DNA of 64,000 nucleotides from Liolophura sinensis (lineage: Eukaryota; Mollusca; Polyplacophora; Chitonida; Chitonidae). Under the pieces are notes generated by a model that was not told the DNA's origin, ran no database searches, and saw only the letters and a program-made list of their open reading frames with translations. Position 1 is the first letter of the stretch; the number at the start of each line of letters is the position of its first letter. Shown one piece after another: positions 1-64,000 of the stretch. The stretch spans positions 1,488,001 to 1,552,000 of the forward strand of contig NC_088300.1 of the NCBI RefSeq assembly GCF_032854445.1. The letters are read 5' to 3'. A program made the translations under genes and the position numbers.

Positions 1-532
1 CATTGTTGTAATCAGGATAGGAGACTTTATTGTTATTTAGATCAGACAGGAATTCCTTTTTGAGAATAAACTCGCCGGAAACGACACAGTTTCCCAGCAA
101 ACGAGCACATGCAGTCTCAAAATCCACTCGGCTATCGTTTGAGTCAGTAAAAGAGAAGGTTTTGATCTTCCGGCTGATTTCCGCCATTTCTGTTATGACA
201 GGGCCTGTCAGAATGTTAGAGCCGACAGCAGACGTGAAGATGACCTCCCCGAATTTACCGTCATCTATGACGTGTTGTGGGTAGAAGGAAGTCCCACTTT
301 TGTCAGGAAACATGGTCCTGGCGGCGTGCCTGTCTTTGGCCGCCTGGTTCCCGGTGGGCACGTACACCTTCTCCACGTCATTCACGGACTGGATGCCCAG
401 GAGAAGCACTCCCAAGACACCGTTCACGACAATACTGCTGACGATGAACCACCAGGGGTGTGCCCCAACAAATCTTCCGTACTTTGAAAAGACATTCTCA
501 CAGGCTGTGGTGAATTTCTCTACGACTGACAT
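1..532 (-). CDS. Patched-domain protein, 5' exon (partial, copy A)
   Basis: Reading the minus strand from the ATG at 532-530 gives an open frame of about 177 codons to the window edge, so the gene continues to the left. The product starts MSVVEKFTTACENVFSKYG, then has a hydrophobic segment around residues 27-48 (WWFIVSSIVVNGVLGVLLLG) and a luminal part with motifs such as NDVEKVYVPTGNQAAKDR and FGEVIFTSAVGSNILTGPV. These are typical of patched-domain (PTCHD3-like, RND-type) membrane proteins before the sterol-sensing domain. From position 416 down to 1 it is almost identical to 38455-38873 on the plus strand; the first 39 or so codons and the 5' flank are not. This copy keeps its reading frame where the other copy has three indels. 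The family is known for multi-pass membrane transport or Hedgehog-related roles; the substrate here is unknown. Confidence 0.85.
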   Translation of the reverse strand, partial: MSVVEKFTTACENVFSKYGRFVGAHPWWFIVSSIVVNGVLGVLLLGIQSVNDVEKVYVPTGNQAAKDRHAARTMFPDKSGTSFYPQHVIDDGKFGEVIFTSAVGSNILTGPVITEMAEISRKIKTFSFTDSNDSRVDFETACARLLGNCVVSGEFILKKEFLSDLNNNKVSYPDYNN

Positions 533-3500
533 TGTTTCTTCGTTGAATGACCCTCTTTAGGATAAATTCATTGCTCGAATATTCAGGTCGTTATAACCCT
601 CGGGTCTGTAACACAACAGAGGGTTTCACCATAAATCGATATCCGGAGGAAAAAAGACCTGCGCTGTACGGTGTATCAGGTGTTACACACGCCTTGTCAT
701 GATACACATGTACTGGCCGCCGCCAGATTGTTGCCGGGCAGCAAAGCCAAGGACACATAAAACTATGAAGTCGCGTTTAGAAAGTGCATGGAAGGTTGTG
801 CTAAGCTATTGTGCTATTTCTGTATAGTGTATATCACACAATGGCAACGCATCGCTACTAAAACAGCCACATATTACGAAAAACCATGTTGTCTTCTCCA
901 AGATTCAGAACCAAGGTTAAAGACAGGGAATAATGAAGATTTTTGTGAAGAAATATATGCAATGGAACAGGGACTAGGCAGTTAAATTTAGACAAAAATT
1001 TAATTCTGGCAATTAATTCTGTGAAGTATCGCACTGGGGAGCAAAACAGCCGAGAAACTAGACACATAATTTGGAAAAGAATAGTAGAACCTTGTATCAA
1101 TAAAAGGGTCCATAAAATGTGATTTAAATGAAGGAAATGTTTATCTAAAATACTGATTTATATTTAAAGCAAAATCAACGGTCACCGGGCAGTTTCCTGG
1201 CCAGAAAATCATCACCGTAATTTCCACGTGTAACCACAAGAGTGTGAAACCCATAACAGACAAATGTTGGACCCTTTGATGAACATGATATAAACTGAGT
1301 ACAGGATATCATAAACAACAGGGCAAGCTTTATTCCAGGCTAATTTTTATAGAGGTCACTGCGCTCAGGATTTTCTTCTCCTGCACTGAGACTCGAAACA
1401 TACCTGAGAAAGATCCAGCCTTTTACAGGGAGCAGCAATGAGGACGCATTCCTTCCGTAGAGCCCGCCTTCTGTACCGGCACGTCAGACGAGGCCAAAAA
1501 CTGGTAAGAGGAAGAAAATTATAACATAATGGGTTTACTGTCAGGACGATGTATTCTTTGTGGTATCAGCCAGCTTAACAGCAGGCGTTCCGAACCGCCT
1601 CCGTATAACCCAGGGAATCACCCCACAAGATCTGCACCATATGTAACGATGTTCACACGCGCATTAAAGCTTCCCTAGCATTAATGGACGTCAACTGTGT
1701 GGTCTCTGTAATTAACTAACCCGTTGTGAGGTTTGCCGAACCTAAAGGGTCAATAGGTATCACAAAGACAACCATGTCGAGATGGGGGGCGAAACAGGGT
1801 AGACACTGTAAACGAATGTGTTGTTCGAAATGAGAGTTACCCCACACCACAACTATCACTTATTAACAAAAAAAAATCATGGGTTGCAGGTGACCGACCC
1901 TGACTTGCCTCCCGGTGCAGATATCGTACAGTGGGTACGGTCGCATAATCACTACACCACAGCCTAAACTCATGCTTACCTGATATTTATTTCGGCAATA
2001 TCGTTGTATACAAATGTAGATGTAACCAGTAAGTAAAGTTTAGCAGGCAAGAGATGTTTTGCACAAAGATGGCCAATGCTCTCACAAAAGTCCAGGACAC
2101 GATTTCAAAAATTTAATATTGAGATATAAGCTCAAAATAGTCTGGAATTGACGAAATAAGCTCTACAACCATTTTCAAACGCTTGTCTCATGTGTAACGT
2201 TAAGAAACTATCCTTTTTTCCTGCTAATGTAAACATTGACATATAGATGATGTTAGAATAAGACAAAGCCCATGAAAGAGAATGATTTGTTTTCGTGTCG
2301 AATTGATGAAACTGCTATTTGCCAAATTAACGGCTTAGCACCTGAAGCCCTTAGAAGCCGTAACCAATTTGTATGCGATCTCCGTACTCACAAACTACAG
2401 CAAAGGCTGTAAGCCTTTTAGGTGGAATAACGGGCTCTTGGAAAGAGCACGTGCACTGGCCACCTCGGGGACCCTGGAAAGAAATAGTTTCTTAGTGGCA
2501 AGGGCGATGGGTAAAGGGGCTGTCACTGGGAGTTGAAGAGTTAAACGGAGTACAAACTGACATCATAGCGGATGTGGTCAGGCTTGCCAGCCTTAGGTCC
2601 GACATGATCTGACAGGCAAAATATTGCCACCTTCAAATAATAAAGGTCAAGGGATCGCTTGCACAAAGGCGATCGGAGGCCTTACTATTTAATCGTAGGT
2701 ACCATGGTGACACATGTTAAAAACATATGTTGCCATCGTAGTTACAGTCAGCAACAAACTACGATTGTTTAGTGGAAGACACCCAAGCAGTCTATGTTTA
2801 ATTCCTCCATTTTCACATTTGTGTATTTAGGTTGTAGCCCGAACAACCTGTAAGATTGCCGTTTGTTCTGACAACGCTCGCCTGTCATGTAATCTTATAG
2901 CCCGGTGTGTACTCACATCAACAAAAGTCGACAAATATGTCAGCTATCAACTGAATGACACTGCACACGATCTTGTATTTCATGATAGAATTTGTATCGC
3001 TTGCTCGAATTGAAGAAAAGTGTCAAACGCACAGCTGTGATCCAAATTCAAATACATTCCTTACTTGTATTTGAATGGATGCCTTGTCTCAAACGTTGAA
3101 CTTTTCAAAAAGTAAGCTAAGCGAGAGTCATGCCTTCTTCTCAGCTTCTGTCTACGGTTGACCTATCATCGTTAGGTTTGACAGGTTGTGACCTTATGCC
3201 CATATAAGGAACAGAAGCCCAAATTACCTAACTACCATGCGCACAACGAATGGCCCGCCTACGTAAACGCCTGAACTCGACTGCAAGCAATGGCGAACAC
3301 GTTCGTGGCGGAAGAGATGGAGTAATCAAGTTCGGTTTTGTTCAGCCAGCATACCGCAAAGGCACGCTAACGGGTACAAAAACGTTCCCTACTGTTTAGC
3401 CTCTAGATAAGAATTATACTACGATATATGCGTAAAACAAATACCATATCTTTCTTTTTTAGCAGTTACACATATGAGCCGACGATTTCTTCGTGCGTTA

Positions 3501-6500
3501 AATCGCTATTTTAACTATGGAACTTCTCTACCATGACAGAGAAATCGTCCCAGACAAGATTCTCGGCCCGTTGTATTTACCAACGAAGATCTAGGAGAGT
3601 CTTATACCATACCCGCGGGTGACCCGAGTACTTTCTTAAAGTAAACGTACACCTAAATTCTGCACACATGTTTATAGTTGTTTTTGTCTGCCTACACACT
3701 CCTGTTTCATGTTCATGACGTGACCTAAAACTTTAAAACTTATACCATTTTTATTACTGATGAAACTTTCACTTGCCTTCCCATTGCTGTCTTCTCCAAT
3801 GATGCCTCCTTGCTCACATACGTGTGCGCCCACAACTGGGTGGCTGTTTTACAAACAACACATAAGGAAGGAGTTCTTTCACACAGAAAAAGCTCCATTC
3901 AGCACGTCTTCACTGGGCGTATGATCTGACTCTGAACAAACTGGTAGACATATAAAGTGTTGAGAGACGCGAATAGGGAAGTTCATGAGATAAGGCCGTT
4001 CTGTTTGGCATTTCTCCAATCTTATGATGTATGAGTCAGTTTTGTTCAGTGTTTTATTACACGCCGTAAATCGTTATTGCTGGCTTTGAATGCGCTCCTG
4101 TTATACTGGTAAGTGCCACAGCATTTTCGAGCAATATCCCAGAGTTTTCCACCTATAAGCTGTCCAACAACATCGTTTTTTTTAAATCTCCACACAGTTT
4201 ATACGATGTTGTGCTATAGCGTTCCATGATAGAAAGGAGCATTCAGTAACTGCAAAGTTGCAAAGATTTTTGATAAACATCAAGACCTTTTGTCCTAATC
4301 AAAATGACAAGAACTTACTCTCTCTTTACGAAAGGCATTTTGAGATTTCAGGTTACATTATCTGTTTATTTATTTACATGAGCAAATGCTGACTGATTGA
4401 CAAAACCTTGGTATCAAAACACATGTACCGTATGCCTGTAGTGTAACACAACCACGGAAATGCTGGAGAATAACTGAAGAGATGATCTCCAAAACTAACA
4501 TGGTGTTTTCATGTCTAATCTTCCCAGATTGCCACAAGTATTTCCTAATAGAACAAGTTCTTCCGTCAAGCTGTAATAATTTAAAGACTGATACACTCAA
4601 AAATATAATGAGTTTATTTTGAGAGAAAGCTTATTGTGTGAGTGAAGCCAGAAATAATGTGTTATTATAACATAGTACTGTGTCACATTCAACATAATAT
4701 CCTGTTAGTCTAACACAATCTTTATGTTTGATTAATAGGATATGCACTTGCGCTATATTTAACAGAATTATCTGCTGCATTGCTAAAATACATTCCAGCG
4801 TCAAACAGACAACACATTTTCTGATTATTTTTTATTGTTATTTATTACAACATATTTAACAGATTATTTCTTTACAATAGCGTTTTCCCGTAGTACTTGT
4901 TCATTTGTAAGTTTCACTTACATATATAAACAGGCATATTAAGAAATTCTTCCTCTATTTATCGAAAATAACAAGGATTGGAGAATAGAAGCTAACATAT
5001 ATTATCGTCCTTGCTAAATAATTGTTTGGGAAAATATTCACCATAGTAGTTCAGCAGTTTGTATTTAAACTCCATCGACATGGTGGGGTAAAGATGTAAG
5101 GTGTTGACAAGTTTGTAGAAGACTGCAGACTGTTGCAGATTTTCGTTACAATCCAATTTCTGTTTCGATAGAAAGTCCAAGACAATACCATTTTGTAAGT
5201 GCATTTATCATATAGTAATCAAAAGTAAACATCTATTGCTCAACTTGATCCCAACATTCCACACAGGTCTTTTCACATCCGAACCATCTGTTAAACAAGG
5301 AAGCCTCCTTTAAACGTTAAAGTCACATTGGTTGAATTTTTACTTTAGCTGTTCATGTTTGGTAAGTCTTAAATATTTCATATCAAATAAAAAGATACCA
5401 AAATGATTTAAGGAACTAAAACCTTCCATTATCGGACTTTGAAGTTTAAACTTCAACTTTGGGAATTGCAATCCTTAGAAAATCTAAGAATATTTTGTTC
5501 ATTTATGTCCAGCTATTACAATTATATTGACTTAAACTCTTTAATATAATTCATAAAGCTTCGTCTACATGATTCGATAAATAGCTGCAATCCTCGGCAT
5601 ACACGAAAAGAAACAAACTCAAATTTTCAGTGTCTGTGCAAACTGCTTTTTTATGTCCCCCACACATATGACGTCCTAGGCATTTATTGCGGTCTGCTGT
5701 GCAGTTAAAAGTAAGGTTTTTACGTGGGGTGCGCACGGTAAATGAGTTTAAACACTGGTACACTATCACGCTATGAGATCGCAAATCCAAGATGGCGGGC
5801 TCCTCGAAAATGGCGTTTTAATGTAGGGGTTTGTGTTTTTGTGATTTTTCCGAAAAACGGAGGTGTTGACTATTGGCAGCAGTGTGTAGACATTCATATT
5901 CGGGGATTGTTTCAAGATTTGTTTTCACTGCTGCTGGAGTTGAGAACTTGTCTGAACAGAGCAGTGTCGCCACAAAAAAGCATGCTGACAATTGTATGAC
6001 TCTATGTTGTTGATACAGCTGCACTATTATTTTGCAGAAGTTACCCCTTATATTTATCCTCATAACCAACAAATGTTTAGAGCTTAGAGACCCGGGTTAA
6101 ACAATGACAAATTGACAAAAGTTGTAGGGCTACCTAACTACTAAGCGCTCTGTAACGACTTTCTAGATTTGAACATAGTTGCACAGAGACTGAAGATAGC
6201 TAAACCAGCCTCTCCCACTGACGATATGACAATAGGGTGACTTATTTCCTCACAAACAGGGTGTAGTTCGGTCAGTTCAATAAACCATTGAACAAACAAT
6301 ATAAAACTGGTTTACAATATCCATAAATTGAGCGTCTTGAGTTTTTCTACGAAATTCCCTTTGAGTGTGCCAGTGGTTATTACCTCGATCGCCGCTAGTA
6401 CCTTTAATATCCTGCTTGTCAGGCCACGGTGACTGGCGTTGGGTTTTTTCTGATAATCACACACAGCACCACCGTCACAAAGTAGTCTCGGAGGGCAGTC

Positions 6501-9500
6501 AGCGCTTTAGCCATGATAGTTTTACCCGTTCACCAGCCAGTCTGCATGCTTTCATTTCCGGCTATAACAGCTGTCTCACCCTACATGTCCCCGTACAAGC
6601 TGAACGGCTTACGAGCAATACGTTTATATCCTGTAACACGTTTAACAAAGCCATGGAACTTGGGCCAGGCGTAAGATGCAACTACTTCGTAGAACGGGTT
6701 CATCGGCCTCCGTCCCAGAGTGCGTTTACAACCTAATCTTTACAGAGTTAGGAATGTCAATCTTTCAACCTCTTATTCCTGCATAAAGTATAACACAAAC
6801 TATATAAATTCAATTATCAACTTCGAAAAACAGCGAACAAACCTTTTCATTGCGGAGAAAACCTTGCACCGTTTATGTCTGTATTTATCGTTTTTTCGTC
6901 TTTCGCTTCTGTGTCTGCGTTAGTTCATTTTGGTATACGCTTTCTTTCAAAATTTATAACCTATCCCACATGTCCTTATTTAGTTTTAGTACTCAGAAAA
7001 TGTAAGAAAGAGCAAATAATTAAAAGTATATACAAAAAATTAACGCGGGCAGGGAAACAAAATAGACAAAATGGATGAATACAGTCATAAACAAAGGGTT
7101 TTTTTTTCTCGGTGTATATATGTACGTAAGTATGCGTGTATTTTTATATGTATACTGTGTACATTTGTATGTATACTGTTTACGTTTGTATATATACTGT
7201 GTACTTTTGTGTTTTATCCTCAGCTGTTCATCAGATCTACATGTGCTTAATATTTGCTGACGGATACTTCAGCGGGTATTGTACTTGTTTCAGCAAATGT
7301 GATGAATACATGTAACATATAAATTGTGGGTGATTCACAAATATCTTCGTACTGAGGTTTTGAAATATCTGCCCTAAAGATTTAAAGTTCCCATTGTGTT
7401 AAGGCAGTATATATTTAACTGACGTGTTGCACACCCGTTTAAGTAAAAGCAATTGTTTCATATAACATAGAAAATAAAGCAAAATGGTTTAATGACTTTC
7501 TTCATGTTCTCCGTTTGAAGTGCATGAGACGTGTATGATCGGCTTCCCGGAGAAGCCGTTACTGTGCGCATCGACTGTGCTTCATAGCATTCATATGAAG
7601 GATCGCTATTTGGACAGGAAAATGAAAATCTTTGTACCCATGGTCACATGATAAAATTTACTTATATTGACCGAGGGACATTATCGATTTATGCACCTCT
7701 CCTTTCTTTGCTACATGTACAAGCTTTGACGTACATCCGACTTAAGAAATGAATTAAAACAGTCACGTCTCAATCGTTGTCTCATTTTTATCAATGCTAT
7801 TACTTCAAGCAGAGCAGTAACAACAGTGTGACAGTTGGCAAAGTAGGGTGAAAAATTACCTGTGAAATCAGGTCTCTTGTCAGTATATCTCATTCAGACT
7901 TTTATTCCAATTGTTATTCCGACGAATGTCAGAAGAGCAGAACTTGTATACATATGTTTCTTCCCTATTATTGTCATCATAATCTGTTTGTAGAAGGTTC
8001 ACAGAACGAGTTTTCTGCTTTCTAACTAAATATTACTGACTTTGGGCTTACATGTATGCATGCTGGAATAGACATGATTCCTGCGTCATGAAACAGGTCT
8101 TGTTCAGTGCGATTAACTTCACATATTAGGCTTTAGAATTCCAAAGTGTGAGTGTAAGGCACGTCAGTGAGTCCATCATAGCTCAAGACGCACATTGAGG
8201 GAACGTGACAACGAACTCTAAAACAAAAATCATAGCTTTTCAAGGGTAATTACGAAGCTATGACAAACACATGGGATAGATTTTTATTTGCAATATACTT
8301 TATATCTCTTAATAAAGCTTCTGTTCTATGTATATTCTCCACGTAGGGTCGAAATGTTTTGGAAATGACGTCATCGTAGGACTTACTGAACTAGCTTAGG
8401 GTCCACAACTGGACCCTAGCCACACAGATATATTCTAATAACCGTCATCACAAATGATGTCTACTAACTTCCAGGTTGACAGATTGGGCCATACGTGTAC
8501 AACACTAGTAGTGTAAAGCAATTTGTACAATCTGAATTTTCAAATTTTCCCTGATCTTTCTACCATATCTACCGCACCTTTGCTCTGAACTTTGTTTATG
8601 TCATACATACGACTGCGGCCAGTATTATGGAGGAAGAAAGCCTGAAACCCACGACCGGAGCAATCGGAGCTGCAGCCAGCATGAGCTGTAGTTGAACTCG
8701 GAGCGATTGCATTGGTGAAAGGGTCGTGAATAATTGTGCTGCGCGGGCACTCTTTACTTAACGTGAAAAGAGAGATTGGCTGATCGGCCTAGCACTTAAT
8801 GAATGTTGTTCTCCAAACTTCACACAGAGTTAGTGGTACTTTCTACGAGACGCCTATGTCCCGACAATGTGGACAGACTTATTGGTCTATGTCCTCATAA
8901 TAAATTAACAAAATATTTGACAAAATTCAGAAAGAGGACTGACTTTGTCATAAATAATAATGAAAGAAACTTGCAACTTTAACGTTCAAATTTCATAACG
9001 GAATTATAAAAACATGTAACATAGACCCCATGTTTCTTTAAAATACAATAATTTGTTTAACATCGGTCAAAATCTGAAGACCCAAAGCTCAATTTGCTGG
9101 TTCTAGGGCTATATAGATTACCAAAAGCTTGACGTGCAGCATGAATTTGTAATAGCAGTCAACGATTAAATTTAGTCAAACACACAGGCGGTCCACAAAA
9201 AGAAACACAACAACAAATCGATTATCTCCTGGATAGCACAACAAAACATTCCATGTTAACTTTATCCTTGTTTTGTGTGTAGCCATTGTTTTGTAAGAAA
9301 ATTGATATTGTACCTGCGTCATATGTTCGCTGGGCCATTTAGTGGTGTCAAATCTCTTGTCAGTAAAAATTATTACGGTTTGAAAACCGTAGTCCCCCTT
9401 CTAACAATTTCGTCACACAGCTAAGCATAAAGATGTGTATCAAGTTGGGAAGTTGGTCAGTAACTTTCCAAGGTGAATGTTTACTTCGGGTACACTGGTT

Positions 9501-12500
9501 TCCGCATCTTATAAACCAGAATGCCGTCATTGGAGTGAAAAATTCTTGAGCACGTCGTTTGACCGCAATCACTCACTCATTTAACTAATCAGTCATTCAG
9601 TCAATTGTAATATATGTAACAAACTTTAAGCGCTGGGTTTTTATTATTTTAGAACCCCCTTATTTTGAGACACATTATAAAAGCTGAGGATGGTGTCCAT
9701 CCATTTGTCTCATATAAGTATATGAATGGTATAATGCAGCATTACAGAAGGACAAAAACTGATTACGTGAACACGTAATAGATAACCTGTAACTTGGCCG
9801 TTTTCTACACCATAAATTAGCATTTCATCATACAAATCCGCCTTTTTTGCCTTTATCCGGGGTCAAACAACTTCCTGGAGAAAAATTCGCTTACGCAAAA
9901 CACTGATCTTTGTACATACGTACAGTAATCAGGATTCGCGACTTTAAATGAAAGAAAACCAAAAGAAAGTAAGCGTCAGTAGAATGGCCAATAAAAACCA
10001 TATCCAACACTGGCTTATTGTTTCAGATTTTTTTTTTTTTGCTTTGTTTTCGGCTGCTGGATTTGAGTAGTCTCGTACACCAAACATTAAATATTTGAGA
10101 CAAAGGCAAAAACAACTGTAAATTGGGCAAAGGACACACTAAGTCATACTTTTGATTGCATAATCTCTCGAAAAGTTATTATTGGATGTATTTAAATAGT
10201 CTTACTACAGACACCTACTTTTTCTTTATTTTTTCTCTTCAGCTGAATGGCTACTGCATTCAGAACTACTACTGCATTCAAAAAACAATGTTGGGCATCA
10301 CATTTTTAACACATTGAGTAGCTTACTCAAATAGCTTGATATTTTGATAACAAAACATCCTAAATTCCTCCATAGTAAATATAGTTTTTATTTTTTATTC
10401 ATATTAAAATATAAATAAAAATAGAGATTTTTAGCATATATACACTGTAACGTTTAAGGTCCACTATAATAAGGGACGGATTAACACCAAATTATTATTC
10501 GAAAAAAGTTACATGAATTACTTGCATACTGAGATTCATTTAAATTTGATGATCTGTTTTGTGGTGAAGTCACACAGCTGTCAAAGTCCAAAACATTTTA
10601 AAACTAATTTTTTTTTAGTTTCAAACTGAGTAAACGGTTTAAAACTCAAACATCATCTGTTAGTCTTCGTGGTGTAAGCATGCACATTGTACAATGTTTT
10701 AACTCAACGTGAATTCCCATTAACAAAGAGCGATAACTGACCCAGGGAAAGGGACTAAAAGCTTTTCAGTAGGCTACCACACCACTTACCAAGCTTGAGC
10801 AGAAAACTGTGTGATTTGTATTGAAAACAAATAAAAGCGGACAGAAAGACGTGAATTCTGCACAAATTCGCGGGGCATTAAGTAAAAAAAATAGTTGATT
10901 TTATAAAAATTCAGTTGATGGTATTTAAGATTAAATTTTTGGGGAAAAAATAAAGAGCATTAAATTATCAGTGAAAACAAATAAATCGCACTAAAACACA
11001 GTTGAATGATCTGTTTTCAACACTGGCAATTTTAAGAGTAGGTTTATTTATATTTGCACACATTTAAAATGACTGAACGGGTTTGCGTTGACATGGTAAG
11101 TTATCCTTTCTCTTCATGATGACCACCATTTAGTAAATGTAATTGTGACAAGCTATCAGGGTAGGAAAATGCAGAACTCAAAACCAGAAATATGAATCCA
11201 GAAAACGCCATGGCTAGGAGTATTAGGGGATGCTAAAATATTGGAAAGTACTTTTGTTTCCACCAATGTACTATGTAATCTATGTACATATGCGAGCTCG
11301 TGGGTCACTTATATATCAATCCTAATTGTGACCTTAACGTCTTCCAAAGTTACATACAACAATCAAGGTGAGTAGATGTACCACTTGCACTTTAAATGTA
11401 ACGTCATTGTTAAGGTAGTGTAAGAATTTATTCAGGTGTAAGAAAATGCTGCTTTTGAGATGTTCGGCAGAGACGCCATACCGCCAAGTTGCAGGCTGAT
11501 GAATGTAACGAACGGTTTGGATAGGTAAATGTGAAAGCGAAGCTATATGAACAGGGTCATTGGATCTCAGGTGCACATTTAGCAAACATCGTGATATTTG
11601 GAGAGGAAATGAAATAGCAGTGGGGAGCTGTTTTCACGAAACAGTTAAACAGGATTAAGTGAAAAGGAATTATTTTCAAGTATGCGAGAGTCAAATAGAC
11701 AGAACACACCTCTAGTGTCTGTTCCATCTGAAAATTAAATTTAAAAAAAATGTAAAATGCATAAATCGTTCACACATCAAAAAATTAAAAACGTTGTTGA
11801 AAATAATTGCCTCAGTTGTGATTTGCAGGCGCTTTGAACACTACACATTCTATCTACAAACAATGACGGTGTAAAGAACATCTCCGATGTATTGCGTCAA
11901 CTAAGACTTAAACGTTTTAGAGTGAGTTGTGTTTACAAGGCGTAATTTGCTTTGAAAGCCCATGCAGTTTTCACAATCAGAAAACCATAACAAGGACAAT
12001 AATTCAGGAATTGCAACTGAAAGCAATTAAAAGGTATTTCAGCTAATTACCATACCATCTACCAAGTTTCAGCACGAAGGGGTACTGAAATTTCTGTTGA
12101 AGCGAAAATACAGACGAAAGATGCGGAAGATCTGAACGATACATCTCTGCCTATTGACACGCATTTATACTTTGACAAACTTTTTATGGGTTTTAGTAAA
12201 AATCAACTGGTTTTCTTTTTAAAATATCTGTGTGGTATTTAAAACTTATTTACTGGAAAGAAACCAGTCGATTATCAGTGGAACAACTCAATTTCATTAA
12301 AGGAGAATTAATTGAGTTTACGATACTTGCGAGTGATTTAAAATTAATGTAATTATACATTTAAAACCGGTGTGTCAATTACACGATTCAGAAAAATGAG
12401 TATTTAATTGTGTTCATGCTGAATGACAACCATTCAGGAAAGGCAATTGTAATTAATGCAAGGTATCGTTATCACGGTAGAAAAATACAAAACGCAAGAC

Positions 12501-13900
12501 CAGATCGTAAAACCACAAACTGTGATTGATATGAGTATAGGGGACAGCTTAATGACTGGACACTTAATATCTACCAAAATGCTTCAGTATTTCACATAGA
12601 TTTTCTCGCCGTGAGTATCACAGCAATGGGCCTACCCCCTGTACGTTATGTTGACTTATAGATTGTGTGAGAAGAGTTCTTGGTCACAGATGACTGGATA
12701 AACACAGTAGATTCTGACATCTTGATCTCTGCCCTTAACAGAAATAATCGATCCAAAAGCACCCTTATGCCAGCAGAAAGTTAGCTGGCGTGTCTGACTT
12801 CAAGCTTTTATGAGAAAATCTACTGGGGAAAACCAAATGAAGTGCATGGGCCATTTTAGAGAGAGATCGACGTTCTGTTTACAGATGAAGTGGAAACAGG
12901 AATATTGGAAATGAGCAGAAATAAAGAGTACCAATGTTTATCATAGGATTAAAATAGTATATGCGTGCAGTTTGAAATTATAACTGTAGAAAATACAAAC
13001 AACGACTTACCACGCTCACTGAAGCTGACATGGATACACACATGGCCACACCACTACGTGTGCAGTATCTACAAAATCTCTCCAAAAACAAAACAAAAAA
13101 CCAGATATTTATATGTGAAACTTTCCAATCACGTAGGTATGGACACGGAATGCAATACACATGCTTACAACAACACAAAGCTTCAGAAATAATATATTTA
13201 GTTTCAATTGAGTGGCACTTTGCTCACCGCACCGCATTGCTATATATACGAATCGTCCAGATAAAGGAATGTGAGAGATAAAAATATTTTTTTTCTAAAT
13301 TTGGAAAGTGCAGCGCGGTTTATGTATTTTGCACCCAGTCCGAACGTATGCGCCAGTTACTTCCATAATTGTCTTTCCAGTCTAGAGACGAAAAATGAGG
13401 TGAGATGAGGTAACACTTATGTCAGGATAAAAAAACAACACTGTCGTGAAGTAGCAGTGGAGGGCCGAAAAAAAAGTTCGACAGGATAAATGAATTAATG
13501 GTCAAATTCCAAAACTTCTTGATTCATGCACTGTTTATTCAGTTTTTAGTCAAAACTACACAGAGTCAGTTAAAGCTAAACCAGATTAGAGCCGCAAAGC
13601 AACAAAGGAAAAGGGCAGTTAGAAATTATTAAGAATTATTAACACAGAACTAATCATATGTGGGACATTTTACGTCATTGGTGACTATATACACGTATCA
13701 CGAATCTCTACCTTGTACGGTCGCAGAAGACCTTCAGTTTCCAATTATGCAAGGATGATGGCTATTCTAAGCATTACACCCTGAAGCCTTTAATGGAATA
13801 CGTTCCGCACATTAGTTGTCGCAGAAATGCCATGTGACGTTAATTAAAATCAATGTCACATGTGGTCTAACGAAAGCCTAAAAATAAAAATGATTAAAAT
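533..13900. other. Long gene-free region
   Basis: AT-rich sequence with only short random open frames (the longest, 6365-6736, has 123 codons and no recognisable motif). I see no exon of a known family. It contains a degenerate SINE copy at 8612-8757, a simple T/G/A-rich stretch at about 7100-7230, and a short element near 7800-7890 related to those at 52.63 and 53.41 kb. It presumably includes the 5' flank of the minus-strand patched gene. Confidence 0.6.
8612..8757 (-). mobile_element. Degenerate SINE fragment
   Basis: The stretch shares blocks such as GCCAGCATGAGCTG, TTGAACTC and GCATTGGTGA, in the same order, with the better preserved SINE at 49866-50126. It has an internal deletion and no clear tRNA-like end. 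Orientation is set by the 49.9-kb copy. Confidence 0.6.
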
Positions 13901-13904
13901 TGAT

Positions 13905-14090
13905 TAAAAATACATGTATGTATGTATGTATGTATGTATGTATGTATGTATGTATGTATGTATGTATGTATGAATGTATGCGTGCGTGCGTGCGCGTGTG
14001 TGTGTATCAGTGTGTGTGCGTATGTGTATGTATGTATCAGTGTAAGTGCTTGCGTGTGTGTGTGTATGTAAAACATGTATGTACATGTTA
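13905..14090. repeat. (TATG)n microsatellite with TG-rich tail
   Basis: An almost perfect TATG run from about 13911 to 13975 decays into GCGTGCGTG and GTGTGTG variants. The short open frames on both strands here (YVCMYVCM-type peptides) are artefacts of the repeat. It lies directly next to the dispersed element at 14125-14345. Confidence 0.9.
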
Positions 14091-14124
14091 GCTTTGGTTT
14101 ATACGTGGAAGTTACCAATTTTCA

Positions 14125-14345
14125 CATCACATATACTATGTCTGCCTGTGGCAGGGCGAGTCAATGCCGCCAAAGCGCCGCCCAATCTGAACTATCATAC
14201 CGAAGACACCAGGCATGACATCCACCCAGTCACATTATACTGACAGTTGGCCAAGCCAGGAGCTACAAGCACCATTTTAAAAGTCTTTGATATGACCCGA
14301 CCCCGGATCGATCCCAGGTTTCTCGAATTGGGTCTCCAAACGCTT
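14125..14345 (+). mobile_element. Dispersed element next to microsatellite, copy 1
   Basis: It shares a block with 25345-25510: a GGGCGAGT..ATGCC segment, CATACCGAAGACACCAG, and CCCAGTCACATTATACTGAC. Both copies follow a (TATG)n run. I see no coding capacity. The arrangement resembles microsatellite-bearing non-autonomous elements known from bivalves, but I cannot assign a family. Confidence 0.6.
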
Positions 14346-15230
14346 TTGTATGCCTTGGTTGTTGTGATCATTTTAAATTTGTATGCGTCAGTTCTATATC
14401 TACAGTATAATATTATCTCACTAAATACTATATTCTCTGTGCAGATTTAGAATATTATTTTCTGTTAATTAACAGTTGTAAGCATCACTATAAAGAAGGT
14501 AGGAGGTGACGCCGGCATTCTGCAAGGAAACACCGTCTTGGTATAATGGAATTAATATTCAAAGTGACTTTAAACCGTAAAACAAACAGTCATGCAAACA
14601 ACTATTACAGGCTATAATTTAGTACCTCAAATTATTTGAGCGTCACAACATGTAATGTACCAATTGCCCAACAACTCTGAATTTCCGCCCATTCCTGCAT
14701 TGGAAGTCCGAGGGGAATTACCACACATCTCTTTGATAGGTCATAAGCCCAATAAATCTCGACATGTGCACGTAAACCTCACCCAAATCCCTTTATAGGT
14801 AAAGTTGCTGGCAGACAGACAGATTGGCTGACAGCTGATCGTCGGTGAGAACATAAATTCTTTGGGGTAGATAATACAAGATGAAAGGACCAGTTCTCCT
14901 TACATTAAAGTGGGGAACATAATAAATAATTAACCGACTGTTGAAAGTTGATTAAAACTTGTCTCTGAAAGTACCTTCACTTGTTATTATTTTCTCACAT
15001 TCGACAATGTAGTTATAACCAGCTTGCATGGAAACCAATTGACATTAAATTTACATATCAGACAGATAAGAAATATTTATTCTTATTTTCATAATCACAT
15101 CAGTGATATGTCTGTATATACTAAATGGAAATTACCAGCACAGCTCATGCATTCATAATTTTTTTTCACCAGCATTGTGTATTTGTATAAGTTTAGACAT
15201 GTTTATATTAACATGTGGTTTGGTGTAATT
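14346..15230. other. Unannotated spacer
   Basis: AT-rich, without a recognisable gene, RNA or repeat. Confidence 0.5.
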
Positions 15231-15232
15231 GG

Positions 15233-15835
15233 AAACTGTGATGGGCCTAGGCTGGTATTTATTATGGAAACTGTGATGGGTCTAGGCTGGTATTTATTAT
15301 GGAAACTGTGAAGGGCATAGGCTGGTATTTATTACGGAACTGTGATGGGCCTAGGCTAGTATTTATTATGGAAACTGTGATGGGCCTAGGCTGGTATTTA
15401 TTACGGAATCTGTGATGGGTCTAGGCTGGTATTTATTATGGGAACTGTGATGGGCCTAGGCTGGTATTTATTATTGAACCTGTGATGGACCTAAGCTGGT
15501 ATTTATTATGGAAACTGTGATGGGTCTAGGCTGGTATTTATTATGGGAACTGTGATGGGTCTAGGCTGGTATTTATTATGGAAACTGTGATGGGTCTAGG
15601 CTGGTATTTATTATGGAAACTGTGATGGGCCTAGGCTGGTATTTATTATGGAAACTGTGATGGGCCTAGGCTGGTATTTATCACGGAATCTGTGATGGGC
15701 CTAGGCTGGTATTTATTACGGGATCTGTGATGGGCCTAGACTGGTATTTATTATGGAAACTGTGATGAGATGGGCCTAGGCTGGTATTTATTACGGAAAC
15801 TGTGATGGCCCTAGTCTGGTATCCATTATGGAATT
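15233..15835. repeat. Minisatellite, 35-36 bp unit, about 17 copies
   Basis: Units contain CTGTGATGGGCCTAGGCTGG followed by TATTTATTATGGAA. Copies differ by single substitutions (GGGCCTAG or GGGTCTAG) and one small insertion near 15770. Confidence 0.95.
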
Positions 15836-17135
15836 GAACTTTTAACTTGAGTCTTAAGGTTTTTGATAAATATGGGCCCGGAGCCCTGGTAAACTTAGCA
15901 GTATGGGCCCGGACCCCTAGTAATACTTAGCAGTATGCCACGTCAGACCACTCAAGACACGGACTCGCTCTGTCACAAGAAGACACATTATATGTGCACA
16001 CACACACCTAATGACTCCTCGCCGCTATGTCACTTAAAAATTGATAAGTGTACATAGCGATCACTTAGTATGGTGGGTTGACGAATGAGCTTGTACCTGA
16101 GGTAGTGTTGGCATTAACAGATTATGTGAGCACTTGAACGTCAGCAGGTTTGCCTGGTACATGGCAAACTGAGGTGATTCCCCTCGGTTTTCACAATCTC
16201 TTCTACAAATAAAGAAAAAGTCATTTCGAACATCATTTACGGTTTTGTGAATACTTTATTAGCCTTTTATTGATAGAAGTAAAATATACAGCTCCTTCAG
16301 TGTCATTGTGAGTTTGTTATCTTGATGGATTTCGCTTTTACAACTTTCTTGTTTAGGAAAGCTACTTGGCCATCCGTGTGTTACCAAGGTAACACAGATA
16401 GTACGTTATGACTGGCCCCTTCTTACCTTGAAATGACTGCACGCTTTAAAATCTTGCCATTGGGCACCGTGTCTTTAACACACCGCGAAGAAACACTTGT
16501 GTGATAAAGGTCTGGGGCACAAGTAAAATGGGATACTGAGATTTCAAAACTGCAGGCGTCTATAACACGTTATAAGTCGTGGGTTATTTGATGTCCACTC
16601 GGCTTGGGCTGTAAGATGGAATCCTTTATTGCCTATCCATTATCATACAGATAGCGCATGCGAATGAATATCAGGAATTGTCAGTTCGAGAGAAATGTCG
16701 AGAGCTACACGCACAGTTTTGTACTAGAGACAGTACTGTATCTCTTCTTTTTATACATGTTGATGGATGGAGAATTACAGAGTGAAAAATAAACACTTGA
16801 GAGACGTCATAATTATTAACAAAACAGTGGTATGCTGGATATTGGGCGGAATTTAATATGTTTTCATGAAAAGTGACACCGGTCGCTTAAACAGCTAACG
16901 CCTTTAATCTAAACCCTGTTTCTGATACGGCCACGTTTGACATTTCTCGCACATTTTAGTATAATAAAACCTTCATAAATGAAATTTATTCCATCTCACG
17001 GCAGTATGGTTTTAAATCTGAATATTAGGAACTTTTGTTATAAAAATAATGTTATTTATTCGCTGAGACAGGAGTGTAGGTTGTGCTACTGCGTGGAGTT
17101 TGTTCTAACCGTGTGTTGGGGCAGCTATTGTAAAA
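15836..17135. other. Unannotated spacer
   Basis: A short duplicated phrase (TATGGGCCCGGA..CCC) occurs at about 15870-15930. Otherwise I see no gene, RNA or array. Confidence 0.5.
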
Positions 17136-17928
17136 CAGATTACTCTCCACGCCCATTGTCCAGTATGGAGATATTATCAAACAGATCACTCTCCACGCCC
17201 ATTGTCCAGTATGCAGATATTATCAAACAGATCACTCTCCACGCCCATTGTCCAGTATGCACATATTATCAAACAGATTACTCTCCACGCCCATTGTCCA
17301 GTATGCAGATATTATCAAACAGATCACTCTCCACGCCCATTGTCCAGTATGGAGATATTATCAAACAGATCACTCTCCACGCCCATTGTCCAGTATGGAG
17401 ATATTATCAAACAGATCACTCTCCACGCCCATTGTCCAGTATGGAGATATTATCAAACAGATCACTCTTCACGCCCATTGTCCAGCATGCAGATATTATC
17501 AAAAAGATCACTCTCCACGCCCATTGTCCAGTATGGAGATATTATCAAACAGATCACTCTCCACGCCCATTGTCCAGCATGCAGATATTATCAAACAGAT
17601 CACTCTCCACGCCCATTGTCCAGTATGGAGATATTATCTAACAGAACACTCTCCACGTCTATTGTCCAGCATACAGATATTATCAAACAGATCACTCTCC
17701 ACGCCCATTGTCCAGTATGGAGATATTATCAAACAGATCACTCTCCACGCCCATTGTCCAGTATGCAGATATTATCAAACAGATCACTCTCCACGCCCAT
17801 TGTCCAGTATGGAGATATTATCAAACAGATCACTCTCCACGCCCATTGTCCAGCATGCAGATATTATCAAACAGATCACTCTCCACGCCCATTGTCCAGT
17901 ATGCAGATATTGTCCAGTATGCCACTCG
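17136..17928. repeat. Minisatellite, 46-bp unit, about 17 copies
   Basis: The unit contains CTCTCCACGCCCATTGTCCA and GATATTATCAAACAGATCA, with TATGGAG, TATGCAG and CATGCAG variants. Since 46 leaves remainder 1 on division by 3 and the unit has no stop in any forward frame, all three forward frames stay open. The predicted proteins of 220, 245 and 291 residues are one cyclic peptide read in different phases, so I do not call a gene. Confidence 0.95.
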
Positions 17929-18672
17929 TCCTTGAATAATTATGACGTTCCTTGCTATAATATAAAGCACCATTTACTTCCGTCAGTCTGCTACGCGGGC
18001 ACTCTACCCAGGCCACCGCTGTTCTTTGCCCGACATCAGATCTCCTCAGAATATCACCATTTCGGAAGAAAAATTGGAGGCAGAAATGAAAAAAGTTGTG
18101 GGACAAAAACAGTAAATCAGTAAATAAAAAATAAAAAAGAACAGAGTAGAGAATATAAAAATAAGATAAAATAAAAAAATCAGTTTTGTGGTAGATTTTA
18201 TATTTATTTATTTTCTTGTATTTTTTAAATTTAGTGATCAACGATTGCCAACCTGCTCACAGTGACACATCGTCTACGAAATGACTCAAGGGCTTCGCCG
18301 GTATGTGATTAAAGCTGTTATGTAAGGTGTTGGTCATGGAATGGGTCAAGCTAAAATATTGGTTACTAACCATCAGTCTGCTGTTTGCCGTTAAATGCAT
18401 AGGATAATATCCTTTTCCGTCTAATATTTGTGTTTGAAACAAATTTTGTCTTGAGAATTAAACCGTGAAATAATGATAGTGTCTTTGATAGACATTTATT
18501 ATAAAGCTAAATTGATAAGCAGGTGCCCCCTGTCTGAATGTAATTGTACGCTATACTATCAGCTGAAGTAAACAGTGTGAAGCTTCCTTATTAGTATAGA
18601 TTTACTATAATATATTTAAACTGAACATATAGCTTGACAATATTTGAAGGAATATAAAAAAAAATTTCTTGT

Positions 18673-20232
18673 GTGGTTCAAATTCATTTCCGCCCTCCAT
18701 TACCTCACTTTGTCAAGCACCAAAAAAAAAGTTATGCCATTATACGAAACGAACTCATGATCGATCGTAATCGACTCAGCAATTTTGAGGAATGCATGTT
18801 ACTGAATGCCTTAGGAGTCATGAAATATTGTTGTGAACTTCTATGTAATTTCTGCTATGATACCACAGTAATATGTAATCCACTTTCACTGAAGTTTGCC
18901 GACAATGTGACTTCGACTCACTGTGACTTCTGCTGTGATACCGCAGTAATATGTAATCCATTTGCACACAAGTTTGCCAACAATGTGGCTTGGACTCACT
19001 GTGACTTCTGCTGTGATACCGCAGTAATATGTAATCCATTTGCACACAAGTTTGCCGACAGTGTGACTTCGACTCACTGTGATTTCTGCTGTGATACCAC
19101 AGTAATATGTAATCCACTTTCACTGAAGTTTGCCGACAATGTGACTTCGACTCACTGTGACTTCTGCTGTGATACCGCAGTAATATGTAATCCATTTGCA
19201 CACAAGTTTGCCAACAATGTGACTTCGACTCACTGTGACTTCTGCTGTGATACCGCAGTAATATGTAATCCATTTGCACACAAGTTTGCCGACAATGTGA
19301 CTTCGACTCACTGTGATTTCTGCTATGATACCACAGTAATATGTAATCCATTTGCACACAAGTTTGCCGACAATGTGACTTCGACTCACTGTGATTTCTG
19401 CTATGATACCACAGTAATATGTAATCCATTTGCACAGAAGTTTGCAGAAAACGTCTCTTCGACTCACTGTGATTTCTGCTGTGATACCACAGTAATATGT
19501 AATCCATTTGCACACAAGTTTACCGACAATGTGACTTCGACTCACTGTGATTTCTGCTGTGATACCACAGTAATATGTAATCCATTTGCACACAAGTTTG
19601 CAGAAAACGTCTCTTCGACTCACTGTGATTTCTGCTGTGATACCACAGTAATATGTAATCCATTTGCACACAAGTTTGCAGAAAACGTCTCTTCGACTCA
19701 CTGTGATTTTTGCTATGATACCACAGTAATATGTAATCCATTTGCACACAAGTTTGCAGAAAATGTGACTACGGCTCACTGTGATTTTTGCTATGATATC
19801 ACAGTAATATGTAATCCATTTGCACACAAGTTTGCAGAAAACGTCTCTTCGACTCACTGTGATTTCTGCTGTGATACCACAGTAATATGTAATCCATTTG
19901 CACACAAGTTTGCAGAAAACGTCTCTTCGACTCACTGTGATTTCTGCTGTGATACCACAGTAATATGTAATCCATTTGCACACAAGTTTGCAGAAAACGT
20001 CTCTTCGACTCACTGTGATTTCTGCTGTGATACCACAGTAATATGTAATCCATTTGCACACAAGTTTGCAGAAAACGTCTCTTCGACTCACTGTGATTTC
20101 TGCTGTGATACCACCGTAATATGTAATCCATTTGCACACAAGTCTGCCGACAATGTGTCTACGGTTCACTTTGTACAGACATTTTTGAAAACCATACTGG
20201 TTTTAGGCGTCCGCCTTTTTACACTTTTATAG
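18673..20232 (+). CDS. Hypothetical Cys-rich 26-residue repeat protein (519 codons)
   Basis: An open frame of 519 codons consists mainly of about 17 tandem 26-residue units built from a 78-bp repeat. Each unit has the pattern C-x2-C-C-x5-C inside a THCDFCCDTTVICNPFAHKF core. There is a unique lead-in of about 50 residues from the ATG at 18673 and a short unique tail ending LVLGVRLFTLL. I see no signal peptide, membrane segment or known domain. Two unit types differ mostly at third codon positions (A-E-N-V-S against A-D-N-V-T), which hints at selection on protein. However, the minus strand is also open across much of the array, and I find no splice sites or promoter. It may be a plain minisatellite that happens to be open. 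Confidence 0.3.
   Translation: MVQIHFRPPLPHFVKHQKKSYAIIRNELMIDRNRLSNFEECMLLNALGVMKYCCELLCNFCYDTTVICNPLSLKFADNVTSTHCDFCCDTAVICNPFAHKFANNVAWTHCDFCCDTAVICNPFAHKFADSVTSTHCDFCCDTTVICNPLSLKFADNVTSTHCDFCCDTAVICNPFAHKFANNVTSTHCDFCCDTAVICNPFAHKFADNVTSTHCDFCYDTTVICNPFAHKFADNVTSTHCDFCYDTTVICNPFAQKFAENVSSTHCDFCCDTTVICNPFAHKFTDNVTSTHCDFCCDTTVICNPFAHKFAENVSSTHCDFCCDTTVICNPFAHKFAENVSSTHCDFCYDTTVICNPFAHKFAENVTTAHCDFCYDITVICNPFAHKFAENVSSTHCDFCCDTTVICNPFAHKFAENVSSTHCDFCCDTTVICNPFAHKFAENVSSTHCDFCCDTTVICNPFAHKFAENVSSTHCDFCCDTTVICNPFAHKSADNVSTVHFVQTFLKTILVLGVRLFTLL
18846..20170. repeat. Minisatellite, 78-bp unit, about 17 copies
   Basis: The unit contains ACAGTAATATGTAATCCA, TTTGCACACAAGTTTGC and TCGACTCACTGTGATTTCTG. 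The left part of the array carries GACAATGTGACT-type units and the right part GAAAACGTCTCT-type units, showing local homogenisation. Confidence 0.95.
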
Positions 20233-21934
20233 TCCATGTTGACATAATACACCAGTATGCTGTATAAACCATTTGGTAGGTTTTCCATTTGACACGCCCA
20301 GAAAAGCTCAGCAAATAAAGAAGATGCAAACTTTGGAATATTTTCACTGAGCTATTTAACCATCTTCGGTATCTGTTGCAAAATAGCATCCATAGCAAAT
20401 ATCAAGAAGGAAACGCAAAATGCTAGTGTGACTCTATTAGAGTTACAGAGTAAACGACTGTCTGAAACTACTGACAACTGGCGACTGTTCTTACAGTTCT
20501 TACTGTTTACTGTCAATCTACGTATGGCGATGAAACTGATATAAAGAAGGTGAACTGAACAGTTTTTATTCGACGTCAGTTGCCAAAAAATCAGACGTTA
20601 ACGGTATTATTAAAACCGCTAAAGATTTTACTACAGAACTAGACGCTGAAATACACGTATTGCATAAGGGCATCTTCACTCTCTATACTGCTATTCCTCA
20701 CAAAGACGTAACTGGTAGAATTTCATCACTACTTTTTTCGGTATTTAATGAAATACCAAATTCAAAGGCAACAATGCCTTCTTTAGTTACCACTACATAC
20801 AAATGTTATTATGTCTCGTACACAGAGTTGCTTCAATTTTTCGTGAATAACCATTTGGGTATGACTTTTGTCCACTTTTGCATTTATATCTGTCTCATCT
20901 ATACTTGTCGTCGTGTGAATACGACTGTATGTAGAAATTATTGCAGAGTAATTTTCATCTTTTTCATTCACTAAATGGTGTATTGATACTTTGCTAGCTT
21001 TAAACAATCCATATACAACAATATATGGCTGTAAAATATAATATCCAACTCCTCTGGATCTACAGACGATATATCTTATCTGAATCTCTATTTGCACATA
21101 AACCATAAACAGTTTCCTTTCACACCAACTTCACGACAAGAGGTTTCAATTTTGGCATTATAAATTACCCTTACTTTGATAGCAATATTCCGAAAGTGCA
21201 TATCTCGCTCCGTGGCATTTGTTAGATCCTGACGATTTCAATCAACTTCACAAGCTATTACTGCAAAAGCTGACCAGTGTGTCAAGCTCATTTCACAACG
21301 AGTACAAATATCTTGTAAGTAAAAATGGACAGAGGTGCCATAATCGCAGGCATTTTTTTCTCCATACCTTCGCCTAATTCTGCTTAATCCGGGAGCTAGG
21401 GGCTGTATATATATCGTCTTTTGATTGCCAAAGTGAATATAAGAACGGATCTATTCACTGTCAAACAAGGGTAGGAACTTATTATCGTGCTTCTCCTTGC
21501 ATGATTCGATTTTAATTTCGTAATTTATTTACATTGTGAATTCCTACTTGTGAAAAGAGAAGCAGCCTCTAATAGTATACATACAAATTTATACTAGTTT
21601 ATGGTGCTGTATTGAAGTCAACACCATCTCTATGAGTATAATCTTCATTGGTGGTATACTCGATAAGACTTCGATCATAACAATGTTTCACAGGCGGGAG
21701 GTCCCAGCCGTCAACACGGTAGACATGCACGCCGCTTAACCCGTTGGTCACCGTTCTCCTGTAGAAAGAGCTTCGGCTACTCTATCTCCCTACATCCTCC
21801 GTTTAGATGTCATTCGATGACATACCTGACAGCTCAGAGCCGAGCTGTCTTCTCACCAAGGCATTTACTCAACATCAGTGTCTCGCCATCTTGACTAGTC
21901 GGACACAAGGCATGTTTTCTATAAGAAATACGTG
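20233..21934. other. Unannotated spacer
   Basis: AT-rich. The opposed open frames at 20660-20974 and 20783-21106 show no recognisable domain. No gene is called. Confidence 0.5.
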
Positions 21935-23472
21935 AATGACCAGCGGATACAGTCCTACCAATCATCCTGTTCCGAAACCCCGCCTCACATACATCGGCTG
22001 CTCCTACACCCCGCCTCACAGACGTCCGCGACCAGCATTCAGTCGGACAAACCATCGTGCTCCCACATCTCGCCGCACACACATCCGTGACCAGCATACG
22101 GGCGGACAACCATCCTACTCCCACACCCCGCCTCACAGACATCCGCGACCAGCGTACAGTCCGCCCAACCATCTTGCTCCGACAACCTGCCTCACTGACG
22201 TCCGTGACCAGCATACAGGCGGACAAACCATCGTGCTCCCACACCCCGCCTAACAGATATCCAACAAACCATACTGCTCCGACAACCCGCCTCACAGACA
22301 TCCGCGATCAGCGTACAGTCCGCCCAACCATCCTGCTCCGACAACCCGCCTCACTGACTTCCGCGACCAGTATACAGTCGGGCAAACCATCCTGCTTCCA
22401 TACCCCGTCGAACAGGAATCCGTAACCAGCATACAGGCGAACAAACCATATTGCTCCCACACCCCGCCTCACAGACATCCGTGATCAGCGTACAGTGCGA
22501 CAAACCATCTTACTCCCACACCCCGTCTCACAGACATCCGTGACCAGTATACAGTCCAAAAACCCATCCTGCTCCCAAACCCCGTCTCACAGACATCCTC
22601 GAACATCGTACTGTCCGACAAACCATTTAACTCAGTCCGCACAGTCCGACAGACCATCATGCTCCCACACCCCGCATCACGGACGCCATCAACTAGCGTA
22701 CAAACATACAAACCATCTTGCTTCCAAACCCCGTCTCACAGACGTCCACGACTAGCGCACAGACCGACAGACCATCATGCTCCCACAGTCCGCATTACAG
22801 ACGTCCTCAACGTGGAGTCCGACCGACCATCCTACTCCCACAAATTGCATCACAGATGTTCACGACCAGCGTATAGTCCGGCAGGCCATCCTGCTCCCAC
22901 ACCCCGCCTCACAGACGTCCGCGGCCAGCTTACAGTCCGACAAAACATCCTGCTCTCACACACCGCTTCACAGACGTCCGCGACCAGCATACATTCCGAC
23001 AAACCATCCTGCTCCCTCACCCCGCCTCACAGTCCACGACCAGCGTGCAGTCCGACAAACCATCCTGCTTCCGCACCCTGCTTCACAGTCCGCGACCAGC
23101 GTACAGTCCAACAAACCACCCTGCTCTCACACCCCGCCTCACAGACGTCCGCGACCAGCGTGCAGTCCGATAAACCATCCTGCTCCCGCATCCCGCTTCA
23201 CAGTCCGCGACCAGCGTACAGTCCAACAAACCACCCTGCTCTCACACCCCGCCTCACAGACGTCCGCGACCAGCGTGCAGTCCGATAAACCATCCTGCTC
23301 CCGCATCCCGCTTCACAGTCCGCGACCAGCGTACAGTCCAACAAACCACCCTGCTCTCACACCCCGCCTCACAGAAATCCGCGACCAGCGTGCAGTTCGA
23401 CAAACCATCCTGCTCTCACACCCCGCCTCACAGACGTCCGCGACCAGCGTGCAGTCCGACAAACCATTCTTG
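21935..23472. repeat. GC-rich minisatellite, about 53-59 bp units, about 27 copies
   Basis: Units contain CACAGACGTCCGCGACCAGC, GTCCGACAAACCATCCTGCT and CACACCCCGCCT. The left half is degenerate. The right half (22.9-23.45 kb) is nearly homogeneous and includes a shorter unit type in which CACAGACGTCCG is reduced to CACAGTCCG. The Pro/Ser/Thr-rich open frames on both strands are products of the repeat. Confidence 0.93.
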
Positions 23473-23559
23473 TGACGGCTGGGTGATGCTGATCCAAAGT
23501 GGACAGGGATGATTCTGACCTTGTCACCTCCGCCCTTCTCCGGACACCTTTAATATATT

Positions 23560-24235
23560 CTGTGCCTGAAATGTATTTCTCTATACAACATTTAATGGAG
23601 CTGGGCCTGGTATCTTTTTCTCTATACAACAGTGATTGAAGCTCTGCCTGATATGTATACATTTATTAAGGCTGTGCCTGATATGTATTTCTCCATACAA
23701 CATTGATTGAAGCTCTGCCTGATATGTATTTCTTTATACAGCACTGACTGAAACTGTTTGATATGTATATCACTATAGAATATTGACTGAAGCTGTGCCT
23801 GATATGTATTTCTATATTCATTCTTGGTTAAAGCAGTGCCTGATATATTTTTCTCTATACAACATTGATTGAAGCTCTGCCTGATATGTATTTCTTTATA
23901 CAGCACGGACTGAAACTGTTTGATATGTATATCACTATAGAATATTGATTGAAGCTGTGTCTGTTATGTATTTCTCTAAGTAACATTGTTTGAAGTTGTG
24001 CCTGACATGTATTTGTCTTAACAGCATTGTTTGAAGCTGTGACTGGTATGCATTTCTCTTTACAACATTGACTGACGCTACGAATGGTATGTATTTCTCT
24101 TTACAAGATTGTTTAAAGCCGTGACTGATATGGGTTTTTTTCCATACAACATTGATTGAAGTTGTGCCTGACATGTATTTCTCTTTTAAACATTATTTGA
24201 AGGTGTGCCTGACATGTATTTTTCTATAAGAAAGG
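23560..24235. repeat. Degenerate minisatellite, about 40-45 bp units
   Basis: Recurring phrases are GAAGCTCTGCCTGATATGTA and TTTCTCTATACAACATTGA. About 15 copies, with frequent substitutions and length changes, so older than the neighbouring array. Confidence 0.85.
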
Positions 24236-25205
24236 TTATGGCATTCTTGTATTTAATGCTTTTTATTTTCATTTCTCGACTGTCGACTGATTAGACTGTA
24301 AAACCATGCTCTGTTTTTACAAGTTATGAATGACGTTTTTACTGCCTGGGAAAGTTGAAAAGTATACTTTTCTCCAGATTGTTTCTTTTCTTTGCCAAAG
24401 CAAAGAACGATTGATTCGTGTCAGTAACTGTTTGGATTTTTTGCACCAATTGGGAAGAGATGTGTCAGCGTGGCATTTATCATAAAAATGGGTACCATGC
24501 CAGTTTGAAATGATAATCCGATAAGACGTCTGATATGTTCCCATGTCTAAGTGGTCCACGCATGTTGCGACTTGAAATTAGTTTGCAGCTCAGACCCGCA
24601 ATGTGACGCGTTTATGGTTATACATACCTGATCTCATGAGCAGACTGACTTCCGTGTTCACCACTGTCTATATATACTTAGTCTACCCCGCCAGGTCGAG
24701 CAGTTGCCAATCCTTTACCATGTCAGGTAGTCTTGAAAATATATATTGAAAATAGATATATTGAAAATGGAGACTTATGTCTCCGGCCCGAGATACAAAA
24801 GTGTCAAAGAGCTGTAGGTGTACATGAGTCAGAGAGGATATTGGAGAAGACAGGAGCCAGAAGGCAAGTTATTCATGTTATTTATTTATTTGGTTGAGGC
24901 TTAACACCGTACACCTGAAATTATCACCTACACAGCGGCCGTCAGGTTTATGGGAAGGGAAAGCAGTAGCACCAGGATTAAACCACTGTCCATCATCAGG
25001 GCTCTGGCTAACCTCCTCACATACGCTTCATAAGGCACACTTTAGCCATCTTTGTCTTTTTCTAGACATTTGATCATTAGACTGGAACTTGATATATGGC
25101 TTCACACAGGCAAGTTGCGGTTGAAGTTCGAGTTTCGTGCTGATTAGCCAATTTGCGACGAATTTATGGCCGTTTTGTTCTCTTTTATATGGTAACTATT
25201 TTAGT
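24236..25205. other. Spacer with a probable dispersed-repeat fragment
   Basis: No gene is seen. At about 24885-25030 the sequence (GCTTAACACCGTAC, then GGCTCTGGCTAACCTCC) resembles the head of the dispersed repeats at 25255 and 49870, so it is probably another decayed copy. Confidence 0.4.
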
Positions 25206-25510
25206 ATATGTTTGTACGTATGTATGTATATATGTATGTATGTATGTATGTATGTTTGGGGTTTAACGTCGTACTTACCAATTTTTCAGTCATATGACGG
25301 CGAGGGGTCGCCAGGTGTATGTAAATATGACAAGTGTATGTAAATATATTGTATCGCCTTGTGGGAAGGGCGAGTTCATGCCACAAAGCGATGCTGCCAC
25401 TGAAGTATCATGCCGAAGACACCAGACATGACACCTCACCCAGTCACATTATACTGACACCGTGCCAACCACTCATGTCATAACCTGTCCGTCCTGAGCG
25501 CCAAGCGAAG
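25206..25510 (+). mobile_element. Dispersed element next to (TATG)n, copy 2
   Basis: A TATG run at about 25212-25255 is followed by GGGGTTTAACGTCGTACTTA, TCAGTCATATGACGGCGAGG, and then the block shared with 14125-14345 (CATGCCGAAGACACCAG, CCCAGTCACATTATACTGAC). It has no coding capacity. Related phrases are common in molluscan genomes as I remember them, which supports the organism guess, but I cannot name the family. Confidence 0.65.
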
Positions 25511-26629
25511 CAGCAGCAAGTGTCATCTTTATACTCTCTGGTCTAACCCGAACAAAACGGTTCATTGTATTTAATTGAAACTTGGTTTCACCTCCACAAG
25601 TTAAAAATCAAGGTCATGTTTCATGCACTTTTGCTTATTTGCTACCTCCTTAAGGGCCTTCTCTATTTGTTTTTGGACATTAAGAAAGCTATTTTCTGAC
25701 GGCGAAAATGTGTAGGTTGCGAAAGCTATGTACTTTCAAAATGCTCTATTAAATTAATTTTTTTATAATAATAATTTGATTTAGAATTTAACCTTGTTGA
25801 CACAGTATGAAATTAAAAATCCAATTCGTTTTTCACTATGTTTTGTTAGCAGAATTATTGTTCCCGCGGATTAGAATGGGTCATATATTTAACGTTGTCT
25901 TAAAGACTGCAATTCTTGAAAAATGACGCGTAAGTAGAAAAAACTGGTAGCGACTTTGCAGGTTTAAATATCTTTGTGTATGGTATGTTGACCTGCGTAA
26001 TGACCAGATATGAAATATACAAATATACTGCCACATATATTCTACCTTATCTATAAGTGTTGAATTACTCTCGCAACGAGAATGTTGATCATGTATGAAC
26101 AGGTGTCAATATCAATACGGGATGACTAGTAACTAGGGAGTTTCCTTTGCACTGCTCTACTAAACACAACACACGAATATTTTACAGAGTATGCTTCTGT
26201 AACAAAATCGATAACAATGTCTTCCGTGTGTGTTCACACTAAATCTTGTCAATTAATGCGTCCTGTTTCGTTGTCGACATGTCAATATCAGCTGGATTGC
26301 ACAGAGCGCCAATTTGATATTTCATTGCCAAATGCTGTTTCCCCCTAATCCTTATTCAACATTTCATGTCAGGTTCTCCCTGGACTTGCCAGCACAAAAA
26401 ACAGGAGCTTGCAATTAGATAACTTAAGTTTATGCCTTGTTTTTGTAAGACTAATTAAATGTATAACAGACTGTCTTGAAGGAATGACGTGCTGGTGGAC
26501 ATTTAAAAAAATAAAAACAAAACAATTGTCATAACATAATTAGACATACAGTACAGACAACATAAGAAAAGGTGTGAATTTAAACCTTTAAGAAAAGGAC
26601 TTATAAGCACGTGAACTATATGTATCTAC
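25511..26629. other. Unannotated spacer
   Basis: AT-rich. I see no gene, RNA or array. Confidence 0.5.
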
Positions 26630-27989
26630 CTATGAGTCATGAGTCATGCTGGTGTGTCAACTATCTCAAACGATGGTCATGAGTCATGCTGGTGTGGTGT
26701 ATAAACTATCTCTTTATGTGAGTCATCCTGGTGTGGTGTATAAACCATTTCAATTGGCACCTGTGACTCAACTATCTCAGTCAGTGGATGTAAGTTATGC
26801 TGGTGTGGTGTGTAAACTATCTCATTCGGTCGCTGTAAGTTATGTTGGTGTGTCAACTATCTCATTAGGGCGACTATGAGTCATGCTGATGTGGTGTGTA
26901 AACTATCTTGCTTGGCGGCTGTAAGTTATGCTGGTGTGGTGTGTAAACTATCTTATTTGGCGGCTGTAAGTTATGCTGGTGTGGTGTGTAAACTATTTCA
27001 TTCGGTCGCTGTAAGTTATGTTGGTGTGTCAACTATCTCATTAGGGCGACTGTGAGTTATGCTCGTGTCGTGTGTCAACTGTCTCATTCGGCGGCTGTGA
27101 GTTATACCAGTGTAGTGTGTGGACTATCTCATTTAATATATCTAAGTCATGCTGATTGGCGTGTAAACTATCTTTTTCGGCGGCTGTGAGGCATGCTGGT
27201 GTGTAAACTGTCTCATTTGACAGCTGTAAGTTATGCTAGTTTGGTGTGTAAACTATCTCATTTGGCTGCTGGGCGTTATGCCAGTTTGGTGTGTATACGA
27301 TCTCATTTGACGGCTGTGAGTCATGCTGGTGTGGTGTGTAAACTATTTCTTTATTTGAGTCATGCTGATGTGTAAACTAGATCAATTGGCGACTGTGAGT
27401 CATGTTTGTATGGTGTATAAACTAGCTCATTCTACGGCTGTTAGTCATTCTGTTGTGGTGTGTCAACTATCTCATTCGGCGGCTGTAAGTTATACTGGTG
27501 TGGTGTATAAATTATCTCATTCGGAGGCTGTGAGTCATGCTGGTTTGGTGGTAAACTATCTCATTTGGCTGCCGTGAGTTACGCTAGTGTGGTGTGTAAA
27601 CTAACTCAATCCGCGCCTTTAATTTGTGCTGGTGTGGTGTGTGAAATATCTTACTTGGCGTCTGTAAGTTATGCTGGTGTCATGTGTAGACTATCTCATT
27701 TGGCAGGTGTGAGTTATGTTAGTGTGGTGTGTAACCTATCTCATTTGGCGTCTGTGAGTTATGCTGGTGAGGTGTGTTAACAAACTCATTTGGCCTCTGT
27801 AAGTTATGTTGGTCTGGTGTATAGATTATCTCATTTGGCGACTGTGAATTATGCTGGTGTGGTGTGCAATCTATCTCAGTAGGTGGCTGTAATTTATGCT
27901 GGTGTGGGGTGTAAACTATCTTATTTGGCAGCTGTGAGTCATGTTGGTGTAGTGTGTAATTATCTTCTTTGGCCCCTGTGAGCTATGTT
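26630..27989. repeat. Satellite array, left arm (45-bp unit)
   Basis: The unit contains CTGTGAGTTATGCTGGTGTG, GTGTGTAAACTATCTCATTT and GGCGG. Because 45 is a multiple of 3, open frames encoding VSYAGVVCKLSHLAA-like 15-residue repeats appear. Copies are divergent. The arm ends where the LINE begins and continues after it at 31133. Confidence 0.93.
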
Positions 27990-28101
27990 TTTTTGTTTTT
28001 TTTTTTCCACCAATCAGATTCTATTTTCCATTCATGCTGTAATCAGTCAATCTCATGCATCTCTAAGTACTCATACATTCATAATTTTGTTTTAACTATT
28101 T

Positions 28102-28620
28102 TCAAGTTTTAAAATTTTTCCCACGCTTTAGAAAATCGTCGCCTTTCCCGGATATATCAGCTATATGTTTTTCGATTTTATAATGGTCAGTTACCGTTTT
28201 CTGCAGGTTAATTATGTTTAATTTGGCGTCATTTCGTCTCATATAAAGGATGTAGTTTTTGCTAAAATTGTCAGTAAATTTAAAGGTGAAGAATTGTGTT
28301 TCTCGCTCCATCCCATAATAATGACTTTGGGAGTTATTTTAATATCAGTTTTGCACTTTTGTGATAGCCACTTTTCGTATTCTGTCCACAATTTACGTGT
28401 TTCCAGACATTCAATGAAAGGGTGTTCTATAGTGTCCTTACTGAGTCTGCAGTAATTACAAATATCGTCGTGTCTCTGTCCTATTTTAAACAGATAGGAG
28501 TTTGTTGGCGTTATCCTGTGTAAGACTGTGTATTGAAAATCTCGTAGCTTGGTGTATTGAGTGCATTGATAAATAGATTCGAATACCTTTTCCCACTCAG
28601 TTTCTTTCTAACCTTACAAT
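28102..28620 (-). pseudogene. C-terminal end of LINE ORF2, frameshifted
   Basis: The minus strand encodes a Cys/His stretch (CNYCRLSKDTIEHPFIEC), common near the ORF2 C-terminus of this LINE group, followed by a tail ending KRGKNFKT. It is out of frame with the upstream reverse-transcriptase frame ending at 28627, so a frameshift or stop separates them. Confidence 0.6.
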
Positions 28621-28626
28621 ATCCTT

Positions 28627-30474
28627 TCATTTTTCGTGGATTTTGATATTTTGCTGCAACTCATTATTTAATAAATCGTAAAAGCGTTTTGTTCCCCGTT
28701 TTTGTTTAGTCAGTAATCGTATGTTCGATGGAAAGGAGGGGCAATATACATCATGCTTCTCATTTATCGTGAGCCACTCGGTTGGAACATTTCGAATTAA
28801 CCTATTATAATCTAAGAAAATACGTTTCACTTTAAATTTTTGTTTAAAGTCTTTAAATGTTATCAAATTTCCTTCTGAATTTTTTAAATCCCTTATAAAC
28901 CTTACATTACTTTGATACCAGTGGCTAATAAAAAAATTTGGTTCTTTAAACCTTGGGTTATGCCATAAATGTTCATCAAGAATATACTCAATATTTGTCT
29001 GATATTTTTTGTGTGTTATTTCCTGCCATGCCCTTAGAGTATCTACCCAGAAAGGGTTGTTTACTCTTTTTAGTATTAGCCGTATATACTTACCCCCTGG
29101 TGTGAATAAACTTTTTATATCATTTTGACATATACTTACATTTTGCCATTTATATTTCGCTAATAATAATTTTCTCATCCAAGATATTTTTAAGGGTTGC
29201 ACAAATGGTATTAAGTTTACCATCCGTAATCCACCTTTTGAGTAGTCCTTTATGATAATGGATCTCTGTATCCTATCTAGACCATCATTCCATATGAATT
29301 TATAAAGTAATACATTTATTTCTTTCATAGTACTATCTGGTGGGTTTGGGAGGGAAAGGAACAAATGAATTAGTTTCGATAGAGCTGGAGATTTTATAAC
29401 TGTTATTTTCCCTTGCACTGGTAAGGTTCTAATTTTCCATATTTGAAGATCAGTTTTCAGTTCCTCTATTCTAGCCAAATAATTTATTTTCCATATGTTA
29501 TTAAATTCCACCGTTGAGAAATTTATACCCAATATGTTAAGTTTTTCCACCCAGTCTAATTTCACTTGCTCACATAGTTTTACATTGGATCCGGATAGAG
29601 AACATATCCATGCTGCCTTTGTTTTTTCTATATTGATTTTTAATCCTGGATATTTGTAAAATATATCTAAACACGATAGTGCTTCTGAGAGAGACTTTTC
29701 GGACCCATCTAAGATTAACTGTGTCTCATCAGCATATTGGCTTGTTTTATGTTCTGTTTCGTTTATATTTATTCCCTTTATAACTGGGTTATTTTGTATC
29801 ATTGAACCTAAAATTTCAGCACATAACAGAAAAATATACGGAGAAATTGGATCTCCTTGTCTACATCCTCTGCTAATATTAAACAGAGGTGATATAATGC
29901 CGTTTTGGACGATACACGTAGAAATATCAGTTTGAAACAATTTTATCCAGGATCTTATATCTTGTCCAAAATTAAAGGTTTCCAGTATTTCTTCTATGAA
30001 TTCCCAACAGATAGAGTCGAAGTCCTTTTCAAAATCTATTGACAGCAGTAACCCGGGTATTTGTCTCTCCTTTGTTTCAAACATTATGTCGTAAATTAGA
30101 CGTACATTCTCTGCAATGCATCTTCCGGAAATAAAACCCTTCTGATCTTCATTTATAATGTTATTAAGAAAGTTTTTAGCCGATTTGCAATACAAGCACT
30201 GTAGAGTTTGTAATTTACATTTTAATAAGGTGATGGGTCTCCAGTTTTTGAAAACATTTCTAGGTTTATTTGGTTTTGGTAAACATGTTATAATCCCTTG
30301 CTTTTGAGATCGTGACAATTCGCCTTGTAAAAAACTTCCATTTCCTGCCCTTAAAACAAAATATCCTACATCTTTCCAGAACATCTTATAGAATTCTACA
30401 TTGAAACCGTCTATTGCTGGAGTTTTATCATTTTTCATATTTCTCAAACAGTTTGTTAACTTCTCCAAAGTCAA
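28627..30474 (-). pseudogene. LINE ORF2 reverse transcriptase fragment
   Basis: A 615-codon frame with reverse-transcriptase motifs in order: NDKTPAIDGFNVEFYKMFW, WRPITLL, EDQKGFISGR, SIDFEKDFDS, GCRQGDPISPYIFLLCAEIL, QYADETQLILDGS and GLKINIEKTK. The pattern is closest to the L1/Tx1 group as I recall it. Two conserved positions are altered: FEKAFD reads FEKDFD, and the catalytic YADD reads YADE. With the lost endonuclease and frameshifts this marks an inactive copy. The start at 30474 is simply the first ATG after a break; coding similarity continues upstream. Confidence 0.85.
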
Positions 30475-31132
30475 TAACCCCTCTAATTTAACTGCATCAC
30501 CACCTAAGAGTCTATCTAGTTTTATGTCCTGAAGACGTCCCCTAAGGTTTTTTTCTTCTCTTACCGTTTTTGTATACAGTTTAGGATAATAATTTATCTG
30601 TGCCTCCAGAATATCTGCCGTTTGGTATATTTTTTTCCCATCGTCAAGTGTTAGTTTTGAGATAAGTTTGTTTGTATAATTCGTTTTTTTCCATAGCTAA
30701 AAAGTATTTTGTCGGTTTTTCTCCTGGTTCGATCTTTCTTGCTTTTGACCTAATAAGCAATCCATCTATTTTTCTCTCAGCTTTTGATATTCTATTTTAA
30801 AGTTATTGAGTTCATCTAGCTTCGAATCTGTTACATTGATAAGCTTTGTTTGAATTTCCCTATCTATTTCTTCAATTTTCCAGTTGTGTTTCTCTTATCC
30901 TTTCTTCTTTCCGTTTTCTTGATGAATATTTAATTGTTTCTCCTCTTATTTTCATTAGCAATACTTCTAAAAATAATTGATCACTGATGCAAAGCTGTAT
31001 TCGATCTTTAAGAATATTTTTTAAATTGTCTCTGTTGTATATTATAGGACTATATTTATCTAATGTTTCATCAATAATATTTTTGACTAAGTCAATATAT
31101 GCTGAGTCTTTTAACATTGAACAGTTTAATTT

Positions 31133-34100
31133 CTGTGAGCTATGTTGGTGTGGTGTGTAATGTATCTTCTTTGGCCTCTGTGAGCTATGTTGGTGTGGTG
31201 TGTAAACTATCTCATTCGGCGCCCGTAAGTTATGCTGGTGTGTTTTGTAGACCATATCATTTTGCCTATTTGAGTTATGCTAATGTGGTGTGTAAACTAT
31301 CTCATTCAGCGACTTTGAGTTATGTTCGTGTGATGTGTAACCTACCTCATTTGGCGGCTGTGAGGTGTCCTAGTTTGGTATGTAAGCTATCTCAGTTGGC
31401 CTCTAGGAGTAATGCTGGTGTGGTGTATAAACTAGCTCATTTGGCCTCTACAAGTAATGTTGGTCTAGTGTATAAACTATCCCATTTGCCTGCTGTGAGT
31501 TATGCTAGTGTTGTGTGTAAACTCTCTCATTTGGCGGCTGTGAGTTTTGCGGGTGTGATGTATAAAGTAGACTATCTCATTTGGCGAATGTGAGTTATGC
31601 TGGTGTGGTGTGTAAACTATTTGTGTGAGTGATGCTCGTGAGGTGTGTAAACTAGATCAGTCGACGACTGTGAGTTATGCTGATTTGGTGTGTACATTAT
31701 CTCATTTGGCGGCTGTGAGTTCTGTTGGTGTGTCAACTATCTCATTCGGCGGCTGTGAGTCATTGTGGAGTGTCAACTATCTCATTCAACTGATGAGAGT
31801 TACGCTGGTGCGGTGTGCAAACTATCTCATCCAACGGCTGTGAGTCATGCTGATGTATTAACTATGTCAATCGACGGCTGTGAGTCATGTTGGTGATGCT
31901 GATGTGGTGTGTAAACTATCTTATTTGGCGGCTGTAAGTTATGCTGGTGTGTCAACTATCTCATTAGGGCGACTGTAAGATCATGGTGTCGTGTGTCAAC
32001 TGTCTCATTCGGCGGCTGTGAGTTATACCGGTGTAGTGTCTAGACTTTCGCATTTGGCGGCTGTGAGTGATGCTGGTGTGGCGTATGAGAGTGGTGGAAT
32101 GTGCAAACTATTTCATTTGGCCGGTGTAAATTATGCAGTGTGGTGTGTAAACTATCTTATTTGGCGTCTGTCAGTTATGCTGGTGTGGTGTGTATACTGG
32201 CTCATTCGGCCTTTGTGAGTGTTTTGATGGGTTGTACAAACTATTTCATTTGGTGTCTGTGAGATTTGCGGTGTGGTGTGTAAACTATCTCATTCGGTGG
32301 CTGAGAGCTATTCTGGTCTGGTGTGTCGACTCTCTTATTCAGCGGCTGTGAGTTATACCGCTGTAGTGTGTAGACTTTCACATTTGACGGCTGTGAGGCA
32401 TGCTGGTGTGGTATGGTGTGTAAACTGTCTCCTTTGACGTCTGTAAATCATGCTGGTGTGTCAACTTATCTGTGAGTTATGCTAGTGTCGTGTGTCAACC
32501 GTCGCATTTGACGGCTGTGAGTGATGCTGGTGTGGCGTATGAACTATATCCTTCCGCGGCTGTGAGTTAGGCTGTTGTAGTGTGAAAACTATCTCATTTG
32601 GAGGTTGTAAGTTATGCTGATTTGGTGTGTAAACTATCTCATTTGGCTGCTCTAAGTGATGCTGTTGTGGTGTATAAACTAGATCATTTGACTGCTGTGT
32701 GTTATGCTGGTGAGGTGTGCAGACTGTCTCATTCGGCGGGTGTGAGTTGTGCTGACGGGTGTGTAAACTATCTCATTTGGCGGCTGTGAATTATGTGGTG
32801 TGGTGTACAAACTATCTCATTTGGCCGCTGTGAGTTATGTGGTGGGGTGTGCAAACTCTCATTTGGCGGCTGTGAATTATGTGGTGTGGTGTACAAACTA
32901 TCTCATTTGGCCGCTGTGAGTTATGCGGTGGGCTGTGCAAACTCTCATTTGGCGACTGTAAATTATGCGGTGTGGTGTGTAAATTATCTTATTTGGCGTC
33001 TTTGAGCTACGCTGGTGTAGTGTGTAACTTGCTCTTTTGGCGTCTTTGAGTTACACTGCTGTAGTGTGTAACTTGATCATTTGGCGTCTTTGAGTTACGC
33101 TGGTGTAGTGTGTAACTTGCTCATTTGGCTACTGTGAGTTACGCTGGTGTAGTGTGTAACTTGCTCACTTGGCGTCTTTGAGTTACGCTGGGGTGGTGTG
33201 TAACTTGCTCATTTGGCTACTGTGAGTTACGCTGGTGTAGTGTGTAACTTGCTTATTTGGCGTCTTTGAGTTACGCTCGTGTAGTGTGTAACTTGCTCAT
33301 TTGGCGTCTTTGAAATACGCTGGTGTAGTGGGTAACTTGCTCTTTAGGCGTCTTTGAGTTACGCTGGTGTAGTGTGTAACTTGCTCATTTGGCTACTGTG
33401 AGTTATGCTGGTGTAGTGTGTAACTTGCTCATTTGGCGTCTTTGAGTTATGCTGGTGTGGTGTGTAACTTTCTCATTTGGCGACTTTGAGTTACGCTGGT
33501 GTGGTGTGTAACTTGCTCATTTGGCTACTGTGAGTTACGCTGGTGAACTGTGTAACTTGCTTATTTGGCGTCTTTGAGTTATGCTGGTGTGGTATGTAAC
33601 TGCCTCATTTGGCGTCTTTGAGTTACGCTGGTGTAGTGTGTAACTTGCTCATTTGGCGACTGTGAGATACGCTGGTGTAGTGTGTAACTTGCTCATTTGG
33701 CGTCTTTGAGTTACGCTGGTGTAGTGTCTAACTTGCTCATTTGGCTACTGTGAGTTACGCTGGTGTGGTGTGTAACTTGCTCATTTGGCTACTGTGGGTT
33801 ATGTTGGTGTTGTGTGTAACTTGCTCATTTGGCTATTGTGAGTTATGCTGGTGTGGTGTGTAACTTCCTCATTTGGCGTCTTTGAGTTACGCTGGTGTGG
33901 TGTGTAACTTTCTCATTTGGCTACTGTGAGTTACGCTGGTGTAGTGTGTAACTTGCTCATTTCGCTATTGTGAGTTACGCTGGTGTGGTGTGTAACTTTC
34001 TTATTTGGCGTCTTTGTGTTACGCTGGTGTGGTGTGTAACTTGCTCATTTGGTTACTGTGAATTACGCTGGTGTAGTGTGCAACTTGCTCATTTGGCTAC

Positions 34101-37100
34101 TGTGAGTTACGCTGGTGTGGTATGTAACTTTCTCATTTGCCTACTGTGAGTTACGCTGGTGTAGTGTGTAACTTGCTCATTTGGCTACTGTGAGTTACGC
34201 TGGTGTGGTGTGTAACTTGTTCATTTGGCTACTGTAAGTTACGCTGGTGTAGTGTGTAACTTGCTCTTTTGGCGTCTTTGAGTTACGCTGGTGTAGTGTG
34301 TAACTTGCTCTTTTGGTGTCTTTGAGTTACGCTGGTGTAGTGTATAACTTGCTTATTTGGCGTCTTTGAGTTACGCTGGTGTAGTGGGTAACTTGCTCAT
34401 TTGGCGTCTTTAAGTTACGCTTGGTGTAGTGTGTAACTTGCTCATTTGGCGTCTTTGAGTTACGCTGGTGTGGTGTGTAACTTGCTCATTTGGCGTCTTT
34501 GAGTTGCGCTGCTGTAGTGTGTATCTTGCTCATTTGGCGTCTTTGAGTTACGCTTGGGTAGTGTGTAGCTTGCTCATTTGGCTACTGTGAGATATGCTGG
34601 TGTAGTGTGTAGCTTGCTCATTTGGCTACTGTGAGTTAAGCTGGTGTGGCATGTAACTTGCTCATTTGGCTACTGTGAGTTACGCTGGTGTAGTGTGTAA
34701 CTTCCTCTTTAGGCTACTGTGAGTTACGCTGGTGTAGTGTGTAACTTGTTCATTCGGCGTCTTTGAGTTACGCTGGTGTAGTGTGTAACTTGCTCTTTTG
34801 GCCTCTTTGAGTTACGCTGGTGTAGTGTGTAACTTGCTCAATTGGCGTCTTTGAGTTACGCTGGTGTGGTGTGTAACTTGCTGAGTTGGCGTCTTTGAGT
34901 TACGCTGGTGTAGTGTGTAACTTACTCATTTGGCTACTGTGAGTTATGCTGGTGTAGTGTGTAGCTTGCTCATTTGGCGTCTTTGAGTTATGCTGGTGTG
35001 GTGTGTAACTTTCTCTTTTGGCGTCTTTGAGTTACGCTTGTGTAGTGTATAACTTCCTTATTTGGCGTCTTTGAGTTACGCTGGTGTAGTGTGTAACTTG
35101 CTCATTTGGCGTCTTTGAGTTACGCTGGTGTAGTGTGTAACTTGCTTATTTGGCGTCTTTGAGTTACGCTGGTGTAGTGTGTAACTTGCTCATTTGGCGT
35201 CTTTGAGTTACGCTGGTGTAGTGTGTAACTTGCTCAATTGGCGTCTTTGAGTTACGCTGGTGTAGTGTGTAACTTGCTGATTTGGCGTCTTTGAGTTACG
35301 CTGGTGTAGTGTGTAACTTGCTCATTTGGCGTCTTTGAGTTACGCTGGTGTAGTGTGTAACTTACTCATTTGGCTACTGTGAGTTATGCTGCTGTAGTGT
35401 GTAGCTTGCTCATTTGGCGTCTTTGAGTTACGCTGGTGTAGTGTGTAACTTGCTCATTTGGCTACTGTGAGTTATGCTGGTGTAGTGTGTAGCTTGCTCA
35501 TTTGGCTACTGTGAGTTGCGCTGGTGTAGTGTGTAACTTGCTCACTTGGCGTCTTTGAGTTACGCTGGTGTGGTGTGTGACTTGCTCATTTGGCTACAGT
35601 GATTTACGCTGGTGTAGTGTGTAACTTGCTCTTTAGGCTATTGTGAGTTATGCTGGTGTGGTGTGTAACTTGCTCATTTGGCGTCTTTGAGTTGCGCTGG
35701 TGTAGTGTGTAACTTGCTCACTTGGCGTCTTTGAGTTACGCTGGTGTAGTGTGTAACTTACTCATTTGGCTACTGTGAGTTATGCTGCTGTAGTGTGTAG
35801 CTTGCTCATTTGGCGTCTTTGAGTTACGCTGGTGTGGTGTGTAACTTGCTCATTTGGCTACTGTAAGTTATGCTGGTGTAGTGTGTAACTTGCTCATTTG
35901 GCTACTGTGAGTTGCGCTGGTGTAGTGTGTTACTTGCTCACTTGGCGTCTTTGAGTTACGCTGGTGTAGTGTGTAACTTGCTCATTTGGCTATTGTGAGT
36001 TAAGCTGGTGTGGTGTGTAACTCGCTCATTTGGCGTCTTTGAGTTACGCTGGTGTGGTGTGTAACTTGCTCATTTGGTTACTGTGAGTTACGCTGGTCTG
36101 GTGTGTAACTTGCTCATTTGGCTACTGTGAGTTTTGCTGGTGTAGTGTGCAGCTTGCTCATTTGGCTACTCTGAGTTACGCTGGTGTAGTGTGCAACTTT
36201 CTCATTTGGCTACTGTGAGTTACGCTGGTGTAGTGTGTAACTTGCTCATTTGGCGTCTTTGAGTTACGCTGGTGTAGTGTGTAACTTGCTCTTTTGGCGT
36301 CTTTGAGTTACGCTGGTGTAGTGTGTAACTTGCTCAATTGGCGTCTTTGAGTGACGCTGGTGTGGTGTGTAACTTGCTCATTTGGCTACTGTGAGTTACG
36401 CTGGTGTAGTGTGTAACTTGCTCATTTGGCGTCATTGAGTTACGCTGGTGTGGAGTGTGTAGCTTGCTCATTTGGCTACTGTGAGTTATGCTGTTTTTGT
36501 GTAACTTGCTCATTTGGCTACTGTGAGTTGCGCTGGTGTGGCATGTAACTTGCTCATTTGGCTACAGTGAGTTACGCTGGTGTGGTGTGTAACTTGCTCA
36601 TTTGGCTACTGTGAGTTATGTGGTGTTGTGTGTAACTTGCTCATTTGGCTATTGTGAGTTACGCTGGTGTGGTGTGTAACTTCCTCATTTGGCGTCTTTG
36701 AGTTACGCTGGTGTGGTGTGTAACTTTCTCATTTGGCTACTGTGAGTTACGCTGGTGTAGTGTGTAACTTGCTCATTTCGCTACTGTGAGTTATGCTGGT
36801 GTGGTGTGTAACTTTCTTATTTGGCGTCTTTGTGTTACGCTGGTGTGGTGTGTACCTTGCTCATTTGGTTACTGTGAGTTACGCTGGTGTAGTGTGCAAC
36901 TTGCTCATTTGGCTACTGTGAGTTATGCTGGTGTGGTGTGTAACTTTCTTATTTGGCGTCTTTGTGTTACGCTGGTGTGGTGTGTAACTTGCTCATTTGG
37001 TTACTGTGAGTTACGCTGGTGTAGTGTGCAACTTGCTCATTTGGCTACTGTGAGTTACGCTGGTGTGGTATGTAACTTGCTCATTTGCCTACTGTGAGTT

Positions 37101-38010
37101 ACGCTGGTGTAGTGTGTAACTTGCTCATTTGGCTACTGTGAGTTACGCTGGTGTAGTGTGTAACTTGCTCATTTGGCTACTGTGAGTTACGCTGGTGTAG
37201 TTTGTAACTTGCTCTTTTGGCGTCTTTGAGTTACGCTGGTGTAGTGTGTAACTTGCTCTTTTGGCGTCTTTGAGTTACGCTGGTGTAGTGTATAACTTGC
37301 TTATTTTGCGTCTTTGAGTTACGCTGGTGTAGTGTGTAACTTGCTCATTTGGCGTCTTTAAGTTACGCTGGTGTAGTGTGTAACTTGCTCATTTGGCTAC
37401 TGTGAGTTTTGCTGGTGTAGTGTGTAGCTTGCTCATTTGGCATCTTTGAGTTACGCTGGTGTAGTGTGTAACTTGCTCATTTGGCTACTGTGAGTTATGC
37501 TGGTGTAGTGTGTAACTTGCTCATTAGGCTACTGTGAGTTACGCTGGTGTAGTGTGTAACTTGCTCAATTGGCGTCTTTGAGTTACGCTGGTGTGGTGTG
37601 TGACTTGCTCATTTGGCTACTGTGAGTTATGCTGGTGTGTTGTGTAACTTGCTCATTTGGCTACTGTGAGTTATGCTGGTGTGGTGTGTATACTGGCTCA
37701 TTCGGCCTCTGTGAGTTATGCTGGTGTGGTGTGTATACTGGCTCATTCGGCCTCTGTGAGTTATGCTGGTGTAGTGTGTATACTGGCTCATTCGGCCTGT
37801 GTGAGTTGTACTGATGGGGTGTGCAAATTATCTCATTTGGTGTCTGTGAGTTTTGCGGTGTGGTGTGTAAACTATCTCATTTGGTGGCTGTGAATTTTGT
37901 TGGTGTGGTGTGTAAACTATTTTATATGGCTGCTTTGAGTTATGCCGGTGTGGTGGATAAGCTAGGTCTTTTAGCAGCTGTAAGGAGCTGTCTTATGTTT
38001 GTAATATCGA
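31133..38010. repeat. Satellite array, right arm (45- and 44-bp subfamilies)
   Basis: Continues the array at 26.6-28.0 kb. From 31.13 to about 33.0 kb and from about 37.68 to 38.01 kb the units are the divergent 45-bp type (GTGTAAACTATCTC). Between them the units are a more uniform 44-bp type (TTTGAGTTACGCTGGTGTAG, GTGTAACTTGCTCATTTGGC), alternating GGCGTCTTTGAG and GGCTACTGTGAG heads. About 150 units here, and about 185 in both arms. Short open frames are products of the repeat. The array ends about 320 bp before the patched start codon. Confidence 0.95.
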
Positions 38011-38328
38011 CCTGATAAACTAATTCACGTTTTAGAGCTTTACATCTCTCCGTGAGAGTTTTACACCCCTTTGTGCAAACTCCGTCGTAACTTTATGGGT
38101 TTACGTAATGTGGCATTATAACACTGTGTGAGATCGCAGAGCACCATTGATTTTAGTCGACTTAAACCAAAGATCTGGAACCTGCATGTAGTACATGACG
38201 GTTTGTCCTCGGAAAGTCTCTTACGGCGTCAATTTCTATTGTGTTACAGACCAAAGGTTATAGCGGCTGAATACTGTAGCAATCCATTTATACTAAAGAC
38301 AGAGGAACACTGAGCAGGCAATAATAAA
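38011..38328 (+). promoter_or_regulatory. 5' flank of patched-domain gene copy B
   Basis: Unique sequence between the end of the satellite and the first ATG. It must hold the 5' UTR and probably the core promoter, but I cannot identify a convincing TATA box or initiator. It is not similar to the flank upstream of copy A (533 onward). Confidence 0.3.
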
Positions 38329-39329
38329 ATGGGGTGTTGCTCAGGCGTGAATTTATTTATCACAGCGTGTGAGAATGTTTTCTCAAAGTATGGGAGATAT
38401 GTTGGGACATACCCATGGTGGTTCATTATTGGCAGTGTTCTTGTGAACGGTGGCTTGGGAGTGCTTCTCCTGGGCATCCAGTCCGTGAATGACGTGGAGA
38501 AGGTGTACGTGCCCACCGGGAACCAGGCGGCCAAAGACAGGCACGCCGCCAGGACCATGTTTCCTGACAAAAGTGGGACTTCCTCTACCCACAACACGTC
38601 ACAGATGACGGTAAATTCGGGGAGGTCATCTTCACGTCTGCTGTCGGCTCTAACATCTGACAGGCCCTGTCATAACAGAAATGGCGGAAATCAGCCGGAA
38701 GATCAAAACCTTCTCTTTTACTGACTCAAACGATAGCCGAGTGGATTTTGAGACTGCATGTGCTCGTTTGCTGGGAAACTGTGTCGTTTCCGGCGAGTTT
38801 ATTCCTCAAAAAGGAATTCCTGTCTGATCTAAATAACAATAAAGTCTCCTATCCTGATTACAACAATGGCGTACAGAATGTGGATCTGTCGTTATACCTG
38901 TCTGGAGTAGGTCACAACAATGGTACACTGTACGCAGCAAACTATTTAAAGCTCAAGTACAATTTACGCCAGGACACCCCACAAAACACTATTCTCTCTG
39001 GCAATGGGAGGAAGAGTTCCTCAGTCAAAATGTCGGCCTATGACCACAAATACAACGCTACAGATTTAGCTTATGCAGTGTCCGACTCATTAAACGTCGA
39101 ACTGACCGAAAACTCGGGAGGTGACATCATGTGGTTCAGTTTGACCTTTACTCTGATGATCACCTACGCCAGCATCGTCACTTCCGGTGGAAACTGTGTG
39201 TCAACCAAAGGCTTCCTGTCGACAGCCGGTGTTCTGGCGGCCGGACTGGGAATCCTGGCGGGATTTGGGGTCGCCAGTAGGATCCTGCCTTCTCAAACAT
39301 AGTAGGAATCATGCCCTTTCTGGTTATAG
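38329..39329 (+). CDS. Patched gene copy B, exon 1 (frameshifted as assembled)
   Basis: Starts at the ATG matching copy A in register (FITACENVFSKYG). Compared with copy A, one base is missing near 38578, one is missing near 38656, and one is extra near 38808. A further base is missing near 39284, where the frame has to change for VASRI to continue into FSNIVGIMPFLVIG. Without these changes the frame breaks into 38329-38724 and 38748-39302. The donor after ATAG (GTAAGG at 39330) leaves phase 1. Confidence 0.75.
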
Positions 39330-41910
39330 GTAAGGCAATTGTACATTGCTTGAACATGGGTATTGAAAAAATTAAATGGCGGGAGATAGAACAAAACAAT
39401 AAGATATGCGTACTTTTTTGGCAAATGTTACGATATTCTCAGTCATTTAAATCATTTTCGGATTTTTTTGCCCTTAAAAATTGAAGAAAGAATTAAAACA
39501 TTGTTTTTGTGTTGTTCTTGATAACAAAAACGTGCTGTAATATTCTTGTGGACTCATTTTTAATTACGTTTGGACTTTTTGAAGTCAAAATGATATCAAA
39601 AGAATGGTGAGTGCTGAAATGTAACCATTGCTATAAAACAGTAAAAGTAGTTGTCATTTACCTGGTAGATTATATGATACCACATACACACTATGGAATC
39701 CTTACCTTTTCTTTTCCTGGGTCTAGCTGAGCTTGTTCGTGTTTCACTTTCAGGGGTTGGTGTTGATGGACGCATTCATCTTAATGTCGGGCTGGTCAGA
39801 AAACCGGGAAGCCATAAACATCCCTGATAGAGTGGCGGCCACCATGAGGACCAGTGGCATGTCATCACGCTGACCTCTCTCACAGACCTGGTGGCCTTTC
39901 TGATCGGAATGACCAGCTCCTTCTACTCAGTGAGGATATTCTGCTTGTATACAGGTAAGGGTGAATACAGTTTTGATCTGTTTTAGGAATCATTTTGACA
40001 TGTTTCATGTATAATGTGAAGGTAAAGGTTGTAGAGAGATAAACGCTCTTCAACACATTTCATATCTAATTGCGTTTGTTTTTTCAGAGAAAAAATGTGT
40101 TTTTGTATTTTTCTGATTAAATTCTGCTTTTTCCACAGCTTTGACTATCCTGTTCTGTTACCTGAACCAAATCACGCTGTTTGCCGGATGCTTGGCTGTA
40201 CACGGACGTAGAGTGGAACAAAACCGGCACTGTGCCACGTGTATGGTGGTGAAGTCGGCAGATGAGATCAGGAACAGCACGCAAACAGAGATTAGAGAGG
40301 ACTCTCCAGGAGGATCAACGATAGCTTACCCATCAAAGGAAAATGCGACCTACAGAAAACACACCAACAAAGCCAGCCTTCACCAGTCAGCTCCTGAGAG
40401 ACACAATGCCATTCCAGTGACATCAAGAATTAAAAGTTCATCTGCCAGCTTGTGCTTACAGCTATGTTTCTGTTCCGGTCAACCGTCTCAGAAACTGGGC
40501 GACGATGGTAACTGCTTTGAGTGGGCGCCGCGTAAACGTCTTCCTACCCTTGTCCTGTCTCTACCTGCCAAGATCTTGATTGTTCCCATGTTCTTAGGTT
40601 ATCTCGCAATGTCTATCTACGGGGTTATCTATTTACGACAGGGCCTCGAACTGAAGAACCTTATAGCTCCGTCTTCGTATTTCTATGAATATACTAACTG
40701 GAACACGGATCACTATCAGCAACGTTTCTTGGTTACGTTTTTTGTCAGTCAGTCGCTGGCTTACAATGACGACACAAATATAAACACACTGGAAAACCTT
40801 TTTGAGGAGGTGAAGGCTGACAGCACCATACAAGACAACTTCCAGATCTCCTGGATGACCACTTACCAAAACTCCACTTTTTATGACCCATCCACCAAAG
40901 AGAATTTCTCAGGCGGACTGAAAAAGTTTCTTCTGCATTATCCCTTGTTTGAGAACGATATTAGATTTGGGGACAATTCGTCCGAGATCACGGGCTCACG
41001 GTTTCATTTTCAGACAGTTGATCTCCCAGATTCTTCACAGCAAGGACAGTTCATGATAAGGATGAGAGACATTGCTTCTACATCCGGTATCTCGGTTTTC
41101 GTGTACTCACCGCCATTCCTCTACTTCGAGCAGTATATTGCTATCTTGCCCAACACGTTACAGACTGTAGGAGTGGCTGTGGCGGCCATGTTCGTCCTCT
41201 CAGTGATCTTTATTCCCCACCCCCTCATGTTTGTGTCTATTACAGTGTCTATGGTGTCTACACTGACGGGGATACTAGGGTTCCTGTACTGGTGGGATCT
41301 CACCCTCAGCTCTATCACAATGCTTCATCTCGTCACCGCCACGGGCTTCTCCGTGGATTACTCCGCTCATATCTGTCATGCCGTGATGCAGAATGGGAAA
41401 CTGGGCACCAGCAGACAAGATGTGGTGTCCAGGGCACTGGCTGTCACAGGAGGGCCAATACTGAACGGTGCACTCTCTTCATTTATTGGTATTTTGTTTC
41501 TGGCGCCCTCAGAATCCTATATTTTCAGTTCGTTTTTCAAGGTAATGTTACTGGTGTTGTTGTTTGGAATAGTCCATTCTATTCTGTTCTTACCGGTGTT
41601 TTTCTCCCTCTTCGGACCAGCAGAAAACTTAGTAAGAAGAAATGATCGCGATCGAATTGAGAACAAATCGTCAAACCATGAGCTTCCCATTGAAATATCA
41701 CCCGTCGACGGTGCTGAGGACCAATTTGCCCTGCCATGGAACAGTCATCATCGCTACAAAAGTTATTCTGGATATAATTTGCAAAATACCAATCAAATTG
41801 TACCAGGGAGTAGCGAAGAAGCTAGGCGCACTTTGTCTAGCGATGAGATCTGGTACACTCCAGGAGGGACCGATAAAAACGAAGTACAAATAAAACAATA
41901 TAATATATAG
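38329..41910 (+). CDS. Patched-domain-containing membrane protein (PTCHD3-like), copy B, whole gene
   Basis: Three exons (38329-39329, 39754-39954, 40139-41910) with GT/AG borders in consistent phase 1 give a patched-family (RND-type) multi-pass protein. Visible parts: N-terminal membrane segment (WWFIIGSVLVNGGLGVLLLG), luminal domain, sterol-sensing domain with the GVGVDD..ILMSGW motif across the first splice junction, then a second half with GLELKNLIAPSSYFYEYTNW, a membrane block with GFSVDYSAHICHAVM, and a cytoplasmic tail. The first two exons carry about six single-base indels relative to the expected frame; the third is fully open. It is either a recent pseudogene or a gene hit by consensus errors. 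The ligand is not deducible. Confidence 0.8.
39754..39954 (+). CDS. Patched gene copy B, exon 2 (frameshifted as assembled)
   Basis: The acceptor CAG ends at 39753 and the donor GTAAGG begins at 39955. The joined sequence carries the signature G-V-G-V-D-D-A-F-I-L-M-S-G-W of the sterol-sensing domain, then SENREAINIPDRVAATM, SLTDLVAFLIGMTSSFYSVR and IFCLYTG. It needs removal of one G near 39768 and one added base near 39863 to stay open. Confidence 0.75.
40139..41910 (+). CDS. Patched gene copy B, exon 3 (intact)
   Basis: The acceptor TTCCACAG ends at 40138; the phase-1 join gives TGALTILFCYLNQITLFAGC. The exon is open for about 590 codons to TAG at 41908. It has FAGCLAVHGRRVEQNRHC, a cytosolic loop, a membrane segment near KILIVPMFLGYLAMSIYGVI, a second luminal domain with several N-x-S/T sites, and a membrane cluster (TVGVAVAAMFVLSVIFIPH through ILFLPVFFSLFGPAENL). 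The tail is polar. No indels, in contrast to exons 1-2. Confidence 0.88.
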
Positions 41911-43693
41911 TAGCATGCATAATATTATCGCCATTTACAGAAACTGTTTTTAATGAAGAATATAGTACCTTGATTTAGTGAACCAAATACCTTTATCAAA
42001 AGTGGAAATGTAAATCGTAGATCGGTGTATTTAATTAGAAATGCAAAATTTTATTAAGGGTTTTTAATTTTATGTTCCTGTAAAATTAGAATGCATGTTA
42101 AGTGCTGAAATAAATCATCTTTATCAGAGTTTCTGTAATAGAATACTCACTCAAAGGCAACAGGAAAACATGAATTTAGTGTGTTCAAATGTTTATTAAA
42201 ATATTCAAGTGTGTGGTATTCAAATATTAACGTCGATTTTGCAGAGGACTCTGTTCATATCGGATTACTTGGGCATCATTTGATTATGTCCACTACGTAT
42301 GTGGGTGTCTTTATTGTGACATTTATTTAGTAACTACCAGATACAGAGACATTTTGACACAATTTTGACACAAAGGTATTCTCACAATGGCAGAACTGTC
42401 ATAAAGCACATCGCTACTTGACATGAGATCGAGGCTGCTTCTACTGAATCTCAATACAACTTATGTCAGAAGTACAGATTTCTGTTTTAAATTAAATTGA
42501 GCACTATCGGAAAGGCCACTAAAATGGCACCGCTACATTGGCTTCTGTGTTTTTTTTATGATATTCATGGGCAAAATAAATACATGCAAGTGTTTAACTC
42601 GTGAAGTAGTCTTGTATAGACCATATCCGAAGTGACCCTTGAGGTCAATAACTTTCATCTTTCCCCGAAAAACGGAGCTTTATTGTGGGAATAGATCATT
42701 TCTATTTGCATGACCGTTGCGCAGAGAAGAACGGAGAAGAGAGAAGAACGAAACCGCGAGGACAGTTTGAGATTTGGCATCTGATTCCTCATGACATTTG
42801 AAGGTTAAATGTGTGCGTAGATACCAATCCAATCATCATCTAACTCGATACATAGTTACATTACACGTTACTCGTTAGCTTTTAGCGACATATGTTTGCT
42901 ACACATAGAAATGTGATGTGCTCCTAATTTTGCACTAAGTTTTCCACAACATCTGCAATATACGCTGGTGATTACTTTTGGAAATATGTAAGTCAATCCG
43001 TCAGTCTCTTCAGTCAGATGACAATTGTTTTACCCAAATATTCTTCTCTATCCACTTGAGAAGGATGCAGTTTGGAGTCTCTAACACCTGTGCATTTTTA
43101 TATGGTCCGACTTTACTTAGTGTCCTGAAACAGCCTCATTCCTCCATCTCTATTTAAGCTAGTTTTAGTACATTTTATGCAGATTATGTCATGATGAGAT
43201 AAACTTGAAAAATACAACCCCTACTCGAGCTCTACTTCCTAGATAATCCTGTGAACAGCTGATGGCGAAATGGACTTCATATTGAAGGACTCATCAATGC
43301 TTCAACCACTCCGCTCCTAGATTCCACTGAACTACATGGCAAACAGGTGGCCGTGAAATGAGGAGTCATGACATGACTGCTTGTGTAGACATGTGCTAAG
43401 CAGGGTAGCCAGTCCATTGGAGTAATGAGACGATATGAATCTGTTATAGAAAGGAGGTCAAGGTAGATACTGTATGGTATATGAAGGAAAGTGCACTTTG
43501 ATTTAAATGCATACCGAAAAACGTCGATTATAACAATAATGTATCATTTAATCTCATTTTGTCTGAGATATGTTTCATCTTTCTGGCCAGCAATTACAGG
43601 AGAAAATAGTGAAAATCTAATCTGACAATCACATATCGCTCGTAAACGCATTTTCACTTTTGGTACAACAGAGTTACTAGAAGAGAGTGACCC
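41911..43693. other. Spacer between patched and PKS genes
   Basis: Holds the 3' UTR of the patched gene and the 5' region of the PKS. I see no further gene and no clear TATA box. Confidence 0.5.
42109..42114 (+). terminator. Candidate poly(A) signal of patched gene
   Basis: AATAAA about 200 bp after the stop codon, in an AT-rich 3' flank. Position and sequence fit; cleavage is unproven. Confidence 0.5.
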
Positions 43694-43905
43694 ATGAAAA
43701 TGAAAGAACCCATAGCAATCGTTGGATTGGGATGCCGATTTCCTGGAGCGGGAAACTTGGACGAATTCTGGAGAGTGTTATCAAAGGGAGAAAACCATGT
43801 CATAGACGTGCCGCCGGACAGATGGAACATAGATGCATGGTATCATCCGGACGCTCCTGGGAAGATGTACACACGAAAACTGGGCGCTGTCAAAGGGTTT
43901 GTAAT
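43694..43905 (+). CDS. PKS exon 1: KS N-terminus
   Basis: ATG at 43694 (a second in-frame ATG follows two codons later) starts [20 protein letters not shown], the classic ketosynthase N-terminus, followed by [20 protein letters not shown] and [12 protein letters not shown] place the donor at GTAAAA (43906): this gives phase 2 and the smooth join [16 protein letters not shown] with exon 2. The more obvious GTAATG at 43901 would be phase 0 and would only fit a later acceptor at 45106 with loss of HDE. Confidence 0.82.
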
Positions 43906-46900
43906 GTAAAACTACATGTAAAAAAATGTAGGCCTGTATCCAAGGGATACACATCGTTTGAAATCCGGTATCCTTTTAACGGTTATGATGATTGGTGTCG
44001 CAACTGCTTGTGCAGACATGACATTGATGTCTGAATGACCTTCCCACATACGATCGGAGAGGAAGTCTGAGCTTGTGCATTGGCGAGGGGCTCCTTTATC
44101 ATCGTTCGGCGCTAGTACGTTCTCCTCCTCAGATCCAGCTTTAGCTAGGCTTCAGTACCGTTACTCGTGATCATAGTACCGGTAATGCTTATGTATCCGT
44201 GATTCTACTACGGTACTACAAAGCTATAAATGGGCGTTCCAAGTCGATAATTGCAAAACTCATTTCCAAAACAACCTGACTTACAGTAGTTCCCAATGTG
44301 TAATGTGTAAATGTGTAAACAATGTGTAAAAAATAACATACATAAATAGTAAATAAAGCTGCTAACATGTAAGAGAGAAGCAAACAACAGATTTCGCTGG
44401 TGTAGATCGGTGTTCGGAGGCCCTGAATGATCTGTCCATATTTGCCAACCAGTACACTATACTCAGTACATGTTTTAGGAAACTTGGAGTGAAGGCGCTT
44501 GATGGAATACCTTTAAATATTAGTTTTTAATTAAAACCTTGTGACGTAGGTTTCATAATTACATTTTACATTTGATCTAGTAAACGTTTCAAGACGATAT
44601 ATGTGTACGCTATGTGTAGGACATTGAGGTACATTACTATCCAAGCAAGGATACATCACAGTTTCATACTGGAAGTTATCCCTTTTGTCATAAAGGCGGC
44701 GCGACATGAGACGTTGGTCAACATTGTACAGACATACGAAATAAGATGCCCTAGCAGAACTAGTCGTCTACTTCTTGGTAATTTCTGCACATACAGTAGT
44801 CGTATTCGTACAGTCAGGTTTAAAGGCCTGTTAATAGAGGTGCTTAACTTGTACCTATATGAACCCATATGTACCTGTATTCACCTGTAAGGAATCTGGC
44901 ATTCACCTGTAAGGAATCTGGCATTCACCTGTAAGGAATCTGGTATTCACCTGTAAGAAATCTGGCATTCACCTGTAAGGAATCTCACATTAAAAGAGAT
45001 GTGAGATTAAAGAGACTATATCGAAAAATCGACAACACTATAAAAAGTGCAGGTACTAGTCTAATAATTCACTGAAATTTTTTTATGTTTTTTAGACACG
45101 ATGAGTTTGACAATCTTCTGTACGGAATCAGCGAATCAGAGTCGATTAAGATGGACCCTCAGCAGAGATTTGTGCTGGATTCGGTCCATATGGCACTGGA
45201 GGATGGTGGGTTTACCAGGGAACAGCTTCGGGGCAGTAAAACTGGTGTCTATATAGGTAACTAAACATTCTGTTCAAAACATGGCCTTGTTTACCTAGTA
45301 CAGCCCCCCCCCCCCCCCCCCAAAAAAAAAAAACAAACACCTTTTTTATCAAGTGCATAAAACAAGCGTCTAATCAGGTAACTAAACAATCCATACAAAA
45401 CACAGACTTGTTTACAAAGTGGAATAAAACAGGCGTCTATATATACAGGTAACGAAATAATCCATACAAAACACAGACTTGTTTACAAAGTGGAATAAAA
45501 CAGGCGTCTATCTATACGGGTAACGAAACAATACATACAAAACACAGACTTGTTTACGAAGTGGAATAAAACAGGCGTATGTGAATACAGGTGGCTAAAC
45601 GTTCTGTACAAAACACAGGGACTTGTTTATTAGGCAACAGCTTTGGGACAGGGGTAGGGGGCTGATGGATTTACACCTTACTCAAGAATAGTTCGGCGAC
45701 AGTACAGCAGCCAGCTCTGCTCGTAGATACATTCTATTGATAGTACAATGGCCAGCTCTGCCCATAGATACATTCCAGTGACAGTACAGCAGCCAGCTCT
45801 GCCCATAGATACATTCCAGTGACAGTACAGCAGCCAGCTCTGCTCGTAGATACATGTACCTGCAGCCATTTAGAGTATAGACGACAAGGGAATGGAGAGT
45901 AATACCAAGGCAGCTAAGATAGTGTGATAGTTGGCAAGTACATGGAAAACCGTAATCACTGACATTTTTACCTTAATACTTAGTGTTTAGTTCTAACTTT
46001 TCAGGTAAATAGCAGCTACTTACATCTCCCCACCCCCACCCACCTCTCACACAACTGAAACCGAGATAGGCAACATTATGTAACGATGTCGAAAAGTGCA
46101 CAAATGCTGTGAAGTCATCATATTTAGTACAATGACATGAAGATAAAATGGACCAGGCCTCGGCGAATGCTTAGTCCATTACCAGAATCCCGGTTGATGC
46201 GGGCATATAATTGATTAAACAAAGACAACACAGGTGGCCAAGTGGTCACAAGTAACCAGTAAAAATCCGATGTTATTATGACAATATTTATGTAAAAACT
46301 TAGATACTGGCAACATGTACCCCCTCCACCCACAGCATGGCTAAAACTTAGATAGTGACAACATATATCCACTCCACCCCCAGCATGACTGTAACTTAGA
46401 TAATGACAACATATATCCCCTCCACCCCCTATATACTATATAAATATGCATCCGCATAAACAGTAATTGAAATTCTTGTAGAAATCACTCGACTTGAATT
46501 ACTTAGATATCGTGTAGTGGTCACGTATCGGGGAAATCCAGCGCCGCACCTGGACATGTACCTAGCAAACCTACTGACGCATGGCTCCTTGGTGACAGAC
46601 TACTGCTGCGAACTATAGAGCTCTACGCAAGCCTGTTCTCTGAACGGCTCTGTGATTACTCTTGTGACTATCAAAGTTAACCATATATAACCATATATAT
46701 ATAACCATATATTGACACAAGTAAGCAGGTTCCACTCCTAAAATGTTTCATATTATGTTATTTATTTCAGGATCGATGAATACAGACTACTCAGACATCC
46801 TTTCAAAACACGTAGAAGTGGCTGATAATTACCACTTGACTGGATCTGCCAACAGTATAGTGGCCGCCCGGGTATCTTATGTGTACGATCTCCGCGGCCC

Positions 46901-49900
46901 GGCTGTTACCTTGGATACGGCCTGTTCCTCTGCTCTCATGGCCATCCATTTGGCCTCACAGGGCCTTTCCACAGGTGGGTGCTCCAGTGAATTTTAAATA
47001 CATAATAATAACGTGGAATACTTAGATGTAAGGATTCATTTTTTAAGCTAGTGCAGATAACTGCTGTGGGTAATTCTCCAAAGACAAACGACTCCTAATG
47101 ATAAAAAAGGTAGAGTTGGGAATAAAGACCTTGTTCTGTAGAAAACCAGTGAAAAAGCATGTTGATGTTAATGGCGGTCTAATGCTGGGCCCCAGTCGTA
47201 ACACTGTCAAACATCCATGGACATTCTAATGCAGGGCCCTAGTCTTAACACGGTCCAATTTCCATGGAAAGTCTAATGCTGGACTCGAGTCGTAACACTG
47301 TGGAACTTCCATGGGCAGTTTAATGCTCGGCTCCAGTCGTAACACTGTGGAACTTCCATGGACAGTCTGATGCTGGGCCCCAATCGTAACACTGTCGAAC
47401 TTCCATGGATAATCCAAAGCTGGTCCCCTGTCGCAACACTGTCGAACTTCCATGGGTGGTCTGATGCTGGGCATGAGTTGTAACACTGTCGAACTTCCAT
47501 GGACAGCCCAATGCTGGTCCCCAGTCGTAACACTGTCGAACTTCCACCGGGGGTTTACTGCCGGTCCAAAGTTGTAACAATGTTCAACTTCCAAGGGCAG
47601 TTTTATTCTGGTCCTCAAACGAAACACTGTCGAACTTCCATGGCCAGTTTAATGTTAGACCCCAGTTATATAGCTGCGCCCCAATCGTAACACTGTCCAA
47701 CTTCCATGAGTAGTCTAATCCTAGTCCCCAGTCGTAACACTGTCGAACTTCCATGGGTAGTCCAATCCTGGTCCCCTATCGTAACACTGTCGAACTTCCA
47801 TGGGCAGTCTGATGCTGGGCCCCTATCGTAACACTGTCGAACTTCCACCAGGGTGTTTAATGCTGGTCCCAAGTCATAACACTGTCCAACTTCTATGGGC
47901 AGTTTTATTCTGGTCCCCAAATGAAATACTGTCGAACTTTCAGGGCCAGCTTAATGCTGGGCCCCAGTCGAAACACTGTCCAACTTCCATGGGCAGTTTT
48001 ATTCTGGTCCTCGAATGAAACACTGTCGAACTTCCATAGCCAGTTTAATGCTAAACCCCAGTTATAACACTGTCGAACTTCCATGGGGAGTTTAATGCTG
48101 GGCCCCAATCGTAACATTGTCCAACTTCCATGGACAGGCCTAATGCTAGGCCCCAGTTATAACACTGTCGAACTTCCATGGGCAGTCTAATGCTGGTCCC
48201 CAGTCGTAACACTGTCGAACTTCCATGGGTAGTCCAATCCTGGTCCCCAGTCGTTACACTGTCGAACTTCCATGGGCAGTCTAATGCTGGTCCCCAGTCG
48301 TAACACTGTCGAACTTCCATGGGTGGTCCAATCCTGGTCCCGAGTCGTTACACTGTCGAACTTCCATGGGCAGTCCAATGCTGGTCCCCAATCGTAACAC
48401 TGTCGAACTTTCATGGGCAGTCTAATACTGGGCCCCTGTCGCAACACTGTCGAACTTCCATGGGTGATCTGATGCTGGGCATGAGTTGTAACACTGTCGA
48501 ACTCCATGGGCAGCCCAATGCTGGGCCCCAGTCGTAACACTGTCGAACTTCCACCGGGGTTTACTGCTGGTCCAAAGTTGTAACACTGTCCAACTTCTAT
48601 GGGCAGTTTTATTTTGGTCCTCAAATGAAACACTGTTGAACGTCCATGGCCAGTTTAATGCTAGACCCAGGTTATAAACACTGTCGAACTTCCAAGGGTA
48701 GTCTGATGCTGGGCACGAGTTGTAACACTGTCGAACTTCCATGGACAGCCTAATCCTGGTTCCCAGTCGTAACACTGTCGAACTTCCATGGGCAGTCTTA
48801 TACTGGGCCCTAATCGTAACACTGTCGAACTTCCATGGGCAGCCTGATGCTTGGCCCCAATCGTAACTCTGTCGAACTTCCATGGGGGGGGGGGGGGTTA
48901 ATGCTAGTCCCCAGTCGTAACACTGTTTAACTTCTATGGGCAGTTTTATTCTGGTCCTCAAATGAAACATTATCGAACTTCCACCGGGAGTTTAATGTTG
49001 GGCCCCAGGTGTAACACTGTTGAACTTCCATGGGCAGTGCCATGCTGGTCCTCAAATGAAACTCTGTCGAACTTCCATGGCCAGTTTAATGCTAGACCCC
49101 AGTTATAACACTGTTGAACTTCCATGGGCAGTGCCATGCTGGTTCCCAGTCGTAACACTGTCGAACTTTTACGAGCAGTTTTATTCTGGTCCCCAAATGA
49201 AACACTGTCAAACTTCCATGGACAGCTTAATCCTATATTCCAGTTATAACACTGCGAACTTCCATGGGCAGTCTAATACTGGTCCCCAGTCGTAACATTG
49301 TCCAACTTCCATGGACAGCCTAATGCCGGCTTCCAGTCGTAACACTGTCCAACTTCTACGGGCAGTATTTTTCTGGTTCCCAACAGATACACTGTCAAAC
49401 TTCCATGGGCAGTCTAATAGTGGGCCTCAGTCGTAACACTGTGGAACTTCGACGGTTTGTTTAACGCTAGTTCCCAGTCGTAACACTGATGAACTTCCAT
49501 GGGAAGTCCAATGCTGGTCCCCAATCGAAACAGTGTTGATATTCCATGGGTAGTATAATCCTGGACCCCAGTCGTAACATTGTCGAAGCTCTATACATTT
49601 TGAGAATTAGATTGAGGCTTCATTTCACTGTGGTTTAATTGAGCACATTTATGGCTCAAATTGTTTGCTAACAGAGTAATTTGAAGATAAATATTTCTTA
49701 GAGACATGTTATTTTAAACATTTGTACGTATTGTACTTAGAGTATACACATACAAGTGACTGAAAATATCTAAAACATGAATGAAGATACCATCAGTGTG
49801 TGCAGTACAGTTCCCATGCTAACTTTAGTTTCTTAAACTATTAATCTCTACTGCCAAGATTTATTTGATTTATTTGATTGGTGTTTTATGCCGTACTCAT

Positions 49901-52900
49901 GAATATTTCACTTATACGACGGCACCCAGCATTATGGTGGGTGGAAACCGGGCACAGCCCAGGGAAAACCCACGACCACACGCAGACTGCTGGCAGACCT
50001 TCCCACGTACGGCCAGAAAGGAAGCCAGCATGAGCTGGACTTGAACTCACAGCGACCGCATTGGTGAGAGGCTCCTGGGTCATTACGCTGCTCTAGCGCG
50101 CTAACCAACTGAGCCACAGAGGCCCCCTACTGCCAAGAATTCGCACCTAACTTAGCTCTGTATCAAATATGACATATTTTTATCGACAAGAGCACGTTCG
50201 TGTATTTTTACTTTTTGCCAGGCGACTGTGACGTTGCTCTGGCTGGAGGAGTCAATCTGGTCATGTTACACATTTCCGGGGTGTACCTGAGTCAAGCACG
50301 GATGGCCTCCCGTGTTGGTCAGTGCCAAGCCTTCTCAGCAGATGCTGGACGGATACGTAAGAGGAGAAGGTTGTGGGGTTGTTGTACTGAAAAGATTGTC
50401 TGATGTAAGTTTTGTATTTCAAAGATAAAAATATCGGCTCTGATAAAGAATGCAATATTTGTTGAACCCTCACAAATAGATAAGAGCTTCCTGAGCCTCC
50501 TAGTAACGTATAAAATGTATACACCGAACAAAGGTGAGGCAAACAAGCATTAGTACCTCAGTAATTGTCACAGGCAAACAAGCATTAGTACCTCAGTAAA
50601 TGTCACAGGCAAACCAGCATTAGTACCTCAGTAATTGTCACAGGCAAACAAGCATTAGTACCTCAGTAATTGTCACAGGCAAACCAGCATTAGTACCTTA
50701 GTAATTGCCACATTTAAACGAGCATTAGTACCTCAATAATTGTCACAGGCAAACAAGAATTAGTACCTCGGTAATTGTCATTGGGAAACCAACATTAGTA
50801 CAACAGTAATTGTCACTGGGAAACCAGCATTAGTACCTCAGTAATTGTCACAGGCAAACAAGCATTAGTACCTCAATAATTGTCACTGGTAAACCAGCAT
50901 TAGTACCTCAGTAATTGTCACAGGCAAACAAGCATTAGTTCCTCAGTAATTGTCACAGGCAAACAAGCATTAGAACCTCAGTAATTGTCACAGGCAAACA
51001 ATCATTACAACCTCAGTAATTGTCACAGGCAAACAAGCATTAGAACCTCAGTAATTGTCACAGGCAAACAATCATTACAACCTCAGTAATTGTCACAGGC
51101 AAACAAGCGTTAGTACCTCAGTAATTGTCACAGGCAAACAAGCATTAGTACCTCAGTAATTGTCACAGGCAAACAAGCATTAGTTCCTCAGTAATTGTCA
51201 CAGGCAAACCAGCATTAGTACCTCAGTAATTGTCACAGGCAAACAAGCATTAGTTCCGCAGTAATTGTCACAGACAAACAAGCGTTAGTACCTCAGAAAT
51301 TGTCACAGGCAAACAAGCATTAGTACCTCAGTAATTGTCAAAAGCAAACAAGCATTAGTTCCTCAGTAATTGTCACAGGCAAACAAGCATTAGTACCTCA
51401 GTAATTGTCACAGACAATAAAGCATTAGTACCTCAGTAATTGTCACAGGCATTCAAGCATTAGTACCTCAGTAATTGTCACAGGCAAACAAGCGTTAGTA
51501 CCTCAGTAATTGTCACAGACAAACAAGCGTTAGTACCTCAGTAATTGTCACAGGCAGCAAAACAAGCATTAGAACCTCAATAATTGTCACAGGCAAACAA
51601 GCAGTAGTACCTTAGTAATTGTCACAGGCAAACAAGCATTAGTACCTCAGTAATTGTCACTGGTAAACCAGCATTAGTAACTCAGTAATTGTCACTGGTA
51701 AACAAGCATTAGTACCTCAGTAATTGTCACAGGCAAACAAGCATTAGAACCTCAGTAATTGTCACAGGCAAACAATCATTAGAACTTCAGTAATTGTCAC
51801 AGACAAACAAGCGTTAGTACCTCAGTAATTGTCCCAGGCAAACAAGCATTAGTACCTCAGTAATTCTCACAGGCAAACAAGCATTAGTACCTCAGTAATT
51901 GTCACGGGCAAACAAGCAATAGTACCTCAGTAATTGTCACAGGCAAACAAGCTTTAGTACCTCAGTAATTGTCACAGGCAAACAAGCATTAGTTCCTCAG
52001 TAATTGGCACAGGCAAACCAGCATTAGTACCTCAGTAATTGTCACCGACAATAAAGCATTAGTACCTCAGTAATTGTCACCGACAATAAAGCATTAGTAC
52101 CTCCGTAATTGTTACGGACAATAAAGCATTAGTACCTCAGTAATTGTCACAGGCAAACAAGAATTAGTACACTCAGTAATTGTCACAGGCAAACAAGAAT
52201 TAGTACCTCGGTAATTGTCGTTGGGAAACCAGCATTAGTACCTCAGTAATTGTCACTGTTAAACCAGCATTAGTACCTCAGTAATTGTCACAGACAAACA
52301 AGCATTAGTACATCAGTAATTGTCACAGGAAGCCAGCATTAGTACCTCAGTAATTGTCCCAGGCAAACAAGCATTAGTACACCCAGTAATTGTGACAGGC
52401 AAACAATCAGTGCTCCAAAAAAAGAGCAGGAGAGAAAATCTACACAAAAGGGCATCAAGACTGCCACTGTCAAGTCTGCACCGCGAGGATCCAAAACATA
52501 AATAACAAAGTGAAATGTCTAATGTCTCGGCATGCTCTTACATCCTCTTGATTTGAATTAAGTCAGAATTAAAATATTTGAACAATGCTGTATAATTAAG
52601 ACGCACAACATAGAGAGTAACACAAGAGCAGCGACAACAGTGTGATATCTGGCAAATAGCCACACGTGACCGGTGAAATACCGCCTCTTGTTATTTTACC
52701 TCAGTTAGAGACATCTCCTAACACCACGTTTTTAGGAGAATTATGTCAGGCCACATAGCAGAGAAAACTATCTCAAAATACAGTTAATATTTGACATGGA
52801 ATAACCTTAATTCCATTCGAACAGTGAAATTTGATACTTTTGGTAAAACTACCTCAATCAGTTTTATCATTTACTTTAGTGTCAGTGATATATAGCAAAA

Positions 52901-55900
52901 TATTTTATCACATAATCAAAATTCACAGAAAATTGGGTTAGTGTGAGCTCACTGCCATCATGTCTTTGTCAGGCTTTGAAAAGCCGAGACAAAATCTGGG
53001 GCACGATCATCACTGAACAAACCAAGATGGCCACATGACACAGCCGATTACAGCTCCCTCTGGTGATCAACAGAAACAACTTCTAGAAGATATGTACAGC
53101 CGTCACAATATCGACAAATCTACAGTGCAGTACATTGAAGCACACGGTAAGATATCCTCTAATATGCATGAACCATCTCTCAGTGGAATTATCTCAAAAT
53201 AGGTAAAAGTTGAGTAACAGGGCCGAAACCACTTTATACGAATTTCATAATCCACCCATAACCCAGACACATTAAGTACCTGTTCTAGTAACTTCTCAAA
53301 CGCCAAGAGAAGTGCAATTTTTTTACCTAATTCTCCTTAAGCCATTGTGGTACGGGGCGTGTAAATTGTGACTATTTATGCATTTACATGAACAGTTAAA
53401 ATAAAACCCTGACTGAGGTAACATGACAAGAGGAAGTATTTCCCCGGTTACCTGTGACCATTCGCAATCTATCACACTGTCTCGGGAGCGGTGATGGGGA
53501 ACGAATTGGAAACAGCCCTAATTTTTTTTGATGAAACCTTCCAGATTTATCTTTTCCTCTTAGCTGTAGCAGGAATGAGGTCAGATATGTACTTCTTCAT
53601 TGTGCCATTATATAAAAATCTTGAACTGTTTCTGCACAGAAAAATAATCTCACCTTAACCGTACGCTTTTACTGACGTTCCAGGCACAGGTACCCCTGTA
53701 GGAGACCCTATAGAAGCGAACTGCCTCGGCAGATTTTTCGGACAAGATGGCAAGTCCCGACATATTGGTTCAGTGAAAACAAACATTGGACATCTGGAGG
53801 TCAGCGGCAGGAGCGGCGGGGCTCATTAAAGTGCTGCTCATGATGAAGCACGAGACCATAGTGCCATCACTGTTCAGCTCAAAGCTCAACCCAAAGATTG
53901 AGTTTGAAAAGTACCATCTCAAAGTGCCTACTGATTGCGTCCCATGGGAAGAGCTGCCCTCCGGAGGTAGGGCAGCTGGTGTTAACTCTTTTGGGTTTGG
54001 GGGGTCCAACTGCCACGCTTACGTCAAGCAGTATGTGAAAACTGATCCACCAGTACCGCCTAAACCACAGAAAAATGGGTACAGAATGATTGCTGTGTCA
54101 TCTAGAAGTTCGTCTGGTTTGAAGGCCAATATCCTCCACCTGAAAGACGCGGCTGAAAAAAATCCCCTAGACATGGATGCTCTGTCCTTTACGTCAACAT
54201 GTCGACGAGATCATCACGAATACCGTTTGGCTTTTCATGCCAGTGACCAGCAGGAGTTGATAGCTGAACTAGGTAAACACCGTGTCTTTGAAAAAGTTCA
54301 ACCAGCCAAAAAACTGCGCGTCATTTATGTGTTCTGTGGAATGGGGACTGTTTGGAAGGGAATGTGCATTGATCTCTTGGATAAAGAGCAGGTTTTCAGG
54401 GACCAGTTAGAAGAAATTGACACATTACTGAAAGAATTCAACTCTGTTTCTGTAATAAATGAACTCAGAAACCAAAGCAATATACACGACCCTGCTGTTG
54501 AGCCCCTGGTGCTTTTCGCTTGCCAGGTGGGACTGACGGCCGTGTGGCGCCACTGGGGAGTGGAGGCTGATGCTGTGATTGGTCAGTCTGTAGGGGAAGT
54601 GGCTGCCGCCCACGCCGCCGGGATTCTGTCCCTCAGGTCGGCAGTAGCTGTGATCTACCACAGAACTAAGCTACTCTTACAATCAGTTGGAGGCAAAATG
54701 CTGGTAATTGGGAAATGTCCTGTTGAAAAAGTGGAAGAACTTTGCCATGAGCAAGGCGGTGGCGTTAACGTCGCCGTGTACAACAGTCCTACAAGCTGCA
54801 CCGTTTCCGGTGACGACGAAGCGGTGACCTCTGTTCGGAAATGTCTCGAATCTTTGGATCAACCTGACATGATAATCACAGAGCTTTCTGTGAAAACAGC
54901 TTATCACTGCCACAAACAAAAACCCCTGGCAAATTCTCTCATCAAGGCCTTAAATGGACTGAAGGGACAAGACGCACAGCTCGACATCGTTTCTACAGTT
55001 ACTGGTCACTTGGCATCTTCAACAGATTTTAAAACAGCAGAATACTGGGTGAAAAATCTCACAGACCCTGTTAAATTTTATCAGGGTTTATTGAATGCAA
55101 CAGATGGTGACAAATTCAACGTATTTCTCGAAATAGGACCACGCCCGGTACTTCGAGCTCATTTCAACGACGTTTTTAGTATCGGATATAGCAATGGAAT
55201 GGTTGTATCCTCAATGGAGAAGATGTCAAACACTGAAACCATGGTAAGCAGCCTTGGGAAGCTTTTTAGCCATGGTGTGAATCCCAGGTGGGCTTCTGTT
55301 ATAGTGCAGGGTGTTACACAGCTGACTGTGGAACCCAAATACCAGTTTCAGAGAACGAAAGGTTTATTTGAATCTGAAAAATCTCTCTTAGAACGCCAGG
55401 GGCTGCCAACTGTGAATGGGAGACATCCGTATGTGAATCGAGTTTCCGGGAATCTTCTCACAATGGAAATCCGGATAAATGAAAATGACACGCCATTTGT
55501 TTACTCACATGTTGTCGGCGGAGCGGCATTTGTCCCGGGATCTTTGTTCGCTGATGTCGCCTTTGAATACGCAACAGAAATATTTGAAAATGTAGTGCAA
55601 GATGTACGAGTGTCTGTGCGCTTGTTGAAGCCTGTTGGTGTCATGAAGGGCCGTAGCCAGACATTAACTTTGATGACTGAAGCACAATCTTCACACAGCG
55701 CCAGCTTCAGGATTTTACACAAAAACTCTGCGTGTGTGTTTGGTGAAGTAGTCAAATCCGGAGATTCATTCGAGCCCAAGCCCTGGGACATAGCCGCTGT
55801 CCGCATGCGGTGTACATCTTCGATGGACAAAAACGAGATATATCACAGGTTGAGGCAGTTCGGATTTGCGTATGGCGAGCAACTTCAACTGATCACGAAG

Positions 55901-58900
55901 TGTGAAGCCAATTCCGTGGAGTGCTTAGCATGGCTAAGCGTCAGCGATCTCGTGAAAACACAGATGTGTAAAACTCATCTACATCCCTCCATTCTGGATG
56001 CTATCATGCAGTCTACCTGTGCAATTTACTTCAGTACCGAGTCTTACTGGGAAGACCGTATACCTTCCATTCTTGGCGAGATTAGCATCTACAGGAAGAT
56101 CACTGGGGACATGATGTGTTATAGTAAACAGATGAGTCAGTCCAATGGGCAATTTCATTTTAGGGTTCTTCTACTAACACCTGCTGGCCAGGTGATTGCA
56201 GAACTAAAAGACTTCGTTATACAGATTTTGAGCACCACAAAGACAACCGCAGAGGATCTGGAATACGAGCTCCAGTGGGTGCCAACTGAAATCTCTACAA
56301 AGCCTCCTGATAAAAGAGCAATTTTGTTCATTCACCGGAAGCGCAAACCGGACAAAATTCTGAGTAAGCTGTCTGACTCTATGAAGGTTATTTCAACAGA
56401 GTCCACCTCAGAGCTGATGATACAAATAGACAAAGTATCTGGTGTCGTATTCTATGCAGACCTGGGTGAAGAGACTGAAGACTGTCTGATGAGATCATCG
56501 ACAGTAATGTACGACAATCTCAGGGAAGTCATCTGCTTTCTGATCAACAGCGGGAGCGACATCCCAGTGTCCGTTGTGACGGTGAATACACAAATAGCAA
56601 AGGAAGTTTCCAGTGTTTCTCAGGTGAACCTGGATGGGTCACATCTATGGGGCATGATGAGATGTTTTGTAATAGAGGACAACAGAAAGGGACAGTTGAT
56701 TGATCTCCATGACTTCACCAGGGCTACCATAGACACTTTAACTAATTCTTTGAATCCACAGGCCTTTCAAGAATTTGATTTCAGAGAACTGATGATATGC
56801 GAAGGAAAACCCTTTAAGTATTTGGTGAAAGCTGCTCTACGTGTGATGCCAATCAGGGAGAAACTTGGCCGTCAAACCGAGACTAGTCAGCCTTTGGATG
56901 TTGTCAGTCATCGTAAGACACCGGATTGTCCATACGAATTTCGGTTGGAATATTCCAAACAGACAGCAGATACTTCATCAAAAGGAGAAACATTGTCGGT
57001 AAACGTGCAATTTGTGGTAATAACAAAACCTACCAGTTTTTACACCGATGAGTCGCAAACGAATTGGGACGAAGGGCAAAGACTGGTCTGTGTGGAGGCC
57101 CTTGGCACCACCAAAAGTACGTCAGAAACTGAGGACGTCATTGTCCTTTGTCCAACATTTGCCCGAACTGTTTTAACAGTTTCAAAAGCGAATACAGTAC
57201 CAAAGTCACTCATTAAAGACTATAAGCCTGGTGTGTTGATATGTTTGGCGATGATAGAAAACATGACCCAACCAATTCCCTCCGATTCTCACGTGGCCGT
57301 CATAACTGAACCGCAGTCCAGATGTTTTGGTCAGTTGGTGAAAGCTGTTTTAAACTATAAAGGATGCATGAGCGTGGGGATTTATGAAACACTAACACAT
57401 GGAAGTATCCCAAAAGACACATCGCACATGATTTTGTTTTCAAGGTGTCCAGCCGAATTCTTCAAAACAGAAGATACTGATCAGACAATAGAAATAATTG
57501 CCATTGAAGGCTTTGCAAGAGAAAGAACAGTAGGCATCCTACTTATGAAAAAGAGGATGTTTACTTCTCGATTAATTAGACTATCGGAAGTGCTACAGGC
57601 TGACAAGATTACGAAATGCTTGGAACAAATATCGACCATGCTGTCAACGGAATGGAGAGGATTAAACGAAATCTTGAGCACATTTGAAGAAAAACATCTT
57701 GAAATCTTCGTGTCGCACGTCATTCATGTTGCAGATCAGTCAGTGCCTTTGTGTGTTACTGAACGGACGCTTTTCCGAGGAAATGCGTCATATGTTATAG
57801 TGGGAGGCCTGACGGGCCTAGGCTGGTTGATTGTTCAGTTCATCGCAGAAATGGGCGGTGGTCTGATCGCTATTACGTCACGGAGGACACCAGACGCGGA
57901 CGCCCAGGAAAAGATGCGAAAACTAAGCCAGGAGACCAAAGCCAAAATTGAATTTCTACAGGCAGATGTGTGTGACTTGAGCTCTCTTGAAAACGCCTTC
58001 GTGATCCTACAGGCAAAGTACCCTGATCACGCAGTCAAGGGAATATTTCAAGGTGCTGGTGTGCTGAAGGATTCTCTGTTGCTCTATTCCACAGCCGAAG
58101 ATTTCGAAAAAGTTGCCTCGCCTAAAATCCAAGGTTCTTTAAATCTACATAAGCTGTGTATGAAACTTGGTCTAAAGTTGGACTACTTTATTTTACAATC
58201 TTCAGTCGCATCTGTTTTCGGAAATCCAGGCCAGACAAGCTATGGTGCAGCTAACAGTTTTCTCGACACACTCGCCAACTACCGTCGTCAAAAGGGTTTG
58301 AAAGCACAGTCTCTAAACTGGGGACCATTATGTGTAGGAATGGCTGTGAGGGACGAGTCCGTAGTCAGCAGCTGGAAAAGCGCAGGGTTTGAAGCCATGT
58401 GTGAAGAGGGCATTCGAAAATGCTTAACGCATGCATTGTTGTCCAGCAAAGTACAGATGTGCTTTGCTGATCTTAGCGTCAAAGTGGAAGGCACATCACA
58501 AGACATACGAGCGGTTTTGAATGGTTCTGCGCAAGGTGTATCTGGGTCACAATCCGAGAACGTAGATATTGACTTATCGTCAATCCAGAGAATGAATGAA
58601 GAGGACAGAAAACACTCTCTCTGGAAGTATGTCAAGGCTCTTGTGACCAGTATGATCCCAGTGTCGCCAGATCTACTTCAACATTCAACTCTTTTCTCTG
58701 AGGTAGGACTCAATTCAATGGTAGCCGTTTCCTTTACAAACAGAGTGAGGGCCGATACAGGAATCCATCTACCTGCTACTCGTCTACTCTCAGAAGACCT
58801 CAAGCTGATAGACATTCTGGCAGAAATCGACAATGCTTTGACGAAAAACAAGAGTTCCACCACTGATACAGAGAGGATGTCGTCCAAACTCTCACCACTG

Positions 58901-61900
58901 ATTTCACCGACACAAGGCCTTATCTATCAAATCCATCAGCAACGTTTTCGAAATGATGTCGATGTCCTAATTTGGACAGAATTGAACACCACATTGGTGC
59001 TTTCTAAGGAAAACATCAAAGCCGCCGTGTACAAAGTGGTCGAGAGAAATAAACCAATAAGAACGATATACAAGCAGAATGGAAATCGTGTAGAGCCTGT
59101 CCTGTTGGAAACATTTCAACTTCCGGATATTATAGAACTCCGCGGAGTTGATGAAGATATCACACAACAGTTTTCAAGCATACTGAAGCAACCTTTCGAC
59201 CTGAGCAAAGACCTGCCGTTCAGGATCATTTATAACCAGTCTAATATCTCCAGTTCTAAGATCAAGTTTATTTTCCATCCAATAAGCTTTGATCAAAGAG
59301 CAGTTCATCTGTTTATCAATGAGTTCAAAAGCGTTTTGCTCTCTGAAGATTTGCTGGAAGTAAAGGATATCGATATTCCACAGGAAATTTTCAAAATTCT
59401 AAACCCTCAGTTTACGAAACTTGAGAGATTCTGGGAGAAGCGCCTGAATCCGTCTAATGACTTGCCTCTTCTGTCATTGTCCACATCGCCGGAAGACCAC
59501 ATACCCCCTGGATCGGAGAAAACCATATCTCTTTATTGTCCAACAGATGTCGTCATCGACATTATCAAAATGTCAGAAAAGTTGAAAATCACAATGTTTC
59601 AGCTTTTAGTGAGTGCCCTTCATCTTCTGTGGCATGTGTTGACTGGAGAGGACAAAGTTGGACTTCTGATGGACATTGACACACGCCAGCATGTCCCAGC
59701 CCTGAAGAACGTCATGACTCACTGCGTGAACTACCTACCTGCTATTGGCTCCTTTGACCAAGACATTACAATTGAGAGTTTCTTACAGAGCAACTCAGCT
59801 GAGGTGAGGCAGTGTGTGGAGCATGGCCTCTATCCCGGGTTTTTGGTGCTGGAGAACACGTCAGAGGTGACGGCAGCCAACATCTGTAGACATAACGTGG
59901 TTATGGAGGAGCTCACCGATCAGAAGACCATGACACATGATAAGGTAAATATTGGAAAGACTGGTGCCGTAAGTACACATCACGAGACACGACTCCGGAT
60001 ATGGGCGAGTGAGAGACGTAAGGTTCTGCAATTGCAGTTAGATTATCACCCTGGTATTGTTACTCAAAGAGCAGCAGAAACGTTTCTCGCGGACTACCAA
60101 GAGGTCGTACATTTTGTCGTACACAGTCCAAAAACTCCAGTGAAGAACATTGCTCATGCAGTGTCGTTACATTCTGTGACAACACCATCAGCAACAGTGG
60201 ACTCGAAACTGTCCACTTTATCACACGGGATCTCGGAGTCGACGCAGGAAATCCTTTTCGGGGAAGAAAATACGGATGAAAACAACACGTTGAACGAAAA
60301 TGGATATTCTCTGGACAGCAGCCTTTCATTCCTTACTGTGGGTAAGCCATTTGTCAGAGTACTAAGGAACTAAAACAATTTTACAAATTCTTCTGTCATT
60401 GCAATTTTTAACAGTTTTAACCACAGTGGACTGTATTTTCATATCGAGCATGTGGTGAAGTAAATTTTATGATAATGTTAAGATCCGCAGCTATTAAGAT
60501 AAGAAGATAAATTAGTTAAAATGGTATTTAGCACTTGTGGATATTCTTTTGGCAAAATAGTATATTATTTTAGTGATTGGAGCATTTCCCTCATGAATGT
60601 TTATCAAATCTTTGATAAGAAAAGGTGATTTCATGAATTCATTCACTTTACTACTTATTTTAACGTCGTTCTCAAGAATGCTTTTACTCACATGGCAATA
60701 GTTAGGCTAATGTGTGCAGCAAATCGAGAAGATGTTATAACTATCAGCAAAACAGAAATCTGATAGCATTATACAGATTGTTACGTGGTGACTCGTTGTC
60801 TGATTGTCGTACGTAAGTAATTTTAAATGAGTATTAAGGATTGTATTTGTTCCGCAGGTTCCTCGTATGAGATGAAAATAGGTGACGGATGTTGTGCGTC
60901 ATCTTGGGAAGACGCTCTTCTGCGCATGACCCTGCTTAACGGAAGGCCGGGTTGCCTGGAGTGGGGCCTCGACGAGTCTGGATCTGTGGGGAAGATGGCC
61001 GTGTCCCAAATCAAGAGAGTCAGTCGTCGCTCTAAAGGAAGTGAGTTAGCAAGAAAACAATTTACCAAAAGTGTAATTTGCTAAACATTTTTAATAAGAA
61101 CCAAAAAAATAATTGCAATCTTTTATAAGTGAATATAGGCGATCTGCCATTCTCGATGTTTTGACATGTTGAGAATTTCAGGGACTCAGGGGCTCTTAAT
61201 TACACAACATTATTGGTGTGATTTGGAAGAGCAGAAATGAAATCTTTTGTAGTCACAGTGTGAGTGTTAATGACCGTGGACCTATGCATGTAACTATAAT
61301 AGCCGTAGCACTATACATCCTTTGATGTACGCAGTTACACAGATAACAGTTTAATTACAGTTTAACTATGGTAGCCATCGCATTATAAAGCCTTTGATGT
61401 ACGCAGTTACATAGATCTCAGTTAAATTACAGTTTAACCATGGTCGTCATCGCATTATAAAAGCCTTTGATGTACGCAGTTACACAGATCTCTGTTTAAT
61501 TACAGTTTAACCATGGTGGTCATCGCGTTATAAAGCCTTTGGTGTACGCTGTTACACTTCAATTAGGTCTCAGTTTAAGACCCAATCCAAGGGTAGTAAC
61601 GCTAATCAGTACATTCATTGGATGCCAGAAAGACGGCCTTATGGAAATGTGTGATTCTCAGGTGTCAAACTGTGGATTTTTCTTGGCTAAAGAGTTCACC
61701 CGTTTCCACAGACAAATATTACATATATAATATGATAATAAGAATTTACTACTCCTTGTGACAATAGTAAAAACTAAACCGTATAGCGGACTGGTGTCAA
61801 ATGTCGATGGTTTACTGGATTGCTGCTAAAGGTCGGCTTGCTGGATTGGTGCCAAAGACCGGTGGTTTACTGGATTGGTGCCAAATATCGGTGGTTTAGT

Positions 61901-62382
61901 GGATTGGCGCCAAAAGTCGGTGATTTGCTGCTATGGCCAGTGATGCTAACACAGTGACTCGCTGTGGTCGCCGTGAGGCCCGGTCTACTTTATGCTGCCT
62001 TCCTGGCCGGTCGTACGTATGTGTAGAAAGCCCTGTCAGCAACCTGCGGATCGTTGTGGCTATTCTCCAGTATCTGCTTTGTTTCCTTCCACCACAGTGC
62101 TGGACACTGTCGTATAAGTCAAATATTCAACAGTACGGCATAAAATACAGTCAGATATAGAAACAAATCTTTAAGTTTAAGTTTAATCGACATGTTTCAG
62201 ACATTCATAAACTGGAAATCAAATCCTCAAACAAAACTCTCAAGTTCAGGACAAGGGACGAGACCTTGGTAGACAGATGGAGCAATGCACTGGATCGAGT
62301 GACGAGATCCAGAGAACATCAACAGACCTACGTGAATCGCGGGGCCGAGTTTGAGACAGACACACTCACAACGCATATGTAA
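43694..62382 (+). CDS. Animal FAS-like polyketide synthase with C-terminal condensation-like and PH-like domains, whole gene
   Basis: Eight exons: 43694-43905, 45096-45256, 46771-46974, 50222-50404, 52973-53146, 53684-60341, 60858-61040, 62201-62382. All junctions are GT/AG and the phases agree once three single-base indels in the KS are allowed for, giving about 2,650 residues. Approximate order: KS 1-420 (Cys176, both active His), AT with GQSVGE (Ser about 613), DH with HxxxGxxxxP (His about 920) and LDAIMQ (Asp about 1083), a degenerate enoylreductase-like region, KR with GGLTGLG (about 1684) and SYGAAN (Tyr about 1831), ACP with GLNSM (Ser about 1989), condensation-like domain about 2060-2500, PH-like tail about 2531-2630. 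No thioesterase. It probably makes a reduced polyketide or lipid-like product; the product is unknown. Confidence 0.85.
44035..44118 (-). mobile_element. SINE fragment in PKS intron 1
   Basis: Short match to the SINE at 49866-50126: GACCTTCCCAC.TACG, AGGAAG, GCATTGG.GAGGGGCTCCT, with the middle deleted. Confidence 0.5.
44879..44985. repeat. Short tandem repeat, 22-bp unit, about 5 copies
   Basis: Units of ATTCACCTGTAAGGAATCTG plus GC or GT in intron 1. Confidence 0.9.
45096..45256 (+). CDS. PKS exon 2: KS
   Basis: The acceptor TTTTTTAG ends at 45095 and the donor GTAACT starts at 45257. It encodes [38 protein letters not shown] and [16 protein letters not shown], the MDPQQR core block of ketosynthases. 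It ends in phase 1. Confidence 0.88.
45304..45333. repeat. Homopolymer pair C18-A12
   Basis: Eighteen C followed directly by twelve A, shortly after exon 2. The length is likely unreliable in an assembly. Confidence 0.9.
45355..45645 (+). repeat. About 70-bp repeat derived from the exon 2/intron 2 junction, 4 extra copies
   Basis: Each copy resembles 45235-45300: the exon 2 end (AAAACTGGTGTCTATATAG appears as AAAACAGGCGTCTATATATA) followed by the donor and first intron bases (GGTAACTAAAC, then ACAAAACACAGACTTGTTTAC). Donor-like GT sites lie near 45378, 45449, 45520 and 45591. The last copy also shows decayed upstream exon sequence (GGCAACAGCTTTGGGACAGG). Confidence 0.8.
45690..45858. repeat. 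Minisatellite, about 41-bp unit, 4 copies
   Basis: Units contain GACAGTACAGCAGCCAGCTC, TGCCCATAGATACATTC. Located in intron 2. The minus-strand open frame here (63 codons) is a repeat artefact. Confidence 0.88.
46275..46435. repeat. Short degenerate repeat, about 50-57 bp, 3 copies
   Basis: ACTTAGATA.TG.CAACAT.TA followed by CCCCTCCACCC, three times, in intron 2. Confidence 0.7.
46771..46974 (+). CDS. PKS exon 3: KS active-site Cys
   Basis: The acceptor TTATTTCAG ends at 46770 and the donor GTGGGT starts at 46975, phase 1 at both ends. It encodes [40 protein letters not shown] and [20 protein letters not shown]. The DTACSS nucleophile loop holds the catalytic cysteine (codon 46923-46925, about residue 176). 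Confidence 0.92.
47165..49585. repeat. Minisatellite, 47-bp unit, about 51 copies, in PKS intron 3
   Basis: The unit contains GTCGTAACACTGTCGAACTT, CCATGGGCAGTCTAATGCTG and GTCCCCA. Copies vary at several sites, and a 14-15 G run occurs near 48884. The minus-strand frames (up to 182 codons, [21 protein letters not shown]) are read through the repeat and are not called genes. Confidence 0.95.
49866..50126 (-). mobile_element. tRNA-derived SINE in PKS intron 3
   Basis: Read on the minus strand it begins GGGGGCCTCTGTGGCTCAGT, with an A-box-like TGGCTCAGTTGG (50105-50116) and a B-box-like GAGTTCAAGTCC (50037-50048), as in a tRNA-derived promoter. A body with GCCAGCATGAGCTG-type sequence follows, and a tail ending in AAATAAAT. 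Degraded copies are at 8612 and 44035. It is not a functional tRNA gene. Confidence 0.82.
50222..50404 (+). CDS. PKS exon 4: KS (one frameshift)
   Basis: The acceptor TTTTTGCCAG ends at 50221 and the donor GTAAGT starts at 50405. It encodes [40 protein letters not shown], then [19 protein letters not shown] only if one G near 50347 is removed. As assembled, the frame turns into [11 protein letters not shown] and stops. Confidence 0.85.
50535..52400. repeat. Minisatellite, 35-bp unit, about 53 copies, in PKS intron 4
   Basis: Unit GCATTAGTACCTCAGTAATT followed by GTCACAGGCAAACAA, starting about 130 bp after exon 4. Copies are close to identical, suggesting a young array. No open frame of note. 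Confidence 0.96.
52628..52705 (+). repeat. Short dispersed repeat, left member of inverted pair
   Basis: ACAGTGTGATATCTGGCAAA, CCGGTGAAATACCGCCTCTT and TTACCTCAGTTAGA match the reverse complement of 53403-53482 at roughly three quarters of positions. Related pieces occur near 7810, 45910 and 46230. Confidence 0.65.
52973..53146 (+). CDS. PKS exon 5: KS (one frameshift)
   Basis: The acceptor TTTGTCAG ends at 52972 and the donor GTAAGA starts at 53147. It encodes [15 protein letters not shown], then [20 protein letters not shown] and [23 protein letters not shown], the second half of the ketosynthase. One base, probably a G near 53014, must be added to pass from the first to the second part. 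The active-site His lies in EAHGTGTP across the next junction. Confidence 0.85.
53403..53482 (-). repeat. Short dispersed repeat, right member of inverted pair
   Basis: Reverse-complement partner of 52628-52705, so exon 5 sits between inverted copies about 700 bp apart. Confidence 0.65.
53684..60341 (+). CDS. PKS exon 6: KS end, AT, DH, degenerate ER, KR, ACP, condensation-like domain
   Basis: The acceptor TTCCAG ends at 53683 and the donor GTAAGC starts at 60342. The exon opens with [16 protein letters not shown] and KTNIGHLE; one extra G near 53798 must be removed to reach [10 protein letters not shown]. From there nearly 6.6 kb is open. Order: KS end (GFGGSNCHA), AT ([17 protein letters not shown] at 54587, AYHCHKQ), DH ([10 protein letters not shown] at 55508, [11 protein letters not shown]), KR structural part ([10 protein letters not shown]), a reductase-like stretch without a clear NADPH motif ([19 protein letters not shown]), KR ([28 protein letters not shown]), ACP (VGLNSMVA), then the condensation-like domain: [31 protein letters not shown] at 59276, [17 protein letters not shown]. 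Confidence 0.92.
60858..61040 (+). CDS. PKS exon 7: N-terminal half of PH-like segment
   Basis: The acceptor TTCCGCAG ends at 60857 and the donor GTGAGT starts at 61041, phase 1 on both sides. It encodes [40 protein letters not shown] and [20 protein letters not shown]. The pattern of a hydrophobic strand, L-x-W, and a V-x-x-I-x-x-V strand is what PH domains show in their first strands. The assignment rests on pattern only. Confidence 0.72.
61290..61560. repeat. Tandem repeat, about 77-bp unit, 3-4 copies
   Basis: CCTTTGATGTACGCAGTTAC, AATTACAGTTTAACCATGGT and CATCGCATTATAAAG recur in intron 7. Confidence 0.88.
61790..61935. repeat. Degenerate tandem repeat, about 29-32 bp, 4-5 copies
   Basis: GGATTGGTGCCAAA and TCGGTGGTTTACT recur with substitutions in intron 7. 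Confidence 0.8.
62201..62382 (+). CDS. PKS exon 8: C-terminal half of PH-like segment and stop
   Basis: The acceptor ATGTTTCAG ends at 62200. Joined in phase 1 it reads [20 protein letters not shown], then [20 protein letters not shown] and a polar tail ending TDTLTTHM before TAA at 62380-62382. The strand followed by D-E-x-x-x-D-R-W-x-x-A-L helix is the typical end of a PH domain. The exon is too short for the open-frame size cut and was found by splice phase. I could not exclude alternative terminal exons. Confidence 0.7.
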
Positions 62383-63580
62383 GGTTACTGGCTGCGATGA
62401 ACGTGGATCTTGTGTTACTTGTTCCGTTATATTCCCTATGTCAGAATTGTGGAAACACTATGGCGTGATTCTTTCTGACTGAAATGTTACCGATTTTACA
62501 GAACAAACAGACATATACATTGGTTCAAGCCTCTGCTGATTTTCACATAAGTAGCTAAATTAAGCAAAAATCCTGGAATAATGAAGTTTTCCAGGTAAAT
62601 TTGGATTCGGTATTGTTTTTAATAGGAAGATGGAGAAACTCTGATGAAACTATGAATGTATTAGTAGAACAGTTCATGATATGCGAGAACAATATTTTCA
62701 TATAACATTATTATGTTCATTTTACAGACCCTAATTTCTTTTGAAAATGAGGAAATTTTTACTTTTTGTACATTTGCAAAAATGTGTGAACCAATGTCTT
62801 TCTTTGCTGGAAGCAATTTTTAAACATTATCCTTTGGAATTGTTTTATTACTTCACGTAAGTCATGGTGTTTTATTTTTTTACTCCAGCTTGCGCTGCTG
62901 TTCCACATTTGTGGTAAATGTAGAGTATGTATCTTTTACACTTGAATGAAAAGAGCATATGAAGAACACAAGTAAACTTGAACCATGTGTGTTTTACGTG
63001 GAAAATAGATCATCTCAAGTGAACCATAAAGTGCGAAAATGTAGACATAATGTTTTAAGATTACATGACCTATTGTATTGTCGTATAACCACTGAACTGA
63101 ACGTGATAATGTATGAATAATATAATCAGATATTATCAAAAGTATTTTGGACCGAATGTACTCTTTTATAACGACCTTCAAGTGTGATATATTGAACCGG
63201 AAGATAACATGTCCAACTTTATTTTATATTGAAATATATAATATACAAGTATATTAAGAAATCATGTAAAATTGTGGAAGCGGTTGATGACCATATACGG
63301 TTATGCAAAAAATTTTCAACGGAAGCAACGTGTTGCTGACCACTGTGACTGTTCCCCGGAAAGAATGTTTGTCAAATGCCTGTGATTGACGTACTAAAAT
63401 ATTTGTGTTGTGCCACATATATAGATACATCTGCTGATTGTTCCTTTTTTATAACAAGGTATTTTTATAACGAAGGTGTACTCCTTTAGCCAGAATAAAC
63501 CAATGTAAAAGTCGCCTCATGGGCTCAGTTTACGTTGTGTATGATCCTAATATGCGCACTTCAACTTTCATTTGGTTATA
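62383..63580. other. 3' flank of the PKS gene
   Basis: AT-rich, without further recognisable exons. The first plain AATAAA I noticed lies at about 63493, 1.1 kb after the stop, and could serve as a poly(A) signal, but this is weak. Confidence 0.4.
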
Positions 63581-63584
63581 ATCA

Positions 63585-64000
63585 CCTGTGGGCTACGTCT
63601 TTACGAGCAGTACTCAGCTGTGGGTCATGTCTTTACGAGTCGTATTCACCTGTGGGCCACGTCTTTACGAGCCGTACTCACCTGTGAACTATCTCTTTAC
63701 GACCTGTATACTCATCTGTGGGTTACGTCTACGAGACACACTTACCTTTGGGCCAAGTCTTTGCCAGTCGTATACCCACCTGTGGGCTACGTCTTTACGA
63801 GCCGTATACTCACCTGTAGACCACCTCTTCAAGAGTCGTTCTCACCTTTACAAGCTGTACTCACCTGCGGGCTACGTCTTTACGAGCCGTACTTGCCTGT
63901 GGACCACGTCTTTACAAATCGTACTCACCTGTGGGCCACGTCTTTACAAATCGTACTCACCTGTGGACCACGTCTTTACAAATCGTACTCACCTGTGGAC
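63585..64000. repeat. Minisatellite, about 32-bp unit, running off the window
   Basis: Units contain GTACTCACCTGTGGGCCACG and TCTTTACGAGCC. About 13 copies are visible, more uniform toward the right edge, so the array continues. Confidence 0.93.

Follow-up and report, generated by a model that had tools for sequence, protein, structure and literature searches.

A chiton polyketide synthase gene with a condensation-family domain of altered catalytic motif and a C-terminal PH domain found also in other molluscs

The locus analyzed here raises the question of how an animal polyketide synthase (PKS) may end, and of what its ending might do. In the window, by which we mean the whole 64-kb stretch of Liolophura sinensis DNA under study, a forward-strand PKS gene reads in the order KS-AT-DH-KR-ACP-C and then PH, with the domains from AT to C assigned by Pfam and KS by homology. 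The reading that we favor, and that we consider probable, is that the chiton gene is related to those mollusc PKSs for which condensation-family (C) domains have been published, and that it encodes a partly reducing type I enzyme carrying two extra C-terminal modules, one of the C family and one of the PH type.

The gene runs from an ATG at 43694 to a stop at 62382 in eight exons, and its seven introns are all of the GT...AG type. The initial annotation had placed it at 53684..62382, an interval that rightly takes in the last two exons but starts at the sixth. Five introns precede the 6.66-kb exon 6 and two follow it, ahead of the PH exons. Exon 1 (43694..43896; tblastn identity of 88% to residues 1-68 of P0001, a Liolophura relative discussed below; GT donor) provides the start ATG and the N-terminus of KS, which continues through exon 2 (45096..45256; 93% to P0001 69-123) and exon 3 (46771..46974; 97% to P0001 122-192), both bordered by AG and GT and the latter holding the active-site Cys in DTACSSAL. 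It then proceeds through exons 4 (50222..50404) and 5 (52973..53146), each matched by tblastn as two pieces in different frames (93% and 100% for exon 4), and ends in exon 6 (53684..60341). An open frame of 2,198 codons here (53777-60373) holds AT (PF00698, 54323..55279; E 6.2e-47), DH (55457..56233; PF14765 at 8.1e-18 and PF21089 at 3.3e-5, just under its cut-off), KR (PF08659, 57785..58330; 2.9e-51), an ACP with the signature GLNSMVA (PF00550, 58628..58789; 2.7e-4, 21.6 bits against a cut-off of 20.8) and the C domain. The arrangement by which animal type I PKSs are recognized, KS-AT-DH-KR-ACP in one chain, is thus found here, though the frame of KS is broken at three places. In the exon 6 ORF, Pfam matched no enoylreductase family between DH and KR, no thioesterase, and no A domain or second carrier domain, that is, no A-PCP acceptor module on the same chain.

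Spliced together, exons 7 (60858..61040) and 8 (62201..62382, with a TAA stop) encode about 120 residues beyond the C domain and its linker, the former contributing the first half of the PH domain and the latter the second. Two short in-phase exons with a PH-like fold had been proposed for this region, and both proposals hold: the borders are GT..AG, the introns flanking exon 7 are phase-1, and the evidence for PH, weak when the sequence is taken alone, becomes strong once relatives are brought in. By itself, the tail reaches only E 0.08 with PF00169 (13.9 bits, under the cut-off of 25.1) and nothing convincing in the PDB by sequence; a match to FKBP, obtained with the linker included, was dismissed as due to chance. 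Among 17 relatives, Pfam matches for PH (best 1.8e-5) and PH_21 (best 6.5e-6) were obtained for three each, and alignment beyond the C domains reveals a shared ending of some 100 residues, G-x-F-x-K-Q-T-x-x-G-W-x-H-x-V ... L-x-W ... Y-x-F-K-T-x-D ... W. A tail HMM built from 18 non-chiton tails, with both the window and P0001 left out, was run on all six-frame ORFs of 20 residues or more in the whole window, 2,134 in number. The exon 8 ORF ranks first at 5.4e-8, followed by the next ORF at 9.8e-4 (E-values for one sequence, corresponding to about 1e-4 and about 2 when multiplied by 2,134), while the exon 7 ORF alone yields a non-significant 0.0065. The spliced chiton tail, which the single-family model PF00169 leaves below its cut-off, is matched by the profile of its relatives at 1.5e-9, and comparison of the two chiton tails with their relatives, profile against profile, gives 5e-7 over 64 columns.

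Within the chiton tail, the match takes in strand 3 and what follows as far as the helix; strands 1 and 2 fall outside it and are supported by their place and by the 71% identity of exon 7 to P0001 2548-2589, after which a second piece matches in another frame; exon 8 is 60% identical to P0001 2609-2665. The conserved GWxH motif is altered in the chiton tail. Close to the end of exon 7, P0001 and the window fall into different frames; the window reading fits the PH profile and one of the two must be off, and for this reason P0001 was not chosen for modelling. For the last 110 residues, the structural evidence comes instead from a scallop: the modelled tail of Pecten, 20% identical to that of P0001 and 27% to that of the window over the 64 matched columns, adopts a PH fold with seven strands and a C-terminal helix, and the chiton tail is assigned to PH by homology to it. 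On sequence and homology, these results confirm that exons 7-8 encode a C-terminal PH domain. Such a tail is easily missed, falling as it does below the Pfam threshold and being split in the chiton over two small, separate exons.

Far from being an oddity of one gene, the tail is common to many mollusc PKSs. A search with the KR-ACP region of P0001 retrieved 558 proteins at E <= 1e-10, of which the 120 listed were examined. Among these, the NCBI-named mollusc models with a C domain number 32, and 22 of them, spanning eight genera, carry the tail; the same C-PH ending occurs in PKS relatives from scallops, mussels and clams. Most of the 22 tailed models helped to build the tail profile, and in seven the match covers roughly the first half only (P0012, P0064, P0071, P0072, P0084, P0086 and P0090); the last six of these were not used for the 18-tail profile and match it with E-values from 8e-12 to 9e-17. 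The tail HMM detected no tail in the other ten models: six from Gigantopelta, one from Haliotis, P0002 and two from Patella, the Patella tail being ambiguous. This last tail resembles the others by eye, but was set aside as a PH tail because the tail HMM misses it and profile comparison gives only 0.019, with a probability of 2.4. In P0091, a Solemya clam PKS, the tail follows the ACP with no C domain detected. Weak tail matches in P0098 from amphioxus and in P0123 from Mercenaria (domain E-values of 2e-5 and 3e-5 for one sequence) are a lead only; P0098 (Branchiostoma belcheri) is a PKS with an AMP-binding domain and, at 2363-2428 near its end, what seems to be the first half of a PH-like domain. 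The NCBI model P0067 (Argopecten irradians) has two C domains in a row before its PH tail, identical in the motifs compared, possibly as a real duplication or as an assembly artefact. In a tree of 42 C domains, comprising those of 38 of the 65 animal proteins and four bacterial ones, the window groups with P0001, P0002, P0012 and P0011 at 100/100, and the PH label requires three changes; long branches were flagged in this tree and its deep order is unsure.

The second module is the C domain itself. Its PF00668 match covers residues 1736-2125 of the exon 6 ORF (58982..60151; E 2.2e-20, 73.3 bits against a cut-off of 30.6). As a single sequence it matches tyrocidine synthetase 3 in the PDB (7.1e-9), and a profile of eight sequences (the window and seven relatives) reaches 55 PDB sequences at E <= 0.001, with linear gramicidin synthase as the best match (5.2e-29). 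The counterpart of HHxxxDG reads HPISFDQ (59276..59296), with the Asp kept and the second His replaced by Pro. The initial annotation had listed condensation landmarks after the ACP; those it named are present, but with the catalytic His replaced the term was an overstatement. In the text available to us, Rausch et al. 2007 (PMC1894796) describe the second His as essential for catalysis and the Asp as structural. Given this role and the alteration of HHxxxDG, family membership appears to be kept and canonical condensation chemistry probably lost, at least in this copy, which makes a non-canonical terminal domain of the PF00668 family the most likely assignment.

This departure from the canonical motif extends well beyond the chiton. 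Sixty-six animal C domains from 65 proteins, with the window included and one partial domain dropped, were compared with 22 domains from eight NRPSs. The full HHxxxDG is found in none of the animal domains and in 16 of the NRPS ones, HHxxxD in one (P0001) and 20, and the second His in 27 and 21, respectively, whereas the motif Asp is present in all domains of both sets. The second His is Pro in the window, P0002, P0011 and P0012, and HPxxxDQ in the window and P0002 corresponds to HHxxxDQ in P0001. The pattern [SN]HxxxDxxS occurs in 23 of the 66 animal domains. SHxxxDxxS is the motif of fungal terminal cyclising domains; a literature search for this exact string, within the portions of papers that it covers, returned no paper holding it.

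How the chain would leave such an enzyme can be framed as follows. The KS-ACP part would build a partly reduced chain on the ACP, and the adjoining C-family domain, no thioesterase having been found, would receive the completed acyl chain, or shield it, at the terminus of the assembly line. In relatives with the second His (e.g. those with [SN]HxxxDxxS), the C domain may free the chain by handing it over to an alcohol or an amine, while in the window copy, with its HP, it would more likely act as a non-catalytic gate or scaffold. A further-reaching alternative is that the terminal C domain is an active release enzyme, forming an ester or amide in the manner of fungal terminal C domains, and that the PH domain brings it to a membrane-borne acceptor. 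The animal domains that keep the second His or show [SN]HxxxDxxS, recalling as they do the fungal motif, are in its favor, as is the reach of the C profile to TqaA and LovB. The second His is also kept in 22 of 28 domains of PH-tailed proteins (the window and four ORFs outside the NCBI-named models included), as opposed to none of eight in NCBI models without the tail, or two of ten if two His-keeping Patella models are added; nonetheless, these related sequences are not independent, and six of the eight untailed models are from Gigantopelta. Together with the Pro found in the window and its three companions, this leads us to give active release rather less than an even chance.

A second concern is whether this particular copy speaks for a working protein. 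The closest relatives found are two from Liolophura sinensis itself: P0001, annotated as "mycocerosic acid synthase-like" and labelled LOW QUALITY, which has the same tail and differs over exon 6 at 441 of 2,171 aligned residues (79.7% identity), and P0002 (LOC135466619), which is 55% identical and has a C domain but no detected tail. The KS region carries three single-base frame breaks absent from the initial annotation, in exons 4, 5 and 6 (near 50346, 53014 and 53800), and no identical protein was found among the best ten matches. Moreover, identity to P0001 jumps along the protein between 93-100% and 47-75%, and that to P0002 reaches 92-100% in places. Within the exon 6 ORF, we observed patches of high identity at residues 1-300, 1321-1500 and 1981-2040, with 83-100% to P0001 against 47-75% elsewhere; the corresponding values for P0002 are 85-100%, 63-75% and 92%. 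These abrupt changes suggest gene conversion among PKS copies, to which differing constraint could add. The copy might accordingly be a pseudogene of recent origin, or a paralogue of which gene conversion has replaced a part, in which case its C and PH exons would be uninformative on the working protein and the intact relatives would still be informative. We hold this to be a possibility on a par with the preceding one. Against it, the breaks all fall in some 0.35 kb of coding sequence, and at each of them a G run of one or two bases is altered in length by one base, as can result from consensus errors; P0001 is itself a low-quality model; and past the last break exon 6 runs for 2,175 codons without a stop, and every splice site of the gene is intact. 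Had half of the 441 differences accumulated on this branch in the absence of selection, those codons should hold about 11 stops, so the gene was under constraint for most of its history. The frame breaks may be consensus errors or young mutations, and the copy an error-bearing consensus or a young pseudogene.

Returning to our favored reading, the PH domain is most likely a docking module, which would dock the megasynthase on a protein partner or on a membrane, so that the product is made at one site in the cell. Such docking need not involve phosphoinositides. The initial annotation had put forward a lipid-binding tail, and the PH-type domain that this entails is present; lipid binding itself is unproven, and the residues usually needed for it are not supportive. 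A tail acting as a phosphoinositide-binding membrane anchor would agree with the fold, since the closest solved structures to the Pecten model include ARAP3, DAPP1 (with inositol tetrakisphosphate) and the phosphoinositide-binding TAPP1, with the Lys kept after strand 1 in 16 of 17 relatives, and with the basic character of the tail (pI of at least 8.7 in nine of 12 examined, and 9.6 in the window). On the other hand, phosphoinositide-binding PH domains usually bear a basic K-Xn-[KR]-X-R signature, in which a basic residue should stand at the beginning of strand 2, right after the conserved His; it is found in just four of 17 relatives and absent in 13, the window being acidic at this point (WEDALLR). 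Many PH domains, furthermore, bind proteins or have no known ligand. With the basic signature incomplete, the sequences lead us to rank protein docking slightly above lipid anchoring, and we consider a phosphoinositide anchor somewhat unlikely.

ORFs outside the NCBI-named models bear on whether the tail belongs to the PKS at all. The tail is carried by four of 31 such ORFs with a C domain (P0047 was left out, its C domain being cut), each of which runs from a Met before KS to PH in a single ORF on contigs of 8.2-9.2 kb; from the contig size and the open KS, we infer that these are transcripts. PF00109, the N-terminal part of KS, is present in all four and listed for none of the 27 untailed ORFs, which for that reason look like single genomic exons. 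Eight of these 27 have [ILV]LK[ST]G within their last 40 residues, compared to none of 1,471 other 40-residue windows in the same proteins, although the pattern was picked after seeing the ends; since such an end resembles the start of PH in spliced models, the tail of these eight may lie beyond an intron. That exons 7-8 form a separate downstream gene, as the 27 ORFs stopping before the tail might indicate, is therefore highly improbable and largely refuted for the relatives, given that the stopping ORFs have the look of single exons and that NCBI models in eight genera, as well as the four full-length ORFs, join C and tail, in line with the original assignment of both exons to the PKS.

C domains on mollusc PKSs are not new. 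An animal PKS with a trailing C domain, as first reported for this locus, is borne out, yet Lin, Li, Krug and Schmidt (2024, PMC10764717), in the portion of their article at hand, already describe, from work with antiSMASH and InterPro, mollusc PKSs that have C domains as well as N-terminal introns, and count 378 PKSs in mollusc data. The chiton gene shares with that clade the C domain and the few N-terminal introns, and the C-termini of the clade are thought there to recombine. In contrast, neither "pleckstrin" nor "PH domain" occurs in the main text of that article, and its section 8 does not discuss the altered His motif. The terminal X domain of glycopeptide NRPSs, likewise a C-family domain with its second His replaced (by Arg there, by Pro here), is thought inactive according to the part of Rausch et al. 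2007 (PMC1894796) available to us; it belongs to bacterial NRPSs, whereas the chiton domain sits on an animal PKS and is followed by PH. LovB, MokA and TqaA, from fungal PKS or NRPS systems, also have C-family domains, matched by our profile at 1.1e-10, 6.8e-12 and about 2e-7, but the catalytic His is missing from the chiton copy, and none of the three is known to have PH following its C domain. The PH domains of GRK2, ARAP3, DAPP1 and Akt, for their part, belong to kinases or signalling proteins, and no polyketide or fatty acid synthase appears by title among the 50 structural matches listed for the PH model.

No report of a PH domain on a PKS was found among the papers listed by the literature searches, judging from titles and the opening lines of abstracts, within which the PH tail and the altered catalytic motif look new. 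The shared C-PH ending suggests that such mollusc enzymes are held at a membrane or on a partner protein. More generally, and with more hesitation than for the chiton gene, we propose that in many mollusc PKSs, and perhaps in PKSs of other animals too, a terminal PH domain directs the whole assembly line to a membrane or signalling partner, in combination with a C-family domain taken over from peptide synthesis for another use; we place this idea a little short of an even chance. If true, this would be a mode of placement within the cell for which the titles and abstract openings searched offer no precedent among polyketide or fatty acid synthases, and the shared PH and altered C domains would offer two handles, one on the cell site of the product and the other on its exit.

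The neighborhood of the gene presents some further features. A Patched/NPC1-like transporter gene (38314-41910) lies upstream of the PKS, likewise on the forward strand, with 1.8 kb between its end and the PKS; it has no Pfam match at 1e-3, and its best PDB matches are NPC1 (8.2e-26) and PTCH1 (2.3e-25). RND-family transporters also adjoin lipid PKSs in mycobacteria, and by this analogy it is conceivable that PKS and transporter form a functional pair. At the window edge (2-556, reverse strand) lies a stretch that by eye is much like the start of the same transporter. A LINE-like reverse transcriptase ORF of 689 aa occupies 28627-30696 on the reverse strand (PF00078, 1.8e-29). Large minisatellites, with units of 44/88/132 bp, 47 bp and 35 bp, extend over 31132-37955, 47177-49587 and 50537-52406, respectively, the last two making up most of the length of PKS introns 3 and 4.
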